From contig NZ_CP047895.1 in NCBI RefSeq assembly GCF_009913435.1, positions 1,868,501 to 1,932,500 on the forward strand: 64,000 nt of DNA, read 5' to 3'. Shown here piece by piece: positions 1 through 64,000 of this stretch (position 1 is the first letter of the stretch; the number at the start of each line of letters is the position of its first letter). The translations under genes were made by a program, and so were the position numbers. The stretch is from Sphingomonas changnyeongensis. GTDB lineage: Bacteria; Pseudomonadota; Alphaproteobacteria; Sphingomonadales; Sphingomonadaceae. Below the pieces are notes generated by a model that worked only from the letters and a program-made list of their open reading frames with translations, was not told the origin of the DNA and did not search any database.

Positions 1-16
1 AACCGGGGCCGTTCAG

Positions 17-721
17 TCATCCCCCGACCATAGCCGAACCGGCAGCGGCGTCCATCGCCGGTGGCGCCGGGCGGGCGCAGGCATCGTCACCGGGCGCCGG
101 GGCCGGCTGAGACGGGTCGATCAGGCGCTGGAGCAGCACCTGCCCCTCCGCCCACTCGCCCAGGCCCGAAGCGGCGTTGATATGGCCCGCCGCCCCGACA
201 CAGGCAAAGCGCGCCCCCCAGTCGGCGGCAAGGCTGCGGGCGGCGGCGATGCTGATCCACGGATCATCCGCGCTCGCCACCAGGATCGCCGGAAAGGGCA
301 GCGGGCGGCGCGGCGTCGGCGCGAAATCGGCCAGTTCGGCGGCGAGCGGACGAAACCCCAGATCGGGCGGCGCGACCAGCAGTGCGCCCCTGACCGGGCC
401 GGGCCAGTGCAGGCCCGCCAGTTCGCTCCACCACGCAAGCGCGATGCAGCCCAGGCTGTGTGCGGCGAACACCACCGGCGCGCCTGCCGCGCGCACCGCC
501 TGGTCGATCCGGGTGACCCAGGGGTTGCGGCGCGGCCGGTCCCACATCCCCAGTTCGATGCGCCGGGTATCGCGCCGCACGGTTTCCCAGCGGCTCTGCC
601 AGTGCGACGGGCCCGAGCCGCGCAGGCCCGGCACGGTCAGCACCACCGGGGCGGACGCGGCCGGCGATGCGGAAAAGGAATGCGTGGTGGAGCGGGGGTG
701 GGTCGGGCGGGATTGGGGCAT
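17..721 (-). CDS. RBBP9/YdeN-family alpha/beta hydrolase
   Basis: This is a small cytoplasmic serine hydrolase of the RBBP9/YdeN type; the substrate is unknown. The 234-residue product has the nucleophile elbow AHSLG (Ser about residue 89), an acid candidate in SADDPW and a late AAGHIN histidine, which together make a Ser-Asp-His triad. An opening VLTVPGLRGSGPSHWQ strand fits the family. I chose the ATG at 721 because AGGAGA lies about 8 bases upstream; a longer reading reaching 898 has no such support and is arginine- and proline-rich. The C-terminal 30 residues are low-complexity Ala/Pro. Family assignment is firm, role unknown. Confidence 0.85.
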   Translation of the reverse strand: MPQSRPTHPRSTTHSFSASPAASAPVVLTVPGLRGSGPSHWQSRWETVRRDTRRIELGMWDRPRRNPWVTRIDQAVRAAGAPVVFAAHSLGCIALAWWSELAGLHWPGPVRGALLVAPPDLGFRPLAAELADFAPTPRRPLPFPAILVASADDPWISIAAARSLAADWGARFACVGAAGHINAASGLGEWAEGQVLLQRLIDPSQPAPAPGDDACARPAPPAMDAAAGSAMVGG

Positions 722-905
722 GGCATGGTCTCCTGCCTGATATGCCGGGGAGGGGGCGGAAGACCGTGCGGGTCCGGGCCTTGGACCCGCACGGCCGCCC
801 TTCTCACGAGGCCCGCTCACTATAACCAAACCAAAACGGTAGACTATAGCAGTGCGACGGAGTGCCGCCGCCCCGCGCCGGAACGAGGCGTGGCGCAACC
901 GGGGT

Positions 906-956
906 AAAGCCGGGCTTTATCCGTCCCCTCCGGCACCGCCCGGGCTTGCCGGGCGG
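906..956 (+). promoter_or_regulatory. Two small hairpins upstream of sbtA
   Basis: A dyad AAAGCC-G-GGCTTT (906-918) and a GC-rich hairpin CCGCCCGG/CCGGGCGG (936-956) lie in the otherwise gene-free 722-1012 interval ahead of the bicarbonate transporter. They could be a leader structure or operator. No T-run follows, so a terminator is unlikely. Confidence 0.3.
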
Positions 957-1012
957 CGGTCATGCGATTATCCGCCGGCCGCGCTGACGGAGGCTCGAAC
1001 AGGGGGGCATTG

Positions 1013-1978
1013 ATGACCGCGCTCGACGCGCTGACCCAGCCGGTGGTGCTGTTTTTCCTGCTGGGGGCGCTTGCGGCCTTTGCGCGGTCAGACCTTGCCG
1101 TGCCCGAAGCGGTTGCCAAGGGCCTGTCGCTTTATCTGATGATGGCGATCGGCCTGCGCGGCGGGGCGGAGGTCGCGCATTTCGGGGCCAGCCCGCAAAT
1201 GGGCCTCGCGATGGCCGCCGGGATCGGGCTGAGCTTTTTGCTGCCGCTGCCGGTGTTCTTCCTGCTGCGTGCCGCCGCCCGGCTCGACCGCACCAACGCG
1301 GCGGCCGTCGCCGCCCATTACGGCTCGGTCAGCGTCGTCACCTTTGCGACCGGCAGCGAGCTGCTGCGCCAGCATGGCCTGCCGGCCGCCGGCTATATGG
1401 TCGCGGTGCTGGCGGTGATGGAAACGCCGGCGATCATCACCGGCCTGGCGCTGGCGCGGGCCGGGCGGCGCGGGCGCGATGAACTCGCGCCGCGCGGCGG
1501 ACTTCTTCACGAGACGTTCCTCAACGGCTCGGTGGTGCTGCTGCTCGGCAGCTTTCTGATCGGCATGCTGGCCGGCGATCATGGGCTGGCGCCGATCCGG
1601 CCGGTCTATGACGGGCTGTTCCGCGGGCTTTTGTGCCTGTTCCTGCTCGACATGGGGCTGATCGCCGCGCGGCGGCTGATGGACGGGCGCGCGCTCACCG
1701 CGCGCACCGTGGCGTTCGCGATCCTGATCCCGATCGTGCAGGGCGCGCTTGGTGTTGCGCTCGGCACGGCGCTTGGCCTTGGGCCGGGCACCAGCGCGCT
1801 GCTCGGCATTCTGGCGGGCAGCGCCTCCTATATCGCGGTGCCGGCAGTGATGCGGCTTGCGCTCCCCGTTGCCGATCCCGGACTTTATCTCGGCATGAGC
1901 CTGGCCGTGACCTTTCCCTTCAACCTGACTTTGGGCATCCCTTGCTACATCTGGATCGCGGAAAGGCTGGGCGCATGA
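1013..1978 (+). CDS. sbtA: Sodium-dependent bicarbonate transporter SbtA-like
   Basis: The 321-residue polytopic inner-membrane protein belongs to the SbtA (DUF897) family, known in cyanobacteria as a high-affinity Na+/HCO3- symporter. The usual length is about 320-370 residues. About ten hydrophobic segments are visible, with conserved-looking pieces such as LYLMMAIGLRGG early and GILAGSASYIAVPAVMR late, the latter matching the SASYIAVPAA signature of the second inverted repeat. The ATG at 1013 follows a purine-rich GGGGGG stretch; an in-frame ATG at 962 would add a hydrophilic tail and is less likely. Its stop overlaps the start of the PII-like gene (ATGA), so the two are translationally coupled. 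Confidence 0.85.
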   Translation: MTALDALTQPVVLFFLLGALAAFARSDLAVPEAVAKGLSLYLMMAIGLRGGAEVAHFGASPQMGLAMAAGIGLSFLLPLPVFFLLRAAARLDRTNAAAVAAHYGSVSVVTFATGSELLRQHGLPAAGYMVAVLAVMETPAIITGLALARAGRRGRDELAPRGGLLHETFLNGSVVLLLGSFLIGMLAGDHGLAPIRPVYDGLFRGLLCLFLLDMGLIAARRLMDGRALTARTVAFAILIPIVQGALGVALGTALGLGPGTSALLGILAGSASYIAVPAVMRLALPVADPGLYLGMSLAVTFPFNLTLGIPCYIWIAERLGA

Positions 1979-2289
1979 CGGTGATGGTAGAGCGGCGGCG
2001 GGTTGAAGTCCTGATCGACGAACCGCTGCTGCCGGCGCTGGTCGAACTGGCGCAGGCGGCGGGGGTCAGCCGCTATACGCTGCTGCCGGCGCTGGGCGGG
2101 GCGGGGGCCTATGGCCGCTGGCGCGACGACCAGCTGTCGGGCGCGACCGGCAAGGTGATGTTCCTCGCCATCACCACGCGCGCGGCGGCGGATGCCTTTG
2201 TCGAGCGGCTGGAACCGCTGCTCGACAGCCACAATCTGATGCTGCTGAGCAGCGACGTCGAAGTGGTGCGCGGCCCGCGCTTCGGCTGA
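1975..2289 (+). CDS. sbtB: SbtB-like PII-family regulator
   Basis: This 104-residue cytoplasmic protein has the size and ferredoxin-like pattern of SbtB, the PII-like partner that binds adenine nucleotides and gates SbtA in cyanobacteria. Visible are strand VEVLIDEPLL, helix PALVELAQAAGVSRYTLLPALGG, a variable T-loop-like stretch (residues about 42-60), strand GKVMFLAITT and final strand MLLSSDVEVV. The cyanobacterial C-terminal redox-loop cysteines are absent. The start codon overlaps the sbtA stop by four bases. Position and length are strong evidence; ligand and function are inferred. Confidence 0.75.
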   Translation: MTVMVERRRVEVLIDEPLLPALVELAQAAGVSRYTLLPALGGAGAYGRWRDDQLSGATGKVMFLAITTRAAADAFVERLEPLLDSHNLMLLSSDVEVVRGPRFG

Positions 2290-2328
2290 GGGGGCGGGCT
2301 GATGGGGTGGGCCGGGGCCGCCCCGCGC

Positions 2329-3513
2329 TCAGCCCTGTTTGCGGCTGAGCGAGCGCATCGCGTCGTCCAGCCCGGCGAGCGTCAGCGGGAACATCCGTCC
2401 GCCGATCAGTTCGCGCATCATCGCGATCGACTGTGAATAGCCCCAGTGCTTTTCGGGCACCGGATTGAGCCATGCGGCCGCCGGATAGGTGTTGACCAGC
2501 CGCTGCATCCACACCGTGCCCGGTTCCTCGTTGAAATGTTCGACCGAACCGCCGGGGTGGCTGATCTCATAGGGGCTCATCGACGCATCGCCGACGAAGA
2601 TCAGCTTATAGTCATGGCCATATTTGTGCAGCACGTCCCAGGTTGGCGTGCGTTCGGTGAAGCGGCGGCGATTGTCTTTCCACACGCCTTCATAGGGGCA
2701 ATTGTGGAAATAGAAGAATTCCAGATTCTTGAACTCCGACGTCGCGGCCGAGAACAGCTCCTCGCACAGCTTGATATGCGGGTCCATCGAGCCGCCGACA
2801 TCGAGGAACAGCAGCAGCTTGACCGCATTGTGGCGTTCCGGGCGCATGCGGATGTCGAGCCAGCCCTGGCGCGCGGTGCCGTCGATCGTCGCATCGACGT
2901 CCAGCTCGTCGGCTGCGCCCTCGCGCGCGAACCGGCGCAGGCGGCGCAGCGCGACCTTGATGTTGCGCGTGCCCAGTTCGCGGGTCGAATCGAGATTCTT
3001 GAACTCGCGCTTGTCCCAGACCTTGATCGCCTTGCCGTGCCGGCCTTCCTCCTGGCCGATCCGCACGCCTTCGGGGTTATAGCCATGCGCGCCGAAGGGG
3101 GAGGTGCCGCCGGTACCGATCCATTTGTTGCCGCCCTGATGGCGTTCCTTCTGTTCTTCCAGCCGCGCCTTGAGCGCCGCCATGATCTCGTCCCATGAGC
3201 CGAGCTTCTCGATCTCGGCCATCTGTTCTTCGGTCAGGTAAAGCTCGGCCACCTTGCGCAGCCATTCCTCGGGGATTGCGACCGTCTCGGTGCCATAGCT
3301 GGTCTCGATGCCGCGAAACACCTTGCCGAACACCTGGTCGAACCGGTCGAGCAGCCCCTCGTCCTTCACATAGGTGGCGCGCGCCAGATAATAGAAATCC
3401 TCGGGCCGCTGGCCGATCACGTCGCGGTCGAGCGCTTCCAGCAGCAGCAGATGCTCCTTGAGCGAGGCGGGGATGCCGGCAAGGCGCAGCTCGTCGAGAA
3501 AGTTCAGGAACAT
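2329..3513 (-). CDS. CoxE-like VWA domain protein
   Basis: This 394-residue cytoplasmic protein has an N-terminal helical region and a C-terminal von Willebrand factor A domain with the MIDAS motif LFLDVGGSMD (DxGxS). CoxE/YehP-type VWA proteins act with MoxR AAA+ ATPases as chaperones for metal-enzyme or complex maturation. The matching MoxR gene lies 1.6 kb away on the same strand, with a chemotaxis receptor gene inserted between on the opposite strand. I use the ATG at 3513 (MFLNFLDEL), where similarity to the family normally begins; an in-frame TTG at 3549 is the alternative. The client is unknown. Confidence 0.85.
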   Translation of the reverse strand: MFLNFLDELRLAGIPASLKEHLLLLEALDRDVIGQRPEDFYYLARATYVKDEGLLDRFDQVFGKVFRGIETSYGTETVAIPEEWLRKVAELYLTEEQMAEIEKLGSWDEIMAALKARLEEQKERHQGGNKWIGTGGTSPFGAHGYNPEGVRIGQEEGRHGKAIKVWDKREFKNLDSTRELGTRNIKVALRRLRRFAREGAADELDVDATIDGTARQGWLDIRMRPERHNAVKLLLFLDVGGSMDPHIKLCEELFSAATSEFKNLEFFYFHNCPYEGVWKDNRRRFTERTPTWDVLHKYGHDYKLIFVGDASMSPYEISHPGGSVEHFNEEPGTVWMQRLVNTYPAAAWLNPVPEKHWGYSQSIAMMRELIGGRMFPLTLAGLDDAMRSLSRKQG

Positions 3514-3652
3514 GGACACAAGGCTGGCATGGCCCGGCCGCCGGGGCAAGAGGCGGTATCCGGCCCCGCCACAGGGTTAACCGGCGATCAACCCTTCTCG
3601 GCTAACGGCTTGAAGATTGGGGTGACAATCAGAGCGACGGGGCGAGAACGGC

Positions 3653-5053
3653 ATGATCCAGGGCGCGGTGACGGCGGCTGATCCGGGCGCGATCGACATG
3701 GTCGCAAAGTCGTGCGGCGATCTTGCGGTCGGCTGCACGGCGGCGGCGGTGCATGTCACCCGCGTCGCCGACAGCCTCAGCCGCCAGATGGCGGTCCTCG
3801 ACGATCTGGAAAAGGTCACCGCCTCGCTCGAGGCCGATCAGCGCCGCGCCGCCGATTCGACCGATGAGGCCCGGCTGCTCGCCGAAAAGGCGCGGGCGCG
3901 GCTGAGCGAGGGGGCGAAGATCATCCGCGGCTCGATGGCCGAGTTCACCGCGCTCACCGAAATGGTCGTGCAGCTGGGCCAGCAGGTGACGAGCTTTGCC
4001 GCCGCGATGGCGCAGGTGCAGCGCGTCACCCATGGCATCGATGCGATTGCGCGCACGACGAACATGCTGGCGCTCAACGCCGCGATCGAGGCCGAACGGG
4101 CAGGGGCCGCCGGCCGCACCTTCGCCGTCGTGGCGGCCGAGGTGAAGAAGCTGGCGCAGGACACGCGCGGCGCGACCGAGGAAATCAGCGCGACCATGGG
4201 TTCGCTCGGCCATGAGGCGGAGCGGTTCATCGCCGAGATCAGCGACGGCGTCGCCAAGAGCCGCGCCGCCCAGTCGAGCTTTGCCGCCGTCAACGACACT
4301 TTGGCCGATGTCGCGCGCATCGTCGAGCTGGTCGAGCAGCAGTCGGACGGCATCGCGCGGTCGACCAGCCATATCCATGACAATGCGATCCGCGTGCGCG
4401 ACGAGCTGGCCGGCTTTGTCGGCGATGCGCGCACCAACATGGCGCAGCTGCGCGATGCCCAGGCCAAGATGGTCGAGATGGAGCTGAAGTCGAACGACAT
4501 GTTCAACCAGCTCGTCCATAGCGGCTTTGCCCATGAGGATCAGGGCTTTGTCGAAGTGGCGCTCAGCGCGCGCGACGAGGTTGCCGCGCTGATCGAGGCG
4601 GCGGTCGCGCGGGGCGAGATCGGCATGACCGATGTGTTCGATACCGATTATCGGCTGATCCCGGGGTCGGAGCCGCCGCGCTACGACAACCGCTTCGCCG
4701 ATTTCGCCGATCGCCATATCCAGCCGATCATCGACCGGCTGATCCGGTCGGACCCGCGCATCGAGGGCGTCGTGTGTTCCGACGTCAATGGCTATCTGCC
4801 CACGCACGAAAGCCGCCGGTCGCAGCCGCCGCGCGCCGATGATCCGACCTGGAACGAGATCAACTGCCGCAACCGGCGCATCTTCGCCGATTCAGCCACG
4901 ATGCGCGCGGTGAAGAGCGACGCCCCGTTCCTGATGGCGGTCTATCAGCTCGACCGCGCGCATGATTCGGTGATGGTGAAGGACGTGTTCGTGCCGCTGT
5001 GGATCGGCGGCCGCCGCTGGGGCAATTTCGAAATCGCCTATGTGAACGGCTGA
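3653..5053 (+). CDS. Soluble methyl-accepting chemotaxis protein with C-terminal sensor region
   Basis: The 466-residue protein lacks any transmembrane segment or HAMP domain, so it should be a cytoplasmic receptor. Residues about 20-280 form the coiled-coil signalling domain with the conserved hairpin tip [20 protein letters not shown], where CheA/CheW bind. Residues about 300-466 form a separate globular part ([17 protein letters not shown], ending [11 protein letters not shown]) that resembles the C-terminal sensory region of some PAS-like or DcrH-type receptors; its ligand is unknown. It stands alone between the VWA and MoxR genes and is followed by a good terminator. No che genes are visible. 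Confidence 0.88.
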
Positions 5054-5059
5054 ACGCGC

Positions 5060-5088
5060 GGGCCGGCGCCCGCGCCCCGGCCCTTTTT
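5060..5088 (+). terminator. Rho-independent terminator after the MCP gene
   Basis: The stem GGGCCGG/CCGGCCC is followed directly by TTTTT, six bases after the receptor stop codon. Confidence 0.75.
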
Positions 5089-5092
5089 GCGT

Positions 5093-5947
5093 TCAGCCCT
5101 GCGGGCGGCTTTGGCGCTTGGCCATGAACGCCAGCCGTTCGAACAGCATCACATCCTGCTCGTTCTTGAGCAGCGCGCCGTGCAGCGGCGGGATCGCCTT
5201 GGTCGGGTCGCGGTTCTGCAGCACGTCGAGCGGCATGTCTTCGTTGAGCAGCAGCTTCAGCCAGTCGAGCAGTTCGCTGGTCGACGGCTTCTTCTTCAGG
5301 CCCGGCACCTCGCGGATGTCGTAGAAGATATCCATCGCCCGCTGGACGAGCAGTTTCTGGATGCCGGGGAAATGCACGTCGACGATCGCCTGCATCGTGT
5401 CCCGGTCGGGGAACTTGATATAGTGGAAGAAGCAGCGGCGCAGAAACGCGTCGGGCAGTTCCTTTTCATTGTTCGACGTGATGACGACGATCGGCCGTTC
5501 ACGCGCGACAATCGTCTCGCGCGTTTCATAGACATGGAACTGCATCCGGTCGAGCTCATGGAGCAGGTCGTTCGGAAACTCGATATCGGCCTTGTCGATC
5601 TCGTCGATCAGCAGCACCGGCAGCTCGGGGGATTCAAACGCCTCCCACAGCTTGCCCTTGCGGATATAGTTGGCGATGTCGTGCACGCGCGGATCGCCGA
5701 GCTGGCCGTCGCGCAGCCGCGCCACCGCGTCATATTCATACAGGCCCTGATGGGCCTTGGTCGTCGATTTGACGTTCCATTCGATGAGCGGGGCGCCCAC
5801 CGCCTTGGCGATTTCCTGCGCCAGCACGGTCTTGCCGGTGCCGGGTTCGCCCTTGACGAGCAGCGGCCGGCGCAGCGTGACCGCCGCATTGACCGCGACC
5901 TTCAGATCGTCGGTGGCGACATAATCGCTGGTGCCTTCAAAACGCAT
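5093..5947 (-). CDS. MoxR-family AAA+ ATPase
   Basis: The 284-residue cytoplasmic AAA+ ATPase shows Walker A GEPGTGKT (about residue 36), Walker B VLLIDEIDKAD and sensor-1 VVITSNNEKELPDAF. It has the compact size of the MoxR/CoxD group, which remodel protein complexes with VWA partners such as the CoxE-like protein at 2329-3513. Both genes are on the minus strand but interrupted by the plus-strand chemotaxis receptor, so they are not one operon here. The ATG at 5947 precedes the usual MRFEGTSDYVA opening. Confidence 0.9.
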   Translation of the reverse strand: MRFEGTSDYVATDDLKVAVNAAVTLRRPLLVKGEPGTGKTVLAQEIAKAVGAPLIEWNVKSTTKAHQGLYEYDAVARLRDGQLGDPRVHDIANYIRKGKLWEAFESPELPVLLIDEIDKADIEFPNDLLHELDRMQFHVYETRETIVARERPIVVITSNNEKELPDAFLRRCFFHYIKFPDRDTMQAIVDVHFPGIQKLLVQRAMDIFYDIREVPGLKKKPSTSELLDWLKLLLNEDMPLDVLQNRDPTKAIPPLHGALLKNEQDVMLFERLAFMAKRQSRPQG

Positions 5948-6034
5948 TCCCCGCCTCCTGCTGACCGTTCCGGACTGGCAGCTTCAGGGGATAGGTTCCG
6001 TTTACGCGAAGGGCAAGCGCGGGGTTGTTTGTCG

Positions 6035-6103
6035 CGGCACCGGGAGTCGTTTGTTTGGGAAGAACGGCACCGGGTGTTTTCGTTTGAGAAGAACGGCACC
6101 GGC
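6035..6103. repeat. Degenerate tandem repeat, about 30-bp period
   Basis: The decamer CGGCACCGGG or a close form recurs at 6035, 6065 and 6094, separated by T/G-rich spacers (TTTGTTTGGGAAGAA, TTTTCGTTTGAGAAGAA). The last copy forms the start of the large inverted repeat that follows. It lies between the moxR start and the DUF6975-like stop. Confidence 0.6.
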
Positions 6104-6175
6104 CCGCTCCCCCACCCGGCCACCCAACGGCAGGATACGCTATGGGTGGCCGGGTGGGGGAGCGGGCCGGTGCCG
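6094..6175. repeat. Perfect 33-bp inverted repeat with 16-base loop
   Basis: Arms 6094-6126 and 6143-6175 are exact reverse complements around a 16-base spacer. The stem is GC-rich and contains CCCGCTCCCCCACCC and its complement. There is no adjacent T-run in the strong form expected of a terminator, so it may be a dispersed intergenic element (REP/MITE-like) rather than a simple terminator of the minus-strand gene ending at 6240. Confidence 0.85.
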
Positions 6176-6239
6176 CCCCCGCGCCGTGAGGCGCGCACCA
6201 AACAACTCCCCGCGCGAGGCGGGAAAAAAACAAAAACCT

Positions 6240-6917
6240 TCAGGCCGCGAGCCGTGCCCGTGCCGCGCGCCGCGCTTCGAGCAGGTCCCACAGCCCGCGA
6301 TGCTGGGCGAGGATCTGCTGCGCGCCGAAACTCATCGCGCGTTCAAGCGCCGGGGTTTCGGCAAAGGCCATGGCGACCGTCCGCGTTTCGGCCTCCAGCG
6401 GCAGGGCGGCGGGCGCGATGTCGAGCATCGCGCGCTCGGCCGCCGCGTCGAGCACGCGGCGCACAGCGCGCCAGTCGAGCGCGAGCGCGAACGCCGCGCC
6501 AAGGGCGCAGCCATGGCGGTCGGACATTGACAGCATTTCAAGGGCATGGCGCTGCTGGAGCACGGCAGCCTCGCTTTCGGCCTGGCCGGGCGTGCTGGGC
6601 AGCGGGCCGACCGCGACCGCGATCCGGGTGAGCAGCGCCCGTTCGGCGGCAAAGGCGTCGCGCGCATCGGCCAGCCAGCCGAGCGCCGCCGGATGGCTGG
6701 TGCGCGTCGCGGCATGATCGATCACCCCGGGCGCGCGGCCGTGGAGCACGCACAGATAATGGGCGGCGTCCGCCAGGTTGCGCGTGGCTTCGCGCCCGTC
6801 GCGCAGCAGCGGCGACTGCGGATAGGGGTGTCCGGCCGTGCCATCGGCCTCGACCAGCGAGACCAGCATGTCCGCGATGCCGCCGCTCAGGGCCGTCTCG
6901 ATCGCCTGGTTCGTCAT
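6240..6917 (-). CDS. Uncharacterised sphingomonad protein (DUF6975-like)
   Basis: The 225-residue, mainly helical, soluble protein has no signal peptide. I recall similar proteins from sphingomonads (DUF6975), but the assignment is tentative. Fixed-looking features are the YPQSPLLRDGREATRNLADAAHYLC segment near residue 32 onward and the SMSDRHGCALGAAFAL helix. The ATG at 6917 has ACGGAA just upstream; a start at 6956 is possible. It is divergent from the MerR gene. Function is unknown. Confidence 0.7.
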   Translation of the reverse strand: MTNQAIETALSGGIADMLVSLVEADGTAGHPYPQSPLLRDGREATRNLADAAHYLCVLHGRAPGVIDHAATRTSHPAALGWLADARDAFAAERALLTRIAVAVGPLPSTPGQAESEAAVLQQRHALEMLSMSDRHGCALGAAFALALDWRAVRRVLDAAAERAMLDIAPAALPLEAETRTVAMAFAETPALERAMSFGAQQILAQHRGLWDLLEARRAARARLAA

Positions 6918-7031
6918 TTCCGTTCGATCCTCACCGGCGGGTTGCCGTCCCGCCACGGCCGACCGGTCTAGCCCAAGGGCGTAAAGACCCGGTTTATGCG
7001 CGCCTCCCGGCGGCTCGCGCGGGGCAGCCTC

Positions 7032-7047
7032 TTGACGTTTACGTAAA
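7032..7047. promoter_or_regulatory. Candidate LiuR-type operator
   Basis: TTGACGTTTACGTAAA contains the perfect palindrome TTTACGTAAA (7038-7047) and lies 20 bases before the merR start. It resembles the ACGT-centred sites described for LiuR, the MerR-family regulator of branched-chain amino acid and acyl-CoA catabolism, and could serve for autoregulation. Confidence 0.5.
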
Positions 7048-7066
7048 TGCTGGTTTGATAGCGGAC

Positions 7067-7537
7067 ATGGTCAGCCAATCCGCAACCGCCGCCCACGCCG
7101 CCGCCCAAGCTGCCGCTCAGCCGCACCCGGCGACCGTTGATACGCCCGACAGCCAGAACCGGCTCAACTACAGCATCACCGACCTGTCGGAAGAGTTCGA
7201 CGTCACCCCGCGCGCCCTGCGCTTCTATGAGGAAGAGGGGCTGATTTCGCCGATCAGGCGGGGCACGACGCGCATCTATACCAAGCGCGACCGGGCGCGG
7301 CTGGCCTGGATCCTGCGTGCCAAGCGCACCGGCTTCAGCCTGGCCGAGATCCGCGAGATGATCGACCTTTACGATCTGGGCGACGGCCGCCACATGCAGC
7401 GGCGCGTGACGATCGAGAAATGCAATGAGCGGATCGAACTGCTCAAACGCCAGCGCCTCGATATCGACGCGCAGATCGACGAGCTGGCCCGGTTCGTCCA
7501 GCGGGTCGAGGAAGTCGATCGCGCCAGCAACGGCTGA
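7067..7537 (+). CDS. MerR-family regulator, LiuR-like
   Basis: The 156-residue protein has an Ala-rich 24-residue tail, then a MerR winged helix (YSITDLSEEFDVTPRALRFYEEEGL, about residues 34-60), the wing RGTTRIYTKRDRARL and a dimerisation coiled coil to the end. No metal-binding cysteines occur at the C-terminus (one Cys in EKCNERIE), which fits LiuR-type regulators rather than metal sensors. The ATG at 7067 is preferred over a TTG at 7055. It precedes an acyl-CoA dehydrogenase gene by 154 bases and has an ACGT palindrome upstream, consistent with control of fatty or branched-chain acyl-CoA breakdown. Confidence 0.85.
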   Translation: MVSQSATAAHAAAQAAAQPHPATVDTPDSQNRLNYSITDLSEEFDVTPRALRFYEEEGLISPIRRGTTRIYTKRDRARLAWILRAKRTGFSLAEIREMIDLYDLGDGRHMQRRVTIEKCNERIELLKRQRLDIDAQIDELARFVQRVEEVDRASNG

Positions 7538-7691
7538 CCGGGCGGGCGACAGCCCGGTGATTGCCACCGCCCCTCGCGCAGGGGGCCTTCGTAACCTATG
7601 ATGCAGATGATCCGGATGGATCGGGCGGCGGCCGGATATGGCCCCTGGCTCAAGGCGCCCGATCCGGCCCCGAGGACAGGAGAGAGTGACC

Positions 7692-9494
7692 ATGCCGACC
7701 TATACCGCCCCGGTGCGCGACACGCGCTTCGTGCTCGACCATGTGATCGGGCTTGATCGTTACGCCAATCTGCCCGGCTTTGAAGGCGCGACGCCCGACA
7801 CGGTCGATGCCGTGCTGAACGAGGGCGGCCGGTTCGTGGCCGAGGTGCTGTTCCCATTGAACCAGATCGGCGACCGCGAGGGCTGCACCCGCCATGCCGA
7901 TGGCAGCGTAACGACGCCGACCGGGTTCAAACAGGCCTATGCCCAGTTTGTCGAGGCCGGCTGGCCCACTTTGTCCGGGCCGACCGAATATGGCGGGCAG
8001 GGCCTGCCGCATGTCGTGATGACGGCGTTCGAGGAATATCTGGCCTCCGCCAACATGGCGTTCCAGATGTATCCGGGCCTGACGGCGGGCGCGACCGCGG
8101 CGATCCTGGCCAAGGGGTCGGACGCGCAGAAGGCGCTTTACTGCCCGAAGATGATTTCGGGCGAATGGGGCGGCACGATGAACCTGACCGAGCCGCAGTG
8201 CGGCACCGATCTGGGCCTCATCAAGACCAAGGCCGAGCCGCAGGCCGATGGCAGCTACAAGATCACTGGCACCAAGATCTTCATTTCGGCCGGCGAGCAT
8301 GACCTGACCGACAACATCATCCATCTGGTGCTCGCCAAGGTCACCGGCGCGCCCGACAGCGTCAAGGGCATCAGCCTGTTCATCGTTCCCAAGGTGATGG
8401 TGAACCCCGACGGGTCGCTGGGCGCGCGCAACGCGGTCAGCTGCGGCTCGATCGAACACAAGATGGGCATTCACGGCAATGCCACCTGCGTGATGAACTA
8501 TGACGGGGCGACCGGCTATCTGGTCGGTGAGGAAAACAAGGGCCTGGCCGCGATGTTCATCATGATGAACGCCGCGCGCCTGGGCGTCGGCCTGCAGGGG
8601 CTGGGCATTGGCGAGGTCGCCTATCAGAATGCCGTCGCCTATGCTGGCGACCGCCGCCAGGGCCGCGCGCTCACCGGTCCCGCCGAGCCGGAGGCCAAGG
8701 CCGACACGCTGTTCGTCCATCCCGATGTGCGCCGGATGCTGATGGAGGCCAAGGCGTTCAACGAAGGGCTGCGCGCGCTGTGCCTGTGGGGGGCGCTGCT
8801 CGTCGATCTCAGCCACAAGGCGCAGACCGAGGAGGAACGCGCCGAGGCCGACACGCTGATCAGCCTGCTGACCCCGGTCATCAAGGGCTTCGGCACCGAC
8901 ATGGGCTACCGGATCGCGACCGATGCCCAGCAGGTTTATGGCGGCCATGGCTATATCGAGGAATGGGGCATGGAACAGTATGTCCGCGATGCCCGGATCG
9001 CCATGATCTATGAAGGCACCAACGGCGTGCAGGCGATGGACCTTGTCGGCCGCAAGCTTCCGTCCAAGGGCGGGGCCGCGATCCAGGCGTTTTTCGCGCT
9101 GGTCGAACAGGAAATCGCCGCCGCCCGTCAGGGTCAGCTCACCGCCGAGGCGGACAAGCTCGCCGCCGCGCTCGATGTGCTCAAGGCGTCGACCATGTGG
9201 CTGATGCAGAACGGTTTTGCCAATCCCAACAATGCCGGGGCAGCGGCGGTGCCCTATATGCACCTGATGGGGCTGGTGACGCTTGGCATGCTGTGGCTGC
9301 GCATGGCCGGGGCGGCGCGCCGGCTGCTCGATGCGGGCGAGGGCGACCGCGCGTTTCTGGAAACCAAGCTGGTCACCGCGCGCTTCTTCGTCGACCGCAT
9401 CCTGCCGCGCGTCCAAGGCCTGCGCGGCGAGCTGGAAGGCGGGGCGGAAACGGTGATGGCGCTGGCGCCCGAAGCCTTTGCCGTCGCGGCCTGA
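7692..9494 (+). CDS. Acyl-CoA dehydrogenase (long form, C-terminal extension)
   Basis: The 600-residue flavoprotein oxidises acyl-CoA to enoyl-CoA in the first step of beta-oxidation, passing electrons to ETF. Visible are the FAD-binding segment [13 protein letters not shown], the Arg-containing dimer region, [20 protein letters not shown] and [18 protein letters not shown] with the likely catalytic Glu near residue 441. About 150 extra residues at the C-terminus match the acyl-CoA dehydrogenase C-terminal (DMDS-like) extension of the group often named AcdA/FadE-type. AGGAGAGAG precedes the ATG. It ends at a bidirectional terminator. Confidence 0.95.
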
Positions 9495-9500
9495 CCGATA

Positions 9501-9536
9501 AAAAAGGGGGCCGGACATCGGCCCGGCCCCCTTTTT
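9501..9536. terminator. Bidirectional terminator
   Basis: AAAAAGGGGGCCGG (9501-9514) is the exact reverse complement of 9523-9536, giving a stem with A-run and T-run on the two sides. It separates the convergent dehydrogenase and PfpI-like genes. Confidence 0.9.
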
Positions 9537-9563
9537 CCTGCACCCTGACGGGAAATGTCCCGC

Positions 9564-10256
9564 TCAGGCGGCGATGCGTTCCCGCGCCGCCGCCAGCGTC
9601 AGGTGCGCGACCTGTTCGGACGATGCCGGGTTCTGCCCGGTCACCAGCTGGCCGTCGCGCACCGCATAGGGGGCGAAATCGGGCGCGCCGCTGAACCGCC
9701 CGCCCAGTTCCTGCAGCCGGTCCTCGAGCAGGAACGGCACCGCATCATACAGGCCGACCGCGCGTTCCTCGCTGTTGGTGAAGCAGCTGAACTGCCGCCC
9801 GGCGACGATCGGCTGCCCGGCTGCATCCTTCACATTCACCAGCCCGGCGGGGCCGTGACAGACGGCGGCGACCGCCTTGCCGTCCGCCCACATCGTCTCG
9901 ATCACGCGGATCAGCGCGGCGCTGTCGGGCAGGTCCCACATCGTGCCATGCCCGCCGGGCAGGAACACGCCGTCAAACCCGGCCGGATCGATATCGGCAA
10001 TCGCGACCGAGGCATTGAGCCGGGCCATCGCCTCGGCATCCGCTTGGAACCGTGCGACGCTGGGCGCGATCTCGCCCGCCACCGAGTTGGCATCGATCGG
10101 CACCGCACCGCCGGCGATCGACGCCAGCGTCACATCGGCGCCGGCATCGATAAATGCCCAATAGGGCGTGGCCAGTTCCTCGAACCACAGGCCGGTCGGC
10201 TTGCCGGTATCGCCCATCGCGGCGTGCGAGGTGGCGACGATCAGAATCCGTGTCAT
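9564..10256 (-). CDS. Type 1 glutamine amidotransferase-like DJ-1/PfpI protein
   Basis: The 230-residue cytoplasmic protein belongs to the DJ-1/PfpI superfamily, Hsp31/YDR533C-like subgroup. It has the oxyanion segment FLPGGHGTMWDLP and the nucleophile elbow AVCHGPAGLV with its Cys. Members act as glyoxalases, chaperones or deglycases, so the reaction cannot be fixed here. The ATG at 10256 has AAGGAGC about 9 bases upstream. It is convergent with the dehydrogenase gene, sharing the terminator at 9501-9536. Confidence 0.9.
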   Translation of the reverse strand: MTRILIVATSHAAMGDTGKPTGLWFEELATPYWAFIDAGADVTLASIAGGAVPIDANSVAGEIAPSVARFQADAEAMARLNASVAIADIDPAGFDGVFLPGGHGTMWDLPDSAALIRVIETMWADGKAVAAVCHGPAGLVNVKDAAGQPIVAGRQFSCFTNSEERAVGLYDAVPFLLEDRLQELGGRFSGAPDFAPYAVRDGQLVTGQNPASSEQVAHLTLAAARERIAA

Positions 10257-10488
10257 GTCGTAAAGCTCCTTGTGCCCGCGCCCAGATAGGAAGGCCGGCC
10301 GGAAACAAAAGGGGCGGGCCGCATGTGCTGCAGCCGGCCCACCCGCCCGGCGTTGCCCGGCTGGGCCGGCTCTGCTAGCGCCTTGGGCCATGTTCCGGCG
10401 GGCCGCATCTGATCGTTTTTCCGTTTCCCGTCATGCGTCGGCTGAGGCTGGCGGCCCGGTTCGCGGCTGCGCGGGCGGGGGGCGCTGA

Positions 10489-12381
10489 ATGTCGCGCCCG
10501 GTCCGCACCCTGGCCGTGCTTGCCGCCGGTGCCGCCTGTCTGGTCGCCGCCCTGCCGGCGACCGGCCAGCAGACGCCTGAATCGCTGCTACCGCCGGGCT
10601 TTGCCGATCCGCCGCGCCCCGCGCCGCCCCCGCCCGGCCCGACTTCGCCCGGCTCCCGCCCGCGCGGCCCGGCACAGCCAGGCCAGCCGCCCTCCGGCCC
10701 CGCCGCTCCGGCCGCATCGCCCTCCGCCGCGCCCCGTCCGGCGCAGCTGCTGCCCGGACAGTTTCAGCCCGGATCGCCTCAGACCGGCGCGCCGGTTCCG
10801 GCCTTGTCGCCTGCCGGGACCGGCCCGGTCGATCCGGCCGATCCGCTCGCCGCGCTGCCGGTCGATCCCTATGATCTGCCCGAACCGGCGCGCCGTTCCC
10901 CCGATCTGGTCGGCATTATCGATGCAGCGCAGGGCGGGCTTGACCGCGATGCATGGGGCGCGGCGGATGGCCGCTATCTCGCTGTCCTGCTCCAGCAGAC
11001 GCGCGCGCCCATCGCCTCGCGCTGGGCGTCGATCCTGCTGCGCCGGGCGCTCCTCACCCGCGCGCCCGCGCCGCGCGGCGTCGCCGGGGCGGACTGGGTC
11101 GCCGAACGCGCCTGGCTGCTGCTGCGCATGGGCGAGGCCGATGCGGCGCGGATGCTGGTGTCGGGCGTCGATCTGGCAAGCTTCACCCCGCGCCTGATCG
11201 GCGTCGCCCAGCAGGTCGCGCTGGCGACCGGCGACCCGGCGGCGCTGTGCGGCCTGACCGGCCCCGCCGAAGCGGTCAGCCGCGAACCGGCCTGGGATCT
11301 GGCGCGGGCGATGTGTGCCGCCATGTCGGGCGAAACCGGCAGTGCCAATGTGCTGATCGACGGCGCGCGGCGCAGTGGCCGGGTGCGCGGCATCGATCTG
11401 CTGCTTGCCGAGAAACTGGTCGGCGCGGCCGGTGGCCGCCGTGCGGTCAATATCGAATGGACAGGGGTCGACCGGCTGACCGTGTGGCGCTTCGGGCTGG
11501 CGAGCGCGCTCAACGTGCCGATCCCGGCACCGCTGTTCGACACGGCAGGGGTGCAGGTGCGCGGCTGGGCGGCGCGTGCGCCGATGCGCAGCGCGGCTGA
11601 GCGGCTGGACGCGGCGGGCTGGGCGGCGGCGCTGGGCGTGCTGTCGAACCTTGCCTATGTCGATCTGGTCGGCGCGGCATTCGATGCCACCGATCCGGGC
11701 GAGGTGGGCGGCACATTGGGCGACCGGCTGCGCACCGCCTATAGCGGCGATGGCGCGGCCGAACGGCTGGAGGCGCTGCGCGGCCTGTGGACCGAGCCGA
11801 CCGATCCGATGCTGCGCCATGCCCGGCTGGTGCTAACCGCGCGTGCCGCAGCACAGATCGCCCCGGCGGAAGATCATGCCGACGATGCCGCCACGCTGAT
11901 CGCCGCGATGCTGACCGCCGGGCTGGACGATGCCGCCGCGCGCTGGGCCGCGATTGCCGCTGCCCGCCCGGCGGGCGACGGTGGCTGGGCGCTGCTGGCG
12001 GCGGGCGGGCCGGACGGGGCGGTTGTGATCGACCGGGCGCGGGTCGAGGCGCATCTGGATGCAGCGGGCGGCGAACAGGGCGCGCTGCTGCTCGCGGCGC
12101 TGGCCGGGCTGGGGCGGTTGTCGCCGGCCGATGTCGCGGCGCTCGCCACGCCGCGCGGCATCGCGCTTGGCCGTGCCGACAGCTGGACGCGCGAGATCGA
12201 CCGCGCCGCCCGCGCCGGCGAGGCGGGAACGGTCGCGCTGCTGGTGGCGACCGGGCTGCAGACGCGTGACTGGCGCGCGGTGCCGCCTGCCTATCTGATG
12301 CACATTGTCGCGGCGCTGCGGCGCGTCGGCCGCGCCGGGGAGGCGCGGATGATCGCCGCCGAAGCGGTGACGCGCGCGTGA
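10489..12381 (+). CDS. Secreted Pro-rich hypothetical protein upstream of xerD
   Basis: The 630-residue protein starts with a signal peptide (residues about 1-26, VRTLAVLAAGAACLVAALPATGQQ). A Pro/Gly/Ala-rich linker covers residues about 30-110 and an Ala-rich helical, possibly TPR-like repeat region fills the remainder. No enzymatic motif is seen. It ends 10 bases before xerD, so the two are probably cotranscribed. Proteins of this kind sit beside xerD in related sphingomonads as I recall; the function is unknown. Confidence 0.75.
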   Translation: MSRPVRTLAVLAAGAACLVAALPATGQQTPESLLPPGFADPPRPAPPPPGPTSPGSRPRGPAQPGQPPSGPAAPAASPSAAPRPAQLLPGQFQPGSPQTGAPVPALSPAGTGPVDPADPLAALPVDPYDLPEPARRSPDLVGIIDAAQGGLDRDAWGAADGRYLAVLLQQTRAPIASRWASILLRRALLTRAPAPRGVAGADWVAERAWLLLRMGEADAARMLVSGVDLASFTPRLIGVAQQVALATGDPAALCGLTGPAEAVSREPAWDLARAMCAAMSGETGSANVLIDGARRSGRVRGIDLLLAEKLVGAAGGRRAVNIEWTGVDRLTVWRFGLASALNVPIPAPLFDTAGVQVRGWAARAPMRSAAERLDAAGWAAALGVLSNLAYVDLVGAAFDATDPGEVGGTLGDRLRTAYSGDGAAERLEALRGLWTEPTDPMLRHARLVLTARAAAQIAPAEDHADDAATLIAAMLTAGLDDAAARWAAIAAARPAGDGGWALLAAGGPDGAVVIDRARVEAHLDAAGGEQGALLLAALAGLGRLSPADVAALATPRGIALGRADSWTREIDRAARAGEAGTVALLVATGLQTRDWRAVPPAYLMHIVAALRRVGRAGEARMIAAEAVTRA

Positions 12382-12391
12382 CGGGGCCGGC

Positions 12392-13348
12392 GTGACGGAC
12401 GGCGGAACAGGGCGCGGGGCCGCTGCCGGTTCCGCCCTGGCCGGGCCGCCGTCCGAGGACAGCCGGCTGATCGACCGTTTCCTCGAAATGCTGGTCGCGC
12501 AGGCGGGGGCGGCGGCCAACACGGTCATCGCCTATCGCACCGATCTGCAGCAGGCGTCCGCGCTGCTGGGCGGCGGGCTGGCCGGTGCCGATGCCGATGC
12601 GCTTGCGCGGCTGGGCGACGAATGGTCGGGCCTCGCGCGGTCAACCGTCGCGCGCAAGGCGGCGGCGGTGCGGCGTTTCCTCGCCTTTCTGGCCGAAGAG
12701 GGGTTCCGCGCCGATGATCCCGGCCGTGCGCTGCCCCGGCCGGGGACGACCCGGCCCTTGCCGCGCGTGCTCGATCATGCCGAGGTCGACCGGCTGTTCG
12801 CGGAGATCGACCGGCGGCTGGCCGCGCCCCATCCGCCGGTTGCCGATCTGCGGCTGTCGGCGCTGTTCGAGCTGCTTTACGGGTCCGGGCTGCGCGCGAC
12901 CGAGCTGGTGTCGCTGCCGCGCCGCGCGGTCGCGCCCGACCGGCCCTTTCTTGTCATTCGCGGCAAGGGCGGGCGCGAGCGGCTGGTGCCGCTGTCGGAC
13001 CGCGCCCGCGCGGCGGTGGCGCGCTGGTCCGACCATGTGCCGGGCGACCAGCCCTGGCTGTTTCCCTCGGGCAAGGGGCATCTCAGCCGGGTGCGGCTGT
13101 ACCAGATCGTCAAGGCGCTCGCGGCGGCGGCGGGGATTTCGCCCGACCGGGTGTGGCCGCACGGGCTGCGCCATGCCTTTGCCACCCATCTGCTGGCCGG
13201 CGGGGCGGACCTGCGCGCGCTGCAGGCGATGCTTGGCCATGCCGATATCGCGACCACCCAGATCTACACCCATGTCGAGGCGAGCCGGCTGGTCGATCTC
13301 GTCAACGCGCATCACCCGCTCGTTGACGCGGCGGCGCGGACGACCTAG
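12392..13348 (+). CDS. xerD: Site-specific tyrosine recombinase XerD
   Basis: The 318-residue protein matches XerD, which with XerC resolves chromosome dimers at dif. An N-terminal SAM-like core-binding domain (about 20-115) precedes the catalytic domain. The catalytic set is visible: Arg in [12 protein letters not shown], Lys in [18 protein letters not shown], a His in [10 protein letters not shown] and Tyr in [11 protein letters not shown]. It starts at a GTG ten bases after the preceding gene and is followed closely by accA. Length and neighbours argue for XerD rather than a mobile integrase. Confidence 0.92.
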
Positions 13349-13358
13349 CGCCCGGCGC

Positions 13359-14306
13359 ATGACCACGTTTCTGGACTTTGAAAAGCCGATCGCCGAACTG
13401 ATGGCGCGGGTGCGCGAGCTGCGCGAGACCGCCGTTGACGGCACGCTCGACATCGACGCCGAGATCGCGCGGCTGGAAACCAAGGCCGACCGGGCGCTGC
13501 GCGACACCTATGCCCGGCTGACGCCCTGGCAGAAGACGCAGGTCGCGCGCCATCCCGCCCGGCCGCATTTCAAGCATTATGTCGCGTCGCTGATCAGCGA
13601 TTTCATGCCGCTGGCCGGCGACCGCGCCTTTGCCGACGATCAGGCGATCCTGGGCGGGCTGGGGCGGCTGGGCAACCGCCGGGTGATGGTGATCGGCCAT
13701 GAAAAGGGCGACGATACGCAGAGCCGGCTCCGCCACAACTTCGGCATGGGCAAGCCCGAGGGCTATCGCAAGGCGATCCGCCTGATGGAACTGGCCGACC
13801 GGTTCGGCCTGCCGGTCGTCACGCTGGTCGACACGTCGGGCGCATTCCCCGGCGTGCAGGCGGAAGAGCGCGGCCAGGCCGAGGCGATCGCCCGTGCCAC
13901 CGAACAATGCCTGAAGCTGGGCGTGCCGATGGTGGCGGCGATCGTCGGCGAAGGCGGATCGGGCGGGGCGATCGCGCTTGCCGCCGCCAACCGCGTGCTG
14001 ATGTTCGAACATGCCGTCTATTCGGTGATCTCGCCCGAAGGCTGCGCCTCGATCCTGTGGCGCACCGCCGACCGCGCGCCCGATGCGGCGGAGGCGATGA
14101 AGATCACCGCGCAGGATCTGAAGCAGCTGGGCGTCATCGACCAGATCGTGCCCGAGCCGCTGGGCGGCGCGCACCGCGATCCGGCGGGGGCGATCGGCGC
14201 GCTGGGGCAGGCGATCGGCGCGGCGCTCGATCAGCTGGCCGGCCAGCCGGCGGCGCGGCTGCGTGCCGACCGGCGCGCCAAATTCCTGGCGATGGGGCGC
14301 ATCTGA
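13359..14306 (+). CDS. accA: Acetyl-CoA carboxylase carboxyltransferase subunit alpha
   Basis: The 315-residue AccA is the usual length. With AccD it forms the carboxyltransferase of acetyl-CoA carboxylase, making malonyl-CoA for fatty acid synthesis. Family sequences include the opening [11 protein letters not shown], the oxyanion-hole [12 protein letters not shown] and the [12 protein letters not shown] segment. The start lies 10 bases after the xerD stop. No accD lies in the window. Confidence 0.97.
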
Positions 14307-14373
14307 TCGCGGCGACGGAACGGCGTTCCGCCTTTTGCGATCAGCGCATGACGGCAAAGAGGCGGAACCGCGC

Positions 14374-15822
14374 ATGAAACGGACGATCATTCTGGCCGCG
14401 ACGGCGGCGCTGGCGCTAACGGTTCCGGCCGGCACCGGCGCGCAGGGCCAGCGCGCCCCGCGCGGGATTTCGCCGGCCGAGGCGCGGCAGGGCGCGGCCG
14501 CGCATCCGCAGCTGCTCGATGAATATGGCGGCAGCTATGGCGGCCCGCAGGATGGCTATGTCGCCCGGATCGGCCAGCGCATCGCCATCCAGTCGGGGCT
14601 GCCCGATGCGGGCTCGGCGATCCGGGTCACGCTGCTCAACGCGCCGGTCAACAACGCCTTCGCGGTGCCGGGCGGCTATGTCTATGTGACCCGCCAGCTG
14701 CTGGCGCTGATGAACGACGAGGCCGAACTGGCCGCCGTGCTCGGCCATGAGGTCGGCCATGTCGCCGCCCGGCACGGCGCATCGCGCAGCCGGGCGAGCA
14801 CCTTCGGCACGCTGGGCGCGGTGCTGGTGGGCGTGCTGACCGGCAGTTCGGCGGCCACCCAGCTCGCCGGGCAGGCCGCGCAGCTGGTGACGCTGCGCTA
14901 TTCACGGTCGCAGGAATATGAATCGGACGATCTGGGCGTCCGCTATCTGGCCGGGGCCGGTTACGACCCGGCGGCGATGGGGCGGGTGCTTGCCTCGCTT
15001 GCTGCGCAGGGCGCGCTCGATGCCCGGCTGGCCGGGCGCCCGGCGCAGCAGCTGCCGAGCTTTGCCAGCACCCATCCCGATCCGGGCAGCCGCGTCGCCC
15101 GCGCGCTGTCGCGCGCGCGGCAATATCCGGCGGCGGGCCGCGAACAGGGGCGCGACGCGTTTCTCGCCGCGCTCGACGGCATGGTCTATGGCGATGATCC
15201 CCGCCAGGGGGTGATTGACGGGCAGGCGTTTCTGCACCCCGAACTGCGGCTGGCGTTCCGCGCGCCGCCGGGTTTCCAGCTCACCAACGGCACCCGCGCG
15301 GTCAGCATCGCCGGGCCGGGCGGGCAGGCCCAGTTTGCCGGCGCACCTTTTGCGGGCGACCTTCAGGCCTATGTCGAGCGGGTGTTTGCCGGCCTGTCGC
15401 AGAACGGCCGGATCGCCGCCGGCGGCTGGCGGCGCGGCCGGGTCAACGGACTGGAGACGCTGTCGGCCACGGCCCGCGCGGCGGGCCAGCAGGGGGCGCT
15501 CGACGTCTCCGTCACCGCCTATGCCTTTGCGCCCGACCGCGCCTATCATGTGCTGACGATCGTGCCGGCCGGGCAGGGGATCGGCCCGTTCCTGCCGCTC
15601 ATCGACAGCGTCCGGCGGCTGAGCGCGGAGGAGGCGGCCCGTATTCCGGTGCGCGAGATCGACATCGTCACCGTGCGCCCCGGCGATACGCCGCAGCGTC
15701 TGGCGCAGAACATGGCGTTTGACGATGCGCGGCTGGACAGGTTTCTGGTGCTGAACGGGCTGGCCGCCAATGCGGTGCTGCGGCCGGGGGACCGGGTGAA
15801 GCTGGTCGTCTATCGCCGCTGA
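14374..15822 (+). CDS. M48-family metalloprotease with C-terminal LysM-like domain
   Basis: The 482-residue exported zinc protease has a signal peptide (about 1-24), then the M48 domain with HEVGHVAARH (HExxH) and the third ligand in YESDDLGVRYL. The C-terminal 55 residues (VTVRPGDTPQRLAQNM to RPGDRVKLVVYRR) form a LysM-like peptidoglycan-binding domain. This build matches the BepA/LoiP/YggG-like periplasmic quality-control proteases with a cell-wall anchor. The ATG at 14374 opens the signal peptide; upstream in-frame codons read over the accA tail and are rejected. Confidence 0.9.
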   Translation: MKRTIILAATAALALTVPAGTGAQGQRAPRGISPAEARQGAAAHPQLLDEYGGSYGGPQDGYVARIGQRIAIQSGLPDAGSAIRVTLLNAPVNNAFAVPGGYVYVTRQLLALMNDEAELAAVLGHEVGHVAARHGASRSRASTFGTLGAVLVGVLTGSSAATQLAGQAAQLVTLRYSRSQEYESDDLGVRYLAGAGYDPAAMGRVLASLAAQGALDARLAGRPAQQLPSFASTHPDPGSRVARALSRARQYPAAGREQGRDAFLAALDGMVYGDDPRQGVIDGQAFLHPELRLAFRAPPGFQLTNGTRAVSIAGPGGQAQFAGAPFAGDLQAYVERVFAGLSQNGRIAAGGWRRGRVNGLETLSATARAAGQQGALDVSVTAYAFAPDRAYHVLTIVPAGQGIGPFLPLIDSVRRLSAEEAARIPVREIDIVTVRPGDTPQRLAQNMAFDDARLDRFLVLNGLAANAVLRPGDRVKLVVYRR

Positions 15823-15854
15823 CGGATCGCCCCCGAAAAAGGCCGGCGCGAACA

Positions 15855-15888
15855 CGAAAAAGGCGGAGCGCCTGGGGCGCCCCGCCTT
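15855..15888 (-). terminator. Terminator downstream of the Flp pilin genes
   Basis: AAGGCGGAGCGCC (15860-15872) pairs with 15876-15888 around a three-base loop. Read on the minus strand it is followed by TTTTT, placed just after the stop of the first pilin gene at 15914. Confidence 0.75.
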
Positions 15889-15913
15889 CCCGTGTCGATA
15901 AGGGTCGACGCGA

Positions 15914-16093
15914 TTAGCTGCCGTTGCCGGTCGAGTTCATGCCGTTCGCCGCGCTCTGGAAGGTGCGGGTCACGTTCCCGCCCAGGCTGCGCAGCGCGGT
16001 GATGGCGGCGACGGCGATCAGGGCGGCGATCAGGCCATATTCGATGGCGGTCGCGCCCTTGCTGTTCTTGATGAAGTTGCGAATGGTCTTCAT
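15914..16093 (-). CDS. flp: Flp/Fap-type pilin (copy 1)
   Basis: The 59-residue prepilin shows the Flp signature: short basic leader MKTIRNFIKNSKG, processing just after Gly, then ATAIEYGLIAALIAVAAI with the conserved Glu at +5. It would be cleaved by a TadV-type peptidase and assembled by the Tad apparatus into Flp pili. AGGAGA lies 8 bases before the ATG. It is nearly identical to copy 2. No tad assembly genes are in the window. Confidence 0.9.
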   Translation of the reverse strand: MKTIRNFIKNSKGATAIEYGLIAALIAVAAITALRSLGGNVTRTFQSAANGMNSTGNGS

Positions 16094-16253
16094 TCCCGGT
16101 CTCCTAGACGTCAGTTCCACATACCCGGCCGGATTTTCATCGGCAGTGTCGGTGTATTGCGGGACAGGTTTCCAAAGAGTTGACGCGGGGCGGGAAACGC
16201 CGTGTCCAACGGGTTAACCCTGAGCATGCATTCGCCGCGCCCGCACAGCTTTA

Positions 16254-16433
16254 TCAGCCGCCGTTGCCGGTCGAGTTCATGCCGTTGGCGGCGCTCTGGA
16301 AGGTGGTGGTGACATTGCCGCCCAGGCTGCGCAGCGCAGTGATGGCAGCAACGGCGATCAGGGCGGCGATCAGGCCATATTCGATCGCGGTCGCGCCCTT
16401 GCTGTTCTTGATGAAGTTGCGGATGGTCTTCAT
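16254..16433 (-). CDS. flp: Flp/Fap-type pilin (copy 2)
   Basis: The 59-residue Flp prepilin differs from copy 1 by only about two residues near the C-terminus (GGNVTTTF versus GGNVTRTF, and the last residue). Even the upstream TCCCGGTCTCCT context is shared, which points to recent tandem duplication. The Ser/Asn-rich tail MNSTGNG may be surface exposed. Confidence 0.9.
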   Translation of the reverse strand: MKTIRNFIKNSKGATAIEYGLIAALIAVAAITALRSLGGNVTTTFQSAANGMNSTGNGG

Positions 16434-16584
16434 TCCCGGTCTCCTCAAAGTCAGAACAGGACGTCCGGACAGCAGCCGCGCCCTGGCGATGACGTGGGAG
16501 ACCATCGCACCCAAATCTTAAATATTTGCTTGATCGATCGTTGAAGGCCGTTTTTACCCTCGATGACCGTTTTGTACGGTCGGA

Positions 16585-16776
16585 TTATTGGCCGGCGTTG
16601 CGGTTCACCGATTCCACTTCGTTCGACACCCGGGTCCACATGCCGATCCCGTTGTCGCCGAACGCCTTGAAGGCCCCGATCGCGGCAAGGAAGATCAGCG
16701 CGATCAGCAGGCCATATTCGACCGCCGTCGCCCCCCGTTCCGACGCGCGAACGCGCGCGATGAAATGCCTGTCCAT
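16585..16776 (-). CDS. Flp/Fap-type pilin (divergent copy 3)
   Basis: The 63-residue prepilin has the leader MDRHFIARVRASERG and mature start ATAVEYGLLIALIFLAAIG, so it retains the Gly/Glu+5 processing pattern but diverges from copies 1 and 2. It is first in the minus-strand pilin cluster. The host-side boundary of the integrated element lies 50 bases upstream, so its promoter region abuts the insertion. Confidence 0.85.
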   Translation of the reverse strand: MDRHFIARVRASERGATAVEYGLLIALIFLAAIGAFKAFGDNGIGMWTRVSNEVESVNRNAGQ

Positions 16777-16825
16777 GTCTGCCCGCGTCCCCTGGCAAAA
16801 GCGTTGCCCGGTCTAGGACGAAGCC

Positions 16826-16840
16826 GTTAAGGAAAGATTA
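16826..16840. repeat. Left attachment site core (attL candidate)
   Basis: GTTAAGGAAAGATTA recurs exactly at 26842-26856 and marks the left edge of the element. Confidence 0.75.
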
Positions 16841-16917
16841 CGGAAAAACGGCGGTTTTCTGCCGTTTTCGGGGCTGCGCGATCGAAAACCGGCCCTTTTG
16901 AGCGCAATGGCTTACGG

Positions 16918-16937
16918 ACATAAGGAAAACCTTATGT
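16918..16937. promoter_or_regulatory. Perfect dyad at the left end of the element
   Basis: ACATAAGG-AAAA-CCTTATGT is an 8-bp perfect inverted repeat 19 bases upstream of the first element gene, suitable as an operator for a dimeric repressor. Confidence 0.5.
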
Positions 16938-16956
16938 GTCGCCGGGCGGCCGGCGC

Positions 16957-17688
16957 ATGAGCTTTGACGCGCTTGCCTGGGCGGCCAAGCAGAGGCCCGG
17001 CAAACTGGCATCGAAAATGGCGCTGCTCGCGCTCGCCAACTACGCGGACGAGCAGGGGTGCGCATATCCCAGCACCGCTGCAATCGCCGCTTTTGGCGAT
17101 ATGGATCACAAGACGGCAACCGCTGCGCTGGATCACCTCGCAAACCTTGGGCTGATTGCGGACACGGGGAGGCGGGCCGGCCATACCAAGCAAATCAAGG
17201 TCTACCGGCTGGCCCTTGAAAGAGCCCCGGAAACGGAAGCCTACCAAAAGCGGAAGCCTCCCGCTTCTGCCGTCAAAGCCCCCCAAAAACGGGGCACGGA
17301 TACAGTCAGGGAACCAGTAATCTCCGTTCCTCCGGAACGGCCGGCTGTGCCGCCCGCTCTCGGGCTGAGGGGCAATATCTTCTCGGCAGGCCTGAGGGTG
17401 ATGATCGCGCTCGGCGTACCCGAACGCGAGGCCAGATCCATGCTCGGCAAGTGGAGAAAAAACTTCGGCGACGCCGCGACGTTTGACGCGGTTTGCACGG
17501 CCGAAGCCGAAGCGCCCTCCGATCCCATCCCATTCATCTCCCGCGTTTTGGAGACACGCCATGGAAAAACTCGCAACCACGCTCGATCAAGCGCGGAGCC
17601 CGGCGTCGGCCGCACTACCGCAGCAGCTCAGACCGTTCTCGCCCACATCGCGGCTCGTCGAAGCCGAAGCGCGCCTCCGACCGGCTGA
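16957..17688 (+). CDS. Winged-helix replication-initiation-like protein
   Basis: The 243-residue protein begins with a helix-turn-helix of the HTH_36/phage replication protein O type: ASKMALLALANYADEQGCAYPSTAAIA followed by HKTATAALDHLANLGLIADTGR (about residues 16-75). The middle is charged and low-complexity; residues about 140-200 look like a small helical domain. Such genes open replication modules of phages and satellites. I chose the ATG at 16957; a GTG at 16936 is possible. The last 40 codons overlap the next gene in another frame. Confidence 0.7.
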   Translation: MSFDALAWAAKQRPGKLASKMALLALANYADEQGCAYPSTAAIAAFGDMDHKTATAALDHLANLGLIADTGRRAGHTKQIKVYRLALERAPETEAYQKRKPPASAVKAPQKRGTDTVREPVISVPPERPAVPPALGLRGNIFSAGLRVMIALGVPEREARSMLGKWRKNFGDAATFDAVCTAEAEAPSDPIPFISRVLETRHGKTRNHARSSAEPGVGRTTAAAQTVLAHIAARRSRSAPPTG

Positions 17689-18208
17689 TCCCGATGACAT
17701 CGTTACGGCGCTGGCGCCCGCGCTTGCCCTCGTCGGTGCGAGCGGAATGACACAGGATGACCGTGTCGAATGGCTGGCGGCCGCTGCCGATGCGCTCCGG
17801 GAATATCCGGCGGACCTTCTGCGCATCGGCATCGCTGAGGCAAGAAAGCGGGCAGACCATCCCAGCAAGATCATCCCCGCTGTCGTCGGCCATGTGGAGG
17901 AGCTGCTCATCGCGCGCCGCCGGGAGCTTCAGCGTGCACGGGATGCCGCATCGCCGCCCGCGCCTGCGCTGCCGACCGATGGCAGCCGCCACTGCTCAGC
18001 CGAGGATGCACGGGAAATTCTCGAGCGCTACGGCTTCAAGTCGTCTGTGCCGGCGACAACCGTCGAACGCGGTCCGCGAAGGCTGCCAACGGTCGACGAC
18101 TATGTCGCTCTCGGAGTGAGCCGTGACGTCGCCGAAAAGGCGGTCGCCGACCGGCGCGCGCGCTGTGATGGCAGCCCGGCCCCTTCAAACTCGTCTCACA
18201 GGAGCTGA
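17561..18208 (+). CDS. Element protein of unknown function, helical
   Basis: The 215-residue protein starts at an ATG with GGAGA 7 bases upstream, inside the 3' end of the preceding gene. It is Ala/Arg-rich and mainly helical. The stretch DDRVEWLAAAADALREYPADLLRIGIAEAR is reminiscent of small proteins encoded next to phage replication genes, but no family can be named. A helicase-loader role would suit its position and is only a guess. Confidence 0.65.
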   Translation: MEKLATTLDQARSPASAALPQQLRPFSPTSRLVEAEARLRPADPDDIVTALAPALALVGASGMTQDDRVEWLAAAADALREYPADLLRIGIAEARKRADHPSKIIPAVVGHVEELLIARRRELQRARDAASPPAPALPTDGSRHCSAEDAREILERYGFKSSVPATTVERGPRRLPTVDDYVALGVSRDVAEKAVADRRARCDGSPAPSNSSHRS

Positions 18209-18212
18209 TTCA

Positions 18213-18749
18213 ATGCTCGGTTCACCGATAATGCGCTACTTGCTTTCCCGGCCGCCAGCTGCTCGCGGCGGCTGGGGCACCGCCAACGTTTCCCTCGTGA
18301 ACAATGCGGTTGATGCTGGATCCTCTATCGCAAATGCATTCGACGGCGACGCCGCAACGGACCTGATCCTCGCCAACGACGCGAACGCCTGGGCGGCTGG
18401 CAATGGAACGCCGGTCGAGTTGACCTTCGCCTTTACTGGCCGCGGCAACGTCCGGCAGGTGCAGCTGCAGCGCTCGTTGACCTTCGGATCGACCGCCAAC
18501 TTTGCCGGCCGGGTCGCTCTGCTCTCGTCTATCGACGGCGCGACCTGGGCTCAGCAGGGAACGGTCGCGAACGTCATCGACCAAAATGTCGCGCCCGGTG
18601 GGATGGCAGCGATCGATTTCGGCACCGGTGGCCCAAGCGAAGCATGGTGGCGTCTCCGGATATGGTCTGAGTTCGGCAACCGCATGGCATTTGCCCGGAT
18701 CATCTTGGCCGACGCGATCGGCGGCCCCTCGGTCGTCGTCCTTTCCTGA
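18213..18749 (+). CDS. F5/8 type C (discoidin-like) domain protein
   Basis: The 178-residue protein has the pattern of a discoidin/CBM32 jelly roll: NAFDGDAATDLILAND, then PVELTFAFTGRGNVRQVQLQ, VALLSSIDGATWAQQGTV and a closing WWRLRIWSE/FARIILAD strand pair. Such domains bind carbohydrates or surfaces in tail fibres, decoration proteins and secreted enzymes. There is no signal peptide. AGGAGCTGATTCA precedes the ATG. In a satellite it may be a capsid decoration or adhesion protein; this is inference. Confidence 0.6.
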   Translation: MLGSPIMRYLLSRPPAARGGWGTANVSLVNNAVDAGSSIANAFDGDAATDLILANDANAWAAGNGTPVELTFAFTGRGNVRQVQLQRSLTFGSTANFAGRVALLSSIDGATWAQQGTVANVIDQNVAPGGMAAIDFGTGGPSEAWWRLRIWSEFGNRMAFARIILADAIGGPSVVVLS

Positions 18750-18755
18750 TATTGC

Positions 18756-19232
18756 ATGGGAACCCCGATGCCTCATCCCTTCGACATTGACGCCTCTCAT
18801 CCCGACATGGCGGCTGACGCCCGGCTTGCCAGAGAGCTTCACCATGAGCTCGCTATCCGAGGGATCCACGGGCTGGATGCTGTGCGCACCCTCGCGCTTG
18901 CTATGTGCATCGAGGCCAGCGCTGCATCTGGCCCGGTGAAGGGACGGCTCGATATTGCCGGGCTGCTCTCGCCGATGCTGGCCGGCATGACCGTGGAAGC
19001 CGCGGAGCTGGCCGGGAAAGAGGATCAGCTGATATCCAATGCGGCCCTGATGGCCATGGCGTCGGCGCTGATGAACACCGACAGCAAGGCGGCCGCCATA
19101 ACTGCCCTCATGAAGGCGGCTGCCCAGATCCTCTCTGAAGACTTCGATCCATCGCAAGCGGCGGGATTGATAATCGAGGGAATGGCCGACGCGCTTGCGG
19201 AGAAGAGAATGGCTGCCGAAGGCTGCTCATAG
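18756..19232 (+). CDS. Hypothetical helical protein
   Basis: The 158-residue acidic, all-helical protein lies six bases after the discoidin-like gene. Two Ala/Met-rich helices (AALMAMASALMNTDSKAAAIT, residues about 92-112) are notable. It has no signal peptide or known motif. An ATG four codons further in is an alternative start. Its stop falls just before a 63-bp repeat that recurs downstream of the capsid module. Confidence 0.6.
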   Translation: MGTPMPHPFDIDASHPDMAADARLARELHHELAIRGIHGLDAVRTLALAMCIEASAASGPVKGRLDIAGLLSPMLAGMTVEAAELAGKEDQLISNAALMAMASALMNTDSKAAAITALMKAAAQILSEDFDPSQAAGLIIEGMADALAEKRMAAEGCS

Positions 19233-19236
19233 CCCC

Positions 19237-19299
19237 CGGCTTTGGGTCCTTCCCGGCGCCGGCTGTATGCGGGGGGCTAAGGCGCGACGTTCCGCTAGC
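19237..19299. repeat. 63-bp perfect direct repeat, copy 1
   Basis: The segment is identical to 22514-22576. It contains GGGTCCTTCCCGGCGCCGGC and ends in the palindrome GCTAGC. The two copies bracket the capsid module. Confidence 0.9.
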
Positions 19300-19350
19300 C
19301 ACAGTGCCCGCTATGCTTCCTCCTCCCACTCGGGGAAAAAGTGATTGTCT

Positions 19351-19503
19351 GTCAGTTTCTTAGGTGAAAACAGGTGGGAAGTGCACATGCGCCAAAAAGG
19401 AAGTGCGCTGGCAGCAACTCCCTAAGGCCGGTTCCGCCGCAAATCCGAATAGGCGGCTATTCGTCAGTCACTTAGGCGCAAAGAGGTGGGAAGTGCGCAT
19501 GGA
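19351..19503 (+). repeat. Imperfect duplicated leader, two copies 114 bp apart
   Basis: GTCAGTTTCTTAGGTGAAAA and then AGGTGGGAAGTGCACATG (19350-19390) recur as GTCAGTCACTTAGGCGCAAA and AGGTGGGAAGTGCGCATG (19464-19501). The second copy provides the ribosome binding site and start of the small HTH gene; the first opens only a short reading frame. The rest of 19300-19498 holds nothing else I can name. Confidence 0.6.
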
Positions 19504-19681
19504 GATATACAACGAGGCCGGTGCGGCCCGCATCCTGAAGATGAGCGAGCGCACCCTGAGGCGGGAGCGGCGGGCCGGCCGGATCGGATACTACCGCATG
19601 GCCGGGAAAATCTGGTACTCCCCCGAGCAGCTGGTCGACTATTCCAGCTCGTGCCGGGTCGATCCGGTCCGCCAGGCCTAG
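19499..19681 (+). CDS. Small MerR/AlpA-like helix-turn-helix protein
   Basis: The 60-residue protein is essentially one excisionase-type helix-turn-helix: MEIYNEAGAARILKMSERTL followed by a basic wing RRAGRIGYYRMAGKIWYSPEQL. Proteins of this size regulate or excise integrated elements. AGGTGGGAAGTGCGC lies before the ATG. It sits 59 bases ahead of the prohead protease gene and may control it. Confidence 0.75.
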   Translation: MEIYNEAGAARILKMSERTLRRERRAGRIGYYRMAGKIWYSPEQLVDYSSSCRVDPVRQA

Positions 19682-19740
19682 CTTTGCCGACGCTGGCCGT
19701 CTCTGGCCAGTATTGTCCATCCACAGCGAGCCTAGCGCCG

Positions 19741-20463
19741 ATGCATATCATCGGCATGACCAGATCGAACGCAGAACATCGCCCGGGCCCGCCAGCTCCC
19801 CGCGGGACACGCGTCGCGCAGCTGTCCAGTTACAGCGCAGAAGCCCATACGATCGAAGCCGTCTTCGCAACCGACACTCCCGTCGCCCGATGGTTCGGCC
19901 AGGAAGAGCTGGCAATCTCGGCAACCGCGATCGACCTAACTCGCGTTGCGACCGGTCTGTGTCCGTTCCTCAACGGTCACAACCAGTCCGATGTTGGCGC
20001 CGTTCTTGGCACGGTCGAAACGGCCAGTGTCCGGGGCGGCCAGCTGGTCGGCCGCGTTCGCTTTGCTGATACCCCCGCCGCCCGCCAGGCCGAGGCGATG
20101 GTGGCCGCCGGGACGCTGAGGGGGGTGTCGGTCGGCTATCAGGTGCGACGGTGGACGCTGGTCGAAAGTGGCGATGCTGGCGACACCTGGCGCGCCGATG
20201 ACTGGGCGCTGCTCGAGGTGAGTCTCGTTCCTGTGCCTGCCGATCCCAACGCCATTATCAGATCAGGAGAAACGGACGTGAACCGATCCATTGATGCTGC
20301 CCCCGCGCCGTCGCCGCACCCGGCTGCCATTGCCCCCTGGGTATCGCAGCCGTCTCGGCCGCCCGCATCGCGCAGGCCGCCCGCAACGCCGGGCTGCAGG
20401 TCGCCGATATCGAGGACATGCTCGGCCGGCACGAGGCAACCCCCTACACCCCGGAAGGGCTGA
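19741..20463 (+). CDS. HK97-type prohead protease (N-terminal half of a protease/capsid fusion)
   Basis: This is a head maturation protease of the U35 type. Core pieces are CPFLNGHNQSDVGAVLGTVE (with the catalytic-type His), GRVRFADTPAARQAEAMVAAG, LRGVSVGYQVRRW (catalytic-type Ser) and WALLEVSLVPVPADPNA. As read it is 240 residues, but the last 45 are out-of-frame: adding one C to the C5 run at 20333-20337 continues as LGIAAVSAARIAQAARNAGLQ straight into the capsid frame. That gives the protease/major capsid fusion known from other alphaproteobacterial phages. ATG 19756 is an alternative start. Confidence 0.8.
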   Translation: MHIIGMTRSNAEHRPGPPAPRGTRVAQLSSYSAEAHTIEAVFATDTPVARWFGQEELAISATAIDLTRVATGLCPFLNGHNQSDVGAVLGTVETASVRGGQLVGRVRFADTPAARQAEAMVAAGTLRGVSVGYQVRRWTLVESGDAGDTWRADDWALLEVSLVPVPADPNAIIRSGETDVNRSIDAAPAPSPHPAAIAPWVSQPSRPPASRRPPATPGCRSPISRTCSAGTRQPPTPRKG

Positions 20464-21611
20464 TGGCGGAAATCGGCCGGCGATATGCCCAGCGCGATAT
20501 GGGGGCACCGCAGTTCAATCGTGTTACGAGCGAGCAGCCGCCCGCCGCCCGCCTGCAAGCTCGCATGGCTGATGCCCTGTATGCGCGCATGTCGGGCAGC
20601 GAGCCCAGCGATCAGGCGCGCGAGTTCATGAACATGAGCCTCCCGCGGATGGCGCGCGCGCTGCTCGAGGAGGCGGGCGAGCGGACGTCCCACATGAGCG
20701 ATTTTCAGGCCGTGGAGGCGGCGATGCGGTCGCAGCATACCACGTCCGATTTCAGCAACCTGATGGTGCAGAGCGGCAACCGCTATCTGAGCGATGTGTT
20801 CGAATCCGCGCAGTCGAGCCTGATTCAGCTCGCCCGGCTCCGGCAGGACATTCCCGATTTTCGCCGCATCTCGAGCATCGAGGTCAGCGAGTTCGGCACG
20901 CTTCCTAAGGTGAACGAGGGCGGGGAAATCAAGCATGGCACGTTCCGGGAACGAGCCGAGGGCTATCAGGCCGAGACGTTCGGCAAGATCTTCGGGCTGT
21001 CGATCCAGGCGATCGTGAACGACACGCTCGGGGCCTTCAGCGATCCCCTGCGCATCATGGCCCGCGCTGCAGCCGAAACCCAGGCTGCGCAACTGGTCAG
21101 CCTCATTACCGCCAACAGTGGCAATGGCGGCCTCATGGCCGATGGCCTCACCCTCTTTCATGCCAGCCGTGGGAACCGCGCGGCGACAGGCGCGTCGATC
21201 AGTGTCAGCAGCCTCAGCGAAGCCCGGACGGCCATGCGCCAGCAGAAGGACGTATCGGGCGAGGTGTTCATGAACGTCCGGCCGCGATTCGTTGTCGTGG
21301 GCGCCGATCAGGAGACGGCTGCCGAACAGTTTGTGATGACGATCAACCCGTCGAACAGTGCGCAGGTCAACCCGCATGCCGGCCGGTACGAGGTTCTTGT
21401 CGACCCCCGTTTGCCCCTGACGCAGTGGCGCTTGTTCGCGGACCCGGCCGTCGCTCCGGTTCTCGAACACGGCTATGTGAATGGATACGAGGGGCCCCAG
21501 CTCGCGATGCGCGAGGGCTTCAACATCCTGGGCAACGAATATCGGGTGAGCATGCATTGGGGTTGCGGTCTGATCGATTTCCGCGGCGCCTTCCTCAATC
21601 CCGGCGCCTGA
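20463..21611 (+). CDS. Mu gpT-like/HK97-fold major capsid protein
   Basis: The 382-residue product has capsid features: a helical scaffold-like N-terminus, HTTSDFSNLMVQSGNRYLSD, then LPKVNEGGEIKHGTF and the nested-strand end EGPQLAMREGFNILGN. It matches the Mu-like major head subunit seen in protease/capsid fusion proteins. As sequenced its ATG overlaps the protease stop (TGATG) with GGAAGG upstream, so separate coupled translation is possible. The frame is open further upstream to about 20337, which favours an original fusion broken by a one-base deletion. It should form the icosahedral shell. Confidence 0.85.
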   Translation: MAEIGRRYAQRDMGAPQFNRVTSEQPPAARLQARMADALYARMSGSEPSDQAREFMNMSLPRMARALLEEAGERTSHMSDFQAVEAAMRSQHTTSDFSNLMVQSGNRYLSDVFESAQSSLIQLARLRQDIPDFRRISSIEVSEFGTLPKVNEGGEIKHGTFRERAEGYQAETFGKIFGLSIQAIVNDTLGAFSDPLRIMARAAAETQAAQLVSLITANSGNGGLMADGLTLFHASRGNRAATGASISVSSLSEARTAMRQQKDVSGEVFMNVRPRFVVVGADQETAAEQFVMTINPSNSAQVNPHAGRYEVLVDPRLPLTQWRLFADPAVAPVLEHGYVNGYEGPQLAMREGFNILGNEYRVSMHWGCGLIDFRGAFLNPGA

Positions 21612-21625
21612 CACCTTCAGGCGTC

Positions 21626-21691
21626 GCCGGGAAGCGAAGGGCGGATATCGGGACTAGGCGGGGCCGCCCTGTGCTCCTCTCACCCCGCCCC
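21626..21691. repeat. 66-bp imperfect direct repeat, copy 1
   Basis: Almost identical to 21812-21877, differing at one internal base and in an 8-base patch near the end. It starts directly after the capsid stop. The interval 21612-21904 holds no convincing gene. Confidence 0.8.
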
Positions 21692-21811
21692 TGCAGCAAG
21701 ACGCGCGCGGCCGCACAGACCGACATGCGGCCTGATCGATCGAAACCCCTTCGCCCAAAAGCTGGGCGACGGTCGGCCGAGGATCCGGGCGTTCGGCACT
21801 CTCTCGCGCAA

Positions 21812-21877
21812 GCCGGGAAGCGAAGGGCGGATATCGGGACCAGGCGGGGCCGCCCTGTGGACTCCTCACCCCGCCCC
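21812..21877. repeat. 66-bp imperfect direct repeat, copy 2
   Basis: Second copy, ending 27 bases before the next ATG. It includes GCCGGGAAGCGAAGGGCGG and a CACCCCGCCCC end. Confidence 0.8.
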
Positions 21878-21904
21878 CGAAACGCAACCAGATAGGAGCG
21901 GAAG

Positions 21905-22147
21905 ATGGACGCTATTGAGGTACTGAACAACGCGGATCGGTCGATCGTGCGTCTGTCGCCGGAGGGCGGGGAGGTGGCAGCGGTCGGTGACGTCCTCAGC
22001 GTCGGGGATACCGGCCAGGGAGCAAATATTTCGGCGCTCGACGCTGAGCGCGCCGTGACTGAGGGCAAGGCGCGGATTGTTGGATCGGGCGATGATCTGA
22101 AGCCGCGTCCTGGGCGACGCCGGCGGGCGCTAGATCCGACTGGATGA
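21905..22147 (+). CDS. Small protein downstream of capsid gene
   Basis: The 80-residue protein has TAGGAGCGGAAG before the ATG, a strong ribosome binding site. It has a compact beta-like N-terminal part (RSIVRLSPEGGEVAAVGDVLSV) and a basic Arg/Pro tail. Position after the capsid gene suggests a head accessory or completion protein; no family is recognised. Confidence 0.6.
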   Translation: MDAIEVLNNADRSIVRLSPEGGEVAAVGDVLSVGDTGQGANISALDAERAVTEGKARIVGSGDDLKPRPGRRRRALDPTG

Positions 22148-22266
22148 GTCCGGTCATACTGTCGCCCGGCCGCCCCGCAGGCTGACAGTGAGTCTGTGTT
22201 ACCGGCTGGCGGCCGCCGCACGATGCAAGTCGGTCGGGACCGCCGCTAGCCTGAAGCGCGTTTTGG

Positions 22267-22476
22267 ATGACGCCCATGACCGACCGCAGCAATGACCGCC
22301 TGATACGGCTACCGGAGGTTCTTCGGCGCACCGGCCTCAGCCGCTCCACGATATACGGCTGGATCGAAAATGGGCGCTTCCCACGACAGGTCCAACTCAG
22401 CGCGCGATGCGTCGCCTGGTACGAATCGGAGGTCAACGAGTGGATCGCAGCCCGACCGCGCAGAGGTTCCAAGTAA
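22267..22476 (+). CDS. AlpA-family phage regulatory protein
   Basis: The 69-residue protein has the AlpA pattern: RLIRLPEVLRRTGLSRSTIY, then GWIENGRFPRQVQL and VAWYESEVNEWIAARP. AlpA proteins of P4-like satellites and prophages activate integrase or excision genes. The ATG at 22276 is an equally good start. It lies between the capsid module and the second 63-bp repeat. Confidence 0.85.
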   Translation: MTPMTDRSNDRLIRLPEVLRRTGLSRSTIYGWIENGRFPRQVQLSARCVAWYESEVNEWIAARPRRGSK

Positions 22477-22513
22477 GCTCGCACGGCTGGTGACCTCGGC
22501 CAGATCGCCCCCG

Positions 22514-22576
22514 CGGCTTTGGGTCCTTCCCGGCGCCGGCTGTATGCGGGGGGCTAAGGCGCGACGTTCCGCTAGC
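22514..22576. repeat. 63-bp perfect direct repeat, copy 2
   Basis: Exact match to 19237-19299 on the same strand, 3,277 bp apart. Confidence 0.9.
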
Positions 22577-22614
22577 GCCAAGATGTTTTCGGCACTTCTT
22601 CATCATGACAGATT

Positions 22615-22791
22615 ATGTCATTGATTATTTTGATCTATCAGCCGGCGCTGGATGAAGTTGCACAGGGGGCCAGTTTCTTCATCTTCACACACAGAAGCCC
22701 GCTCGTCGCTCGAATCGAGTGGTTAGCGTACATCACCGAAGTCGTGCTGGACCAAGGCATCGCCGCTGGCCGAGTTGTTCGCTGTCAATAG
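22615..22791 (+). CDS. Possible 58-residue ORF
   Basis: The frame reads with normal amino acid composition (ASFFIFTHRSPLVARIEWLA, then VVLDQGIAAGRVV) in a region without other genes. The ribosome binding site is poor and the start lies inside the dyad at 22605-22621. It may be a small element gene or the remnant of a larger one. Confidence 0.3.
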   Translation: MSLIILIYQPALDEVAQGASFFIFTHRSPLVARIEWLAYITEVVLDQGIAAGRVVRCQ

Positions 22792-23001
22792 AGACACTTT
22801 TCAAAATTCGGAAACCAAGACTGGGGAAAACTCAGCCTGCCGCTGTTGACCCAGTCGCCATCCCGGTCGAAAATCAGCGTCAGGCATCCATACCGTCCCT
22901 TCTACCTTCGGCTGACGGGCCAAGCTCCTCTTAGGGCGGGGGAGCCGGCCAGGCTCTCCGGAGGCCGGGCTTTTCCCGGAGCAAGCAGAAGGAACGGGCT
23001 T

Positions 23002-23118
23002 ATGAAGCTGGTTCGCGTGCGCGCGTATCAGCGGCTGAGGTTCGGCCGGGTGGAGACAGTGCGGTCCCACACCCGGCGATGGCCCCAGCAGCTGAAGTTC
23101 GCGTTTATGGCTCGATAG
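23002..23118 (+). CDS. Possible 38-residue basic protein
   Basis: The short frame starts MKLVRVRAYQRLRFG and continues with ETVRSHTRRWPQQ. It has AAGGAACGGGCTT before its ATG. The RVRAYxRxRxGRxETV pattern resembles tiny conserved phage proteins. It ends in a run of ordinary codons with TAG at 23116. Confidence 0.4.
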   Translation: MKLVRVRAYQRLRFGRVETVRSHTRRWPQQLKFAFMAR

Positions 23119-23328
23119 CTTAGCTGATACCTGGCGGTATGGATGCCACCCCGGCCGGTTCTCCGGCCAGCCTTCCGAGCCTATTTGCCGCCGCCGGATC
23201 GGTCAACCAGCCGAGCAAGAAAGTGCCGTGCTGTGTCAATTCCGCCGCTGCCCTGGAAGGGCCTCGCCAACGGCACGGCCTCCTCTATTGGCGGTCGGGC
23301 CCACCAGTAGGCGACACTCGGCCGGCGA

Positions 23329-23559
23329 TCAGTTGCGCCAGGTTTGTCCCAGCTCTTCATCAAACCAGTGCTCGGCGACGTCGCGTGCGCGCTCAACCCC
23401 GCGAAAGTTGGTCGCCTCGGGCATAACCCTCTCCAACCACGACCAGAACTCCGAGAAGCGGGGGAAGTCCTCGGGGGATGCGGGTCGATAGTGTTCCCGC
23501 GCCCAGTCGTGAACCAAGCTCCGGATAGCCTTTTCGGCATCGCCCCTTTTCATCGTCAT
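23329..23559 (-). CDS. Small Trp-rich protein coupled to RHH gene
   Basis: The 76-residue acidic protein (SLVHDWAREHYRPASPEDFP, then FSEFWSWLERVMPEA and AEHWFDEELGQTWRN) overlaps the upstream RHH gene by ATGA, so the two are translated together. Its size and partner suggest a toxin-antitoxin or repressor/anti-repressor pair, but it matches no toxin family I know. ATG 23553 is an alternative start. Confidence 0.65.
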   Translation of the reverse strand: MTMKRGDAEKAIRSLVHDWAREHYRPASPEDFPRFSEFWSWLERVMPEATNFRGVERARDVAEHWFDEELGQTWRN

Positions 23560-23750
23560 CCCCGAAGGAACTGCGCCAGGATCCTTCGCACGGCCTCCGG
23601 CCGGCTAAGCCCCGTCTCGGCTCGTTCAGCTATCCATGCGTCCACCTGCGCCAGAAGCTCGGGTTGCATGCGAACCATGAGCGGCACGCCCTTGCCGGTC
23701 GGCGCTGGGCCGCGTCGTTTCTGTGATATCAAGGTATCTTGCTGGGACAC
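23556..23750 (-). CDS. Ribbon-helix-helix-like small regulator
   Basis: The 64-residue protein has a basic N-terminus (KRRGPAPTGKG) then a ribbon-helix-helix-like unit: PLMVRMQPELLAQVDAWIAE followed by GLSRPEAVRRILAQFL. Such CopG/Arc-type proteins bind operators as dimers. I chose the GTG at 23750 with AGGG upstream. It is divergent from the operon starting at 23838, and the dyad between them is a candidate operator. Confidence 0.6.
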   Translation of the reverse strand: MSQQDTLISQKRRGPAPTGKGVPLMVRMQPELLAQVDAWIAERAETGLSRPEAVRRILAQFLRG

Positions 23751-23775
23751 AGTTACCCTGCTATCACGGAAACGA

Positions 23776-23805
23776 GCCGGTAGGAAGTTGGCGCTTCCCA
23801 CCGGC
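23776..23805. promoter_or_regulatory. Inverted repeat between divergent element genes
   Basis: GCCGGTAGGAAG and CTTCCCACCGGC pair with one mismatch around a 6-base loop. It lies in the 87-base divergent promoter region and may bind the RHH protein. Confidence 0.5.
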
Positions 23806-23837
23806 CCTAACCCTAACCAGCTGTCTTGGAGCTGCTC

Positions 23838-24173
23838 ATGGCTGTCAACGAGATTACCCCGGCCGGGCCGGGCGCGGAAGCGTTTGCGCGCCGGCTTCTG
23901 AAAACCACCATCGCCGGCGCCCGGCCGCTGCATTTCCGGCCGCGGGACGTCGATCCCTTGCTCCGCCAGATCTTCGCGGTCTCAACGGCTATGGAAGCCG
24001 CGATGTCTGATGCCGCGGCGCCGACGCGCGCCATCCTGCAGGGCTGCACCGAGGCTATCGCAACGCTCGCATTCATCGCGACTATTTCGAACCAGGGGGC
24101 GAGGCATGATTGGGTCCGGAGCTCCTATGCCATCGCCTCGCGACGTGCTGTGGTCGGCGTTCGAACAGTTTGA
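23838..24173 (+). CDS. Hypothetical element protein
   Basis: The 111-residue protein starts after TTGGAGCTGCTC. It is helical in the middle (DPLLRQIFAVSTAMEAAMSD) with a hydrophobic AIATLAFIATI stretch. Its 3' end overlaps the next gene by 68 bases in another frame. No family is recognised. Confidence 0.55.
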   Translation: MAVNEITPAGPGAEAFARRLLKTTIAGARPLHFRPRDVDPLLRQIFAVSTAMEAAMSDAAAPTRAILQGCTEAIATLAFIATISNQGARHDWVRSSYAIASRRAVVGVRTV

Positions 24174-24468
24174 GCTGGCCGACTGCTATCCCCTGAACCA
24201 TCTGGCCGGCGGCTATCACCCCCGGCAGGCGCTTCAGGAGGCGCTGGCAGTTTGCGCGGTGATCCAGGACTCCTTCTGGGAAGACCGCGATCCGTTGAGC
24301 CCGGGCCTTATCCGGCAAGCGATGCGCGGCCTCGGTACGCTGATCGCACTAGCGGCTCAGAATGTGGAGTTGCAGGTCGGGCCAGACCCGATCCAGGGCG
24401 GCCGCGCGAGAACGGCGCCGCCTGAACCTCGCAGTGATGAACCGATCCGGGGGAGTGAAAATTCATGA
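24106..24468 (+). CDS. Hypothetical element protein
   Basis: The 120-residue helical protein (LWSAFEQFELADCYPLNHLA, then RQALQEALAVCAVIQDSF) has GGGGGCGAGGC upstream of its ATG and a polar C-terminal tail. Start and stop both overlap neighbouring genes, showing a compact three-gene operon. Function is unknown. Confidence 0.6.
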   Translation: MIGSGAPMPSPRDVLWSAFEQFELADCYPLNHLAGGYHPRQALQEALAVCAVIQDSFWEDRDPLSPGLIRQAMRGLGTLIALAAQNVELQVGPDPIQGGRARTAPPEPRSDEPIRGSENS

Positions 24469-24653
24469 GCCCGGCCGACCAGATGCGCGGCGAGGTTGTC
24501 GAGCCGCTTCTCGGCGCTGCCGGCACCTTGAACCTGATCGCGACGTCCGGCGGCCTGACGGCCGAGCGACTGCTCCCGGACGTTCTCCACATGCTCGCGG
24601 CCGTCATTGAACGCGCCGCGGAGCGGGCCGAGGGTCTGGCCGGGGCCGGGTGA
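24465..24653 (+). CDS. Small hypothetical protein, operon end
   Basis: The 62-residue helical protein overlaps the preceding stop by ATGA. It reads MSPADQMRGEVVEPLLGAAG and ends with an Ala/Glu/Arg helix. No function can be given. Confidence 0.5.
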   Translation: MSPADQMRGEVVEPLLGAAGTLNLIATSGGLTAERLLPDVLHMLAAVIERAAERAEGLAGAG

Positions 24654-24705
24654 CCATTGAGGCAGATCGCGCGGGTGGTGACCACTGAGGCAAATCGCAC
24701 TGGTG
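24650..24705. repeat. Two tandem 28-bp imperfect repeats
   Basis: Units 24650-24677 and 24678-24705 share GTGACCAyTGAGGCArATCG and a GTGGTG-like end, with five differences. They could be iterons or operator half-sites. The rest of 24706-24991 holds the palindrome at 24743 and no gene. Confidence 0.65.
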
Positions 24706-24742
24706 GCACCGGACGTAGAGTTTCCGGTCGGGTCATAGCCGA

Positions 24743-24763
24743 TTCTCGGAACGGTTCCGAGAA
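24743..24763. promoter_or_regulatory. Perfect 21-bp palindrome, candidate repressor operator
   Basis: TTCTCGGAAC-G-GTTCCGAGAA is perfectly symmetrical. It lies 38 bases after the tandem repeats and 229 bases before the next start codon. Confidence 0.6.
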
Positions 24764-24991
24764 ATAGGTTCGGATGAGGCCAGAATCTGGGGGGTGCAGC
24801 GTAAAATCAGTGCCGCCTGACGCTTCAGGAAGCTAGGCGGGCGACTGCTGAACAGGTTTTTCGTCTCAGTTATAGAGGGGCGGCGGGCAATCGGCGGAGC
24901 TGGCCGGGCGGCCGGGCGTGGAAAAGATAAACCCTGTGGACATTCAAAGAAACGGCCTGCATCCTGTGTGGTGCATGTAGACGGAGAACAT

Positions 24992-25525
24992 ATGCCCGAC
25001 ATTTCGCAGTATACCGGATACCGGGGAGGGGTCGTGTATCGCGCCGCTGAGGTCAACGGGGCCACGGTGCATTCGTGGCCTCTAGCTGTCGGGACTTCGA
25101 CCGGTGGCGGACATCCTCGATACGATTTTCTCGATATCGTCGACCTCTCGCTCATGCGGATTCTGACGGCTCAGATCGGCGTTCCCGCCTCGCGTGCCGG
25201 GCCTGCGATTGAGGCAGCGCGTCCCGAGTTGCATGCGGCTGTGAAGCAACTCGCTGCAGAGTTCACTGCGGCTGGCCGTTGGCGCCGTGAAGGAGGCCCA
25301 TTCTTCCTCCTTCCTGCACTACCTTCAGACACGGATCCTCGGGCCGACCTCCCCCGCTATGCGCCGCTAGTTGTAGGGTTCGGCGGACTCTCGGAACTGT
25401 TCGCTTTCCACGACAACGAGTTTTCGGTTTCCTCCATCGTCGCCCTTCCGCCGCTCGTCTGTCGATCGTTGATGCGGCTCGAGTACGTACTCGATAGCCG
25501 CAAGCCGGCCTGCGAGGACGACTGA
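24992..25525 (+). CDS. MerR-like DNA-binding protein of the element (tentative)
   Basis: The 177-residue protein starts after ACGGAGAACAT. Residues about 40-75 (YDFLDIVDLSLMRILTAQIG, VPASRAGPAIEAARP) resemble the helix pair of MerR-like regulators found in sphingomonads; the remainder looks like a small sensor-type fold. It may be the element regulator acting on the palindrome upstream. No catalytic motif is seen. Confidence 0.5.
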   Translation: MPDISQYTGYRGGVVYRAAEVNGATVHSWPLAVGTSTGGGHPRYDFLDIVDLSLMRILTAQIGVPASRAGPAIEAARPELHAAVKQLAAEFTAAGRWRREGGPFFLLPALPSDTDPRADLPRYAPLVVGFGGLSELFAFHDNEFSVSSIVALPPLVCRSLMRLEYVLDSRKPACEDD

Positions 25526-25527
25526 AG

Positions 25528-25797
25528 GTGGCCTCGCGCGCTCTTCCTGGTTGGCCCCGAGCCCTCCGCGCAGAGCGCGCAGCGGCCTATGCGGGCTTTG
25601 CCTCCGAGCGCGATTTCCGCCTGGCGGTTGCGGACGGCACCATGCCGCCCCCTTTCGATCTCAACGGGGGCGAATGCTGGGACAGGAACGACCTGGACGA
25701 AGCGATCGACGCGGCCAAGGCCGGCGCAAGGCGAATGGGTGATTGGCGGGAGAGGGCTGATGAGCAATCGCGGCGCCGGGCCATGGGCGGGCGTTAA
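25528..25797 (+). CDS. Excisionase-like small HTH protein
   Basis: The 89-residue protein starts at a GTG two bases after the preceding stop. RAERAAAYAGFASERDF, then VADGTMPPPFDLNGGECWDR and NDLDEAIDAAK, follow the AlpA/Xis winged-helix layout. It overlaps the integrase start by 38 bases, the usual place for a recombination directionality factor. Confidence 0.65.
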   Translation: MASRALPGWPRALRAERAAAYAGFASERDFRLAVADGTMPPPFDLNGGECWDRNDLDEAIDAAKAGARRMGDWRERADEQSRRRAMGGR

Positions 25798-26821
25798 GCG
25801 CGTCCGCGCCAAAGGGCGGGACTATTACTACTGGACGCGATCCGAGCCCCGAGTGCGTCTCCCGGATCCGTTTGCTGAGCCCGATGCATTCATGCGCAAG
25901 CTGGCGCATCTTCGCCGCGTTGCGGAGCGGACTGACCGTCATCGCGCCGGCACCTTCAGCGACGCTGCCCGGCTGTATCGGAAGAGTCCGGCCTTTACCG
26001 ACCGGGCCGCCAGCACCCAAGAGACCTATGGTCGCTATCTCGATGCACTTGAGGGCATCTTCGGTCCCGCGCCCCTGCGCGACATTCGCCGCAGCGACAT
26101 TCAGCGCTATGTGATGGATGACTATGCCGATCGGCGTGGGGCGGCGAACATGATGCTTGCCGTCGCCCACAACGTCTTCGTCTGGGCCCAGGCGCGCGAT
26201 GAGGGGCTGCCCGATCCGACCTCTGGCATAGAGGCGTATGAAAGCACCCCACACGAGCCCTGGCCCGACCATGTGCTCGAGGAGGCCCTCGCGAGCCCTG
26301 ATGACGCTTTCCGTCGCGCGGTCGCCCTTCATTTCTACACCGGGCAGCGTACCGGCGACGTGTGCCGGGCGACGTGGAACGCCATTGCGGCCGGGCGCAT
26401 CTCTGTCGTCCAGCAGAAGACCGGCAAAGCACTCAGCATCCCGCTTCTGCCCGACTTGGCAGCCGAGCTGGAACGCGCGCCGCGCACCGGGCTGACCATC
26501 CTCACGAACCGCGGCGGCCGGCCGCTTCGCCCGGGGACGTTCCGAGACTGGTGCGCCGAGCTTGGGGCCAGGCACGGCATCCGCCTTGTCCCGCACGGGC
26601 TGCGCAAGAACGCGGTCAATGCGCTGCTCGAGGCCGACTGCTCGACGGCGGAGGTGAGCTCGATCACCGGCCAATCACTGGCCATGGTGGAGCACTACGC
26701 CCAGCAACGGAATCAGGCGCGGATAGCGTCCGGTGCGGTCCTGAAATGGGGCGCGGCACGAAAGGCGAACGGGAAAACTTTCGCCGGATCGGAAAACGGC
26801 GCTCGGGAGCGTTTGAAATGA
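25760..26821 (+). CDS. int: Tyrosine-type integrase of the element
   Basis: The 353-residue integrase has an N-terminal arm-binding part, a SAM-like core-binding domain (about 70-150) and a catalytic domain with Arg in GQRTGDVCR, HGLRKNAVNALLE (HxLR followed by Lys instead of His) and Tyr in MVEHYAQQ. It catalyses integration and, with the Xis-like protein, excision. The ATG at 25760 is preceded by GGGAGAGGGCTG. Its stop is 20 bases from the right 15-bp repeat, the typical layout for an attachment site. Confidence 0.92.
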   Translation: MSNRGAGPWAGVKRVRAKGRDYYYWTRSEPRVRLPDPFAEPDAFMRKLAHLRRVAERTDRHRAGTFSDAARLYRKSPAFTDRAASTQETYGRYLDALEGIFGPAPLRDIRRSDIQRYVMDDYADRRGAANMMLAVAHNVFVWAQARDEGLPDPTSGIEAYESTPHEPWPDHVLEEALASPDDAFRRAVALHFYTGQRTGDVCRATWNAIAAGRISVVQQKTGKALSIPLLPDLAAELERAPRTGLTILTNRGGRPLRPGTFRDWCAELGARHGIRLVPHGLRKNAVNALLEADCSTAEVSSITGQSLAMVEHYAQQRNQARIASGAVLKWGAARKANGKTFAGSENGARERLK

Positions 26822-26841
26822 CTTGCGAATTTCCAATCCGT

Positions 26842-26856
26842 GTTAAGGAAAGATTA
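26842..26856. repeat. Right attachment site core (attR candidate)
   Basis: Exact copy of 16826-16840. It contains the AAGGAAAG ribosome binding site, and its last A is the first base of the mutT start codon. Confidence 0.75.
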
Positions 26857-27281
26857 TGACCTCCTCCCCTGTGCTGCTTGTCGTTGCCGCCGCGCTGGTC
26901 GATGCCGCCGGGCGGGTGCTGGTGCAGCAGCGCCCCGAAGGCCGTGCGATGGCCGGGCTGTGGGAGTTTCCGGGCGGCAAGGTGGAACCGGGCGAGACGC
27001 CGGAGGCGGCGCTGGTGCGCGAACTGGCCGAGGAACTGGGCATTGCCGTCGCCCCTGGCGATTGCCGCCCGCTCACCTTCGCCAGCGCCGGGCTGGACCG
27101 CGCGCATCTGCTGCTGCTGCTTTACACGATCGATCATTGGCAGGGCACGCCGGCGGCGATCGAGGCGGCGGGCATGGCGTGGCACCGGCCGGCGGCGTTG
27201 CGCGGGCTCGCGATGCCGCCTGCCGATGTGCCGCTGGTCGAGGCGCTGGTCGCGCAGCTCGGCGACGATCCGGCGGCCTGA
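26856..27281 (+). CDS. mutT: NUDIX hydrolase, MutT-like 8-oxo-dGTP diphosphatase
   Basis: The 141-residue protein carries the Nudix box GGKVEPGETPEAALVRELAEELGI in full (GX5EX7REUXEEXGU, about residues 35-58) and the VLVQQRPEG start typical of MutT. It should hydrolyse oxidised dGTP to prevent transversions. The ribosome binding site is supplied by the right attachment repeat of the integrated element, so any native promoter upstream has been separated from it by 10 kb. Confidence 0.92.
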   Translation: MTSSPVLLVVAAALVDAAGRVLVQQRPEGRAMAGLWEFPGGKVEPGETPEAALVRELAEELGIAVAPGDCRPLTFASAGLDRAHLLLLLYTIDHWQGTPAAIEAAGMAWHRPAALRGLAMPPADVPLVEALVAQLGDDPAA

Positions 27282-27299
27282 GCGGGCGGCGCGGTCGCC

Positions 27300-28162
27300 C
27301 TAAGGCGTTGTCGATCCGTCGCCGCGCCCGGCCTTGAGCGCGGCGGCGAGCGAGGCGGTCGCGCTGCCGCGTTTGGCGGGTTTGGGCTGGCTGGGGCCGG
27401 GGCCCAGCCGAGCATATAGACGATCTCGACCGTCTCGGCGGTGCGGCCATCGGCATCGGCGGCGGCGTCGAATGCCGCCCCGGCGCGCATCAGCGCCGCC
27501 CGTGACAGCGGCGGCACCGCCCCGGCCAGCACATTGGTCGCCGCCATGCCGCGCAGATCGTCGAGCAGCCGGCCGAGCGCGCCGTAGCGCAGCGTCAGCC
27601 GCTCCCCGTCCGCGACCGGCAGGGCAAAGCCTGCCCGCGCCAGCAGGTCGCCCGCCGAGCGCACGTCGATCTGCGGGTGGATGCGCGCCACCGCCCGGTC
27701 GGCATCGCTGGCGAGCAGGGCGGCGCGCAGCCGCGCCAGGCTGCCCGCGCCCGCCATTGCGCCCAGGAACAGCCCGTCGGGCCTCAGGCACCGGCGGATA
27801 AGCGTCAGCGCGCCGGGCAGGTCGTTGACCGTGTCCAGCCCGCCCGCCGCCACGACCAGATCGAAACTGTGATCGGCAAAGGGCAGCCGGTCCTCGTCCG
27901 CCACCACGCCGCCGGCGGCGGCGGCAAAGGCGTGGCCGGGATCGCAGGCGATGGTCGCAATGCCGCGCGCGGCGAGTGCCCGGCCGATCCGCCCGTCAAG
28001 ACAGCCGAGATCGAGCGCGGTGGCAAAGGGCCGGCGCACCGCATCCAGCCGGTCGAGCAGTTCCTCAGCGATCCGGGCATGGAGGAAATCATGCGCGGCA
28101 AAGTCGCGCGCCGCCCGGTCGCGGCGCAGCCGGCGGCGCGCGCGGCTGAAGATCTGCGGCAC
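27300..28162 (-). CDS. Class I SAM methyltransferase (NDUFAF5/BioC-like), apparent frameshift
   Basis: The product (about 287 residues after repair) has the SAM motif ATALDLGCLDGRIGRALA, PFADHSFDLVVAAGGL and LRPDGLFLGAMAG, as in the NDUFAF5-like methyltransferases found beside comF and grxC in alphaproteobacteria. The frame breaks at VYMLGWAP: the expected tail SQPKPAKRGSATASLA continues in another frame to a TAG at 27300. One extra C in a C4 run (plus-strand G run at 27393-27396 or 27399-27402) restores it. It starts at GTG and is divergent from comF. Confidence 0.8.
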
Positions 28163-28266
28163 CTGGGGGAGGCGGATGGGGGGGAAGCGACATGGCGGCG
28201 CTTGTGCCGGACGCGCGGGCGGGGGACAAGCGGGGGCAGGCAGGGCAGGGGGGAAGAGGGGCGAAG

Positions 28267-29040
28267 ATGCTGGACAGGCTCTGGGCGCTGGTACGCGATT
28301 ATGCGCTGCCGCCGCGCTGCCCGGCCTGTCTGGCGGTGATGGCGACGGCTGACGGCTTCTGCCCCGATTGCTGGCGGCAGCTGGGTTTTCCGCACGGCGC
28401 CGGCTGCGCGGCCTGCGGGGCGGACCTGCCCGATGGCGCGCAGCCGGGCAGCCGGTGCGCCCCGTGCCTCGCCGCGCCGCCCGATCATGACGGCATTCAC
28501 GCCGCGCTTTATTACGGGCCGGTCGCGCGCGGCGTGGCGATCCGCCTGAAACATGGCCGCAGGCCGGCGATGGCGCGGGTGATGGCCGGGCTGATGGCCG
28601 GCCATGCCGCGCGCGAACCGGATGCGCTGCTGGTCCCGGTGCCGCTGCATCGCTGGCGGCTGTGGCGGCGCGGCTTCAACCAGTCGCTGCTGATCGCCCG
28701 TGCCATTGCGCGCCGCACCGGCCACCGCGTCGCACCCAACCTGATCGTGCGCCGCCGCGCGACGCCGCTGCTGCGCGGCCTGGGCCGCCGGGCGCGGCAC
28801 AAGGCCTTGCGCGGCGCATTCGCCGTCCCATCTGAATGCCGGGCCGAACTGGCCGGGCGCACGGTGCTGCTGGTCGATGATGTCCATACCAGCGGGGCGA
28901 CCGCCAATGGCTGCGCCCGCGCGCTCAAGCGGGCGGGCGCGGCGCGGGTGGTGCTGCTGTGCTGGGCGCGGGTGCGGCCGGACGGTCCCGAGGATCAGGA
29001 CTGGCCGGAGGCGGGCGACATGCGGCCGGGTGCGGCTTGA
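28267..29040 (+). CDS. comF: ComF-family phosphoribosyltransferase-like protein
   Basis: The 257-residue protein has an N-terminal four-cysteine zinc region (CPAC, CPDC, CAAC, CAPC) and a C-terminal PRTase fold with RRGFNQSLLIARAIA and the PRPP loop VLLVDDVHTSGAT. ComF proteins take part in DNA uptake or recombination repair. I chose the ATG at 28267 (MLDRLWAL), where the family usually begins; 28192 is possible. Confidence 0.88.
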   Translation: MLDRLWALVRDYALPPRCPACLAVMATADGFCPDCWRQLGFPHGAGCAACGADLPDGAQPGSRCAPCLAAPPDHDGIHAALYYGPVARGVAIRLKHGRRPAMARVMAGLMAGHAAREPDALLVPVPLHRWRLWRRGFNQSLLIARAIARRTGHRVAPNLIVRRRATPLLRGLGRRARHKALRGAFAVPSECRAELAGRTVLLVDDVHTSGATANGCARALKRAGAARVVLLCWARVRPDGPEDQDWPEAGDMRPGAA

Positions 29041-29089
29041 CGCGCGCGTCAGGCTGGGCAACGGGCGGCGACAGGCGGATGACACGGAG

Positions 29090-29359
29090 ATGACAATCGT
29101 GGCGAAGGTCGAGATCTACACCAAGTTCGGATGCCCTTATTGCGTGCGCGCGAAGAAGCTGCTCGCGTCCAAGGGCGCGGCGTTCGAGGAATATGACATC
29201 ACGCTGGGCGGGCCGCAGCGCGTGGAGATGATCGAGCGTGCCGGTGGCCGCACGACGGTGCCGCAGATCTTCATCGACGGCCATCATGTCGGCGGATCGG
29301 ACGATCTGGCCGCGCTCGATGCGAAGGGCGGGCTCGACCCGCTGCTCGCCGCCGGCTGA
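29090..29359 (+). CDS. grxC: Glutaredoxin 3
   Basis: The 89-residue protein has the dithiol site CPYC in VEIYTKFGCPYCVRAKKLL and the glutathione-binding TVPQIFIDGHHVGGSDDL. It reduces disulfides and protein-glutathione adducts using glutathione. A GTG at 29099, with GGAG nine bases upstream, would give the canonical MAKVEIY start. It is followed after 7 bases by the nitrilase gene. Confidence 0.95.
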   Translation: MTIVAKVEIYTKFGCPYCVRAKKLLASKGAAFEEYDITLGGPQRVEMIERAGGRTTVPQIFIDGHHVGGSDDLAALDAKGGLDPLLAAG

Positions 29360-29366
29360 CGCGGCG

Positions 29367-30197
29367 ATGCGCGTCGCGCTGCTGCAGATGACCGCCGGGA
29401 TCGACCCGGCGGACAATGCCCGGACCATCGCCGATGCGGTCGCAGCCGCAAAAGCGGGCGGCGCGGCGATGCTGTTCACGCCGGAAATGTCGAACCTGAT
29501 CGACCGGGACCGCGAACGCTCGGGCACCGTGCTCACGCGCGAGGCCGATGATCCGACGCTGGCGGCGGTCCGCGCGGCGGCGCGGGAGGCGGGGATCTGG
29601 GTGCATCTTGGCTCGCTCGCTCTGGCCGGCGACGGGGCCGATGCGCGCCGGCGCAACCGCGGCTTCGTGATCGACGGCAGCGGCGCGATCGCCGCGCGAT
29701 ACGACAAGATCCATCTGTTCGATGTCGATCTGCCCGGCGGCGAAAGCTGGCGCGAATCCGCCGTCTATGCGCCCGGCGACCGGGCGGTGGCGGTCGATGC
29801 GCCGCCCGGCCGGCTGGGCCTCAGCATCTGTTATGATCTGCGCTTCCCCGATCTTTACCGGGGTCTGGCCGATGCCGGGGCGACGCTGCTGGCCGTGCCG
29901 GCCGCATTCACCGTGCCGACCGGGCGCGCGCACTGGCATGTGATGCTGCGCGCGCGCGCGATCGAGGCCGGGGCGTTCGTGATCGCCGCCGCGCAGACCG
30001 GCACCCATGCCGATGGGCGCATGACCTTTGGCCATTCGCTGGTCGTCGATCCCTGGGGCGAGGTGCTGCTGGACATGGGCGACGCGCCGGGGCTGGGCTT
30101 TGCCGAAATCGATGCCGCCCGGCTGGCCGATGTCAGGGCGCGCATTCCGGTGCTGGCGCATCGCCGCGCCATCCCGCCGGTCGAGCTTGCCCGGTGA
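29367..30197 (+). CDS. Carbon-nitrogen hydrolase (Nit1/omega-amidase-like)
   Basis: The 276-residue cytoplasmic nitrilase-superfamily enzyme has the catalytic triad: Glu in LFTPEMSNL, Lys in YDKIHLFDVD and Cys in LGLSICYDLRFP. The KIHLFDVD form is typical of the Nit1/NitFhit branch, which hydrolyses deaminated glutathione. It lies between grxC and the DUF1178 gene, a conserved group in alphaproteobacteria that fits a glutathione-repair role. Confidence 0.9.
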   Translation: MRVALLQMTAGIDPADNARTIADAVAAAKAGGAAMLFTPEMSNLIDRDRERSGTVLTREADDPTLAAVRAAAREAGIWVHLGSLALAGDGADARRRNRGFVIDGSGAIAARYDKIHLFDVDLPGGESWRESAVYAPGDRAVAVDAPPGRLGLSICYDLRFPDLYRGLADAGATLLAVPAAFTVPTGRAHWHVMLRARAIEAGAFVIAAAQTGTHADGRMTFGHSLVVDPWGEVLLDMGDAPGLGFAEIDAARLADVRARIPVLAHRRAIPPVELAR

Positions 30198-30646
30198 TCG
30201 TGTTCGACCTGAAATGCGCGGCCGGCCATGTGTTCGAGGCGTGGTTCGGTTCCTCGGCCGATTATGAGGCGCAGCGGGCGCGGGCGCTGGTTGTCTGCCC
30301 GGTGTGCGGCGATTCGGCGATCGACAAGGCGGTGATGGCGCCGCGCATCGGCTCCGGCGCGGCGCGCGCGGAGCCGGCCTCGCCCCCGGTCGGCGACACT
30401 GCGGGGCCGCCCGATCCGAAGGCGCTGCTCGCCGCGCTGGCCCGCGCCCAGGCACGGATGCTCGCCGGATCCGAATGGGTGGGCGCGCGCTTTGCCGAGG
30501 AAGCGCGCGCCATCCACCATGGCGAGGCCGAGGAACGGCAGATCCATGGCGAAGCCAGCCCGGACGAGGCGCGGCGGCTGGCCGATGAGGGAATCGAACT
30601 GGTGCCCCTGCCGCTGCCCGTCACGCCGCCCGATCAGCGCCACTGA
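30194..30646 (+). CDS. DUF1178 family protein
   Basis: The 150-residue protein opens MIVFDLKCAAGHVFEAWFGS and has a CPVCGDSAIDKAVMAPRI segment, giving a zinc-ribbon-like four-cysteine start. The rest is helical and acidic. It starts at a GTG overlapping the nitrilase stop (GTGA). The biochemical role of DUF1178 is not known. Confidence 0.88.
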   Translation: MIVFDLKCAAGHVFEAWFGSSADYEAQRARALVVCPVCGDSAIDKAVMAPRIGSGAARAEPASPPVGDTAGPPDPKALLAALARAQARMLAGSEWVGARFAEEARAIHHGEAEERQIHGEASPDEARRLADEGIELVPLPLPVTPPDQRH

Positions 30647-30694
30647 TCGCATCGACAGCATTCATTCATCTTTGCGACATTAGCAGCCCCGATC

Positions 30695-33128
30695 ATGCTG
30701 AAACCTGCGTTGTTCGCCTCCGCCGCGCTCGCGGCCTTTGCCCCGGTCGCGCCCGCGCGCGCGCAGGAGGCACCGCCCGCCATGCCCCGCCCGCCAATGG
30801 GCGAGACTGGCGAAATGGGGGACGGCGACGACGGCAATAGCGGCGAGATCGTCGTCTCCGGCCAGCGCGAACGCGGCGCGGTGATCGGCGACATCCAGCC
30901 CGAGCTGCAGCTCAGCCCGGCCGATATCCGCGGCTATGGCGTCAGCTCGGTTGCCGAACTGCTCCAGCAGCTGAGCCCGCAGACCGGCGGGATTCGCGGG
31001 AGGGGCGGCGGCCAGCCGGTGGTGCTGGTCAATGGCCGGCGCGTGTCGGGCTTTGCCGAGATCCGTGATCTGCCGACCGAGGCGATTGCGCGCGTCGATG
31101 TGCTGCCCGAGGAAGTGGCGCTCAAATACGGCTTTCAGGCCAATCAGCGGGTGATCAACTTCGTCCTCCGGCCGCGGTTCCGCGCGGTGACCGGCGAGAT
31201 CGAGGGCGGCGGCGCCACCGATGGCGGCGGCGCGCGCGGCGAGATCGACCTCGATTTCCTGCGCATCGACAATGACAAAAGGTTCGAGCTTGCGTTCGAA
31301 TATGAACGGGTCGAGCCGCTGCTGGAGAGCGAGCGCGATGTCGACCGCTCCGATCTGGGCAGCACCGTCGATCAGGGGCGGTTCCGCACGCTGGTGCCGA
31401 CCGGCGACACATTTTCGGTCAACAGCATCGTCAGCCGCAACATTGCCGAAGGCGTTGGCGCGACGCTCAACGGCCGGATCGAACGCGCCGAGACGCTGGC
31501 GCTGATCGGCCTGCCCGCGACCGGCACCGATCCGCGCACCCAGGCGCGGGATGTGCTCAATGGCCATCTGGGCACCACGGTCGGCGGTGCGCTCGGCGGC
31601 TGGCAATGGACGATGACCGGCAATTGGGACCGGATCGAAACCCGTGTCGTCACCGACACCAATCAGGTGCCGGGACCGCGCGACCGGGCGCGGGCGGTGT
31701 CGGACATTCTGACCGGCGATTTCACCACCAATGGCCGGCTGTTCAAGCTGCCGGCGGGTGATGTCTCGACCACCTTCACCCTGGCGGCGACGCGCAACCG
31801 GTTCGACAGCGAATCGCTGCGCGGCGGCATCGCCCGCGCGGGCGATGCCGCGCGCGACATCGGCGCGGGGCAGGTCAGCATCGATCTGCCGCTCACCAGC
31901 CGCCGGCGCGGCATTCTGGCGGCGGTCGGCGACCTGTCGGTCAATGGCAATCTGCAGGTCCGCCGCTTGTCGGACTTTGACACGTTGCGCACCTGGGGCG
32001 CGGGGCTGACCTGGTCGCCGGTCGCGATTGTCGACATCGTCGTCTCGCACACCAACGAGGAAGAAGCGCCCAGCCCGCAGCAGCTGGCCGATCCGCAGAT
32101 CGCGACACCCGATGTGCGCGTGTTCGATTTCGTGACTGGCGCGCCGGTGCTGGTCACGCAGCTGACCGGTGGCAACCGCGCCTTGCTGGGCGACAATCGC
32201 GAGGTGACCAAGTTCGGCCTGACGCTGCGCCCGACGATCGGCCAGGCCGATGTCAGCCTGACGGCCAATTATGTCGCCAGCCGGATCGACAACCCCATCG
32301 CCTCGCTGCCCAATCCGACTGCGGCGATCGAGGCGGCGTTCCCGGACCGTTTCCTGCGCGATCCCGCCGGGCGGCTGGTGCAGGTCGATGCCCGGCCGGT
32401 CAATTTCGCGCGCGAGGAAACCCGTCAGCTGCGCTGGGGTATCAACCTGTCGATCCCGCTCAAGACCGATCCGGCGCGCTTCCAGGCGCTGCGCGAGGCC
32501 GGGGCGTTCGGCCGCCCGGGCGCTGCGCCGGGCGGGCCGGGTGGGCCTGGCGGGCCGGGTGGAGCCGGGCAGGGGGTGGTCCTCAGGGCGGGGCCGGTGC
32601 CGGCGGTCCGCCTCCGGGGGCTTTGGCGGCGGGCGCGGCGGCCAGTTTGGCGGCCGGGCGCAGTTCGCGGTGTTCCACACCGTCCAGTTCCGCAACCGCA
32701 TCCTGATCGCCGAAGGCGGGCCGAGCCTTGATCTACTGAACGGCGATGCCATTGGCGCGCGCGGCGGTGCGCCGCGCCACCGGGTCGAGGTGCAGGCCGG
32801 CTATTTCCAGAACGGGCTTGGCATGCGCCTGTCGGCCAACTGGCAGAGCGCGACGCGGGTCAATGAGGCGAATGGCGATGCCCTGCGCTTCGGCGCGATC
32901 GGCACCGCCAATCTGCGGCTGTTCGCCAATCTGGGGGTGATCCCGTCGGTCGTGCGCGGCCGGCCGTTCCTGCGCGGCACGCGGCTGACCTTCGCGGTCG
33001 ACAACATCTTCAACACCCGCCAGCAGGTCACCGACGCCTCGGGCAGCATCCCGCTGTCGTTCCAGCCCGACCTGCTCGACCCGCTTGGCCGGACAGTCAG
33101 GCTGCAGTTCCGCAAGCTGTTCTTCTGA
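30695..33128 (+). CDS. TonB-dependent receptor-like outer membrane protein, two apparent frameshifts
   Basis: The product (about 811 residues after repair) has a signal peptide (about 1-24), a plug-like domain (EIVVSGQRERGAVIGDIQPE, VVLVNGRRVSGF, IARVDVLPEEVALKYGFQ) and a beta-barrel ending QLQFRKLFF-like in Phe, as for BamA substrates. In the Gly/Pro-rich region two frame changes occur, at G5 runs 32572-32576 and 32616-32620; one extra G in each restores a single frame (GGPQGG, then PPPGGFGGGRGGQFGG). The ligand is unknown. It could be intact in the cell. Confidence 0.8.
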
Positions 33129-33167
33129 TTGACCGCCGCATCGCGGCACGGCAGGGAACCATGGCGT

Positions 33168-33244
33168 GCGCCCGTAGCTCAGCAGGATAGAGCATCGGAT
33201 TCCTAATCCGGGGGCCGTGGGTTCGAATCCCGCCGGGCGCACCA
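33168..33244 (+). tRNA. tRNA-Arg (anticodon CCT)
   Basis: The acceptor arm GCGCCCG/CGGGCGC, D-arm TAGCTCAGCAGGATAGAGC, anticodon loop TTCCTAA and T-loop GGTTCGAATCC all fold. The CCA end is encoded. It reads AGG codons. Confidence 0.97.
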
Positions 33245-33546
33245 TTGTTTGTCTGCCCCAAAAGGCCGGGCGGTCGCATCCGCGACCCTGGCTTGCCTCG
33301 CATCGGCGCGGGCAACCGTTCGGCCTTGCGAACCCGGGCGGGTTCGAACCCCCTGACCTTGGGCGCTCCTCCACCCGCGGGGTCGATAGCTGCTGTGCCA
33401 AAGCGCATGGTCCAGGCCGGGTCGCCCCCCCCCGGCGGGTGCATAAGCATGCGCTGATGCCGGGCTGCATCAGCGTTCCGCCGATGGTGCCGGGCAGGGC
33501 CGGCAGCCATGTCCCGTCTCCCGCTCATGCGAAGGAGACCTGCATC
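33245..33546. other. Intergenic region after tRNA-Arg
   Basis: It holds no convincing gene. A GGGCGGGTTCGAACCCCCT segment near 33340 resembles a T-arm and may be a tRNA remnant. A C8 run lies near 33425. The strong AAGGAG before 33547 belongs to the next gene. Confidence 0.5.
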
Positions 33547-33816
33547 ATGCCCAGCCACAATCATCTGGCGGCCGCCATCATGGCGGCGGCGCTTGTCCTG
33601 CCCCCTGCGGCAGCGGCGGCGGCGGCCTCTTCGTCCGCTAGTCCCCCGTCTGCCGGCGTCAAGCCCCGGGCCGATGATGCCGCGCACGCCCGTGCTGCCG
33701 ACCGGCACCGGACGCAGATGCGCGACCATCATCGCCGGGATGACGGAGATCGCGACCGCCGTGCCGCTCCGGCCGGGCAGCGCGCCCATGAGCAAAAGGA
33801 CCGCGACGATGACTGA
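33547..33816 (+). CDS. Small exported His/Asp/Arg-rich protein
   Basis: The 89-residue protein has GAAGGAGACCTGCATC before the ATG, a signal peptide (residues about 1-27, ending AAAAAAASS) and a mature part rich in His, Arg and Asp (RHRTQMRDHHRRDDGDRDRR). It may bind metal in the periplasm. Its end overlaps the cytochrome gene start by eight bases, so the two form an operon. Confidence 0.7.
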   Translation: MPSHNHLAAAIMAAALVLPPAAAAAAASSSASPPSAGVKPRADDAAHARAADRHRTQMRDHHRRDDGDRDRRAAPAGQRAHEQKDRDDD

Positions 33817-34456
33817 CACGCACCCCGCACGCCGCTGGGATCCGGTGGTCAAGCTCACCCATTGGTCGGTCGCGCTGGCGGTGCTCGCCAATGCCGTCAT
33901 CACCGAAGAGGGGTCGGCCGCGCATGTCTGGGTGGGCTATGCGCTTGCCGCGATCCTTGGCCTGCGCCTGCTCTGGGGGCTGGTGGGGCCGCCAGAGGCG
34001 CGCTTTGCGGCATTTCCGCTCAGCCTTGGCCGGGCGGTCGCGCATCTCCGCGACATCCGGGCGGGCCGCCATGTCGCCCACCGCTCGCACAATCCGCTCG
34101 GTGCGCTGATGGTCTATGCAATCTGGGCCACATTGCTGGTGGTGATCGGCACCGGGATCGCGATGGCCGGACTGCCGCCGGCCCGCACCGGCGCGCGGCT
34201 GACGGTTTCCGAGGCGTCGGCGCGCGGCGAGGCCGCTCAACACCGCGCCGACAGCGAAGACCGGGGCGAGCATGAACGGGAGGAGCGCGGCGACCACGGC
34301 GACGGCGAGCAAGGCGAGGGCATCGCCGAGGAGGTGCACGAGGCGACGGCGACGCTGCTCTACGGGCTGATCCTGCTCCATGTCGCGGGCGTCGCCTTTG
34401 AAAGCCGGCGGCAGCGTCGCAACCTTGCGCTGGCGATGCTGCCGGGACGCGGATAG
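33809..34456 (+). CDS. Cytochrome b561-type membrane protein
   Basis: The 215-residue inner-membrane protein has the RRWDPVVKLTHWSVALAVLANAVI opening with an axial-ligand His, further helices at HVWVGYALAAILGLRLLWGLVG and MVYAIWATLLVVIGTGIAM, and a last helix LYGLILLHVAGVAFES. A long charged His/Glu/Asp loop (residues about 145-180) interrupts the bundle, unusual for the family. It is likely a diheme electron carrier; the partner may be the exported small protein before it. AAGGA lies 8 bases before the ATG. Confidence 0.85.
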   Translation: MTDTHPARRWDPVVKLTHWSVALAVLANAVITEEGSAAHVWVGYALAAILGLRLLWGLVGPPEARFAAFPLSLGRAVAHLRDIRAGRHVAHRSHNPLGALMVYAIWATLLVVIGTGIAMAGLPPARTGARLTVSEASARGEAAQHRADSEDRGEHEREERGDHGDGEQGEGIAEEVHEATATLLYGLILLHVAGVAFESRRQRRNLALAMLPGRG

Positions 34457-34466
34457 GCTGGTGCGG

Positions 34467-34997
34467 ATGCCGACGCGCCAGATCCGCCTCCACCGCAAGG
34501 CCAGCGCGATGACGTTCGTCGTCGCGGCGCAGGCGGTGGTCGCCATGCTGTTCCTCGGCGATTTCGTCACCGATCTGGGGGGCGAGGGATTGAACGCCCA
34601 TCTGCTGATCGAGGGGGCGGCGGCCATCGCGCTGCTGGTCGCGGTGGTTGCCGGGGCCGCGCAGGTGCGCGGTCTGATCGATCAGGCGCGGCGGGACGAT
34701 CTGGCCGTCGCCCTGTCCCGCCGGGCGGTCGCTGATCTGGTGCGCCAGCGCTTTGCCGAGTGGCGACTGACCGGGGCGGAGGCCGATGTCGCGCTGTTCG
34801 CGGTGAAGGGCTGCGATGCCGCCGAAATCGCGCGGCTGCGCGGGGCGGCCCCCGGCACCGTGCGGGCGCAGCTGACGCGCATCTATGCCAAGGCGGGGGT
34901 CGGCAGCCAGTCGGCGCTGCTGGCCCTGTTCCTTGACGAACTGATCGATCCGGCCATGATCGCGGGCGGGGAAGAGACCGCCAATGCCGATGCATGA
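34467..34997 (+). CDS. Membrane-anchored LuxR-type HTH protein
   Basis: The 176-residue protein has two hydrophobic segments near the N-terminus (about 20-60, VVAAQAVVAMLFLGDFV and AAAIALLVAVVAGAAQV) and a C-terminal LuxR-like helix-turn-helix (TGAEADVALFAVKGCDAAEI, APGTVRAQLTRIYAKAGVGS). This is a membrane-tethered DNA-binding layout. It lies 10 bases after the cytochrome gene and its end overlaps the VIT-family gene, so one operon is likely. Confidence 0.75.
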   Translation: MPTRQIRLHRKASAMTFVVAAQAVVAMLFLGDFVTDLGGEGLNAHLLIEGAAAIALLVAVVAGAAQVRGLIDQARRDDLAVALSRRAVADLVRQRFAEWRLTGAEADVALFAVKGCDAAEIARLRGAAPGTVRAQLTRIYAKAGVGSQSALLALFLDELIDPAMIAGGEETANADA

Positions 34998-35676
34998 TGA
35001 AGCCCATCTGGTCGCCCGCATCGGCTGGCTGCGTGCCGCCGTGCTTGGCGCGAATGACGGCATCGTCTCGACCGCCAGCCTGATCCTGGGCGTGGCGGCA
35101 TCGGGGGCGGACCGGCAGGCGCTGCTCGTCGCCGGGGTCGCCGGGCTGGTCGCGGGGGCGATGTCGATGGCCGCCGGCGAATATGTCTCGGTCAGCAGCC
35201 AGGCCGATACCGAGGCCGCCGATCTGGGGCGGGAGCGGGCCGAACTGGCCGCCAGCCCGGCGCTCGAGCTTCAGGAACTGGCCGCCATCTACCGCGCGCG
35301 CGGCGTCGATGCCGAGACCGCCGACCGTGTCGCCCGCCAGATGACGGCGCATGACGCGCTGGCCGCCCATGCGCGCGACGAACTCAACATCACCGACACC
35401 ATGGCCGCGCGCCCGGTGGTCGCAGCACTTGCCTCTGCCGGCACCTTCACTGCCGGCGCGGCGCTGCCGCTGATGCTGGTGCTCATGCTGCCGATGGCGT
35501 GGATGATGGCGGGGCAGGCGGCGGGATCGATCCTGTTCCTCGCGCTGCTGGGCGCGGTGGGCGCCCGCGCCGGGGGCGCGGCGATGGGCCGCCCGGTGGC
35601 GCGCGTGGTGTTCTGGGGCGCGCTTGCCATGGCGCTGACCGCCGGCATCGGGCGGCTTGCCGGCACCGCGGTCTAG
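34984..35676 (+). CDS. VIT1/CCC1-family iron or manganese transporter
   Basis: The 230-residue inner-membrane protein has GWLRAAVLGANDGIVSTASLILGV and MSMAAGEYVSVSSQADTE, hallmarks of the VIT1/CCC1 family, an acidic cytoplasmic metal-binding stretch (about 80-130) and three C-terminal helices. It exports Fe2+ or Mn2+ from the cytoplasm. The start overlaps the regulator gene by 14 bases. Confidence 0.92.
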   Translation: MPMHDEAHLVARIGWLRAAVLGANDGIVSTASLILGVAASGADRQALLVAGVAGLVAGAMSMAAGEYVSVSSQADTEAADLGRERAELAASPALELQELAAIYRARGVDAETADRVARQMTAHDALAAHARDELNITDTMAARPVVAALASAGTFTAGAALPLMLVLMLPMAWMMAGQAAGSILFLALLGAVGARAGGAAMGRPVARVVFWGALAMALTAGIGRLAGTAV

Positions 35677-35689
35677 CGAAAGGCCGGTC

Positions 35690-36298
35690 TTGGACATTGT
35701 CGGCTTTGCGCTTGCGGTTCTGCTCATCGAACTGACCCCGGGGCCGAACATGGCATGGCTGGCGGGGCTGGCCGCGACCGAGGGGCGGCGGGCGGGCTTT
35801 GCCGCCGTGGCCGGGGTTGCGATCGGCCTGCTGGCGAACGGGGTGCTGGCGGCGCTCGGGCTGGCGGCCTTGCTCGAGGCGCGGCCCGGCCTGCTCGCGG
35901 GCCTCAGGCTCGCCGGGGCGGCGATGATGGTGTGGCTTGCGGTCGAGACATGGCGCGGCACCGGTGCGGCGGCCGCGCCGCGCATCGCAGGTCGTGTGGA
36001 ACGGCGCGCCTTTGTCGCCGGGGCGCTGATCAACCTGCTCAATCCCAAGGCCTATCTGTTCTTTGTCGTGGTGGCCCCGCAGTTTCTGGGCGGCGCAGCA
36101 CTCGCGCTCAGCCCCGCGCTGCTGCTCGCGGGCGTCAGTGCGGCGATCGCGACCCTGATCCACAGCGCCATCGTCGCCGCCGGCAGCCGCGCCCAGGCGT
36201 GGCTGGCCGATCCGGCGCGCACCCGGCTGGTCCGCCGGCTTTTTGCCGTGCTGATCCTGGGCATCGCTGTGTCTTTCCTGCTGCCGCTTGTCGATTAG
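35690..36298 (+). CDS. LysE-family amino acid exporter
   Basis: The 202-residue, six-helix inner-membrane protein shows the LysE/RhtB signature ELTPGPNMAWLAGLAATEGRRAGF and FVAGALINLLNPKAYLFFVV. It exports an amino acid or related metabolite. The TTG at 35690 with AAAGG upstream is the most likely start since the usual MDIVGF-like opening begins there. It follows the VIT gene by 13 bases. Confidence 0.9.
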   Translation: MDIVGFALAVLLIELTPGPNMAWLAGLAATEGRRAGFAAVAGVAIGLLANGVLAALGLAALLEARPGLLAGLRLAGAAMMVWLAVETWRGTGAAAAPRIAGRVERRAFVAGALINLLNPKAYLFFVVVAPQFLGGAALALSPALLLAGVSAAIATLIHSAIVAAGSRAQAWLADPARTRLVRRLFAVLILGIAVSFLLPLVD

Positions 36299-36384
36299 CG
36301 CCATTGCGGATCAGTCTCTGCCCGCCGCGCTTGACCGGATCCGCGCTAACCGTATTGCTCCCTAATACAGATGGGGAGGGAACG

Positions 36385-37134
36385 ATGCTGTTGCCGGCGG
36401 CGCTTGCGGTTTTGCTTGCCGGTGCGGACGGGGCGGCGCTGCGCGACTATCCGGTGGCTGGTTTCGAGGCCGTCGATCTCGCGGCCAACGCAATGCTGAC
36501 CGTGGAACAGGGGGCGATGGCCCGTGTCGCGGCGACGGGCGATGCGAGGCTGCTGCGCTGCCTGACGGCGACGGTGGTGGAGGACAGGCTGGTGATCGGC
36601 TGGGCGGGCCGGCGCGGGCGCGGTTCGGTGGCGCGGGGCGGCAGGCCGGACGAGATCGTCGTCACCGGGCGCGCCGATTGTCCGTCGATGGGGGATCCCG
36701 GCCGGTTGCATGTCCGGGTCACGGCACCGACGGTTACGCGCGTCAGGCTGATCGAACAGGGGCGGATCGACATCGGCCCGCTGAGCGTGCCCGGCTTTGC
36801 CGTCACTTTGGCCGGGCGGGGTCAGGTGACGCTGCGCAATCTGCGCGCGGCCGAGACCCGGCTTGCGCTTCCGGGGCAGGGTGGCATCAGCGCGGCGGGA
36901 ACGCTCGGCCGGCTGGTCATCACCCTGGCCGGGCGCGGGACTGTCGACACGACACAGGCGCAGGCCGACAGCCTGTCGGTCACGCTGGCCGGCGGTGGCG
37001 GGATCGCGGCGCGGGTGGACGGGCCGGCAGCAGGCACGGTCGCGGGTTCAGGCCAGGTCGCTATCAGCGGCCAGCCGGTCTGCGCGATCCGCAATGTGGG
37101 CAAGGCCCGGATCATCTGCCCGGCAGGCCGCTGA
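36385..37134 (+). CDS. DUF2807 (head GIN) secreted protein
   Basis: The 249-residue protein has a signal peptide (about 1-17), then the GIN-domain pattern of repeated short strands: FEAVDLAANAMLTVEQG, VTVTRVRL-like runs, FAVTLAGRGQVTL, LVITLAGRGTVD and LSVTLAGGGGIAAR. Head-GIN proteins form right-handed beta helices in the cell envelope. Cys55/Cys96/Cys233-like positions could make disulfides. GGGGAGGGAACG precedes the ATG. The role is unknown. Confidence 0.82.
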   Translation: MLLPAALAVLLAGADGAALRDYPVAGFEAVDLAANAMLTVEQGAMARVAATGDARLLRCLTATVVEDRLVIGWAGRRGRGSVARGGRPDEIVVTGRADCPSMGDPGRLHVRVTAPTVTRVRLIEQGRIDIGPLSVPGFAVTLAGRGQVTLRNLRAAETRLALPGQGGISAAGTLGRLVITLAGRGTVDTTQAQADSLSVTLAGGGGIAARVDGPAAGTVAGSGQVAISGQPVCAIRNVGKARIICPAGR

Positions 37135-37147
37135 CGGGCCGGAACGG

Positions 37148-38386
37148 TCAATAGCTGTCGGGGCCGAGCAGCCCGGTCGCGCGCAGCAGCGCCGCCTGCT
37201 GGATCAGAATGTCGCTGCGGCTGCGCGCCAGGGCGAGCTGTGCGGCGCGCAGCGACCCGTTGGCGATCAGGATATCCAGCGTCGTGCGCAGCGAAAAACC
37301 ATATTCGGCGCGCACCCCGTTCAGGGCCAGTTCTGCGGCGGCCACCCGGCGGGCATTGGCCTCGGCGCGCGCCTGGGCGGCGATCAGATTGGCCCAGGCG
37401 GTCTCGGCCAGCCGGCTGGCCTCGCGCTCGGCGGTGATGGTGGCAAAGCCGGCGGCGCGGTGGCTTGCCCGGGCCGCGCGCACCCGCGACGCGACCAGGC
37501 CGCCGGTCAGCAGCGGCACGCGCAGCACCAGATTGGCCGATGCGGCATTGGGCGATGCGGCCAGCCGGTCGTTGACCCCATAGCCATAGCTGGCACCGAT
37601 CCCCAGATTGGGATTGCCCTCGGCGCGTTCCTGATCGATCCGCGCCGCGGCCGCCATGGTGGCAAGCCGTTGCCGGCGGACCACGGGATTGGCCGCCAGC
37701 GCATGGCCGCGTGCCTCGATGACCGATCCGGGCAGGGCGGTGGGGGGCGGCGGCGCCGGGTCAAGCCGTCCGGGGTCGGCGCCGATGGTCGCGCGGTAGA
37801 CGGCGGCAATGGCGGCGGTTTCGCTTTCGGCGACCGCCAGGTCCGCACGCGCCGATTCAAGCTGCGCTTCGAACTGTGCGACATCGGTGCGCGCCGCCTG
37901 CCCCAGCCGGAAGCGCGACCGCGCTTCGGCGACCTGCTGGGCCAGCAGCTCGATATCCGCCTGCGCCACCGCTACAGCCTGCTGCGCATAGAGAAGCTCG
38001 GCATAGGCGACGACGACGGTTTCCAGCACCGCCGCTTCGGTATCGCGCACCGCCTCTGCGCCTGCCGCGGCATCCTGCGTCGCGGCCCGCACCGCCGCCG
38101 GCACCCGACCGCCGGTCCAGACCGGCAGGTTGGCGGTGATCGCGCCGGTGCCGCCGGTGCCGTTGTCGAACCGGCTATAGCCGCCGGCCCCGTTCAGATC
38201 GGCGGTCAGCCGCCCCTGCGCCTGTGCCTGGCTGGGGCTTTCGGCCAGCGCGTCCTGCCGGGCTTTGGCCTCGGCCAGCTGCGGATTGGTCGCATAGGCG
38301 GCGGCGATCGCTTCGCGCAGCGTTTCGGCCGCGCATGGGCTGGCCAGGCACAGCATCAGCGCCGCCGCACAGGCGCTCCTATTCAT
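37148..38386 (-). CDS. TolC-family outer-membrane efflux protein
   Basis: The 412-residue protein has a signal peptide (about 1-21) and two outer-membrane efflux protein repeats with TLREAIAAAYATNPQLAEAKA as the usual opening and coiled-coil alpha-barrel segments. It is the outer-membrane duct for the ABC efflux genes upstream. Its start codon overlaps the stop of the MacB-like permease (ATGAATAG), showing coupled translation. Confidence 0.92.
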   Translation of the reverse strand: MNRSACAAALMLCLASPCAAETLREAIAAAYATNPQLAEAKARQDALAESPSQAQAQGRLTADLNGAGGYSRFDNGTGGTGAITANLPVWTGGRVPAAVRAATQDAAAGAEAVRDTEAAVLETVVVAYAELLYAQQAVAVAQADIELLAQQVAEARSRFRLGQAARTDVAQFEAQLESARADLAVAESETAAIAAVYRATIGADPGRLDPAPPPPTALPGSVIEARGHALAANPVVRRQRLATMAAAARIDQERAEGNPNLGIGASYGYGVNDRLAASPNAASANLVLRVPLLTGGLVASRVRAARASHRAAGFATITAEREASRLAETAWANLIAAQARAEANARRVAAAELALNGVRAEYGFSLRTTLDILIANGSLRAAQLALARSRSDILIQQAALLRATGLLGPDSY

Positions 38387-40796
38387 GGCGCAGCGCCCAG
38401 GCCGGGGTCGCGCGGCTGGCGCGCAACGCATGGCCGATCACGGTCAGCACCGCGATCAGCACCGCCAATGCACTTGCCGCGATGAAGAACAGCGGCGACA
38501 GCGCGATCCGGTCGTCAAACCCGGCCAGCCAGGTGCGCGCCGCGACCAGCGCCAGCGGCCAGGCGATCAGATTGGCCAGCAGCACCGGCCGCACGAACCG
38601 GCCGACCAGCAGCCGGACGATATTGACCGATGATGCGCCCAGCGTCTTGCGGATGCCGATTTCCTTGACCCGGCGCTGGGTGTCGAACGCCGCCAGCCCC
38701 CACAGGCCAAGACAGCCGATCACCACCGCCAGCCCCGCGCCGATGGCGAACAGCCGCCCGGCGCGGTCATCGTCCTGATAAAGACGCCGCAAATGCGTCT
38801 CGCCGGTGTCGGCGATGAACGGCACCTGGGGCAGGATCTGCTGCCAGGCGATCCGCGCGTCTTCCATCACGGCGCGGGTCTGGCCGCGATAGCGCAGCGT
38901 CACGACCGGAAACGGGGCGACGCCGCGAAACGCCATGTAATAGGCCGGATCGCTCGGCAGGCGCGGCGAGGCAAAGCGCAGATCCTCGACCACGCCGATG
39001 ATGGTCCGCGGCCCTTCGGTCTGGAAGGTCTTGCCGATCGCATCCTGCGGTGTGGCAAAGCCCAGCCGGGCCGCCGCCGTGCGGTTGATGACGATGTTGC
39101 GCTCCCCCTCTGGCGGGATGCCGGAGGCATCGTCGGTGCGCCGTGCGTCGTCGAACAGCCGCCCGGCGAGCAGCCGGGGCCGGTAGACGGCGAAGAAATC
39201 GCTGCCGACCAGAACGCGGCGCAGCGCGGGGCCGGTGCCGGGGCGTCCGGGCACGGCGAAATTGTCGAGATTGTTGTTGCCAAGCCCCCCGACCGCGGCA
39301 TCGGCGGTGGTCACCGCCGACACGCCGGGCACGGCGCGGAATGCCGCCATCAGCCGCGCCGTCGGTCCCGGTTCGAGGTCGCTATAGTTGAGCGACGAGA
39401 CGACCAGCAGCCCGTCGCGCTCAAACCCCAGGTCGGTCGCACGGACGTGGCGCATCTGCGCGATCAGCACCAGCGCGCAGATGATGAACGCGGTGGCGAG
39501 CGCGAACTGCAGGACGACCAGCGCCTCGCGGGTCCGCGCCCCGCTGCGCCCGCCGCCGGGCGCACGTGCCGAGGCGAGCACCTGGGCCGGTGGAAAGCCG
39601 GACAGCAACAGGGCCGGGTAAAGCCCCGCCACGATCCCGATCACCACCGTCAGCAGGGCAAGCGCGGGCAGCACGATCGCATAGGGGATGGTGAGCGACA
39701 GGCCGCCTGCGGCATTGACGAAGGGCAGGCTCAGTTCGGTCAGGATCAGCCCCAGGAGCGTGGCCAGCGCTGCGGTCAGCACCGATTCGGTCAGAAACTG
39801 CCGCATCAGCATGGGCCGGTCCCCGCCCAGCACCTTGCGCACCGCCACTTCGCGCGCGCGCAGCCCGGCCCGCGCGGTCGCCAGATTCACATAGTTAACC
39901 GCCGCGATGAACAGCGTCAGCAGCCCGACCAGGCCGAGCGTTGCGACAGTGAGCCTGAGCGACGCGCCCTCCTTGCCGGCGGGATGAAGATGCTGCTCGG
40001 CAATCGGCAGCAGCTTCAGCGCCACCGTGTCCGACGCGTTCGGCCCCAGATCGGCAAAGCCGCGCCGGTCGATGAAACCGGGCAGCCGCCCGGCGAACGC
40101 GCTGGCCGCATCGGCGCTCGGGAACCGCAAATAGGTGGCGACTGCGGTGCTGCCCCATTTATACCACCAGTCCTCGCCATGAACGGCCGGGATGCGCGTC
40201 AGCATTGTGAAGCGCAGATCGGTGTTGCCGGGCAGATCCTCGAACACCCCTGTCACGCGGTAGTTCGCGGTTTTCTCAAGCGTGATCGCCAGCGTCTGGC
40301 CGATCGGGTCGGCATTGCCGAAATAGCGGCGCGCGGCGGTGGCGCTCAGCACCACCGCATTCGGATCGGCAAGCGCGGTCGCCGGATCGCCGCGCTGCAT
40401 CACCAGCGGGAACACCTTCAGGAAATCGGCATCGACCTGCGCGATATCGTCGAGCACCGCCGCCCCGTCATGGATGACGCTGCCGCCCGCTTCGCCGCCC
40501 TGGATGCGGGTGCCGACCAGGCCGGGGAAATCCTGCTTCAGCTGTTCGAGCAGGCCGCCCATCGTATAGGGCAGGGTGCCGGTGAACGGCCCGTCGGTGC
40601 GCCGCCATTCGGTCTGCACCAGCTGCACCCGGTCATGGCCGGGCAGCCATTTTTCAAAGCTGGTCTGGAAATGCACATACAGGCCGAGCACCAGAAATGC
40701 GGCGATGCCGAGCGCCAGGCCGCCAATGGTCAGCAGCGCCTCGCGCTTGTGGCGGGTCAGCGCGCGATAGAAATTGATCAGGGACAGGCTGGTCAT
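38379..40796 (-). CDS. MacB/FtsX-type ABC transporter permease
   Basis: The 805-residue protein has two FtsX-like halves: an N-terminal helix (LLTIGGLALGIAAFLVLGLYV), a large periplasmic MacB-PCD domain, three helices, a second periplasmic domain and a terminal set of helices (VGRFVRPVLLANLIAWPLAL). It couples ATP hydrolysis by the separate ATPase (40807-41484) to periplasmic substrate transfer through TolC. The ATG at 40796 begins MTSLSLINFYRAL. Substrate unknown. Confidence 0.92.
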   Translation of the reverse strand: MTSLSLINFYRALTRHKREALLTIGGLALGIAAFLVLGLYVHFQTSFEKWLPGHDRVQLVQTEWRRTDGPFTGTLPYTMGGLLEQLKQDFPGLVGTRIQGGEAGGSVIHDGAAVLDDIAQVDADFLKVFPLVMQRGDPATALADPNAVVLSATAARRYFGNADPIGQTLAITLEKTANYRVTGVFEDLPGNTDLRFTMLTRIPAVHGEDWWYKWGSTAVATYLRFPSADAASAFAGRLPGFIDRRGFADLGPNASDTVALKLLPIAEQHLHPAGKEGASLRLTVATLGLVGLLTLFIAAVNYVNLATARAGLRAREVAVRKVLGGDRPMLMRQFLTESVLTAALATLLGLILTELSLPFVNAAGGLSLTIPYAIVLPALALLTVVIGIVAGLYPALLLSGFPPAQVLASARAPGGGRSGARTREALVVLQFALATAFIICALVLIAQMRHVRATDLGFERDGLLVVSSLNYSDLEPGPTARLMAAFRAVPGVSAVTTADAAVGGLGNNNLDNFAVPGRPGTGPALRRVLVGSDFFAVYRPRLLAGRLFDDARRTDDASGIPPEGERNIVINRTAAARLGFATPQDAIGKTFQTEGPRTIIGVVEDLRFASPRLPSDPAYYMAFRGVAPFPVVTLRYRGQTRAVMEDARIAWQQILPQVPFIADTGETHLRRLYQDDDRAGRLFAIGAGLAVVIGCLGLWGLAAFDTQRRVKEIGIRKTLGASSVNIVRLLVGRFVRPVLLANLIAWPLALVAARTWLAGFDDRIALSPLFFIAASALAVLIAVLTVIGHALRASRATPAWALRHE

Positions 40797-40806
40797 CACG
40801 GTCCCC

Positions 40807-41484
40807 TCAGTGGCGGCGCGCGGCAGAGGCGATGATCCGCCCGTCGAGCATGTCGATCCGGCGCTTCGCCATATCGGCATGGCTGGGCGAATGGGTGACC
40901 ATCACGATGGTCGCGCCTTCATCGTTCAGCCCGGTCAGGATCTTCATCACCTGTTCGCCATTGGCGGTATCCAGATTGCCGGTCGGTTCGTCCGCCAGGA
41001 TCAGGCGCGGTTCGCCGACGATCGCGCGGGCGATGGCGGCGCGCTGCTGCTGGCCGCCCGACAGCTGGTGAGGAAAATGGCGCGCCCGATGGGCGATGCC
41101 GACCTTGTCCATCGCCGCGCGCACCCGTGCCCGGCGATCGGTCGCGTCGCGCCGATAGGCGAGGCCGAGCGCGACATTCTCCTCGATCGTCAGTTCATCG
41201 ATCAGGTTGAAGCTCTGGAACACAAAGCCCAGATTTTCGGCGCGGAAACGGGCCAGCGCCCGTTCGTCGAGCGCGGCCAGATCGCGGTCGCCGAACAGAT
41301 AGCGGCCCGCACTTGGCCGGTCGACGGTGCCCAGCGTGTTGAGCAGGGTCGATTTGCCGCAGCCCGACGGGCCCATGATCGCCACGAACTCGCCCGCCTC
41401 GACCGCAAGGTCGATCCGGTCGAGCGCGGTCGTTTCGACCTCGTCGGAGATATAGCGGCGCTCGATATTTTCCAGACGGATCAC
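40807..41484 (-). CDS. MacB/LolD-type ABC transporter ATP-binding protein
   Basis: The 225-residue ATPase has Walker A GPSGCGKST, Q-loop FQSFNLIDELT, signature LSGGQQQR and Walker B LILADEPTGNLD. It starts at a GTG preceded by GGGAGGGATCG. It lies 10 bases before the permease gene and 31 after the adaptor gene, making a full efflux operon with the TolC-family gene. Confidence 0.95.
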   Translation of the reverse strand: MIRLENIERRYISDEVETTALDRIDLAVEAGEFVAIMGPSGCGKSTLLNTLGTVDRPSAGRYLFGDRDLAALDERALARFRAENLGFVFQSFNLIDELTIEENVALGLAYRRDATDRRARVRAAMDKVGIAHRARHFPHQLSGGQQQRAAIARAIVGEPRLILADEPTGNLDTANGEQVMKILTGLNDEGATIVMVTHSPSHADMAKRRIDMLDGRIIASAARRH

Positions 41485-41515
41485 CGATCCCTCCCTTTTC
41501 AGCCGATGTTGCGTG

Positions 41516-42793
41516 TCAGCGGATGTTGATGACGTCGTCCTGCACCGACGACAGGTTCGACAGGATGATGCGCTCGCCGGCACGCAGGCCCGACAGGATT
41601 TCGGCCTGTTGCGGGTTGCGGCGGCCGACACGCACCGCCCGGCGGCGTGCATGGCGGCCACCCGCGTCGAGCACGAACACGCTCGCACCGCCGCCGCTCT
41701 CCAGCCAGCCGCCGACCGGGGCGACCAGCGCCGGGGCGGTGCTGCCCAGGGTGATGCGCACGTCGAGCGTCTGGCCCCGGTTCAGCCCCGGCGGCGGGGC
41801 GGCAAAGGCCAGTTCGACGCGGAAACGCCCGTCGCGCACCGTGGGCAGCACCTTGGCGACGGTCAGCTGCCCGCCGGCAAAGCGCGCCGGCTGGCCGGGG
41901 GCGACGCGGCCGAGATGATATTCATCGACATCGGCCTCGAGCTTCCAATATCCCTCGCTGTCGACCTGACCGGCCGGATCGCCGGCTTTCAGCGACTGGC
42001 CCGGCTGCAGGGTGAAGTTGGTCAGCCGCCCGGCGGTCGGCGCGCGCACGATGAGCGCATCGCGCCCCGCCCTGAGCGCGGCGAGGCTTTTGACCAGCCT
42101 TTGCCGCGTGTCCTCCAGCCTTGCGGCCTGGGTGCGGGTGATGCCGGCTTCCGCCGCGCTGCCCGCGCGCAGCTGGGCCAGCCGCTTTTCCTGATAGGCG
42201 GCTTCCTCGGCATAGCTGGCCACGCCCTCGTCGGACAGAAACCCCTCGGCGCGCAGCTGTTCGCGGATCGACAGATCGCGCCTGGCCTTGATGGTGCTGT
42301 AACTGGCCTGGGCGATCTGCTCGGCTCGGTCGAGGCGGCTGCGTTCGATGTTCAGCCCTTCGCCGGCAATGCCGCCAAGCTGGCTGGCAATCTGCGCCTC
42401 GCGCGTCAGCACATCCAGCTCAAGCGCGGGGTTGGTCAGCCGGGCGAGCGGCTGGCCCTCGGTCACCAGCGCGCCGTCTTGCACCAGCAGCTTTTCAACC
42501 TGGCCGCCCGACAGCACGCCCACCAGCGTGCTGACCCGCGGCGCGACCACCGCCCGGACCGGCAGATAATCGGCAAAGGGCGCGCGCCGGACCGTGCCCG
42601 TCTCGATATCGGCGGCGGCCATGTCGACCGATCCGCCCGCCGGCATGCGCCAGATCAGCACTGCTGCAAGGCAAAGCCCGGTCGCGGCCCAGATTATGCC
42701 CCGTTTCCAGAACGGCCGTGCTGAACGCGCGACCCGCCGGTCCATTCCTGCGCCGGGGAAATCGGTTGATTGCATCGCCTGTTCGGTCATCAT
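41516..42793 (-). CDS. HlyD/MacA-type periplasmic adaptor
   Basis: The 425-residue membrane-anchored adaptor has one N-terminal helix (GIIWAATGLCLAAVLIW, about 33-49), a biotinyl-lipoyl-like segment (GQVEKLLVQDGALVTEGQPLARL), a long coiled-coil hairpin (about 130-230) and a beta-barrel region. It connects the MacB-like permease to the TolC-like duct. It is the first gene of the minus-strand operon and diverges from the response regulator gene 43 bases away. Confidence 0.92.
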   Translation of the reverse strand: MMTEQAMQSTDFPGAGMDRRVARSARPFWKRGIIWAATGLCLAAVLIWRMPAGGSVDMAAADIETGTVRRAPFADYLPVRAVVAPRVSTLVGVLSGGQVEKLLVQDGALVTEGQPLARLTNPALELDVLTREAQIASQLGGIAGEGLNIERSRLDRAEQIAQASYSTIKARRDLSIREQLRAEGFLSDEGVASYAEEAAYQEKRLAQLRAGSAAEAGITRTQAARLEDTRQRLVKSLAALRAGRDALIVRAPTAGRLTNFTLQPGQSLKAGDPAGQVDSEGYWKLEADVDEYHLGRVAPGQPARFAGGQLTVAKVLPTVRDGRFRVELAFAAPPPGLNRGQTLDVRITLGSTAPALVAPVGGWLESGGGASVFVLDAGGRHARRRAVRVGRRNPQQAEILSGLRAGERIILSNLSSVQDDVINIR

Positions 42794-42836
42794 GCCGGAC
42801 AGTATCGCCGGGATCGGGCTGAAAGACTAAACGCCT

Positions 42837-44153
42837 ATGAATGAACGCGAAATCCAGACAGCCGATAACAATGCCCGTCCAGATGCGGACAGTGTGTCCG
42901 CAAATGGACAGGTCGTGCCCGTGTCAAGCGGAGCGGCGATTCTGCTGATCGACGACAATCCGGAGATTGCGCGCGCGGTGGCAATCGCGTTTCGCATTGC
43001 GGGCGATGCTGTCGACTGGGCAAACGGACCTGACGAGGCCTGGTCCGCCATTGCCCGCCGGCGTTATGATGCGATCCTGCTTGACATGAACTTTACCGCC
43101 GGGGCCGCCGACGGGGAGGAGGGGCTGGCCTGTCTGCGCCGGATCATCGCTGCCGATCCGCAGGCCTGTGTGGTGGTGATCACCGCGCATAGCGGCATCC
43201 GCATCGCCGTTGCCGCGATGCAGGCCGGCGCGCGCGATTTCGTGATGAAGCCGTGGCGCAACGCCGATCTGATCGACAAGGTGCGGGCGGCCATTGCCGG
43301 GCAGACGCTGCGTCCGGCCGCGATGTCATCGCCGTCTGTCCAACCCATAAGCGGGGCGGAACCGCCACCGACCCTGATCGGCGAAAGCGCGGTGATGGCC
43401 GAAGTGCGCGCGCTGATCGGGCGGGTCGGGCCGACCCGCGCGAGCGTGACGGTCACCGGCCCGCCCGGCAGCGGGCGCACCCTGGCGGCGCGCGCGATCC
43501 ATGCCGCGTCGGCCGATGCCGCCAGCGCGATCATGCGTGTCGATGTGCGCGATCCGGACCAGCTGGCCGCGCTGGCCGGTGCCGGCGGCACGGTGCTGCT
43601 GCGTCATCCGGACGCGCTCGATCCGGTGGCGCAGGACAGTCTGGCCGACCGGCTGCCGCCGGAGCTGCGCTGCCTGACGGTCGCGGAAACGGTCGACCGC
43701 CTGACCCCGGCGCTGCGCCGCCGGCTGGCAACGGTCGAGCTGGCCATGCCGCCACTTTCGCGGCGTGGCGATGATGTGCTGCGGCTGGCGCGCCATTTCG
43801 CCCGCATGGCCGCAGACCGGTTCGGCCGGCCCCAGCCTGTCTTCACCCCGGCGGCCGAGGCGGGATTGCGGGCGGCATTCTGGCCGGACGAGGTGCGCGG
43901 CCTGGCGCTTGCGGTCGAGCGGGCGGTGGTGCTGGCCGAGGATGGCCGGATCGATATGGCGATGCTCGATCCCGCCGGCCCGGCGGTCGCGGACAGCGCG
44001 ACGCCCGAGCCGCGCTTTGATCTGACCGATGCCGAACAGACGATGATCAGGGCCGCGCTCAGGGAGCATCGCCACAATGTATCGCGCGCGGCCGCCGCGC
44101 TGGGCCTCAGCCGGGGCGCGCTGTATCGGCGGATGGCGCGCTATGGGCTTTGA
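42837..44153 (+). CDS. NtrC-like response regulator with degenerate AAA+ domain
   Basis: The 438-residue regulator has a receiver domain (ILLIDDNPEIARAV, phospho-Asp in AILLDMNFT, Lys in FVMKPW), a central AAA+-like domain and a Fis-type HTH (HNVSRAAAALGLSRGALYRRM). The AAA+ part has GPPGSGRT in Walker A (Arg for the invariant Lys), no GAFTGA loop, and GGTVLLRHPDAL where Walker B should have Asp-Glu. It should not activate sigma-54 by ATP hydrolysis and probably acts on ordinary promoters, likely of the divergent efflux operon. Confidence 0.88.
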   Translation: MNEREIQTADNNARPDADSVSANGQVVPVSSGAAILLIDDNPEIARAVAIAFRIAGDAVDWANGPDEAWSAIARRRYDAILLDMNFTAGAADGEEGLACLRRIIAADPQACVVVITAHSGIRIAVAAMQAGARDFVMKPWRNADLIDKVRAAIAGQTLRPAAMSSPSVQPISGAEPPPTLIGESAVMAEVRALIGRVGPTRASVTVTGPPGSGRTLAARAIHAASADAASAIMRVDVRDPDQLAALAGAGGTVLLRHPDALDPVAQDSLADRLPPELRCLTVAETVDRLTPALRRRLATVELAMPPLSRRGDDVLRLARHFARMAADRFGRPQPVFTPAAEAGLRAAFWPDEVRGLALAVERAVVLAEDGRIDMAMLDPAGPAVADSATPEPRFDLTDAEQTMIRAALREHRHNVSRAAAALGLSRGALYRRMARYGL

Positions 44154-45294
44154 CCGGCGGGTGCCCGTTCTCGGCCATGCGCTTGGGCTGATCGGGTGCG
44201 GCGTGGCCGGGCATTTTGCCTGGGCGGCAGGCTATTGGGGCGTGCTCGCCGGGGCGATCCTGATCGCCGTCTGGCTGGCTGTTCTGGGCATGTTGTTCGT
44301 GGCCCGCCAGACGGCGATGCGGGACATGGGGGGCGAACCGCCGGCGGATATCGCGTTTGACCGGCTGATCCTCGACGGCGCGCCGGTGCCGATGGTCGAA
44401 ATCGCTGCCGGCCATGTGCGCGCGCTCAACCGTGCCGCGCGCCGGCTGTTCGGGGCCGATGAACGGATCCTGCCGGTGCCCGCCGGGCTGCTCGATCCGG
44501 CAGCGCATCATTTGCGCTATGAAGGGCGGCAGTGGCGGATCGACCGGGTCGTGCTGGGCGGGGCGGAACAGGGGCGGACGGTCGCGTCGCTGATCGATGT
44601 CGATCAGGAGGCACAGGCGGCCGAGGCGCGGGCATCGTCCGAGATGATCCATGTGCTCGGCCATGAGCTGCTGAACGGCCTCGCGCCGATCGTGTCGCTG
44701 GCGGAAAGCGGGGAGGCGGTGCTCGACGCCGGCGGGGCCGATCCGGCGCTGCTGCGCGAGATCCTGACGACGCTTGGCCGGCGCGCGGAGAGCCTGCAGC
44801 GTTTCACCGAGGCTTATCGTGAACTGGCGCGCCTGCCGCCGCCGCGGCTGGAGCCGGTGCCGGTTGCCGAACTGGCGCAGGACATGGCGCGGCTGTTCGC
44901 CAGCCGCTGGCCGGGCGTGACCCTCACGGTCATGGTGGCCGCGGAGGGGCGCTGGCCGCTTGACCGCGATCAGATCGGCCAGGCGCTGTGGGCGCTGCTG
45001 CAGAATGCCGCCGAAGCGGCGACGGCGGCGCGCGGCGATCGTGCGGAGGTGCGGCTGGCGCTGCGCTGCGATCCTGCCGGTCTTGCCCTGAGCGTCGAGG
45101 ACAATGGCCCCGGGGTCGCCCCCGAACAGGCGGGGCGGATCTTCCGCCCGTTTCAGACCAGCAAGGTGGAAGGCACCGGCGTCGGGCTGAGCCTAGCCCG
45201 CCAGATTGCCCAGGCGCATGGTGGCACGCTGACGGTGCGGCCGGGCCCGTCGGCGCTGTTCACCCTGCAACTGCCGCGCCCGTCCGCGCCCTAG
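44143..45294 (+). CDS. Sensor histidine kinase of the efflux two-component pair
   Basis: The 383-residue kinase has two N-terminal helices (about 12-50), a PAS-like part (about 70-160), an H-box MIHVLGHELLNGLAPI and ATPase boxes ALLQNAAEAA, VEDNGPGVAP and GTGVGLSLARQIAQAHGG. Its layout resembles NtrY/Bacteroidetes-type partners of such regulators. The start overlaps the regulator's stop by 11 bases. Confidence 0.92.
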   Translation: MGFDRRVPVLGHALGLIGCGVAGHFAWAAGYWGVLAGAILIAVWLAVLGMLFVARQTAMRDMGGEPPADIAFDRLILDGAPVPMVEIAAGHVRALNRAARRLFGADERILPVPAGLLDPAAHHLRYEGRQWRIDRVVLGGAEQGRTVASLIDVDQEAQAAEARASSEMIHVLGHELLNGLAPIVSLAESGEAVLDAGGADPALLREILTTLGRRAESLQRFTEAYRELARLPPPRLEPVPVAELAQDMARLFASRWPGVTLTVMVAAEGRWPLDRDQIGQALWALLQNAAEAATAARGDRAEVRLALRCDPAGLALSVEDNGPGVAPEQAGRIFRPFQTSKVEGTGVGLSLARQIAQAHGGTLTVRPGPSALFTLQLPRPSAP

Positions 45295-45649
45295 CGCGGT
45301 TTCAGGCCGATCACCCGGCGGCTTGGAAAATCGGCAAACAAGGGGCCGGCGCGGCGGAGCGGGTGCAATCGGATCGGAAACGGCTCTGACCTGGTGATGG
45401 CGCGGCATCACGCATGTCACGGATCGATAGAATAAGGATTATTCATCGCGGCATGATGCGCCGTATATTCCCTCTACGGGTAGGCAAGTTCAGTCCGTTG
45501 CGGACAATCTTCAGTTCAAAACGGCAACAGGACAATATTGACGCTTCAGTAAACGATCTCTTGATTGCGCGACGGAACCGGATGGTCTGGTTCTGGCGAC
45601 TCATCAACATGAAAATGTTGAAGTCGTGAACAAAAAAGGGTGAAATGAC
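45295..45649 (+). promoter_or_regulatory. Lanthipeptide promoter region with two dyads
   Basis: This gene-free 355 bases is locally AT-rich. It contains the inverted repeats GAATAA-GGA-TTATTC (45430-45444) and GTCCG-TTG-CGGAC (45493-45505), and a weak promoter-like pair TTGACG (45538) with TTGATT 17 bases on. The dyads are candidate sites for the LuxR-type regulator at 50248-51411. Confidence 0.4.
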
Positions 45650-45765
45650 ATGAACCGTATCCTGAAGCTGCAGCGCATGGCCCCGATCAGACCCACTCGC
45701 CCAGCTCGGCGCTGAGCACCGGCAGCTCGACCTCCGACTGCTGCAAGAAGAGCGCGCAGCGCTAA
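45650..45765 (+). CDS. Class III lanthipeptide precursor, apparent 1-base deletion
   Basis: As sequenced the frame stops after 21 codons, but one extra C in the C4 run at 45681-45684 gives a 38-residue peptide with stop TAA at 45763. The leader carries NRILKLQRM, matching the ILxLQ leader motif recognised by LanKC enzymes. The core is Ser/Thr-rich with LSTGSSTSDCC near the end and a basic KKSAQR tail. A Thr-x2-Ser-x3-Cys spacing, like the labionin Ser-x2-Ser-x3-Cys, is present. AAAGGG lies about 9 bases upstream. It precedes the LanKC gene by 182 bases. Confidence 0.7.
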
Positions 45766-45820
45766 TCCGGCGGTCAGGCCGCGTGTCCGGTCCATCGGGC
45801 CGGGCACCCGGCCGCCGCCC

Positions 45821-45854
45821 GGCAGTGGCGCCGTCCGGGGACGGCGCCACTGCC
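45821..45854 (+). terminator. Strong hairpin between precursor and LanKC genes
   Basis: GGCAGTGGCGCCGT (45821-45834) pairs perfectly with 45841-45854 around a six-base loop. No T-run follows, so it is more likely an attenuator or mRNA-stabilising stem that lets precursor mRNA exceed synthetase mRNA. Confidence 0.65.
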
Positions 45855-45947
45855 GATCCGCCATGTCCTTTGCCGCCGCGCCGGCCCGTCGTGATGCGCA
45901 GAGCGCGCCCGGCGCCGCTGCCGCGCGCCGTTCCTGCCGGGTGATCT

Positions 45948-48661
45948 ATGCTGGCCTCGATAAGCTCGCTGCGCGACATGCGCCATGTCGACAAGACCTA
46001 TTATCTCGGGTCTGACGACCGGTTCTACGAACTGAATTACACGCATTACACGCCAAGCGACGAGCTGCTCGATCTGGTGCGGCCGCTGCTCGAGCCGCTG
46101 GGCGCGGCCTGGCAGGTGCGCCGGGCGGATGTGTGGACGCACATCATGCCGGTGCCGCAGGACGGTGAGCCCGAGCTGCTGGCGCAGGGCTGGAAAATCC
46201 ATGTTTCGGCGACCAACCTGTCGTGCCGGGAGATCCTGACCCGCATCGCCACGCTCGCGATTGCGCGGCGGATCCAGTTCAAGTTCGCCAATGATGTCGA
46301 AACGCTGCGGCTGATGACGTCCAAGCGCTGGACGCGCGGCGGATCGGGCAAGTTCATCACCGTCTATCCCAAAAGTCTCGACGAGTTTCAGGAGTTTATC
46401 GACGCTGCTTATGCCGCGCTCGACGGCTGTCAGGGCTCCTATATCCTGTCGGACCGGCGCTACAAGGACAGCCGCTGCCTCTATTACCGCTATGGCGGGA
46501 TGCGTGCGACGCGGCGGCTCGACTGCCTCGGGCGCAGGCTGGAGGTGCTGACCTCGCCGGACGGGGAGGAGGTGCTCGATCAGCGCCGACCCTATTTCGA
46601 GCTGCCGGCTTGGGTGCCGGACCTGTATCCGCCCGAACCGGCCGATGCTGGCAGCGACGATGCGGACGACGCGGTGACGCTCGATCACGGGCGCTATGTC
46701 GTGCGCAGCGCCCTGACCTTTTCCAACACCGGCGGCGTTTATCTGGCGCAGGACACACAGACCGGTCGCGACGTGATCATCAAGGAAGCGCGGCCGGGCG
46801 TCGAACTCAGCGCGTGCGGCCAGGACGCGACCGACCGGCTGGCGCATGAGGCGGAGATTCTGCGCACGCTCGCTGGCATGGGCATCGTGCCCGAGGTCCA
46901 TGCGACCTTCCGCGACTGGGAAAATCTCTATCTGGTCGAGGAGCAGCTTGCGGGCGAGGATATCCGCAACATCATGCTGCTCAACACGCCGCTGCTGCGT
47001 GTCAATCCGACCGCCGGGCAGAGCGCTGATTTCTACCGCATCTATCTGGGCATCTTCAAAAGCCTGTTGATGGCGGTCGACCGCATCCATGGCCGGGGGT
47101 GGTGATCGGCGATCTGTCGCCCACCAACATCCTGGTCGACAAGGACAGCGGCACGGTGCGCCTGATCGATTTCGAGGGCGCCTTCCGGCCGGGCGTGGAT
47201 ACACCGCAGGACATTCATACCCCGGGCTTCCGCTCCGCTGCTGCCGGGCGGGCGCGGGAAAACAGCTTTGCCGACGACATCTACGCCGTCGGCGTGATCA
47301 TGATGTATTCGATGTTCCCGATCGCGGCGATGGCGCATCTGCGCCGCGACGTGTTCGACACCGTGCTGCCGGTGCTGGTCGCTGATATCGGCTGGGCCGA
47401 CACCCCGGTGCTTGAGGTGGCGCGGGGGCTGATCGCCCAGCGCCTGACCTGCCAGCAGGCGCTGGCGCTGCTGGATCGCCCGGCGCGGATCGCGGCACCG
47501 CTGCCGCGCGTCGCGCATGACCGCCCGGATGCAGTGCCTGCAAGGCCCGATCTGGCCGAGGTCGAGCAGGGACTGGCCGGGTTCATCGCCGCCAATTGCC
47601 GCCTTGATGACAAATACACGCTGTTTCCGATCGATCCCTACGGCCTGCACAGCAACCCGCTCGGCTTCGGGTTCGGCGCGTCGGGGATCGTATCGACACT
47701 CCACAGTGTCGGGGTGGCGCTGCCCGACCCCGCCGTGCAGCGTTACCGGCGCGAGATCGCGGCTGTCGATCCTGATGATCTGCCGCCGGGCCTGCTGATC
47801 GGCACGGCCGGCATGGCGCTTGGCCTGATGGGGGCCGGCGATCCGGGGGCGGCGCGGCGTTTCCTTGATCATGCCAATGCCAGTCCGCTCGCACGCGGCC
47901 ATCACTCGCTTTATTACGGAATGGCGGGCATCGGGATGGTCAACCTGCTTGGCCACCAGCTGTTTGGCGACGCGGCATATCTGGCAAGGGCGGTCGAGCT
48001 GGCCGAGGCGCTGCGCGCCACCGCCCGGCGCGACGCGCGCGGCGTCCACTGGCATGACGGCGGCGGCATCCGTATCGGCTTTGGCTATGGGCAGAGCGGC
48101 GTCGCGCTGTTCCTGCTCAGGCTGTCGCAAATGCTGGGCGCACCCGAATGGCGTGCGCTCGGCAGCGAGGCGCTGGATTTTGATCTGGCCTTTGGTCACG
48201 AGGTCGAGCCCGGCATCGTCAGCTTTCCGGAATCGCCCGAGAACCGGACCACGCTTGAACAATATATCGAACAGGGCAGCGCCGGCATCGCCAAGGTCGC
48301 CATCCGCTATGGCCGGATCGACGGGATCGGTGCTCTACTCGCCGATCTCGACCGGAAATATTCGGGTTTTCCGGGGCTGATCTACGGCCTGTCGGGCTTT
48401 GTCGATGTGCTGACCGATGCGCATCTCTATTCGGGTGATGCCCGCTATCTGGAGATGGCGCGGCGGCCGGTGCAGGGGTTGCTCGACCTTTATCTGTTCA
48501 GGACCGAGGACGGGCTGGCGATGCCCGGTGAAAATCTGTTCCGCATTTCGTGCGACTATGCGACCGGGCTGGCCGGGGTCGTCAGGACGCTCAACCGCCG
48601 CCGCCGCCTGATCGGCGATGCCTTCTGCCTTGACGGGCTCGACGGGCTGGCCGTCGCATGA
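45948..48661 (+). CDS. Class III lanthionine synthetase LanKC, apparent frameshift
   Basis: The product (904 residues after repair) has an N-terminal phospho-Ser/Thr lyase region (WKIHVSATNLSCREIL, about 80-95), a kinase domain with Lys in DVIIKEARPG (about 279), catalytic GVVIGDLSPTNIL (about 388) and LIDFEGA, and a C-terminal LanC-like cyclase (about 530-904). The cyclase lacks the Cys/Cys-His zinc ligands (GFGYGQSG, RISCDYATGLAG), as in class III and not class IV. The frame breaks at HGRGW; one extra G in the G5 run 47095-47099 restores it. It phosphorylates, dehydrates and cyclises the precursor. Confidence 0.88.
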
Positions 48662-50205
48662 CGATGCGCAACTTTGTCGGCCTGCTCGGCGATCAGCGCG
48701 GCCATTATCTGCTCGTGATGCTCTGCGCGGCGCTGGTCACGGGCAGCGAGGCGGTGCTGCACCCGCTGCTGATGAAGGCGATTTTCGACGCCGTGTCGGT
48801 GCGCGAGAGCTTTGCGCATTTCGTCTGGCTCGGCCTTGGCTATCTGGCGCTGGGCGTCGGCATCAACATCCTGAATTATGGCGTGTCGCTGTGGAAGCTC
48901 AGGGTCGACAACCGCATCGTCGCGCGGGTGAGCGATCGGCTGCTGCGCGCCTATTTCAGCCGCGACTATGGCACGCTGATGCGCGAAGGCAGCGGCTATT
49001 ATGTCGCCCGCATCCGTTCCGATGTGCGCGACGGGCTGGTGCCGATGCTGGCGACGGTGCGGGCGATGGCCGTCAGCGCCACGACCGTCGTGCTGCTGAT
49101 CGCGGTGCTGCTTTACCTGTCGTGGCAGGCCTTTGCGATCCTGATGGTCATCATCCCGGTGTCGACCGCCGTCAGCCTGCTGGTCAGCCGGCGCATCCGC
49201 CGCCTGACCGAGGTGGAGCGCGACAGCGAGGCTGCGGTCGTCGACATCCTCACCCGCGCGGTCGGCGCGTTCAAGATCGTGCGCGGCTTCGGCCTGGTGC
49301 CCCGCACGATCGCCAGTTTCGCGCACGGCCTCGGCTCGGCGCTCGATTCAGCCTATCGCAAGTCGCGGCTGGTCTGGCTGTTGCAGCGGGGCAGCGACCT
49401 GACGATGGTGGTATCGGATGTGTGTTCGATCTTTGTCGGCGCCTATCTGGTGTTTCGCGACCAGCTCAGCCTGGGGTCGTTCATCGCCTTCATGAACGCA
49501 TTCTGGCGGGCGGCGACGACGGTGATCGATATTTTCAGCAAGCTCGCCGAAATCCATGGCTATGGCGCGACCATTGACCGGCTGGCGGCGTTCATGGCGG
49601 TGCCGCCCGCGCCGCGCCGCCATGTGACGGGCGCTGAGGTGAGCGCGGCGGGGATCGGTTTTTCCTACGACGCGCGGCCGGTGCTGAGCGGCTTTTCCAT
49701 GGATGTTGCCCCCGGCGAGCGGGCGCTGATCATCGGCCGCAACGGGGTGGGCAAGACCACGCTCGCCAACATCCTGTGCGGCTATCTGGCCCCGTCGACC
49801 GGCGCGCTGACGCTGCCGGAGCGGGTGAGCGGGATCACGCTGCCGCTCAGTTTCCCGCCGATGCAGGTGCGCGACCTGCCAATCGATCCGGAGCTGCGCG
49901 CGCTGTTCGGGCTGGAGGCAGCCGAGATCCTGGACGCCGCGCCCGACCGGCTGTCCGCCGGGCAGCAGCAGAAGGTCGCCCTCGGCCTCGCGCTCAGCAT
50001 GGATGCACAGCTTTATGTGCTGGATGAGCCGCTCGCCAATCTGGACACCGCCAGCTGCGACCTGGCGATGCGCGAAATCTGCCGCCGGACCGAGGGGCGC
50101 ATGCTCGTCATGATCATGCACAATGCCGATGACTATCTGCCGATGTTCGATCACGTCCATGTGCTGGGCGAAACACCCCGGCAGCGCGTGGCGCAGCGGG
50201 TCTGA
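48658..50205 (+). CDS. ABC exporter of the lanthipeptide locus
   Basis: The 515-residue half-transporter has about six transmembrane segments (about 1-300) followed by an ATPase with Walker A GRNGVGKTTL, signature LSAGQQQKVALG and Walker B LYVLDEPLANLD. There is no peptidase C39 domain, so leader removal must be done elsewhere. The ATPase is short and divergent. The start overlaps the LanKC stop (ATGA), so export is coupled to modification. Confidence 0.9.
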   Translation: MTMRNFVGLLGDQRGHYLLVMLCAALVTGSEAVLHPLLMKAIFDAVSVRESFAHFVWLGLGYLALGVGINILNYGVSLWKLRVDNRIVARVSDRLLRAYFSRDYGTLMREGSGYYVARIRSDVRDGLVPMLATVRAMAVSATTVVLLIAVLLYLSWQAFAILMVIIPVSTAVSLLVSRRIRRLTEVERDSEAAVVDILTRAVGAFKIVRGFGLVPRTIASFAHGLGSALDSAYRKSRLVWLLQRGSDLTMVVSDVCSIFVGAYLVFRDQLSLGSFIAFMNAFWRAATTVIDIFSKLAEIHGYGATIDRLAAFMAVPPAPRRHVTGAEVSAAGIGFSYDARPVLSGFSMDVAPGERALIIGRNGVGKTTLANILCGYLAPSTGALTLPERVSGITLPLSFPPMQVRDLPIDPELRALFGLEAAEILDAAPDRLSAGQQQKVALGLALSMDAQLYVLDEPLANLDTASCDLAMREICRRTEGRMLVMIMHNADDYLPMFDHVHVLGETPRQRVAQRV

Positions 50206-50247
50206 TCGGGCCATCCGGCTGGCCCCAAAGCCGTTTGTCGGCAATGT

Positions 50248-51411
50248 TCAGGGGCGCAGCAGCCGAGACGTCAGCTGGATCAGGTCTGCCTGGCGGCGCA
50301 GACCCATTTTCTGGAAGATGCGTTTCAGGTGGGTCCGCGCGGTTTCGCGGGTGATGTCCAGATCGGCGGCGATGTTGGTCAGGTTGGAACCGAAGCCGAC
50401 CATCACCGCGATCCGCGCTTCCTGCGGGGTCAGCCCGAAGCTATCGATCAGCGTTTCGGCGACATGGCTTGAATCGCGGCGCTGCATCTCGAGCGAGACG
50501 AGCGCCACCGCGCGATTGAGGAACACCGTCTCGCGGGCGGCGGGCAGGGGCGCAAAGCTTGCCGCCGCCACCCAGCTCGGGTCGCGCGGCGTGCGCGAGA
50601 CGATCACCGGCACGGTGCGCAGACCGGCGGCCGTGCGTTCCAGCGCTTCGCTGATCCGCGCCTGGACGATGACGCGCGTCGCGCCCAGCCGGCCGTTGCG
50701 GACGTGAAGCTGCCCGGTCTCTGCGAGGTCGCGCATGAAGGCGTCGGTGGCCATCAGCACCCGGGCCTGATCGTCGAGCAGGCAGATCGAGCGTGTTCCG
50801 TGCGCGCTCAGGCCATTCCAGTAGGACCGCAGCACATCGGCTGCATGGCGCAGCGAAATCTTCAGGCTGGTGTCGATTTCCGCCGCGATCATCTGCATGA
50901 CCCGGCGGTCGGCATCGTTGAACGGCCCGTCGGCCCGCGCCCGGTGAAGCTGGAGCGACGCGGCATGCCGGCCTTCCTTGACCACCAGCGACAGCTGGTG
51001 TCGCACGCCCAGCTTGCGTTCCAGCCACGCGATCACCGCGGGCGACCGGCGGTCTTCGGCCGGAAACGCATCGGCATCGGTATAGACGGATCCGTCGGGC
51101 AGCCGGGCCAGCAATTCGGGGTGAAAGTCGGTGTGGCGCAGCTCGTTGGTATAGCGTGACCAGATCTGTTCGGATGTCAGCGGAAATCCGCACATCATGG
51201 CGTGAATGAATGCCATGGAATCCAGATCGCAGATCGCAAGTGCCGCGCCGCGAACGCCGAAGAATTCCAAGACGGACTGGACAAGATCCTCCCACAGATC
51301 GGGATTGTGTGCCGATCTGAGGGCCGCGCCATTCAGCCGGCGCAGGAAATCCGTCAAATGATCAACGGCAACAGGCAAGAAGAAGCGCCTTCCTCTGGTG
51401 GTTTGTCTCAA
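50248..51411 (-). CDS. LuxR-type regulator beside the lanthipeptide genes
   Basis: The 387-residue protein has a long N-terminal sensor-like region and a C-terminal LuxR HTH (GLTPQEARIAVMVGFGSNLTNI, then ITRETARTHLKRIFQKMGL). No receiver or autoinducer-binding motif is evident. It starts at a TTG (51411) with weak ribosome binding; the true start may differ. It is convergent with the exporter gene and probably regulates the cluster. Confidence 0.82.
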   Translation of the reverse strand: MRQTTRGRRFFLPVAVDHLTDFLRRLNGAALRSAHNPDLWEDLVQSVLEFFGVRGAALAICDLDSMAFIHAMMCGFPLTSEQIWSRYTNELRHTDFHPELLARLPDGSVYTDADAFPAEDRRSPAVIAWLERKLGVRHQLSLVVKEGRHAASLQLHRARADGPFNDADRRVMQMIAAEIDTSLKISLRHAADVLRSYWNGLSAHGTRSICLLDDQARVLMATDAFMRDLAETGQLHVRNGRLGATRVIVQARISEALERTAAGLRTVPVIVSRTPRDPSWVAAASFAPLPAARETVFLNRAVALVSLEMQRRDSSHVAETLIDSFGLTPQEARIAVMVGFGSNLTNIAADLDITRETARTHLKRIFQKMGLRRQADLIQLTSRLLRP

Positions 51412-51982
51412 GCGTTATCAGGGTCTTATCGCGCCATGCCATACCCCATTCGGAGTAGTTGCTTCCCATAGGCCGCAGGACCGGATCTCGCCCCGGTCAG
51501 GCGGGGCGCATGCCGGCCGGCCGGCCGGTGTCCGGATCATCACACCGCGTGAAGGAGGCAGGGTGATGAAATGTCGGAATATTCTGTCCATCGCTGCGAG
51601 CCGGTAACAGCATGGGTCACACCGGTTCTGCAATGCCTGGCCAGTAAAACAACCAAAATGGACTGAAATCAACATCGCCGCTGGGGAGGCGGATCAGTGC
51701 GGGCTGCGGGGATGGCGGGACTTGATTGAAATCCGCGGCATCACCCGATCGGGTGATCGACGGCGCGGCATCGTGCGGTCAGGATCGGACCAGGACCCCG
51801 CCGGTCTGGCGGGGCCGGGGTGTGTCCGGGCGGCGGATGGCGGGCGTGGGCCTGTGGCCCTGCGTCTCCCGATCCGTCCGTCGCCCGCGATCATGCCGGG
51901 CCCCGGACATGCCGGTGGCGCCTGCCCCGCGCATTGCCCCCTTGCACCTGCGCCCGAAATCGGCATGTGACACTGTCACGTC
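51412..51982. other. Gene-free interval with palindromes
   Basis: It contains a perfect 18-bp palindrome (51740-51757), a CCCCGCC/GGCGGGG hairpin (51796-51814) and a 13-codon frame at 51566-51607 (MKCRNILSIAASR) behind AAGGAGGCAGGGTG. It should hold promoters of the LuxR gene and of the TonB-dependent receptor. Confidence 0.5.
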
Positions 51983-53902
51983 ATGCGTCACGCCGTCCGT
52001 TCTTTTTTCCTGCCGGTCCTGGTCCTTGCTGCCCCCGCGGCGGCGCAGCGCGTTGGCGACAATGCTGCCGTCGCGGCCGAGGACGCGTTCGGCACCAGCG
52101 TCGGCAACGAACGCGTGGGGCTTTACAGCAGCTCTGACGTGCGCGGCTTCTCGCCGGTTGCGGCCAACAATATCCGCATCGAGGGGCTGTATATCGACCG
52201 GCCCTCGGCGTTCACCGACCGGCTGGTCGAAAGCAACACCATCCGCGTCGGGCTGACCGCGCGGCAATATCTGCTGCCCGCGCCCACCGGCATCGTCGAT
52301 TACCGCATCCGCCCGGCGGGCAATGATCCGGTGCTGAGCGCGATGGTCGGGCTGAACTCGTTCGGCGGCGGGCGGATCGAGCTGGATGCGCAGATCCCGG
52401 TGATCCGCGACCGGCTGAGTATTGTCGCCGGCGCGGCGGGTTTTGCCGAGGAATATGCGAGCGGCGCGGGCGCGATCCTGGCGTCCTATGCGGTCGCCCC
52501 GCGCTGGCGCCCGCGCGACGGGGTCGAGATCATCCCGTTCTGGAGCCGGATCGACACCTGGGACCGGGAAGCGACGCCTTTGTTTCTGCCCGCCGGGCCG
52601 TTCCTGCCGCCGCGCGTCGCGCGCCGCGACTATATCGGCCCCGACTGGGCCGATACGCGCAACATGGTCACGCATTCGGGCATGATCGCGCGCTGGCGCG
52701 AGGGCGACGACTGGTCGCTGGCCGCCGGCCTGTTCCGGTCGGTCACCCGCACGCCCGAACAATATGCCCATATCCTTGCCGATCTGACCCCGGACGGCAC
52801 GGCGGAACGGCGCATCTCGCGCGATCCGCTGCAGAAGATCGCGGCGACCAGCGGCGAGCTGCGGCTGAGCCGCGCGCTCAGCGACGGGCCGCGCCGCCAT
52901 GTTCTGCACGCGGTGCTGCGCGGGCGGCTGCGCGACAGCCTGTTTGGCGGCAGCGCCCGGCGGTCGTTCGGGCGGGTGAGCATCACCGACCGGATCGACG
53001 TGCCGCAGCCGCTGTTCACCCCCGGCGCGCAGACGGTGGAAGATGTCAGCCAGTGGATCGCCGGCCTTGCCTATGACGGCCGCTGGGACGGCCGGGGGTC
53101 GATCAGCCTTGGCATCCAGCGCACCGGCTATCGCAAGACGGTGCTGCGCCCGGGCGCGGCGGGATCGCGCACCACCGACCATGCCTGGCTGCCGACCGCG
53201 ACCTTCGCGCTCGACCTTGCGCCCGGGCTGGTCGCCTATGGCAGCCATACGCGCGGGCTGGAGGAAAGTGGCATCGCGCCCGACAGCGCGGCCAACCGCA
53301 CCGAGGTGCTGCCCGCGATCCTGACCCGGCAGAGCGATGCCGGGCTGCGCTGGAAGGTGACCGACAGGCTGAGCCTGATCGGCGGGCTGTTCGACGTCAG
53401 CAAACCCTATTTCGCGACCGACGCGCAGAATGTGTTCACCGAGCTGGGCGAGGTGCGCCACCGCGGTGTGGAACTGAGCGCGGCGGGCACTTTGGCCGAC
53501 GGGCTGACCATCGTTGCCGGTGCGGTGCTGATGCGCCCGCGCGTCACCGGCGCGCCGGTGCGTGAGGGGCGGATCGGCCGCCGCGCGCTCGGCCAGACCG
53601 GGCGGACGCTGACCCTGTCGGGCCAATATGCGGTGCCGGGGGCCGAGGGGCTGGCGCTGACGCTGGCCGCCACGCATCGCGGCGCGCGGGTGGCGGACAC
53701 GCTCAACCTGGTCGAGGTGCCGGCGCGGACGATCATCGATGCGGGCCTGCGCTACACGTTCAAACTGGCGCGCACCCCGGCCTTGCTGCGCTTCACCATC
53801 GTCAACCTGACCAATGCCTATGACTGGCAGATCGTCGGCAGCGGCGGCTATCAGGTCAACGCGCCGCGCAACGCGACCCTGTTCCTGACGATGGATTTCT
53901 GA
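51983..53902 (+). CDS. TonB-dependent receptor-like protein, short plug
   Basis: The 639-residue outer-membrane protein has a signal peptide (about 1-21, ending AAAQR). A reduced plug (VRGFSPVAANNIRIEGLYID) precedes a beta-barrel whose C-terminus ends RNATLFLTMDF with terminal Phe. The NRTEVLPAILTRQSDAGLRWKV segment matches the TonB-receptor barrel. The plug is short, about 80 residues, as in the group found next to siderophore-type receptors in sphingomonads. The ligand is unknown. Confidence 0.85.
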   Translation: MRHAVRSFFLPVLVLAAPAAAQRVGDNAAVAAEDAFGTSVGNERVGLYSSSDVRGFSPVAANNIRIEGLYIDRPSAFTDRLVESNTIRVGLTARQYLLPAPTGIVDYRIRPAGNDPVLSAMVGLNSFGGGRIELDAQIPVIRDRLSIVAGAAGFAEEYASGAGAILASYAVAPRWRPRDGVEIIPFWSRIDTWDREATPLFLPAGPFLPPRVARRDYIGPDWADTRNMVTHSGMIARWREGDDWSLAAGLFRSVTRTPEQYAHILADLTPDGTAERRISRDPLQKIAATSGELRLSRALSDGPRRHVLHAVLRGRLRDSLFGGSARRSFGRVSITDRIDVPQPLFTPGAQTVEDVSQWIAGLAYDGRWDGRGSISLGIQRTGYRKTVLRPGAAGSRTTDHAWLPTATFALDLAPGLVAYGSHTRGLEESGIAPDSAANRTEVLPAILTRQSDAGLRWKVTDRLSLIGGLFDVSKPYFATDAQNVFTELGEVRHRGVELSAAGTLADGLTIVAGAVLMRPRVTGAPVREGRIGRRALGQTGRTLTLSGQYAVPGAEGLALTLAATHRGARVADTLNLVEVPARTIIDAGLRYTFKLARTPALLRFTIVNLTNAYDWQIVGSGGYQVNAPRNATLFLTMDF

Positions 53903-54005
53903 GCCACGCGCGCGGGCAACATCTGCTGCTTGCGTCAGTGATGTTATCTTGTATCAAGCGCGCGGAATCGCCCGGCAGGGGGCGCGGAAACAGGGGTTGG
54001 AACAG

Positions 54006-56162
54006 ATGCGGGTTTGCGGTCGGACGCCATCGGGCATGGCGATGATGATCGGTCTTGCCCTGGCGGCGGTGCCGGCGGCGGCGGCCGATGTTGACGATGC
54101 AGAGGCGGGGGTTGGGCAGATCACGGTCACCGCCCAGCGCCAGGCCTATCGCGGCGATTTCACGCTGCGCGAAACGCCGCAGGCGATTTCGGTGATTTCG
54201 ACCGAATGGCTCGACCGCACCAATGCGACGCGGCTGAGCGATGCGCTCGACCTCAATGCCGGTGTCGTGCGGCAGAATGCCTTTGGCGGGCTGTGGGATG
54301 CCTTTGCGGTGCGCGGCTTTGCCGGCGATCCCAATCTGCCGACCGGCTATCTGGTCAACGGCTTCAATGGCGGGCGCGGCTTTGGCGGCACGCGCGACGC
54401 GGCGGGGATCGAGCGGATCGAGGTGCTGAAAGGCCCGAATGCCGCGCTGTTCGGGCGCGGCGAGCCGGGCGGCACGGTCAACATCGTCACCAAGCGCGCC
54501 GATTTCGCCACCCATGGCCGGGTGTCGCTGCTCGGCGGCAGCTTTGACCGGCTGCGCGGCGAGGCGGACATCAACCTTGCCGCCGGGGAGACGGTCGCTG
54601 TGCGGCTGATCGGCTTTGCCGAACAGTCGGACAGCTTTCGCGATACGGTCGAGAGCAACCGCTTCGGCTTTCTGCCCACGGTCACCTTCAACCCCTGGGC
54701 CGGCACCAGCATCACCTATGATCTGGAGGTGACGCGCACCGAAGTGCCGTTTGATCGCGGGATCGCGGCGATCGGCGGGCGGCTCGACGCGCTGCCGCGC
54801 GGGCGCTTTCTGGGCGAGCCGGGCGACGGGCCGATCGAGGCCGACGCCACCGGCCAGCAGCTGCAGCTGCAACAGGATCTGGGCGGCAGCTGGAGCCTGT
54901 TGCTCGGCACCAGTTTCCGCGAGACGCGGCTGGAGGGGTTCTCGACCGAGGCGGAGCTGGTGCGCGGCCGCCAGCGGCTGTTCCGCGACGGCCGCTCGCT
55001 GTCGCGCCAGCGCCGCTATCGCCGCTATACCGCCGATCATTTCGTGCTGCGCGGCGAAGTGGCGGGCCGGTTCGACACGTTTGGGCTGGAACACCGGCTG
55101 CTCGCCGGCGCGGATTATGACCGGTTCGACAACAGCCAGCTGTTCCTGCGCGCCCGCCCGCCGGTGATCGGCGCGGCGACCAGCGCGCAGGCGAGCAACG
55201 ATATCGATGTGCTCGCCCCGGTCTATGGTCGGTTCCCGCTGCCCGTGCCGGGGCCGCAGACCGACCGGCTGGACCGGCAAAAGGCCTGGGGCGCCTATGT
55301 GCAGGACCAGATCCGCCTCACCGAGCGGCTGCAGATCCGGCTGGGCGGCCGGTTCGACGATGTCACGATCACCAGCCGCAACCGCACCACCGGCGTCGTC
55401 GCGCGGCGCGACCGGACGCGGTTCAGCCCCCAGGCCGGCATCGTCTATGACGCGACGCCCGCCATCGCCCTCTATGCGGCTTATGGCGAGGGGTTCCGGC
55501 CCAATCTGGGCGCCGATGTGCGCGGCCAGATCTTCGATCCTGAAACCACCCGCTCGGCTGAAATCGGCACCAAGCTCAGCCTGTTCGACGGGCGGCTGAC
55601 CGGCACGCTCGCGGCGTTTTCGCTCGCCAAGCGCAACGTGCTGGCCGCCGATCCGGGCAATCCCGGCTTTTCGCTGCCCGTCGGCGCGGCGCGCAGCCGG
55701 GGCGTCGAGCTGGATCTCGAAGGGCGGCTGCCGGGCAATCTGACCCTCTGGTTCTCCTATGCCTTTGTCGATGCCGAGGCGCGGCGCGATGTCGCCGATC
55801 CCGATTTCGGGCTGGCGATCCGCGCCGGCGATCCGCTGATCAACATCCCGCGCCACAACCTCAATGTGCAGCTCGCCCGGCGCTTCGATCTGGGCGCCAC
55901 GCCGCTCGATCTGGGGGCGGGCGTCCAGCATGTCGGCCGGCGGCTGGGTGAGGCGGGGACGGACTTTTTCCTGCCCGCGCACACGCTGGTGCGCCTGTTC
56001 GCAAGCGCGCGGCTGAGCGACCGGGTCGAGCTGTTCGGGGAGGTGACGAACCTGTTCAACGAACGCTGGTATGCCAACAGCTTTGCCCAGCTGTGGGTGC
56101 AGCCGGGCATGCCGCGCGCGGGCGCGGTCACGCTGCGCTATGCCTTTGGAGGACGTCCATGA
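54006..56162 (+). CDS. TonB-dependent siderophore-type receptor
   Basis: The 718-residue protein has a signal peptide (about 1-27), a TonB-box-like QITVTAQRQ, a plug (RETPQAISVISTEWLDRTNA, then IERIEVLKGPNAALFGRGEPGGTVNIVTKR) and a 22-strand-type barrel. The GEPGGTVNIVTK form is typical of the FhuA/FpvA-like siderophore group. GGAAC precedes the ATG at 54006; an in-frame start at 53949 is possible. Its stop overlaps the ABC ATPase start (ATGA). Confidence 0.9.
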   Translation: MRVCGRTPSGMAMMIGLALAAVPAAAADVDDAEAGVGQITVTAQRQAYRGDFTLRETPQAISVISTEWLDRTNATRLSDALDLNAGVVRQNAFGGLWDAFAVRGFAGDPNLPTGYLVNGFNGGRGFGGTRDAAGIERIEVLKGPNAALFGRGEPGGTVNIVTKRADFATHGRVSLLGGSFDRLRGEADINLAAGETVAVRLIGFAEQSDSFRDTVESNRFGFLPTVTFNPWAGTSITYDLEVTRTEVPFDRGIAAIGGRLDALPRGRFLGEPGDGPIEADATGQQLQLQQDLGGSWSLLLGTSFRETRLEGFSTEAELVRGRQRLFRDGRSLSRQRRYRRYTADHFVLRGEVAGRFDTFGLEHRLLAGADYDRFDNSQLFLRARPPVIGAATSAQASNDIDVLAPVYGRFPLPVPGPQTDRLDRQKAWGAYVQDQIRLTERLQIRLGGRFDDVTITSRNRTTGVVARRDRTRFSPQAGIVYDATPAIALYAAYGEGFRPNLGADVRGQIFDPETTRSAEIGTKLSLFDGRLTGTLAAFSLAKRNVLAADPGNPGFSLPVGAARSRGVELDLEGRLPGNLTLWFSYAFVDAEARRDVADPDFGLAIRAGDPLINIPRHNLNVQLARRFDLGATPLDLGAGVQHVGRRLGEAGTDFFLPAHTLVRLFASARLSDRVELFGEVTNLFNERWYANSFAQLWVQPGMPRAGAVTLRYAFGGRP

Positions 56163-56902
56163 ACCTGCTTGCCATTGACGGGCTGGCGGTCGACCGGGGC
56201 GGGCGGCGGATCGTCGATGGTCTGTCGCTCAGCGTCGCGCCGGGCCAGGTCTATGCGCTGCTGGGCGGCAACGGATCGGGCAAGTCGACGACGGTCGCCG
56301 CCATCCTCGGCCTGTTGCCGCGCGCCGGCGGGTCGATCCTGGTCGGCGGCGAGGATCCGGCGCGCGCGCCCGATGCGGTGCGCCGCGCAATCGCCTATCT
56401 GCCCGAAAATGTCGCGCTTTATGATCATCTGAGCGCGCGCGAGAATGTCCGCTATTTCCTCGACATTGCCGGGATCAGGCCGGCGGCGACCGAGATTGCG
56501 GCGGCGTTCGATGCCGTCCGCCTCGATCCCGCCGCGTGGGACCGGCGGGCCGGGGCGTTTTCCAAAGGGATGCGCCAGAAAACGGCGATCGCGCTCGCCA
56601 TGCTGCGCCGCGCGCCGCTGCTGCTGCTCGACGAGCCGACATCGGGGCTGGACCCGAAAGCAGCCGAGGATTTCCACGCGCTGGTCGAGGATGTCGGCCG
56701 GCGCGGCATCGGCGTGCTGATGGTGACGCACGACCTGCTGGGCGCTGCCGATGTCGCCGACCGGATCGGGCTGATCCGCGACGGCCGCATCGCTGCCGAA
56801 TGGGATGCGATGATCGGCAGCGATCAGTCTGCGACAGGCGCGCGGTTCGACCTGCAGACGCTCTACCGCGCCTTTCAGGGCGTGGGGCGCGACCCGGCAT
56901 GA
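56159..56902 (+). CDS. ABC-2-type transporter ATPase
   Basis: The 247-residue ATPase has Walker A GGNGSGKST, LPENVALYDHLSARENV as Q-loop region, signature FSKGMRQKTAIALAML and Walker B LLLLDEPTSGLD. TTTGGAGGACGTCC lies before the ATG. Its stop overlaps the permease start. It drives the two DUF3526-like permeases. Confidence 0.92.
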   Translation: MNLLAIDGLAVDRGGRRIVDGLSLSVAPGQVYALLGGNGSGKSTTVAAILGLLPRAGGSILVGGEDPARAPDAVRRAIAYLPENVALYDHLSARENVRYFLDIAGIRPAATEIAAAFDAVRLDPAAWDRRAGAFSKGMRQKTAIALAMLRRAPLLLLDEPTSGLDPKAAEDFHALVEDVGRRGIGVLMVTHDLLGAADVADRIGLIRDGRIAAEWDAMIGSDQSATGARFDLQTLYRAFQGVGRDPA

Positions 56903-58343
56903 CGACCGCCTTTGTCATTGCCGGGGGGAGCTGAGGCTGATCCTGCGCTCGCGGCTGGCGCTGATCGGCATGGCGACGCTGATCCTGCTGTCGGCGATCG
57001 CCGCGCTCACTTCGTGGCGGCAGATGGAGGTGGCGCGCGCCGCGCGGGCGGCGAGCCAGCATGCAGCCGACAGCGCGTTCAAGGCCCAGCCCGGCCGCCA
57101 TCCCCACCGCATGGTCCATTATGGCAGCTATGCGATCCGCCCGGTCGGGCCGCTGGCGGCGTTCGACCCCGGCGTTGATGCCTTTACCGGCACCGTTCTC
57201 TATCTGGAGGGGCACCGGCAGAACAGCGCGACCTTCGGCGCGGCGCGCGAATCCTCGGGGCTGGTGCGGTTCGGCCAGCTGACGCCGGCCTTTGTGCTGC
57301 AGACGCTGGCACCGCTGCTGCTGGTGTTCCTGGGCTTTGCCGGCGTGGCGCGCGAGCGTGAGGGCGGGGGGCTGGTCACGCTCAGGGCGCATGGCGCGAC
57401 CGCGATGCAGATCATCGCCGGCAAGGCGCTGGCGCTGGCGGTGGTCGCTCTTGCCGCCGCCGCCCCGGCGCTGGCCGGACTTGCGCTTGCCGCCGGCACC
57501 GCGCCGGCCGAAGCCGGCATCGCCGCGCTGATCGGGCTGGCCAGCCTTGCCTATCTGCTCGGCTGGGCGCTGGTGGTGACGGCGGTGTCGGCGCTCGCCC
57601 GCACCGCGCAGGGCGCGCTGATCGCGCTCATCGCGCTGTGGGCGGTCACCGTGATCCTGCTGCCGCGCGGGGCCGCCGCGCTTGCCGGGCTGGTCCACCC
57701 GCTTCCCGGCCGGGCCGAGACGGAGCTGGCGATCAACGCCGATCTGCGCCGGCTGGGCGACAGCCATAATCCCGACGATCCGTTCTTCGCCGCCTTCCGC
57801 GCGCGGCTGCTGCGCCAATATGGCGTCACGCGCATCGAGGATCTGCCGTTCAACTATCGCGGCGCGCTGTCGGCGGAGGGCGAGCGGCTGACCGCATCGC
57901 TGTTCGCCCGCTATGCGGCCCGGTCGGCGGGCATCCAGCGCGCTCAGCTGGCGCTGGTCGATGTCCTGTCCTGGGCCAGCCCGGCAATTGCGGTCAGGCG
58001 GCTGTCGATGCTTGGCGCGGCGACCGATCTCAACACCCATCTGGCGTTTCTCGATCAGGCCGAGGCGCATCGTTATCACATGGTCCAGCGATTGAACGCC
58101 ATGCACACGACCCGCGTGTCTGCCGCCGACGATGCCCGCCGCAGCAGCGATGCCGAGGCCGAACGCCGGTCGCGCATCGCCGCCGCCAGCTGGCGCGAAA
58201 TCCCGGATTTCGCCTTTGCGGCCCCCGATCCCGCGGCCCGGCGCGCGGCGATGGCCGCGCCGTTCGCCCGGCTGCTGGCCTGGCTGGGGGCGGCGCTGGC
58301 GCTGCTGCTGATCGCCGCGCGGCGGATGGAGGTGCGGGCATGA
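56899..58343 (+). CDS. DUF3526-like ABC-2 permease 1, apparent frameshift
   Basis: The product (481 residues after repair) has an N-terminal membrane helix (ALIGMATLILLSAIAAL), a large extracytoplasmic part, a central membrane block (about 120-260) and a C-terminal helix LLAWLGAALALLLIA. The first 11 codons (MTTAFVIAGG) are out of frame; one extra G in the G6 run 56923-56928 joins them to ELRLILRSRLAL, and the start then overlaps the ATPase stop (ATGA). Without repair it would have to start at 56970. Confidence 0.82.
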
Positions 58344-59580
58344 TCGCCGATCTGCTCCGCGAGGCGCGGCTGCTGGCGCGCGACCGGCGCGCGCTGCTCG
58401 CCGTGCTGGCGCTGGCGGTGTTCGCGGCGGCGAGCCTTGCGCTCGGCCTTGCGACCGTCGCGCGCGAACGCGCTGCCATCGACCGCATGACCGCGCTTCA
58501 GCGGGCGGACGAAGCCGCAGTGATGCGCCACGCCGCCGATGCCGGGTCGGCCGCCTATTACACCTTCCACGCGACCTGGGACGCGCCGTCGGACCTTGCC
58601 TTCGCCGCGCTTGGCGGGCGGGACATCGCGCCCGCAATGCTGCGCATCCGTGCGCTCGCGCTCGAGGGACAGATTTACGAGAATGAGGCCGCAAATCCCG
58701 AACTCGCGCTGCCCGGGCGGTTCGATTTCGCTTTTGTCGTCATCTATTTGGCACCGCTGGTGATCTTTGCGCTGCTCCACGATCTGCGCTCTGGCGAGGG
58801 CGAGGCCGGGCGGCTGGCGCTGCTGCGCGCCCAGCCGGCGGCGCGGCGGCGGATCTGGGCGCCGCGCATCGCGCTGCGGCTTGCGCTGGTGCTGGCGGCG
58901 CTGCTGCTTCCCTTTGCGGTCGCGGCCATCTGGGCCGGCACCGCACCGGCCCGCGCGCTCGGCTTTGCCGGGCTGGTCGTGCTTGCCTGCCTGTTCTGGG
59001 GGCTGGTTGCGGTGCTGGTCGCCCGTATCGGCCTGCGTTCGTCGGTCAATGCGGCAAGCCTGGGCGCGATCTGGTTCGCCGCCACGCTGATCGTGCCCGC
59101 AGCGGCCAATATCGCGATCAATGGCGCCATCGCCGTTCCCGATGGCGCAGCGCTGGCACGGGCGAACCGCGAGGCCGTTCATGCCGGCTGGGACAAGCCG
59201 CGCGGCGAGACAATGGCGCGTTTCCTGGCGCTTTACCCCGCCTATCGCGGCACCGCCCCGTCGGCGCGGCCTTTCACTGGAAATGGTATTATGCCTTCCA
59301 GCATCTGGGGGATGTCGAGGTCGCGGCCACCGCGCGGGCCTATCGCGAGGGTATTGCGCGGCGCGAACGCGCGGCACGGACGCTGGGCTGGCTGCTGCCG
59401 CCGCTCGGCCTGCAACAGGCGCTGCACGATGTTGCCGGCACCGGCGTCGCCGGCCAGCTGGCCTATCAGGACCGCGTCCGCGCCTATCACCGGCGGCTGC
59501 GCGAGTTCTATTATCCCTATCTGTTTTCTGACCGGCCGTTCGGCCCGGCCGATTTCGCCCGCGCGCCGCGTTTCGGCTGA
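58340..59580 (+). CDS. DUF3526-like ABC-2 permease 2, apparent frameshift
   Basis: The product (413 residues after repair) has the same plan as permease 1: a first helix (LLAVLALAVFAAASLALGL), an extracytoplasmic domain and membrane helices LAPLVIFALLHDL to IWFAATLIVPAAANIA. The frame is lost after LYPAYRGTAP; one extra C in the C4 run 59256-59259 continues as VGAAFHWKWYYAFQHLGDVE to a TGA at 59580. The start overlaps the permease 1 stop (ATGA). The end overlaps the kinase gene on the other strand by 64 bases. Confidence 0.82.
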
Positions 59581-61706
59581 GCCTCAATCCGGTTGGCGCG
59601 GATTGGCCGGTGCGTGGGAAGGCTGGGAAGCGGTAGGCTGGGAAGGGGCAGGTTGGGGAGGCGGATGTGAAAGGCAGCGCCGCCGGTCTCTGCGCGGCGC
59701 GCGACGATGGTGCCGCCATGCGCCTCGATCACCGTGCGGCAGATCGCAAGCCCAAGGCCGGTGCCGTCATCCTTGGTCGTGCGGAACGGTTCGAACAGCC
59801 GCGCTTCGGCCTCTGGGGCAAGGCCCGGCCCGGTATCGGCGATGACGATCAGCAGATCCCCGCCCTCACGCCGGGCGCGGATCAGGATCCGCCGGTCGGC
59901 ACAGCCGGCCATCGCGTCGCAGGCGTTGCGCAGGATGTTGCCGATCACCTGTTCGATCTGCAGCACGTCGCAGTCGATGCCGGTCGCATCCGCTGCAATG
60001 TCCAGCCCGAGCGCGACGCCGGCAGCGGTTTCGCGCATCCGCGTCTGTTCCCAGGCGGCGGCGACGATGTCGGGCAGCTGGCCAAGGCTGCGCGACACCT
60101 CGCCCGACAGCGTGAAGCGCCGCATCCGCCGGATGATCTCCGATGCCCGGCGCAGCGTGTCGGTGGCGTGCATGACAAGGGCCAGCGCATCGGCCCCGGC
60201 ATCGGTTGCAGGGCCCGGATCCTGTGGTCCCGAACCCGCCGCGCCCCGGAGCCGTAGCCGCGCGGCGGCCAGATAATTGGCGGTCGAGGCGAGCGGCTGG
60301 TTGAGCTCATGGGCGAGGGTGGAGGCGAGCGCCCCCATGGCCGACAGGCGCGAGGCGCGCAGCGCGACCTGCTGGGCGGTGTCGCGGTCCGAATCGGCAA
60401 GTTTGCGGTCGGTGATGTCGAACAGCAGCCCGCCGATGCTGATCGGTGCGCCGCTGCGGTCGCGTTCGACCACCGACCCCTTGGCGCGCAGCCAGCGCGG
60501 CCCGTCGCGCGTCGTCGCGGCGCGATATTCGACGTCGAGCAGCGCCGGGCCGTCGCGCGACCAGAGCTGCTCGCATTCGCGCCTGACGCGGTCGCGGTCA
60601 TCGGGGTGGACGGCCATGAAAAACGTCTCGGCGGTGCGCACGGCATTGGGCGGGCGGCCGAACAGCAGCCCGAACCCGTCCGATACATCAAACGCATGGG
60701 TGAGCAGATCCCATTGCCACACGCCAAAGCCGGCCGCAGTCATCGCCTGTGCCATGCGCTGTTCGCTGGTGCGCAGGGCGGTCAGCGCGCGCGCTTCGGC
60801 CAGCGCCTCGCCCAGCCGGTCGGCGATGGCGCGGCCGGTGGCGATTTCCGCCGCGCTCCACCCCCGCGGGCTGGTGTCGAGCGCGAACAGCAGCGCGCGG
60901 GCGGGCCGGCCCGGCATGGGCAGGAACAGCGCCGCAGCGATGCCCAGATCGGCAAGCCCGGCCAGAAAGGGCGAGGTGCGCCGCAGATCGCCGGCAGCAA
61001 GATCGGGAAGGGCGATGGCCTCATCGCCGCTGAGCGCATCGGCGAGCATCCGACCAAGCGTCGCGACCCGGCGGCGTTCGGCGGGCGGCGGTGGCCCCCC
61101 GGTCGTCCAGGCTGTGCGGACCAGCGCGACCGCCTGATCGGCATCGGTCTCGATCAGCCCGACCGTGCGGGCATCGAGGAAATGGCCGAGCACCGCGCCC
61201 GCCGCCGCCAGCGTTTCCCCCGGCTCGGGCTTGCGCGCGAACAGCTGTTCATGAAGCGCAAGCAGCGCCGCGCGGCGGCGTTCATCTTCCTTGCGGGCAT
61301 CGATCCGCCCCGCCGTGCCGAGCGCACGCAGCGCCCGACCGGCGGCATCGCGTGCCGTCACCCGGCCGCGCAGCAGCACCCAGCGCCAGCCGCCATCGGG
61401 GGTGCGCAGACGGATTTCAGCGCCTGAACAGCGATCAATCCCCTTGACCAGCCGGATGGCCCAGTCGCGAAGCTCTGCGTGATCCTGCTGGTGAACATGC
61501 GCACGCCAGTCCAGCACCCCGATGCCATCGCGCGGCAGGGCGTAGCAGCCGGGCCAACCACCGGACGGCGAGATCCGGTCACCTGTGACATCCCAATCCC
61601 AGACAGCTTCTTCCGCCGCATCGAGTGCGCGGAGCGCGAGCGCGCCGGCCGCCGCATGCGCGGCCGCCGGGTCGCGGGGCCCGTCATTCTCGTCGCTGCC
61701 CTGCAT
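59517..61706 (-). CDS. Orphan PAS/GAF hybrid sensor histidine kinase
   Basis: The 729-residue soluble kinase has PAS-like (about 30-140), GAF-like (about 155-310) and second PAS domains (FGVWQWDLLTHAFDVSDGFG), an H-box TLAHELNQPL and ATPase boxes NILRNACDAM, IADTGPGLAPEAE and GTGLGLAICRTVIEAHGG. The HELNQPL form is of the FixL/DctB-like group. No response regulator is adjacent. The last 50 residues, with a PLPSLPLPSLP repeat, overlap the permease 2 gene and may not be native. AAGGCGGG precedes the ATG at 61706. Confidence 0.88.
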   Translation of the reverse strand: MQGSDENDGPRDPAAAHAAAGALALRALDAAEEAVWDWDVTGDRISPSGGWPGCYALPRDGIGVLDWRAHVHQQDHAELRDWAIRLVKGIDRCSGAEIRLRTPDGGWRWVLLRGRVTARDAAGRALRALGTAGRIDARKEDERRRAALLALHEQLFARKPEPGETLAAAGAVLGHFLDARTVGLIETDADQAVALVRTAWTTGGPPPPAERRRVATLGRMLADALSGDEAIALPDLAAGDLRRTSPFLAGLADLGIAAALFLPMPGRPARALLFALDTSPRGWSAAEIATGRAIADRLGEALAEARALTALRTSEQRMAQAMTAAGFGVWQWDLLTHAFDVSDGFGLLFGRPPNAVRTAETFFMAVHPDDRDRVRRECEQLWSRDGPALLDVEYRAATTRDGPRWLRAKGSVVERDRSGAPISIGGLLFDITDRKLADSDRDTAQQVALRASRLSAMGALASTLAHELNQPLASTANYLAAARLRLRGAAGSGPQDPGPATDAGADALALVMHATDTLRRASEIIRRMRRFTLSGEVSRSLGQLPDIVAAAWEQTRMRETAAGVALGLDIAADATGIDCDVLQIEQVIGNILRNACDAMAGCADRRILIRARREGGDLLIVIADTGPGLAPEAEARLFEPFRTTKDDGTGLGLAICRTVIEAHGGTIVARRAETGGAAFHIRLPNLPLPSLPLPSLPTHRPIRANRIEAQPKRGARAKSAGPNGRSENR

Positions 61707-61856
61707 CCCGCCTTGAGCCCCGTCCCTGGCCGGTCTGTGCCGACGGGCGCCATGATGGCCCGCCCTTCGGCCACTGACAACCGGCAATGGCCGGCTGGCG
61801 GCATCCGGCCGGACAGCACCGGGCGGGCCAGTGTGCGCGGGCAGTCGGTTGCCGCC

Positions 61857-61892
61857 AAAAAAGGCCCCGCCCGGCACGTGCCGGACGGGGCC
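61857..61892 (-). terminator. rpoD terminator
   Basis: On the minus strand GGCCCCGTCCGGCA pairs with TGCCGGGCGGGGCC (one G-T pair) around CG and is followed by TTTTTT. It lies 25 bases after the rpoD stop. Confidence 0.85.
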
Positions 61893-61916
61893 GAAACAGT
61901 CACCGCGCAGGCGGCT

Positions 61917-63938
<2,022 letters not shown>

Positions 63939-63952
63939 CTGTCCGCCCGAGC

Positions 63953-64000
63953 TCAAGTCAGTCCTTCGCCTTCGTCGTCTTGCAGCAGATTTGCAAGCCG
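63953..64000 (-). CDS. C-terminal end of a probable dnaG (partial)
   Basis: The frame entering from the window edge reads [15 protein letters not shown] and stops at TGA (63953-63955), 14 bases before rpoD. dnaG commonly precedes rpoD in proteobacteria, so a primase C-terminus is likely, but 15 residues prove nothing. Confidence 0.4.

Follow-up and report, generated by a model that had tools for sequence, protein, structure and literature searches.

The window analysed here, a 64,000 bp stretch of the Sphingomonas changnyeongensis genome, contains a class III lanthipeptide gene cluster in which the precursor gene, lanA, and the synthetase gene, lanKC, are each interrupted by a frame break that is most likely an assembly error. 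We give this reading as a whole a probability of about 0.78. The two genes are followed on the plus strand by lanT, which encodes a coupled ABC exporter (Table 1). That this is a class III locus, as the preliminary description held, is confirmed by the match of both LanKC halves to the NCBIfam model NF038151 and by an intact relative that passes NF038151 and the precursor model NF038160 (lanthi_III_c).

Table 1. Features of the lanthipeptide locus and its surroundings (window coordinates)
Feature	Position	Strand	Remarks
lanA, class III lanthipeptide precursor	45650-45765	+	frame broken near 45681; intact copy at L003:695-811
16-pair RNA hairpin, lanA-lanKC interval	45820-45855	+	present in L003 too
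lanKC, class III lanthionine synthetase (lyase, kinase, zinc-less cyclase)	45948-48661	+	frame broken near 47095
lanT, ABC exporter without C39 peptidase domain	48658-50205	+	4-base overlap with lanKC
Response regulator, NtrC type; candidate regulator	42837-44153	+	partial sigma-54 domain match
Sensor histidine kinase; candidate partner of the NtrC-type regulator	44077-45294	+	
MacB-type tripartite pump, whole; candidate second-stage exporter or immunity pump	37148-42793	-	
Pump outer-membrane factor	37148-38431	-	
Pump MacB/FtsX permease	38379-40880	-	
Pump ATPase	40807-41688	-	
Pump HlyD adaptor	41516-42793	-	
LuxR-type regulator	50248-51411	-	neighbour; cluster membership unsupported

Related loci were sought in 84,980 species genomes with six short peptide patterns, a scan that detects close relatives only, and the 491 stretches returned gave four loci. 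These are L003 from Sphingomonas sp. UBA1000, L004 from an Oxalobacteraceae metagenome-assembled genome (MAG), L005 from Massilia frigida and L006 from another Sphingomonas MAG. L003, which is the same contig as L002 and was counted once, belongs to a same-genus genome that is 80 % complete (G276). It is 88.7 % identical to the window at the DNA level, and both its lanA and its lanKC are intact.

In the window, lanKC is read as two overlapping frames, 45948-47105 and 47099-48661, and the break lies directly 5′ of the kinase motif GDLSPTN. The halves match RamC_N and LANC_like in Pfam and score 366.7 and 275.2 bits on NF038151, each below the cut-off of 575 because the gene is split. The intact LanKC of all four relatives score 621-659 bits, above this cut-off (654.5 bits for the 904-residue L003 protein), and 434-483 bits on the class IV (LanL) model NF038150, below its cut-off of 650. 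The kinase K, GDLSPTN and LIDFEG motifs are present. Where a Streptomyces LanL has the Cys of its WC motif, the window and all four relatives have E; in place of the Cys and the His of the CHG motif they have I and Y/F. We take these LanL Cys and Cys-His residues to be zinc ligands. The class III cyclase is described as having no zinc ligands in the accessible text of a 2020 survey (PMC7268733). The best matches among solved structures are LanKC-type proteins (9wop, 8sao, SalKC 9ugq and others). In a tree of nine rows, in which long branches make the deeper order unsafe, the four proteobacterial LanKC group together (100/100).

The preliminary description had also proposed a hidden precursor gene with a one-base break, and this is supported. 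The ATG at 45650 starts MNRILKLQRMAP and the frame stops at codon 22; the Ser/Thr/Cys-rich end, STGSSTSDCCKKSAQR followed by a stop, sits in the neighbouring frame, and the 38-residue L003 precursor is intact. The L003 precursor passes NF038160 (35.9 bits, cut-off 27), as do both L006 peptides (30.0 and 29.3 bits). The L005 precursor passes NF038154 (22.3 bits, cut-off 22) and scores 18.2 bits on NF038160, and the L004 precursor, with 23.8 and 19.1 bits, is below the cut-offs of both class III models (NF038160 and NF038154). No match was found in Pfam for the two window precursor pieces, or in plasmids for the precursor using tblastn. A matching peptide upstream of lanKC, which had been named as a check on the idea, is present in all four related loci: one short peptide with an L-x-L-Q leader and near-terminal twin Cys in each of L003 and L004, three in L005 and two in L006. 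The pattern of leader plus Cys tail was composed after the peptides had been seen, and it arises by chance in 2, 5, 6 and 6 of 300 dinucleotide shuffles of the four upstream regions (2 for L003). The intact precursor is its sole match in the L003 upstream region.

The lanA genes of the window and L003 agree in 115 of 117 aligned columns (98 %), compared with about 64 % identity for most of the nearby intergenic DNA (35/55 in the stretch after lanA and 56/87 in the stretch before lanKC). The 69 bases preceding lanA are identical at 62 positions. The precursors were aligned in six rows that represent five distinct peptides, as two rows are near-identical Massilia copies and the third Massilia copy was left out. 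Invariant positions (L003 numbering) are M1, R3, L5, L7, Q8, R9, S23, S26, S27, C31 and C32. L5, L7 and Q8 form the LxLQ leader motif, which reads ILKLQ in the window, and the fixed core common to the four related loci, L003 included, is S-x2-S-S-x3-C-C. The Thr-x2-Ser-x3-Cys spacing that had been singled out earlier in the core fared less well as a ring motif, and its first position reads T, T, C, S, C and C over the six rows. Three of the five distinct peptides retain the spacing to S27 and C31, with Thr in L003 and one L006 peptide and Ser in L004, the only locus with an S-x2-S-x3-C motif that has Ser first; L005 and the other L006 peptide have Cys at the Thr position.

The exporter is both coupled and peptidase-less, as had been described: the start of lanT overlaps the lanKC stop, and Pfam finds ABC membrane and ATPase domains in it and no C39 peptidase domain. 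A counterpart is found in all four related loci (51-94 % identity). Around the hairpin between lanA and lanKC, 41 of 45 columns are identical between the window and L003, and no terminator-like site was found at the hairpin in the window. It may act as an attenuator or an mRNA stabilizer, with a possible role in setting the lanA:lanKC ratio. Before lanA, inspection by eye revealed nothing convincing as a sigma-54 promoter, and no sigma-70-like site was found.

The breaks in lanA and lanKC are read here as assembly errors at C/G runs, with odds of roughly four in five. For this comparison, 28,557 window bases were aligned with five contigs of G276, and run counts pool coding and non-coding DNA, so that one gap may score at two neighbouring runs. 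Because 9 of the 209 C/G runs that are at least 4 bases long in the relative and have matching flanks are shorter in the window and none is longer, assembly error is likelier than decay. Counted from the window (199 C/G runs), the relative is shorter in none and longer in eight. Among A/T runs, 1 of 44 is longer in the window. On this reading, the living strain probably has a working cluster.

Among 21 coding-like frames of the relative (at least 80 residues, match at least 70 %), five match two window frames. Two of these are counted as breaks, in lanKC and in a Gly-rich gene, one as a gene overlap, and two as one repeat on both strands. The Gly-rich gene (window 32583-32640, near 32600) seems to be out of frame relative to G276 too, a break that is less sure because the low-complexity stretch aligns poorly. 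A gap at 40807 was rejected as a gene break, as it falls where the ATPase gene ends and the relative's long frame is out of frame across that gene, and the double matches of L071 were rejected as they are due to a repeat. Window and relative also differ at 27397, where a methyltransferase gene ends. A dispersed element at 6034-6232 matches G276 dozens of times, in either orientation, and 15920-16472 holds two diverged copies of a segment that is present once in G276 contig C280.

The main alternative is that the breaks are real and that lanA and lanKC are a recent pair of pseudogenes in the window strain, with intact orthologues in a sister species. Two genes of the same operon are each broken, independently of one another, and the 4 kb rpoC is unbroken in the window, both as this would predict. 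However, both breaks lie inside C/G runs, where the differences in length all go one way, an unrelated gene is out of frame too within the same aligned bases, and dN/dS is low in both lanKC pieces (0.146 and 0.138, window versus L003). We therefore consider pseudogenes unlikely. The corresponding values are 0.097 for lanT, 0.176 for the LuxR-type gene and 0.114 for a TonB receptor.

Upstream of lanA lie the genes of the histidine kinase and the NtrC-type regulator, with the MacB-type pump divergent from both. The C-terminal 143 residues of the histidine kinase precede lanA in L003 (86 %), and the N-terminal part of the NtrC-type regulator has a near-full match in G276 at 79 %, compared with about 33 % in three same-genus genomes that lack lan. 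The HlyD adaptor of genome G241 has one match in each of six same-genus genomes. In four of them, none of which has a LanKC match, it reaches 80-100 %, but only 38-39 % in the two that do have one. By contrast, RpoC of the window genome is 94 % identical to that of three of the four lan-free genomes, and 89-98 % identical, in pieces, to that of the fourth. A new observation is that the two lan-bearing genomes of the genus have in common, next to lan, a distinct MacB-type pump and two-component system. Window frames of at least 100 residues had no match in 14-20 kb at three lan-free loci beyond the pump/two-component block and paralogues of its parts. A short dispersed repeat with many matches in G000 and G276 overlaps the 3′ end of the histidine kinase gene and extends past it (45285-45390).

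Equally new is the arrangement in the two Oxalobacteraceae loci, L004 and L005, where the exporter gene is directly followed by genes for two MacB-type permeases, an ATPase and a HlyD protein; no MacB-type pump was seen among the six ORFs scanned in L006. The pumps of the window and of L004/L005 are not close to each other: the ATPases match at about 45 %, and HlyD matches at 25 % in L004 and is not among the matches listed for L005. A pump near lan may indicate a second step, for export or immunity, though the link is only suggestive because it rests on two lineages. A bolder proposal would be a Gram-negative class III subfamily that combines the S-x2-S-S-x3-C-C core with two-step export, in which the peptidase-less ABC exporter would deliver the peptide to the periplasm and a co-inherited MacB-type pump with its own two-component system would move it across the outer membrane and double as self-protection. 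We regard this as possible but doubtful.

The LuxR-type gene had been counted earlier as part of the cluster, and this was rejected: searches of the stretches covering L003-L006 gave no match at E below 1e-12, and in G276 it is on a separate contig, C193, together with two TonB receptors. In G276, the contig continues after lanT with genes for a HlyB-type exporter and a HlyD protein (L003 5526-9214), and a 2084-residue open frame lies beside the LuxR gene (L069 6992-13246). As the window has neither between lanT and the LuxR gene, there has been a rearrangement here relative to G276.

The window also encodes two TonB receptors (51983-53902 and 53949-56162), and these could serve a product that is a metal-binding or re-imported peptide and not an antimicrobial. 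The second receptor passes the TonB siderophore receptor model, the start of a TonB receptor gene overlaps the exporter stop in L006, the core has twin Cys, and noursin, the NorKC product of Streptomyces noursei, is presented in the accessible part of its description as a copper-binding class III lanthipeptide with an LxLQ leader. However, both receptors and the LuxR gene are on another contig in G276, no TonB receptor was seen among the ORFs scanned after the exporter in L004 and L005, and the noursin core, from the same partial source, has a single Cys. This role is quite improbable. On the noursin family model NF050143 (cut-off 40), one L006 peptide scored 15.3 bits and the other four, L003 included, were not among the matches listed. 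In L006, the TonB receptor is followed by a radical SAM protein that resembles RiPP maturases but is below cut-offs (12181-16238 for the pair).

The weakest alternative returns to the frame breaks: slippage in short C/G runs might switch the cluster so that only part of the population makes the peptide, but, although both breaks are in homopolymers, these are short, at 4 to 6 bases, and other parts of the alignment show similar differences, making this highly improbable.

The class III cluster is rare in the related genomes searched. LanKC was found in 2 of 298 genomes of the family sample (the window genome and G276), and in only the window genome in the overlapping order (1/396) and phylum (1/398) samples, where G276 was not among the matches listed. 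In the class sample, NF038151 at E 1e-20 matched 8 of 385 genomes, none above the cut-off. These were the window genome, with its two halves, and seven with partial matches (75-83 bits) that were taken for kinases or, once, a lyase-like part.

The novelty implied by the preliminary description was overstated. The precursor family NF038160 already exists, though the core at this locus differs from its precursors in being S-x2-S-S-x3-C-C. The plasmid records of Deinococcus gobiensis I-0 (P4) and Deinococcus sp. QL22 annotate lanA copies, lanKC and an overlapping ABC exporter gene in the same order, with a LuxR-family gene upstream. However, their LanKC are only 34-36 % identical to that of L003, and their cores are of the S-T-x-S-x2-C type. 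Massilia frigida and the Oxalobacteraceae MAG share lanA, lanKC, the exporter and the invariant core, but differ in having the pump genes right after the exporter and, in Massilia, three lanA copies. Class III in Pseudomonadota is also in print for Lysobacter, likened here by description. The accessible portions of these reports record a class III peptide and a LanKC annotated in Lysobacter capsici, with raised expression (PMC10380237), no orthologue in Lysobacter gummosus (PMC10745450) and a class III cluster in Lysobacter enzymogenes CX03 (PMC9410377).

Our literature searches found no report of LanKC in Sphingomonas, or of an S-x2-S-S-x3-C-C core or its export, and searches for lanthipeptides with Massilia found no such cluster in titles and the beginnings of abstracts. 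The class III products known from work later than the 2020 survey also come from Gram-positive bacteria. In its accessible text, that survey counted 2,377 class III clusters with 55 % of precursors unannotated, assigned LanKC and LanL mostly to Actinobacteria and Firmicutes, and recorded class III peptides as isolated only from Actinobacteria (PMC7268733). The kind of cluster is thus already known; the core is uncharacterized.

Since the core is invariant, the Ser and Cys of S-x2-S-S-x3-C-C are the predicted ring residues. LanKC is predicted to bind the ILKLQ leader and to dehydrate Ser/Thr of the core by phosphorylation and elimination; the dehydrated residues would be coupled to the twin Cys by its zinc-less cyclase, closing lanthionine and/or labionin rings. 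Transport of the peptide to the periplasm would be the task of the ABC exporter. As no leader peptidase was found among the operon genes, leader removal would fall to other proteases.

The sphingomonad cluster and its intact sister copy together offer a test system for ring formation with twin Cys, and for how such a peptide exits a cell with two membranes. They also illustrate how a short precursor gene can escape notice when C/G runs introduce errors into the reading frame.
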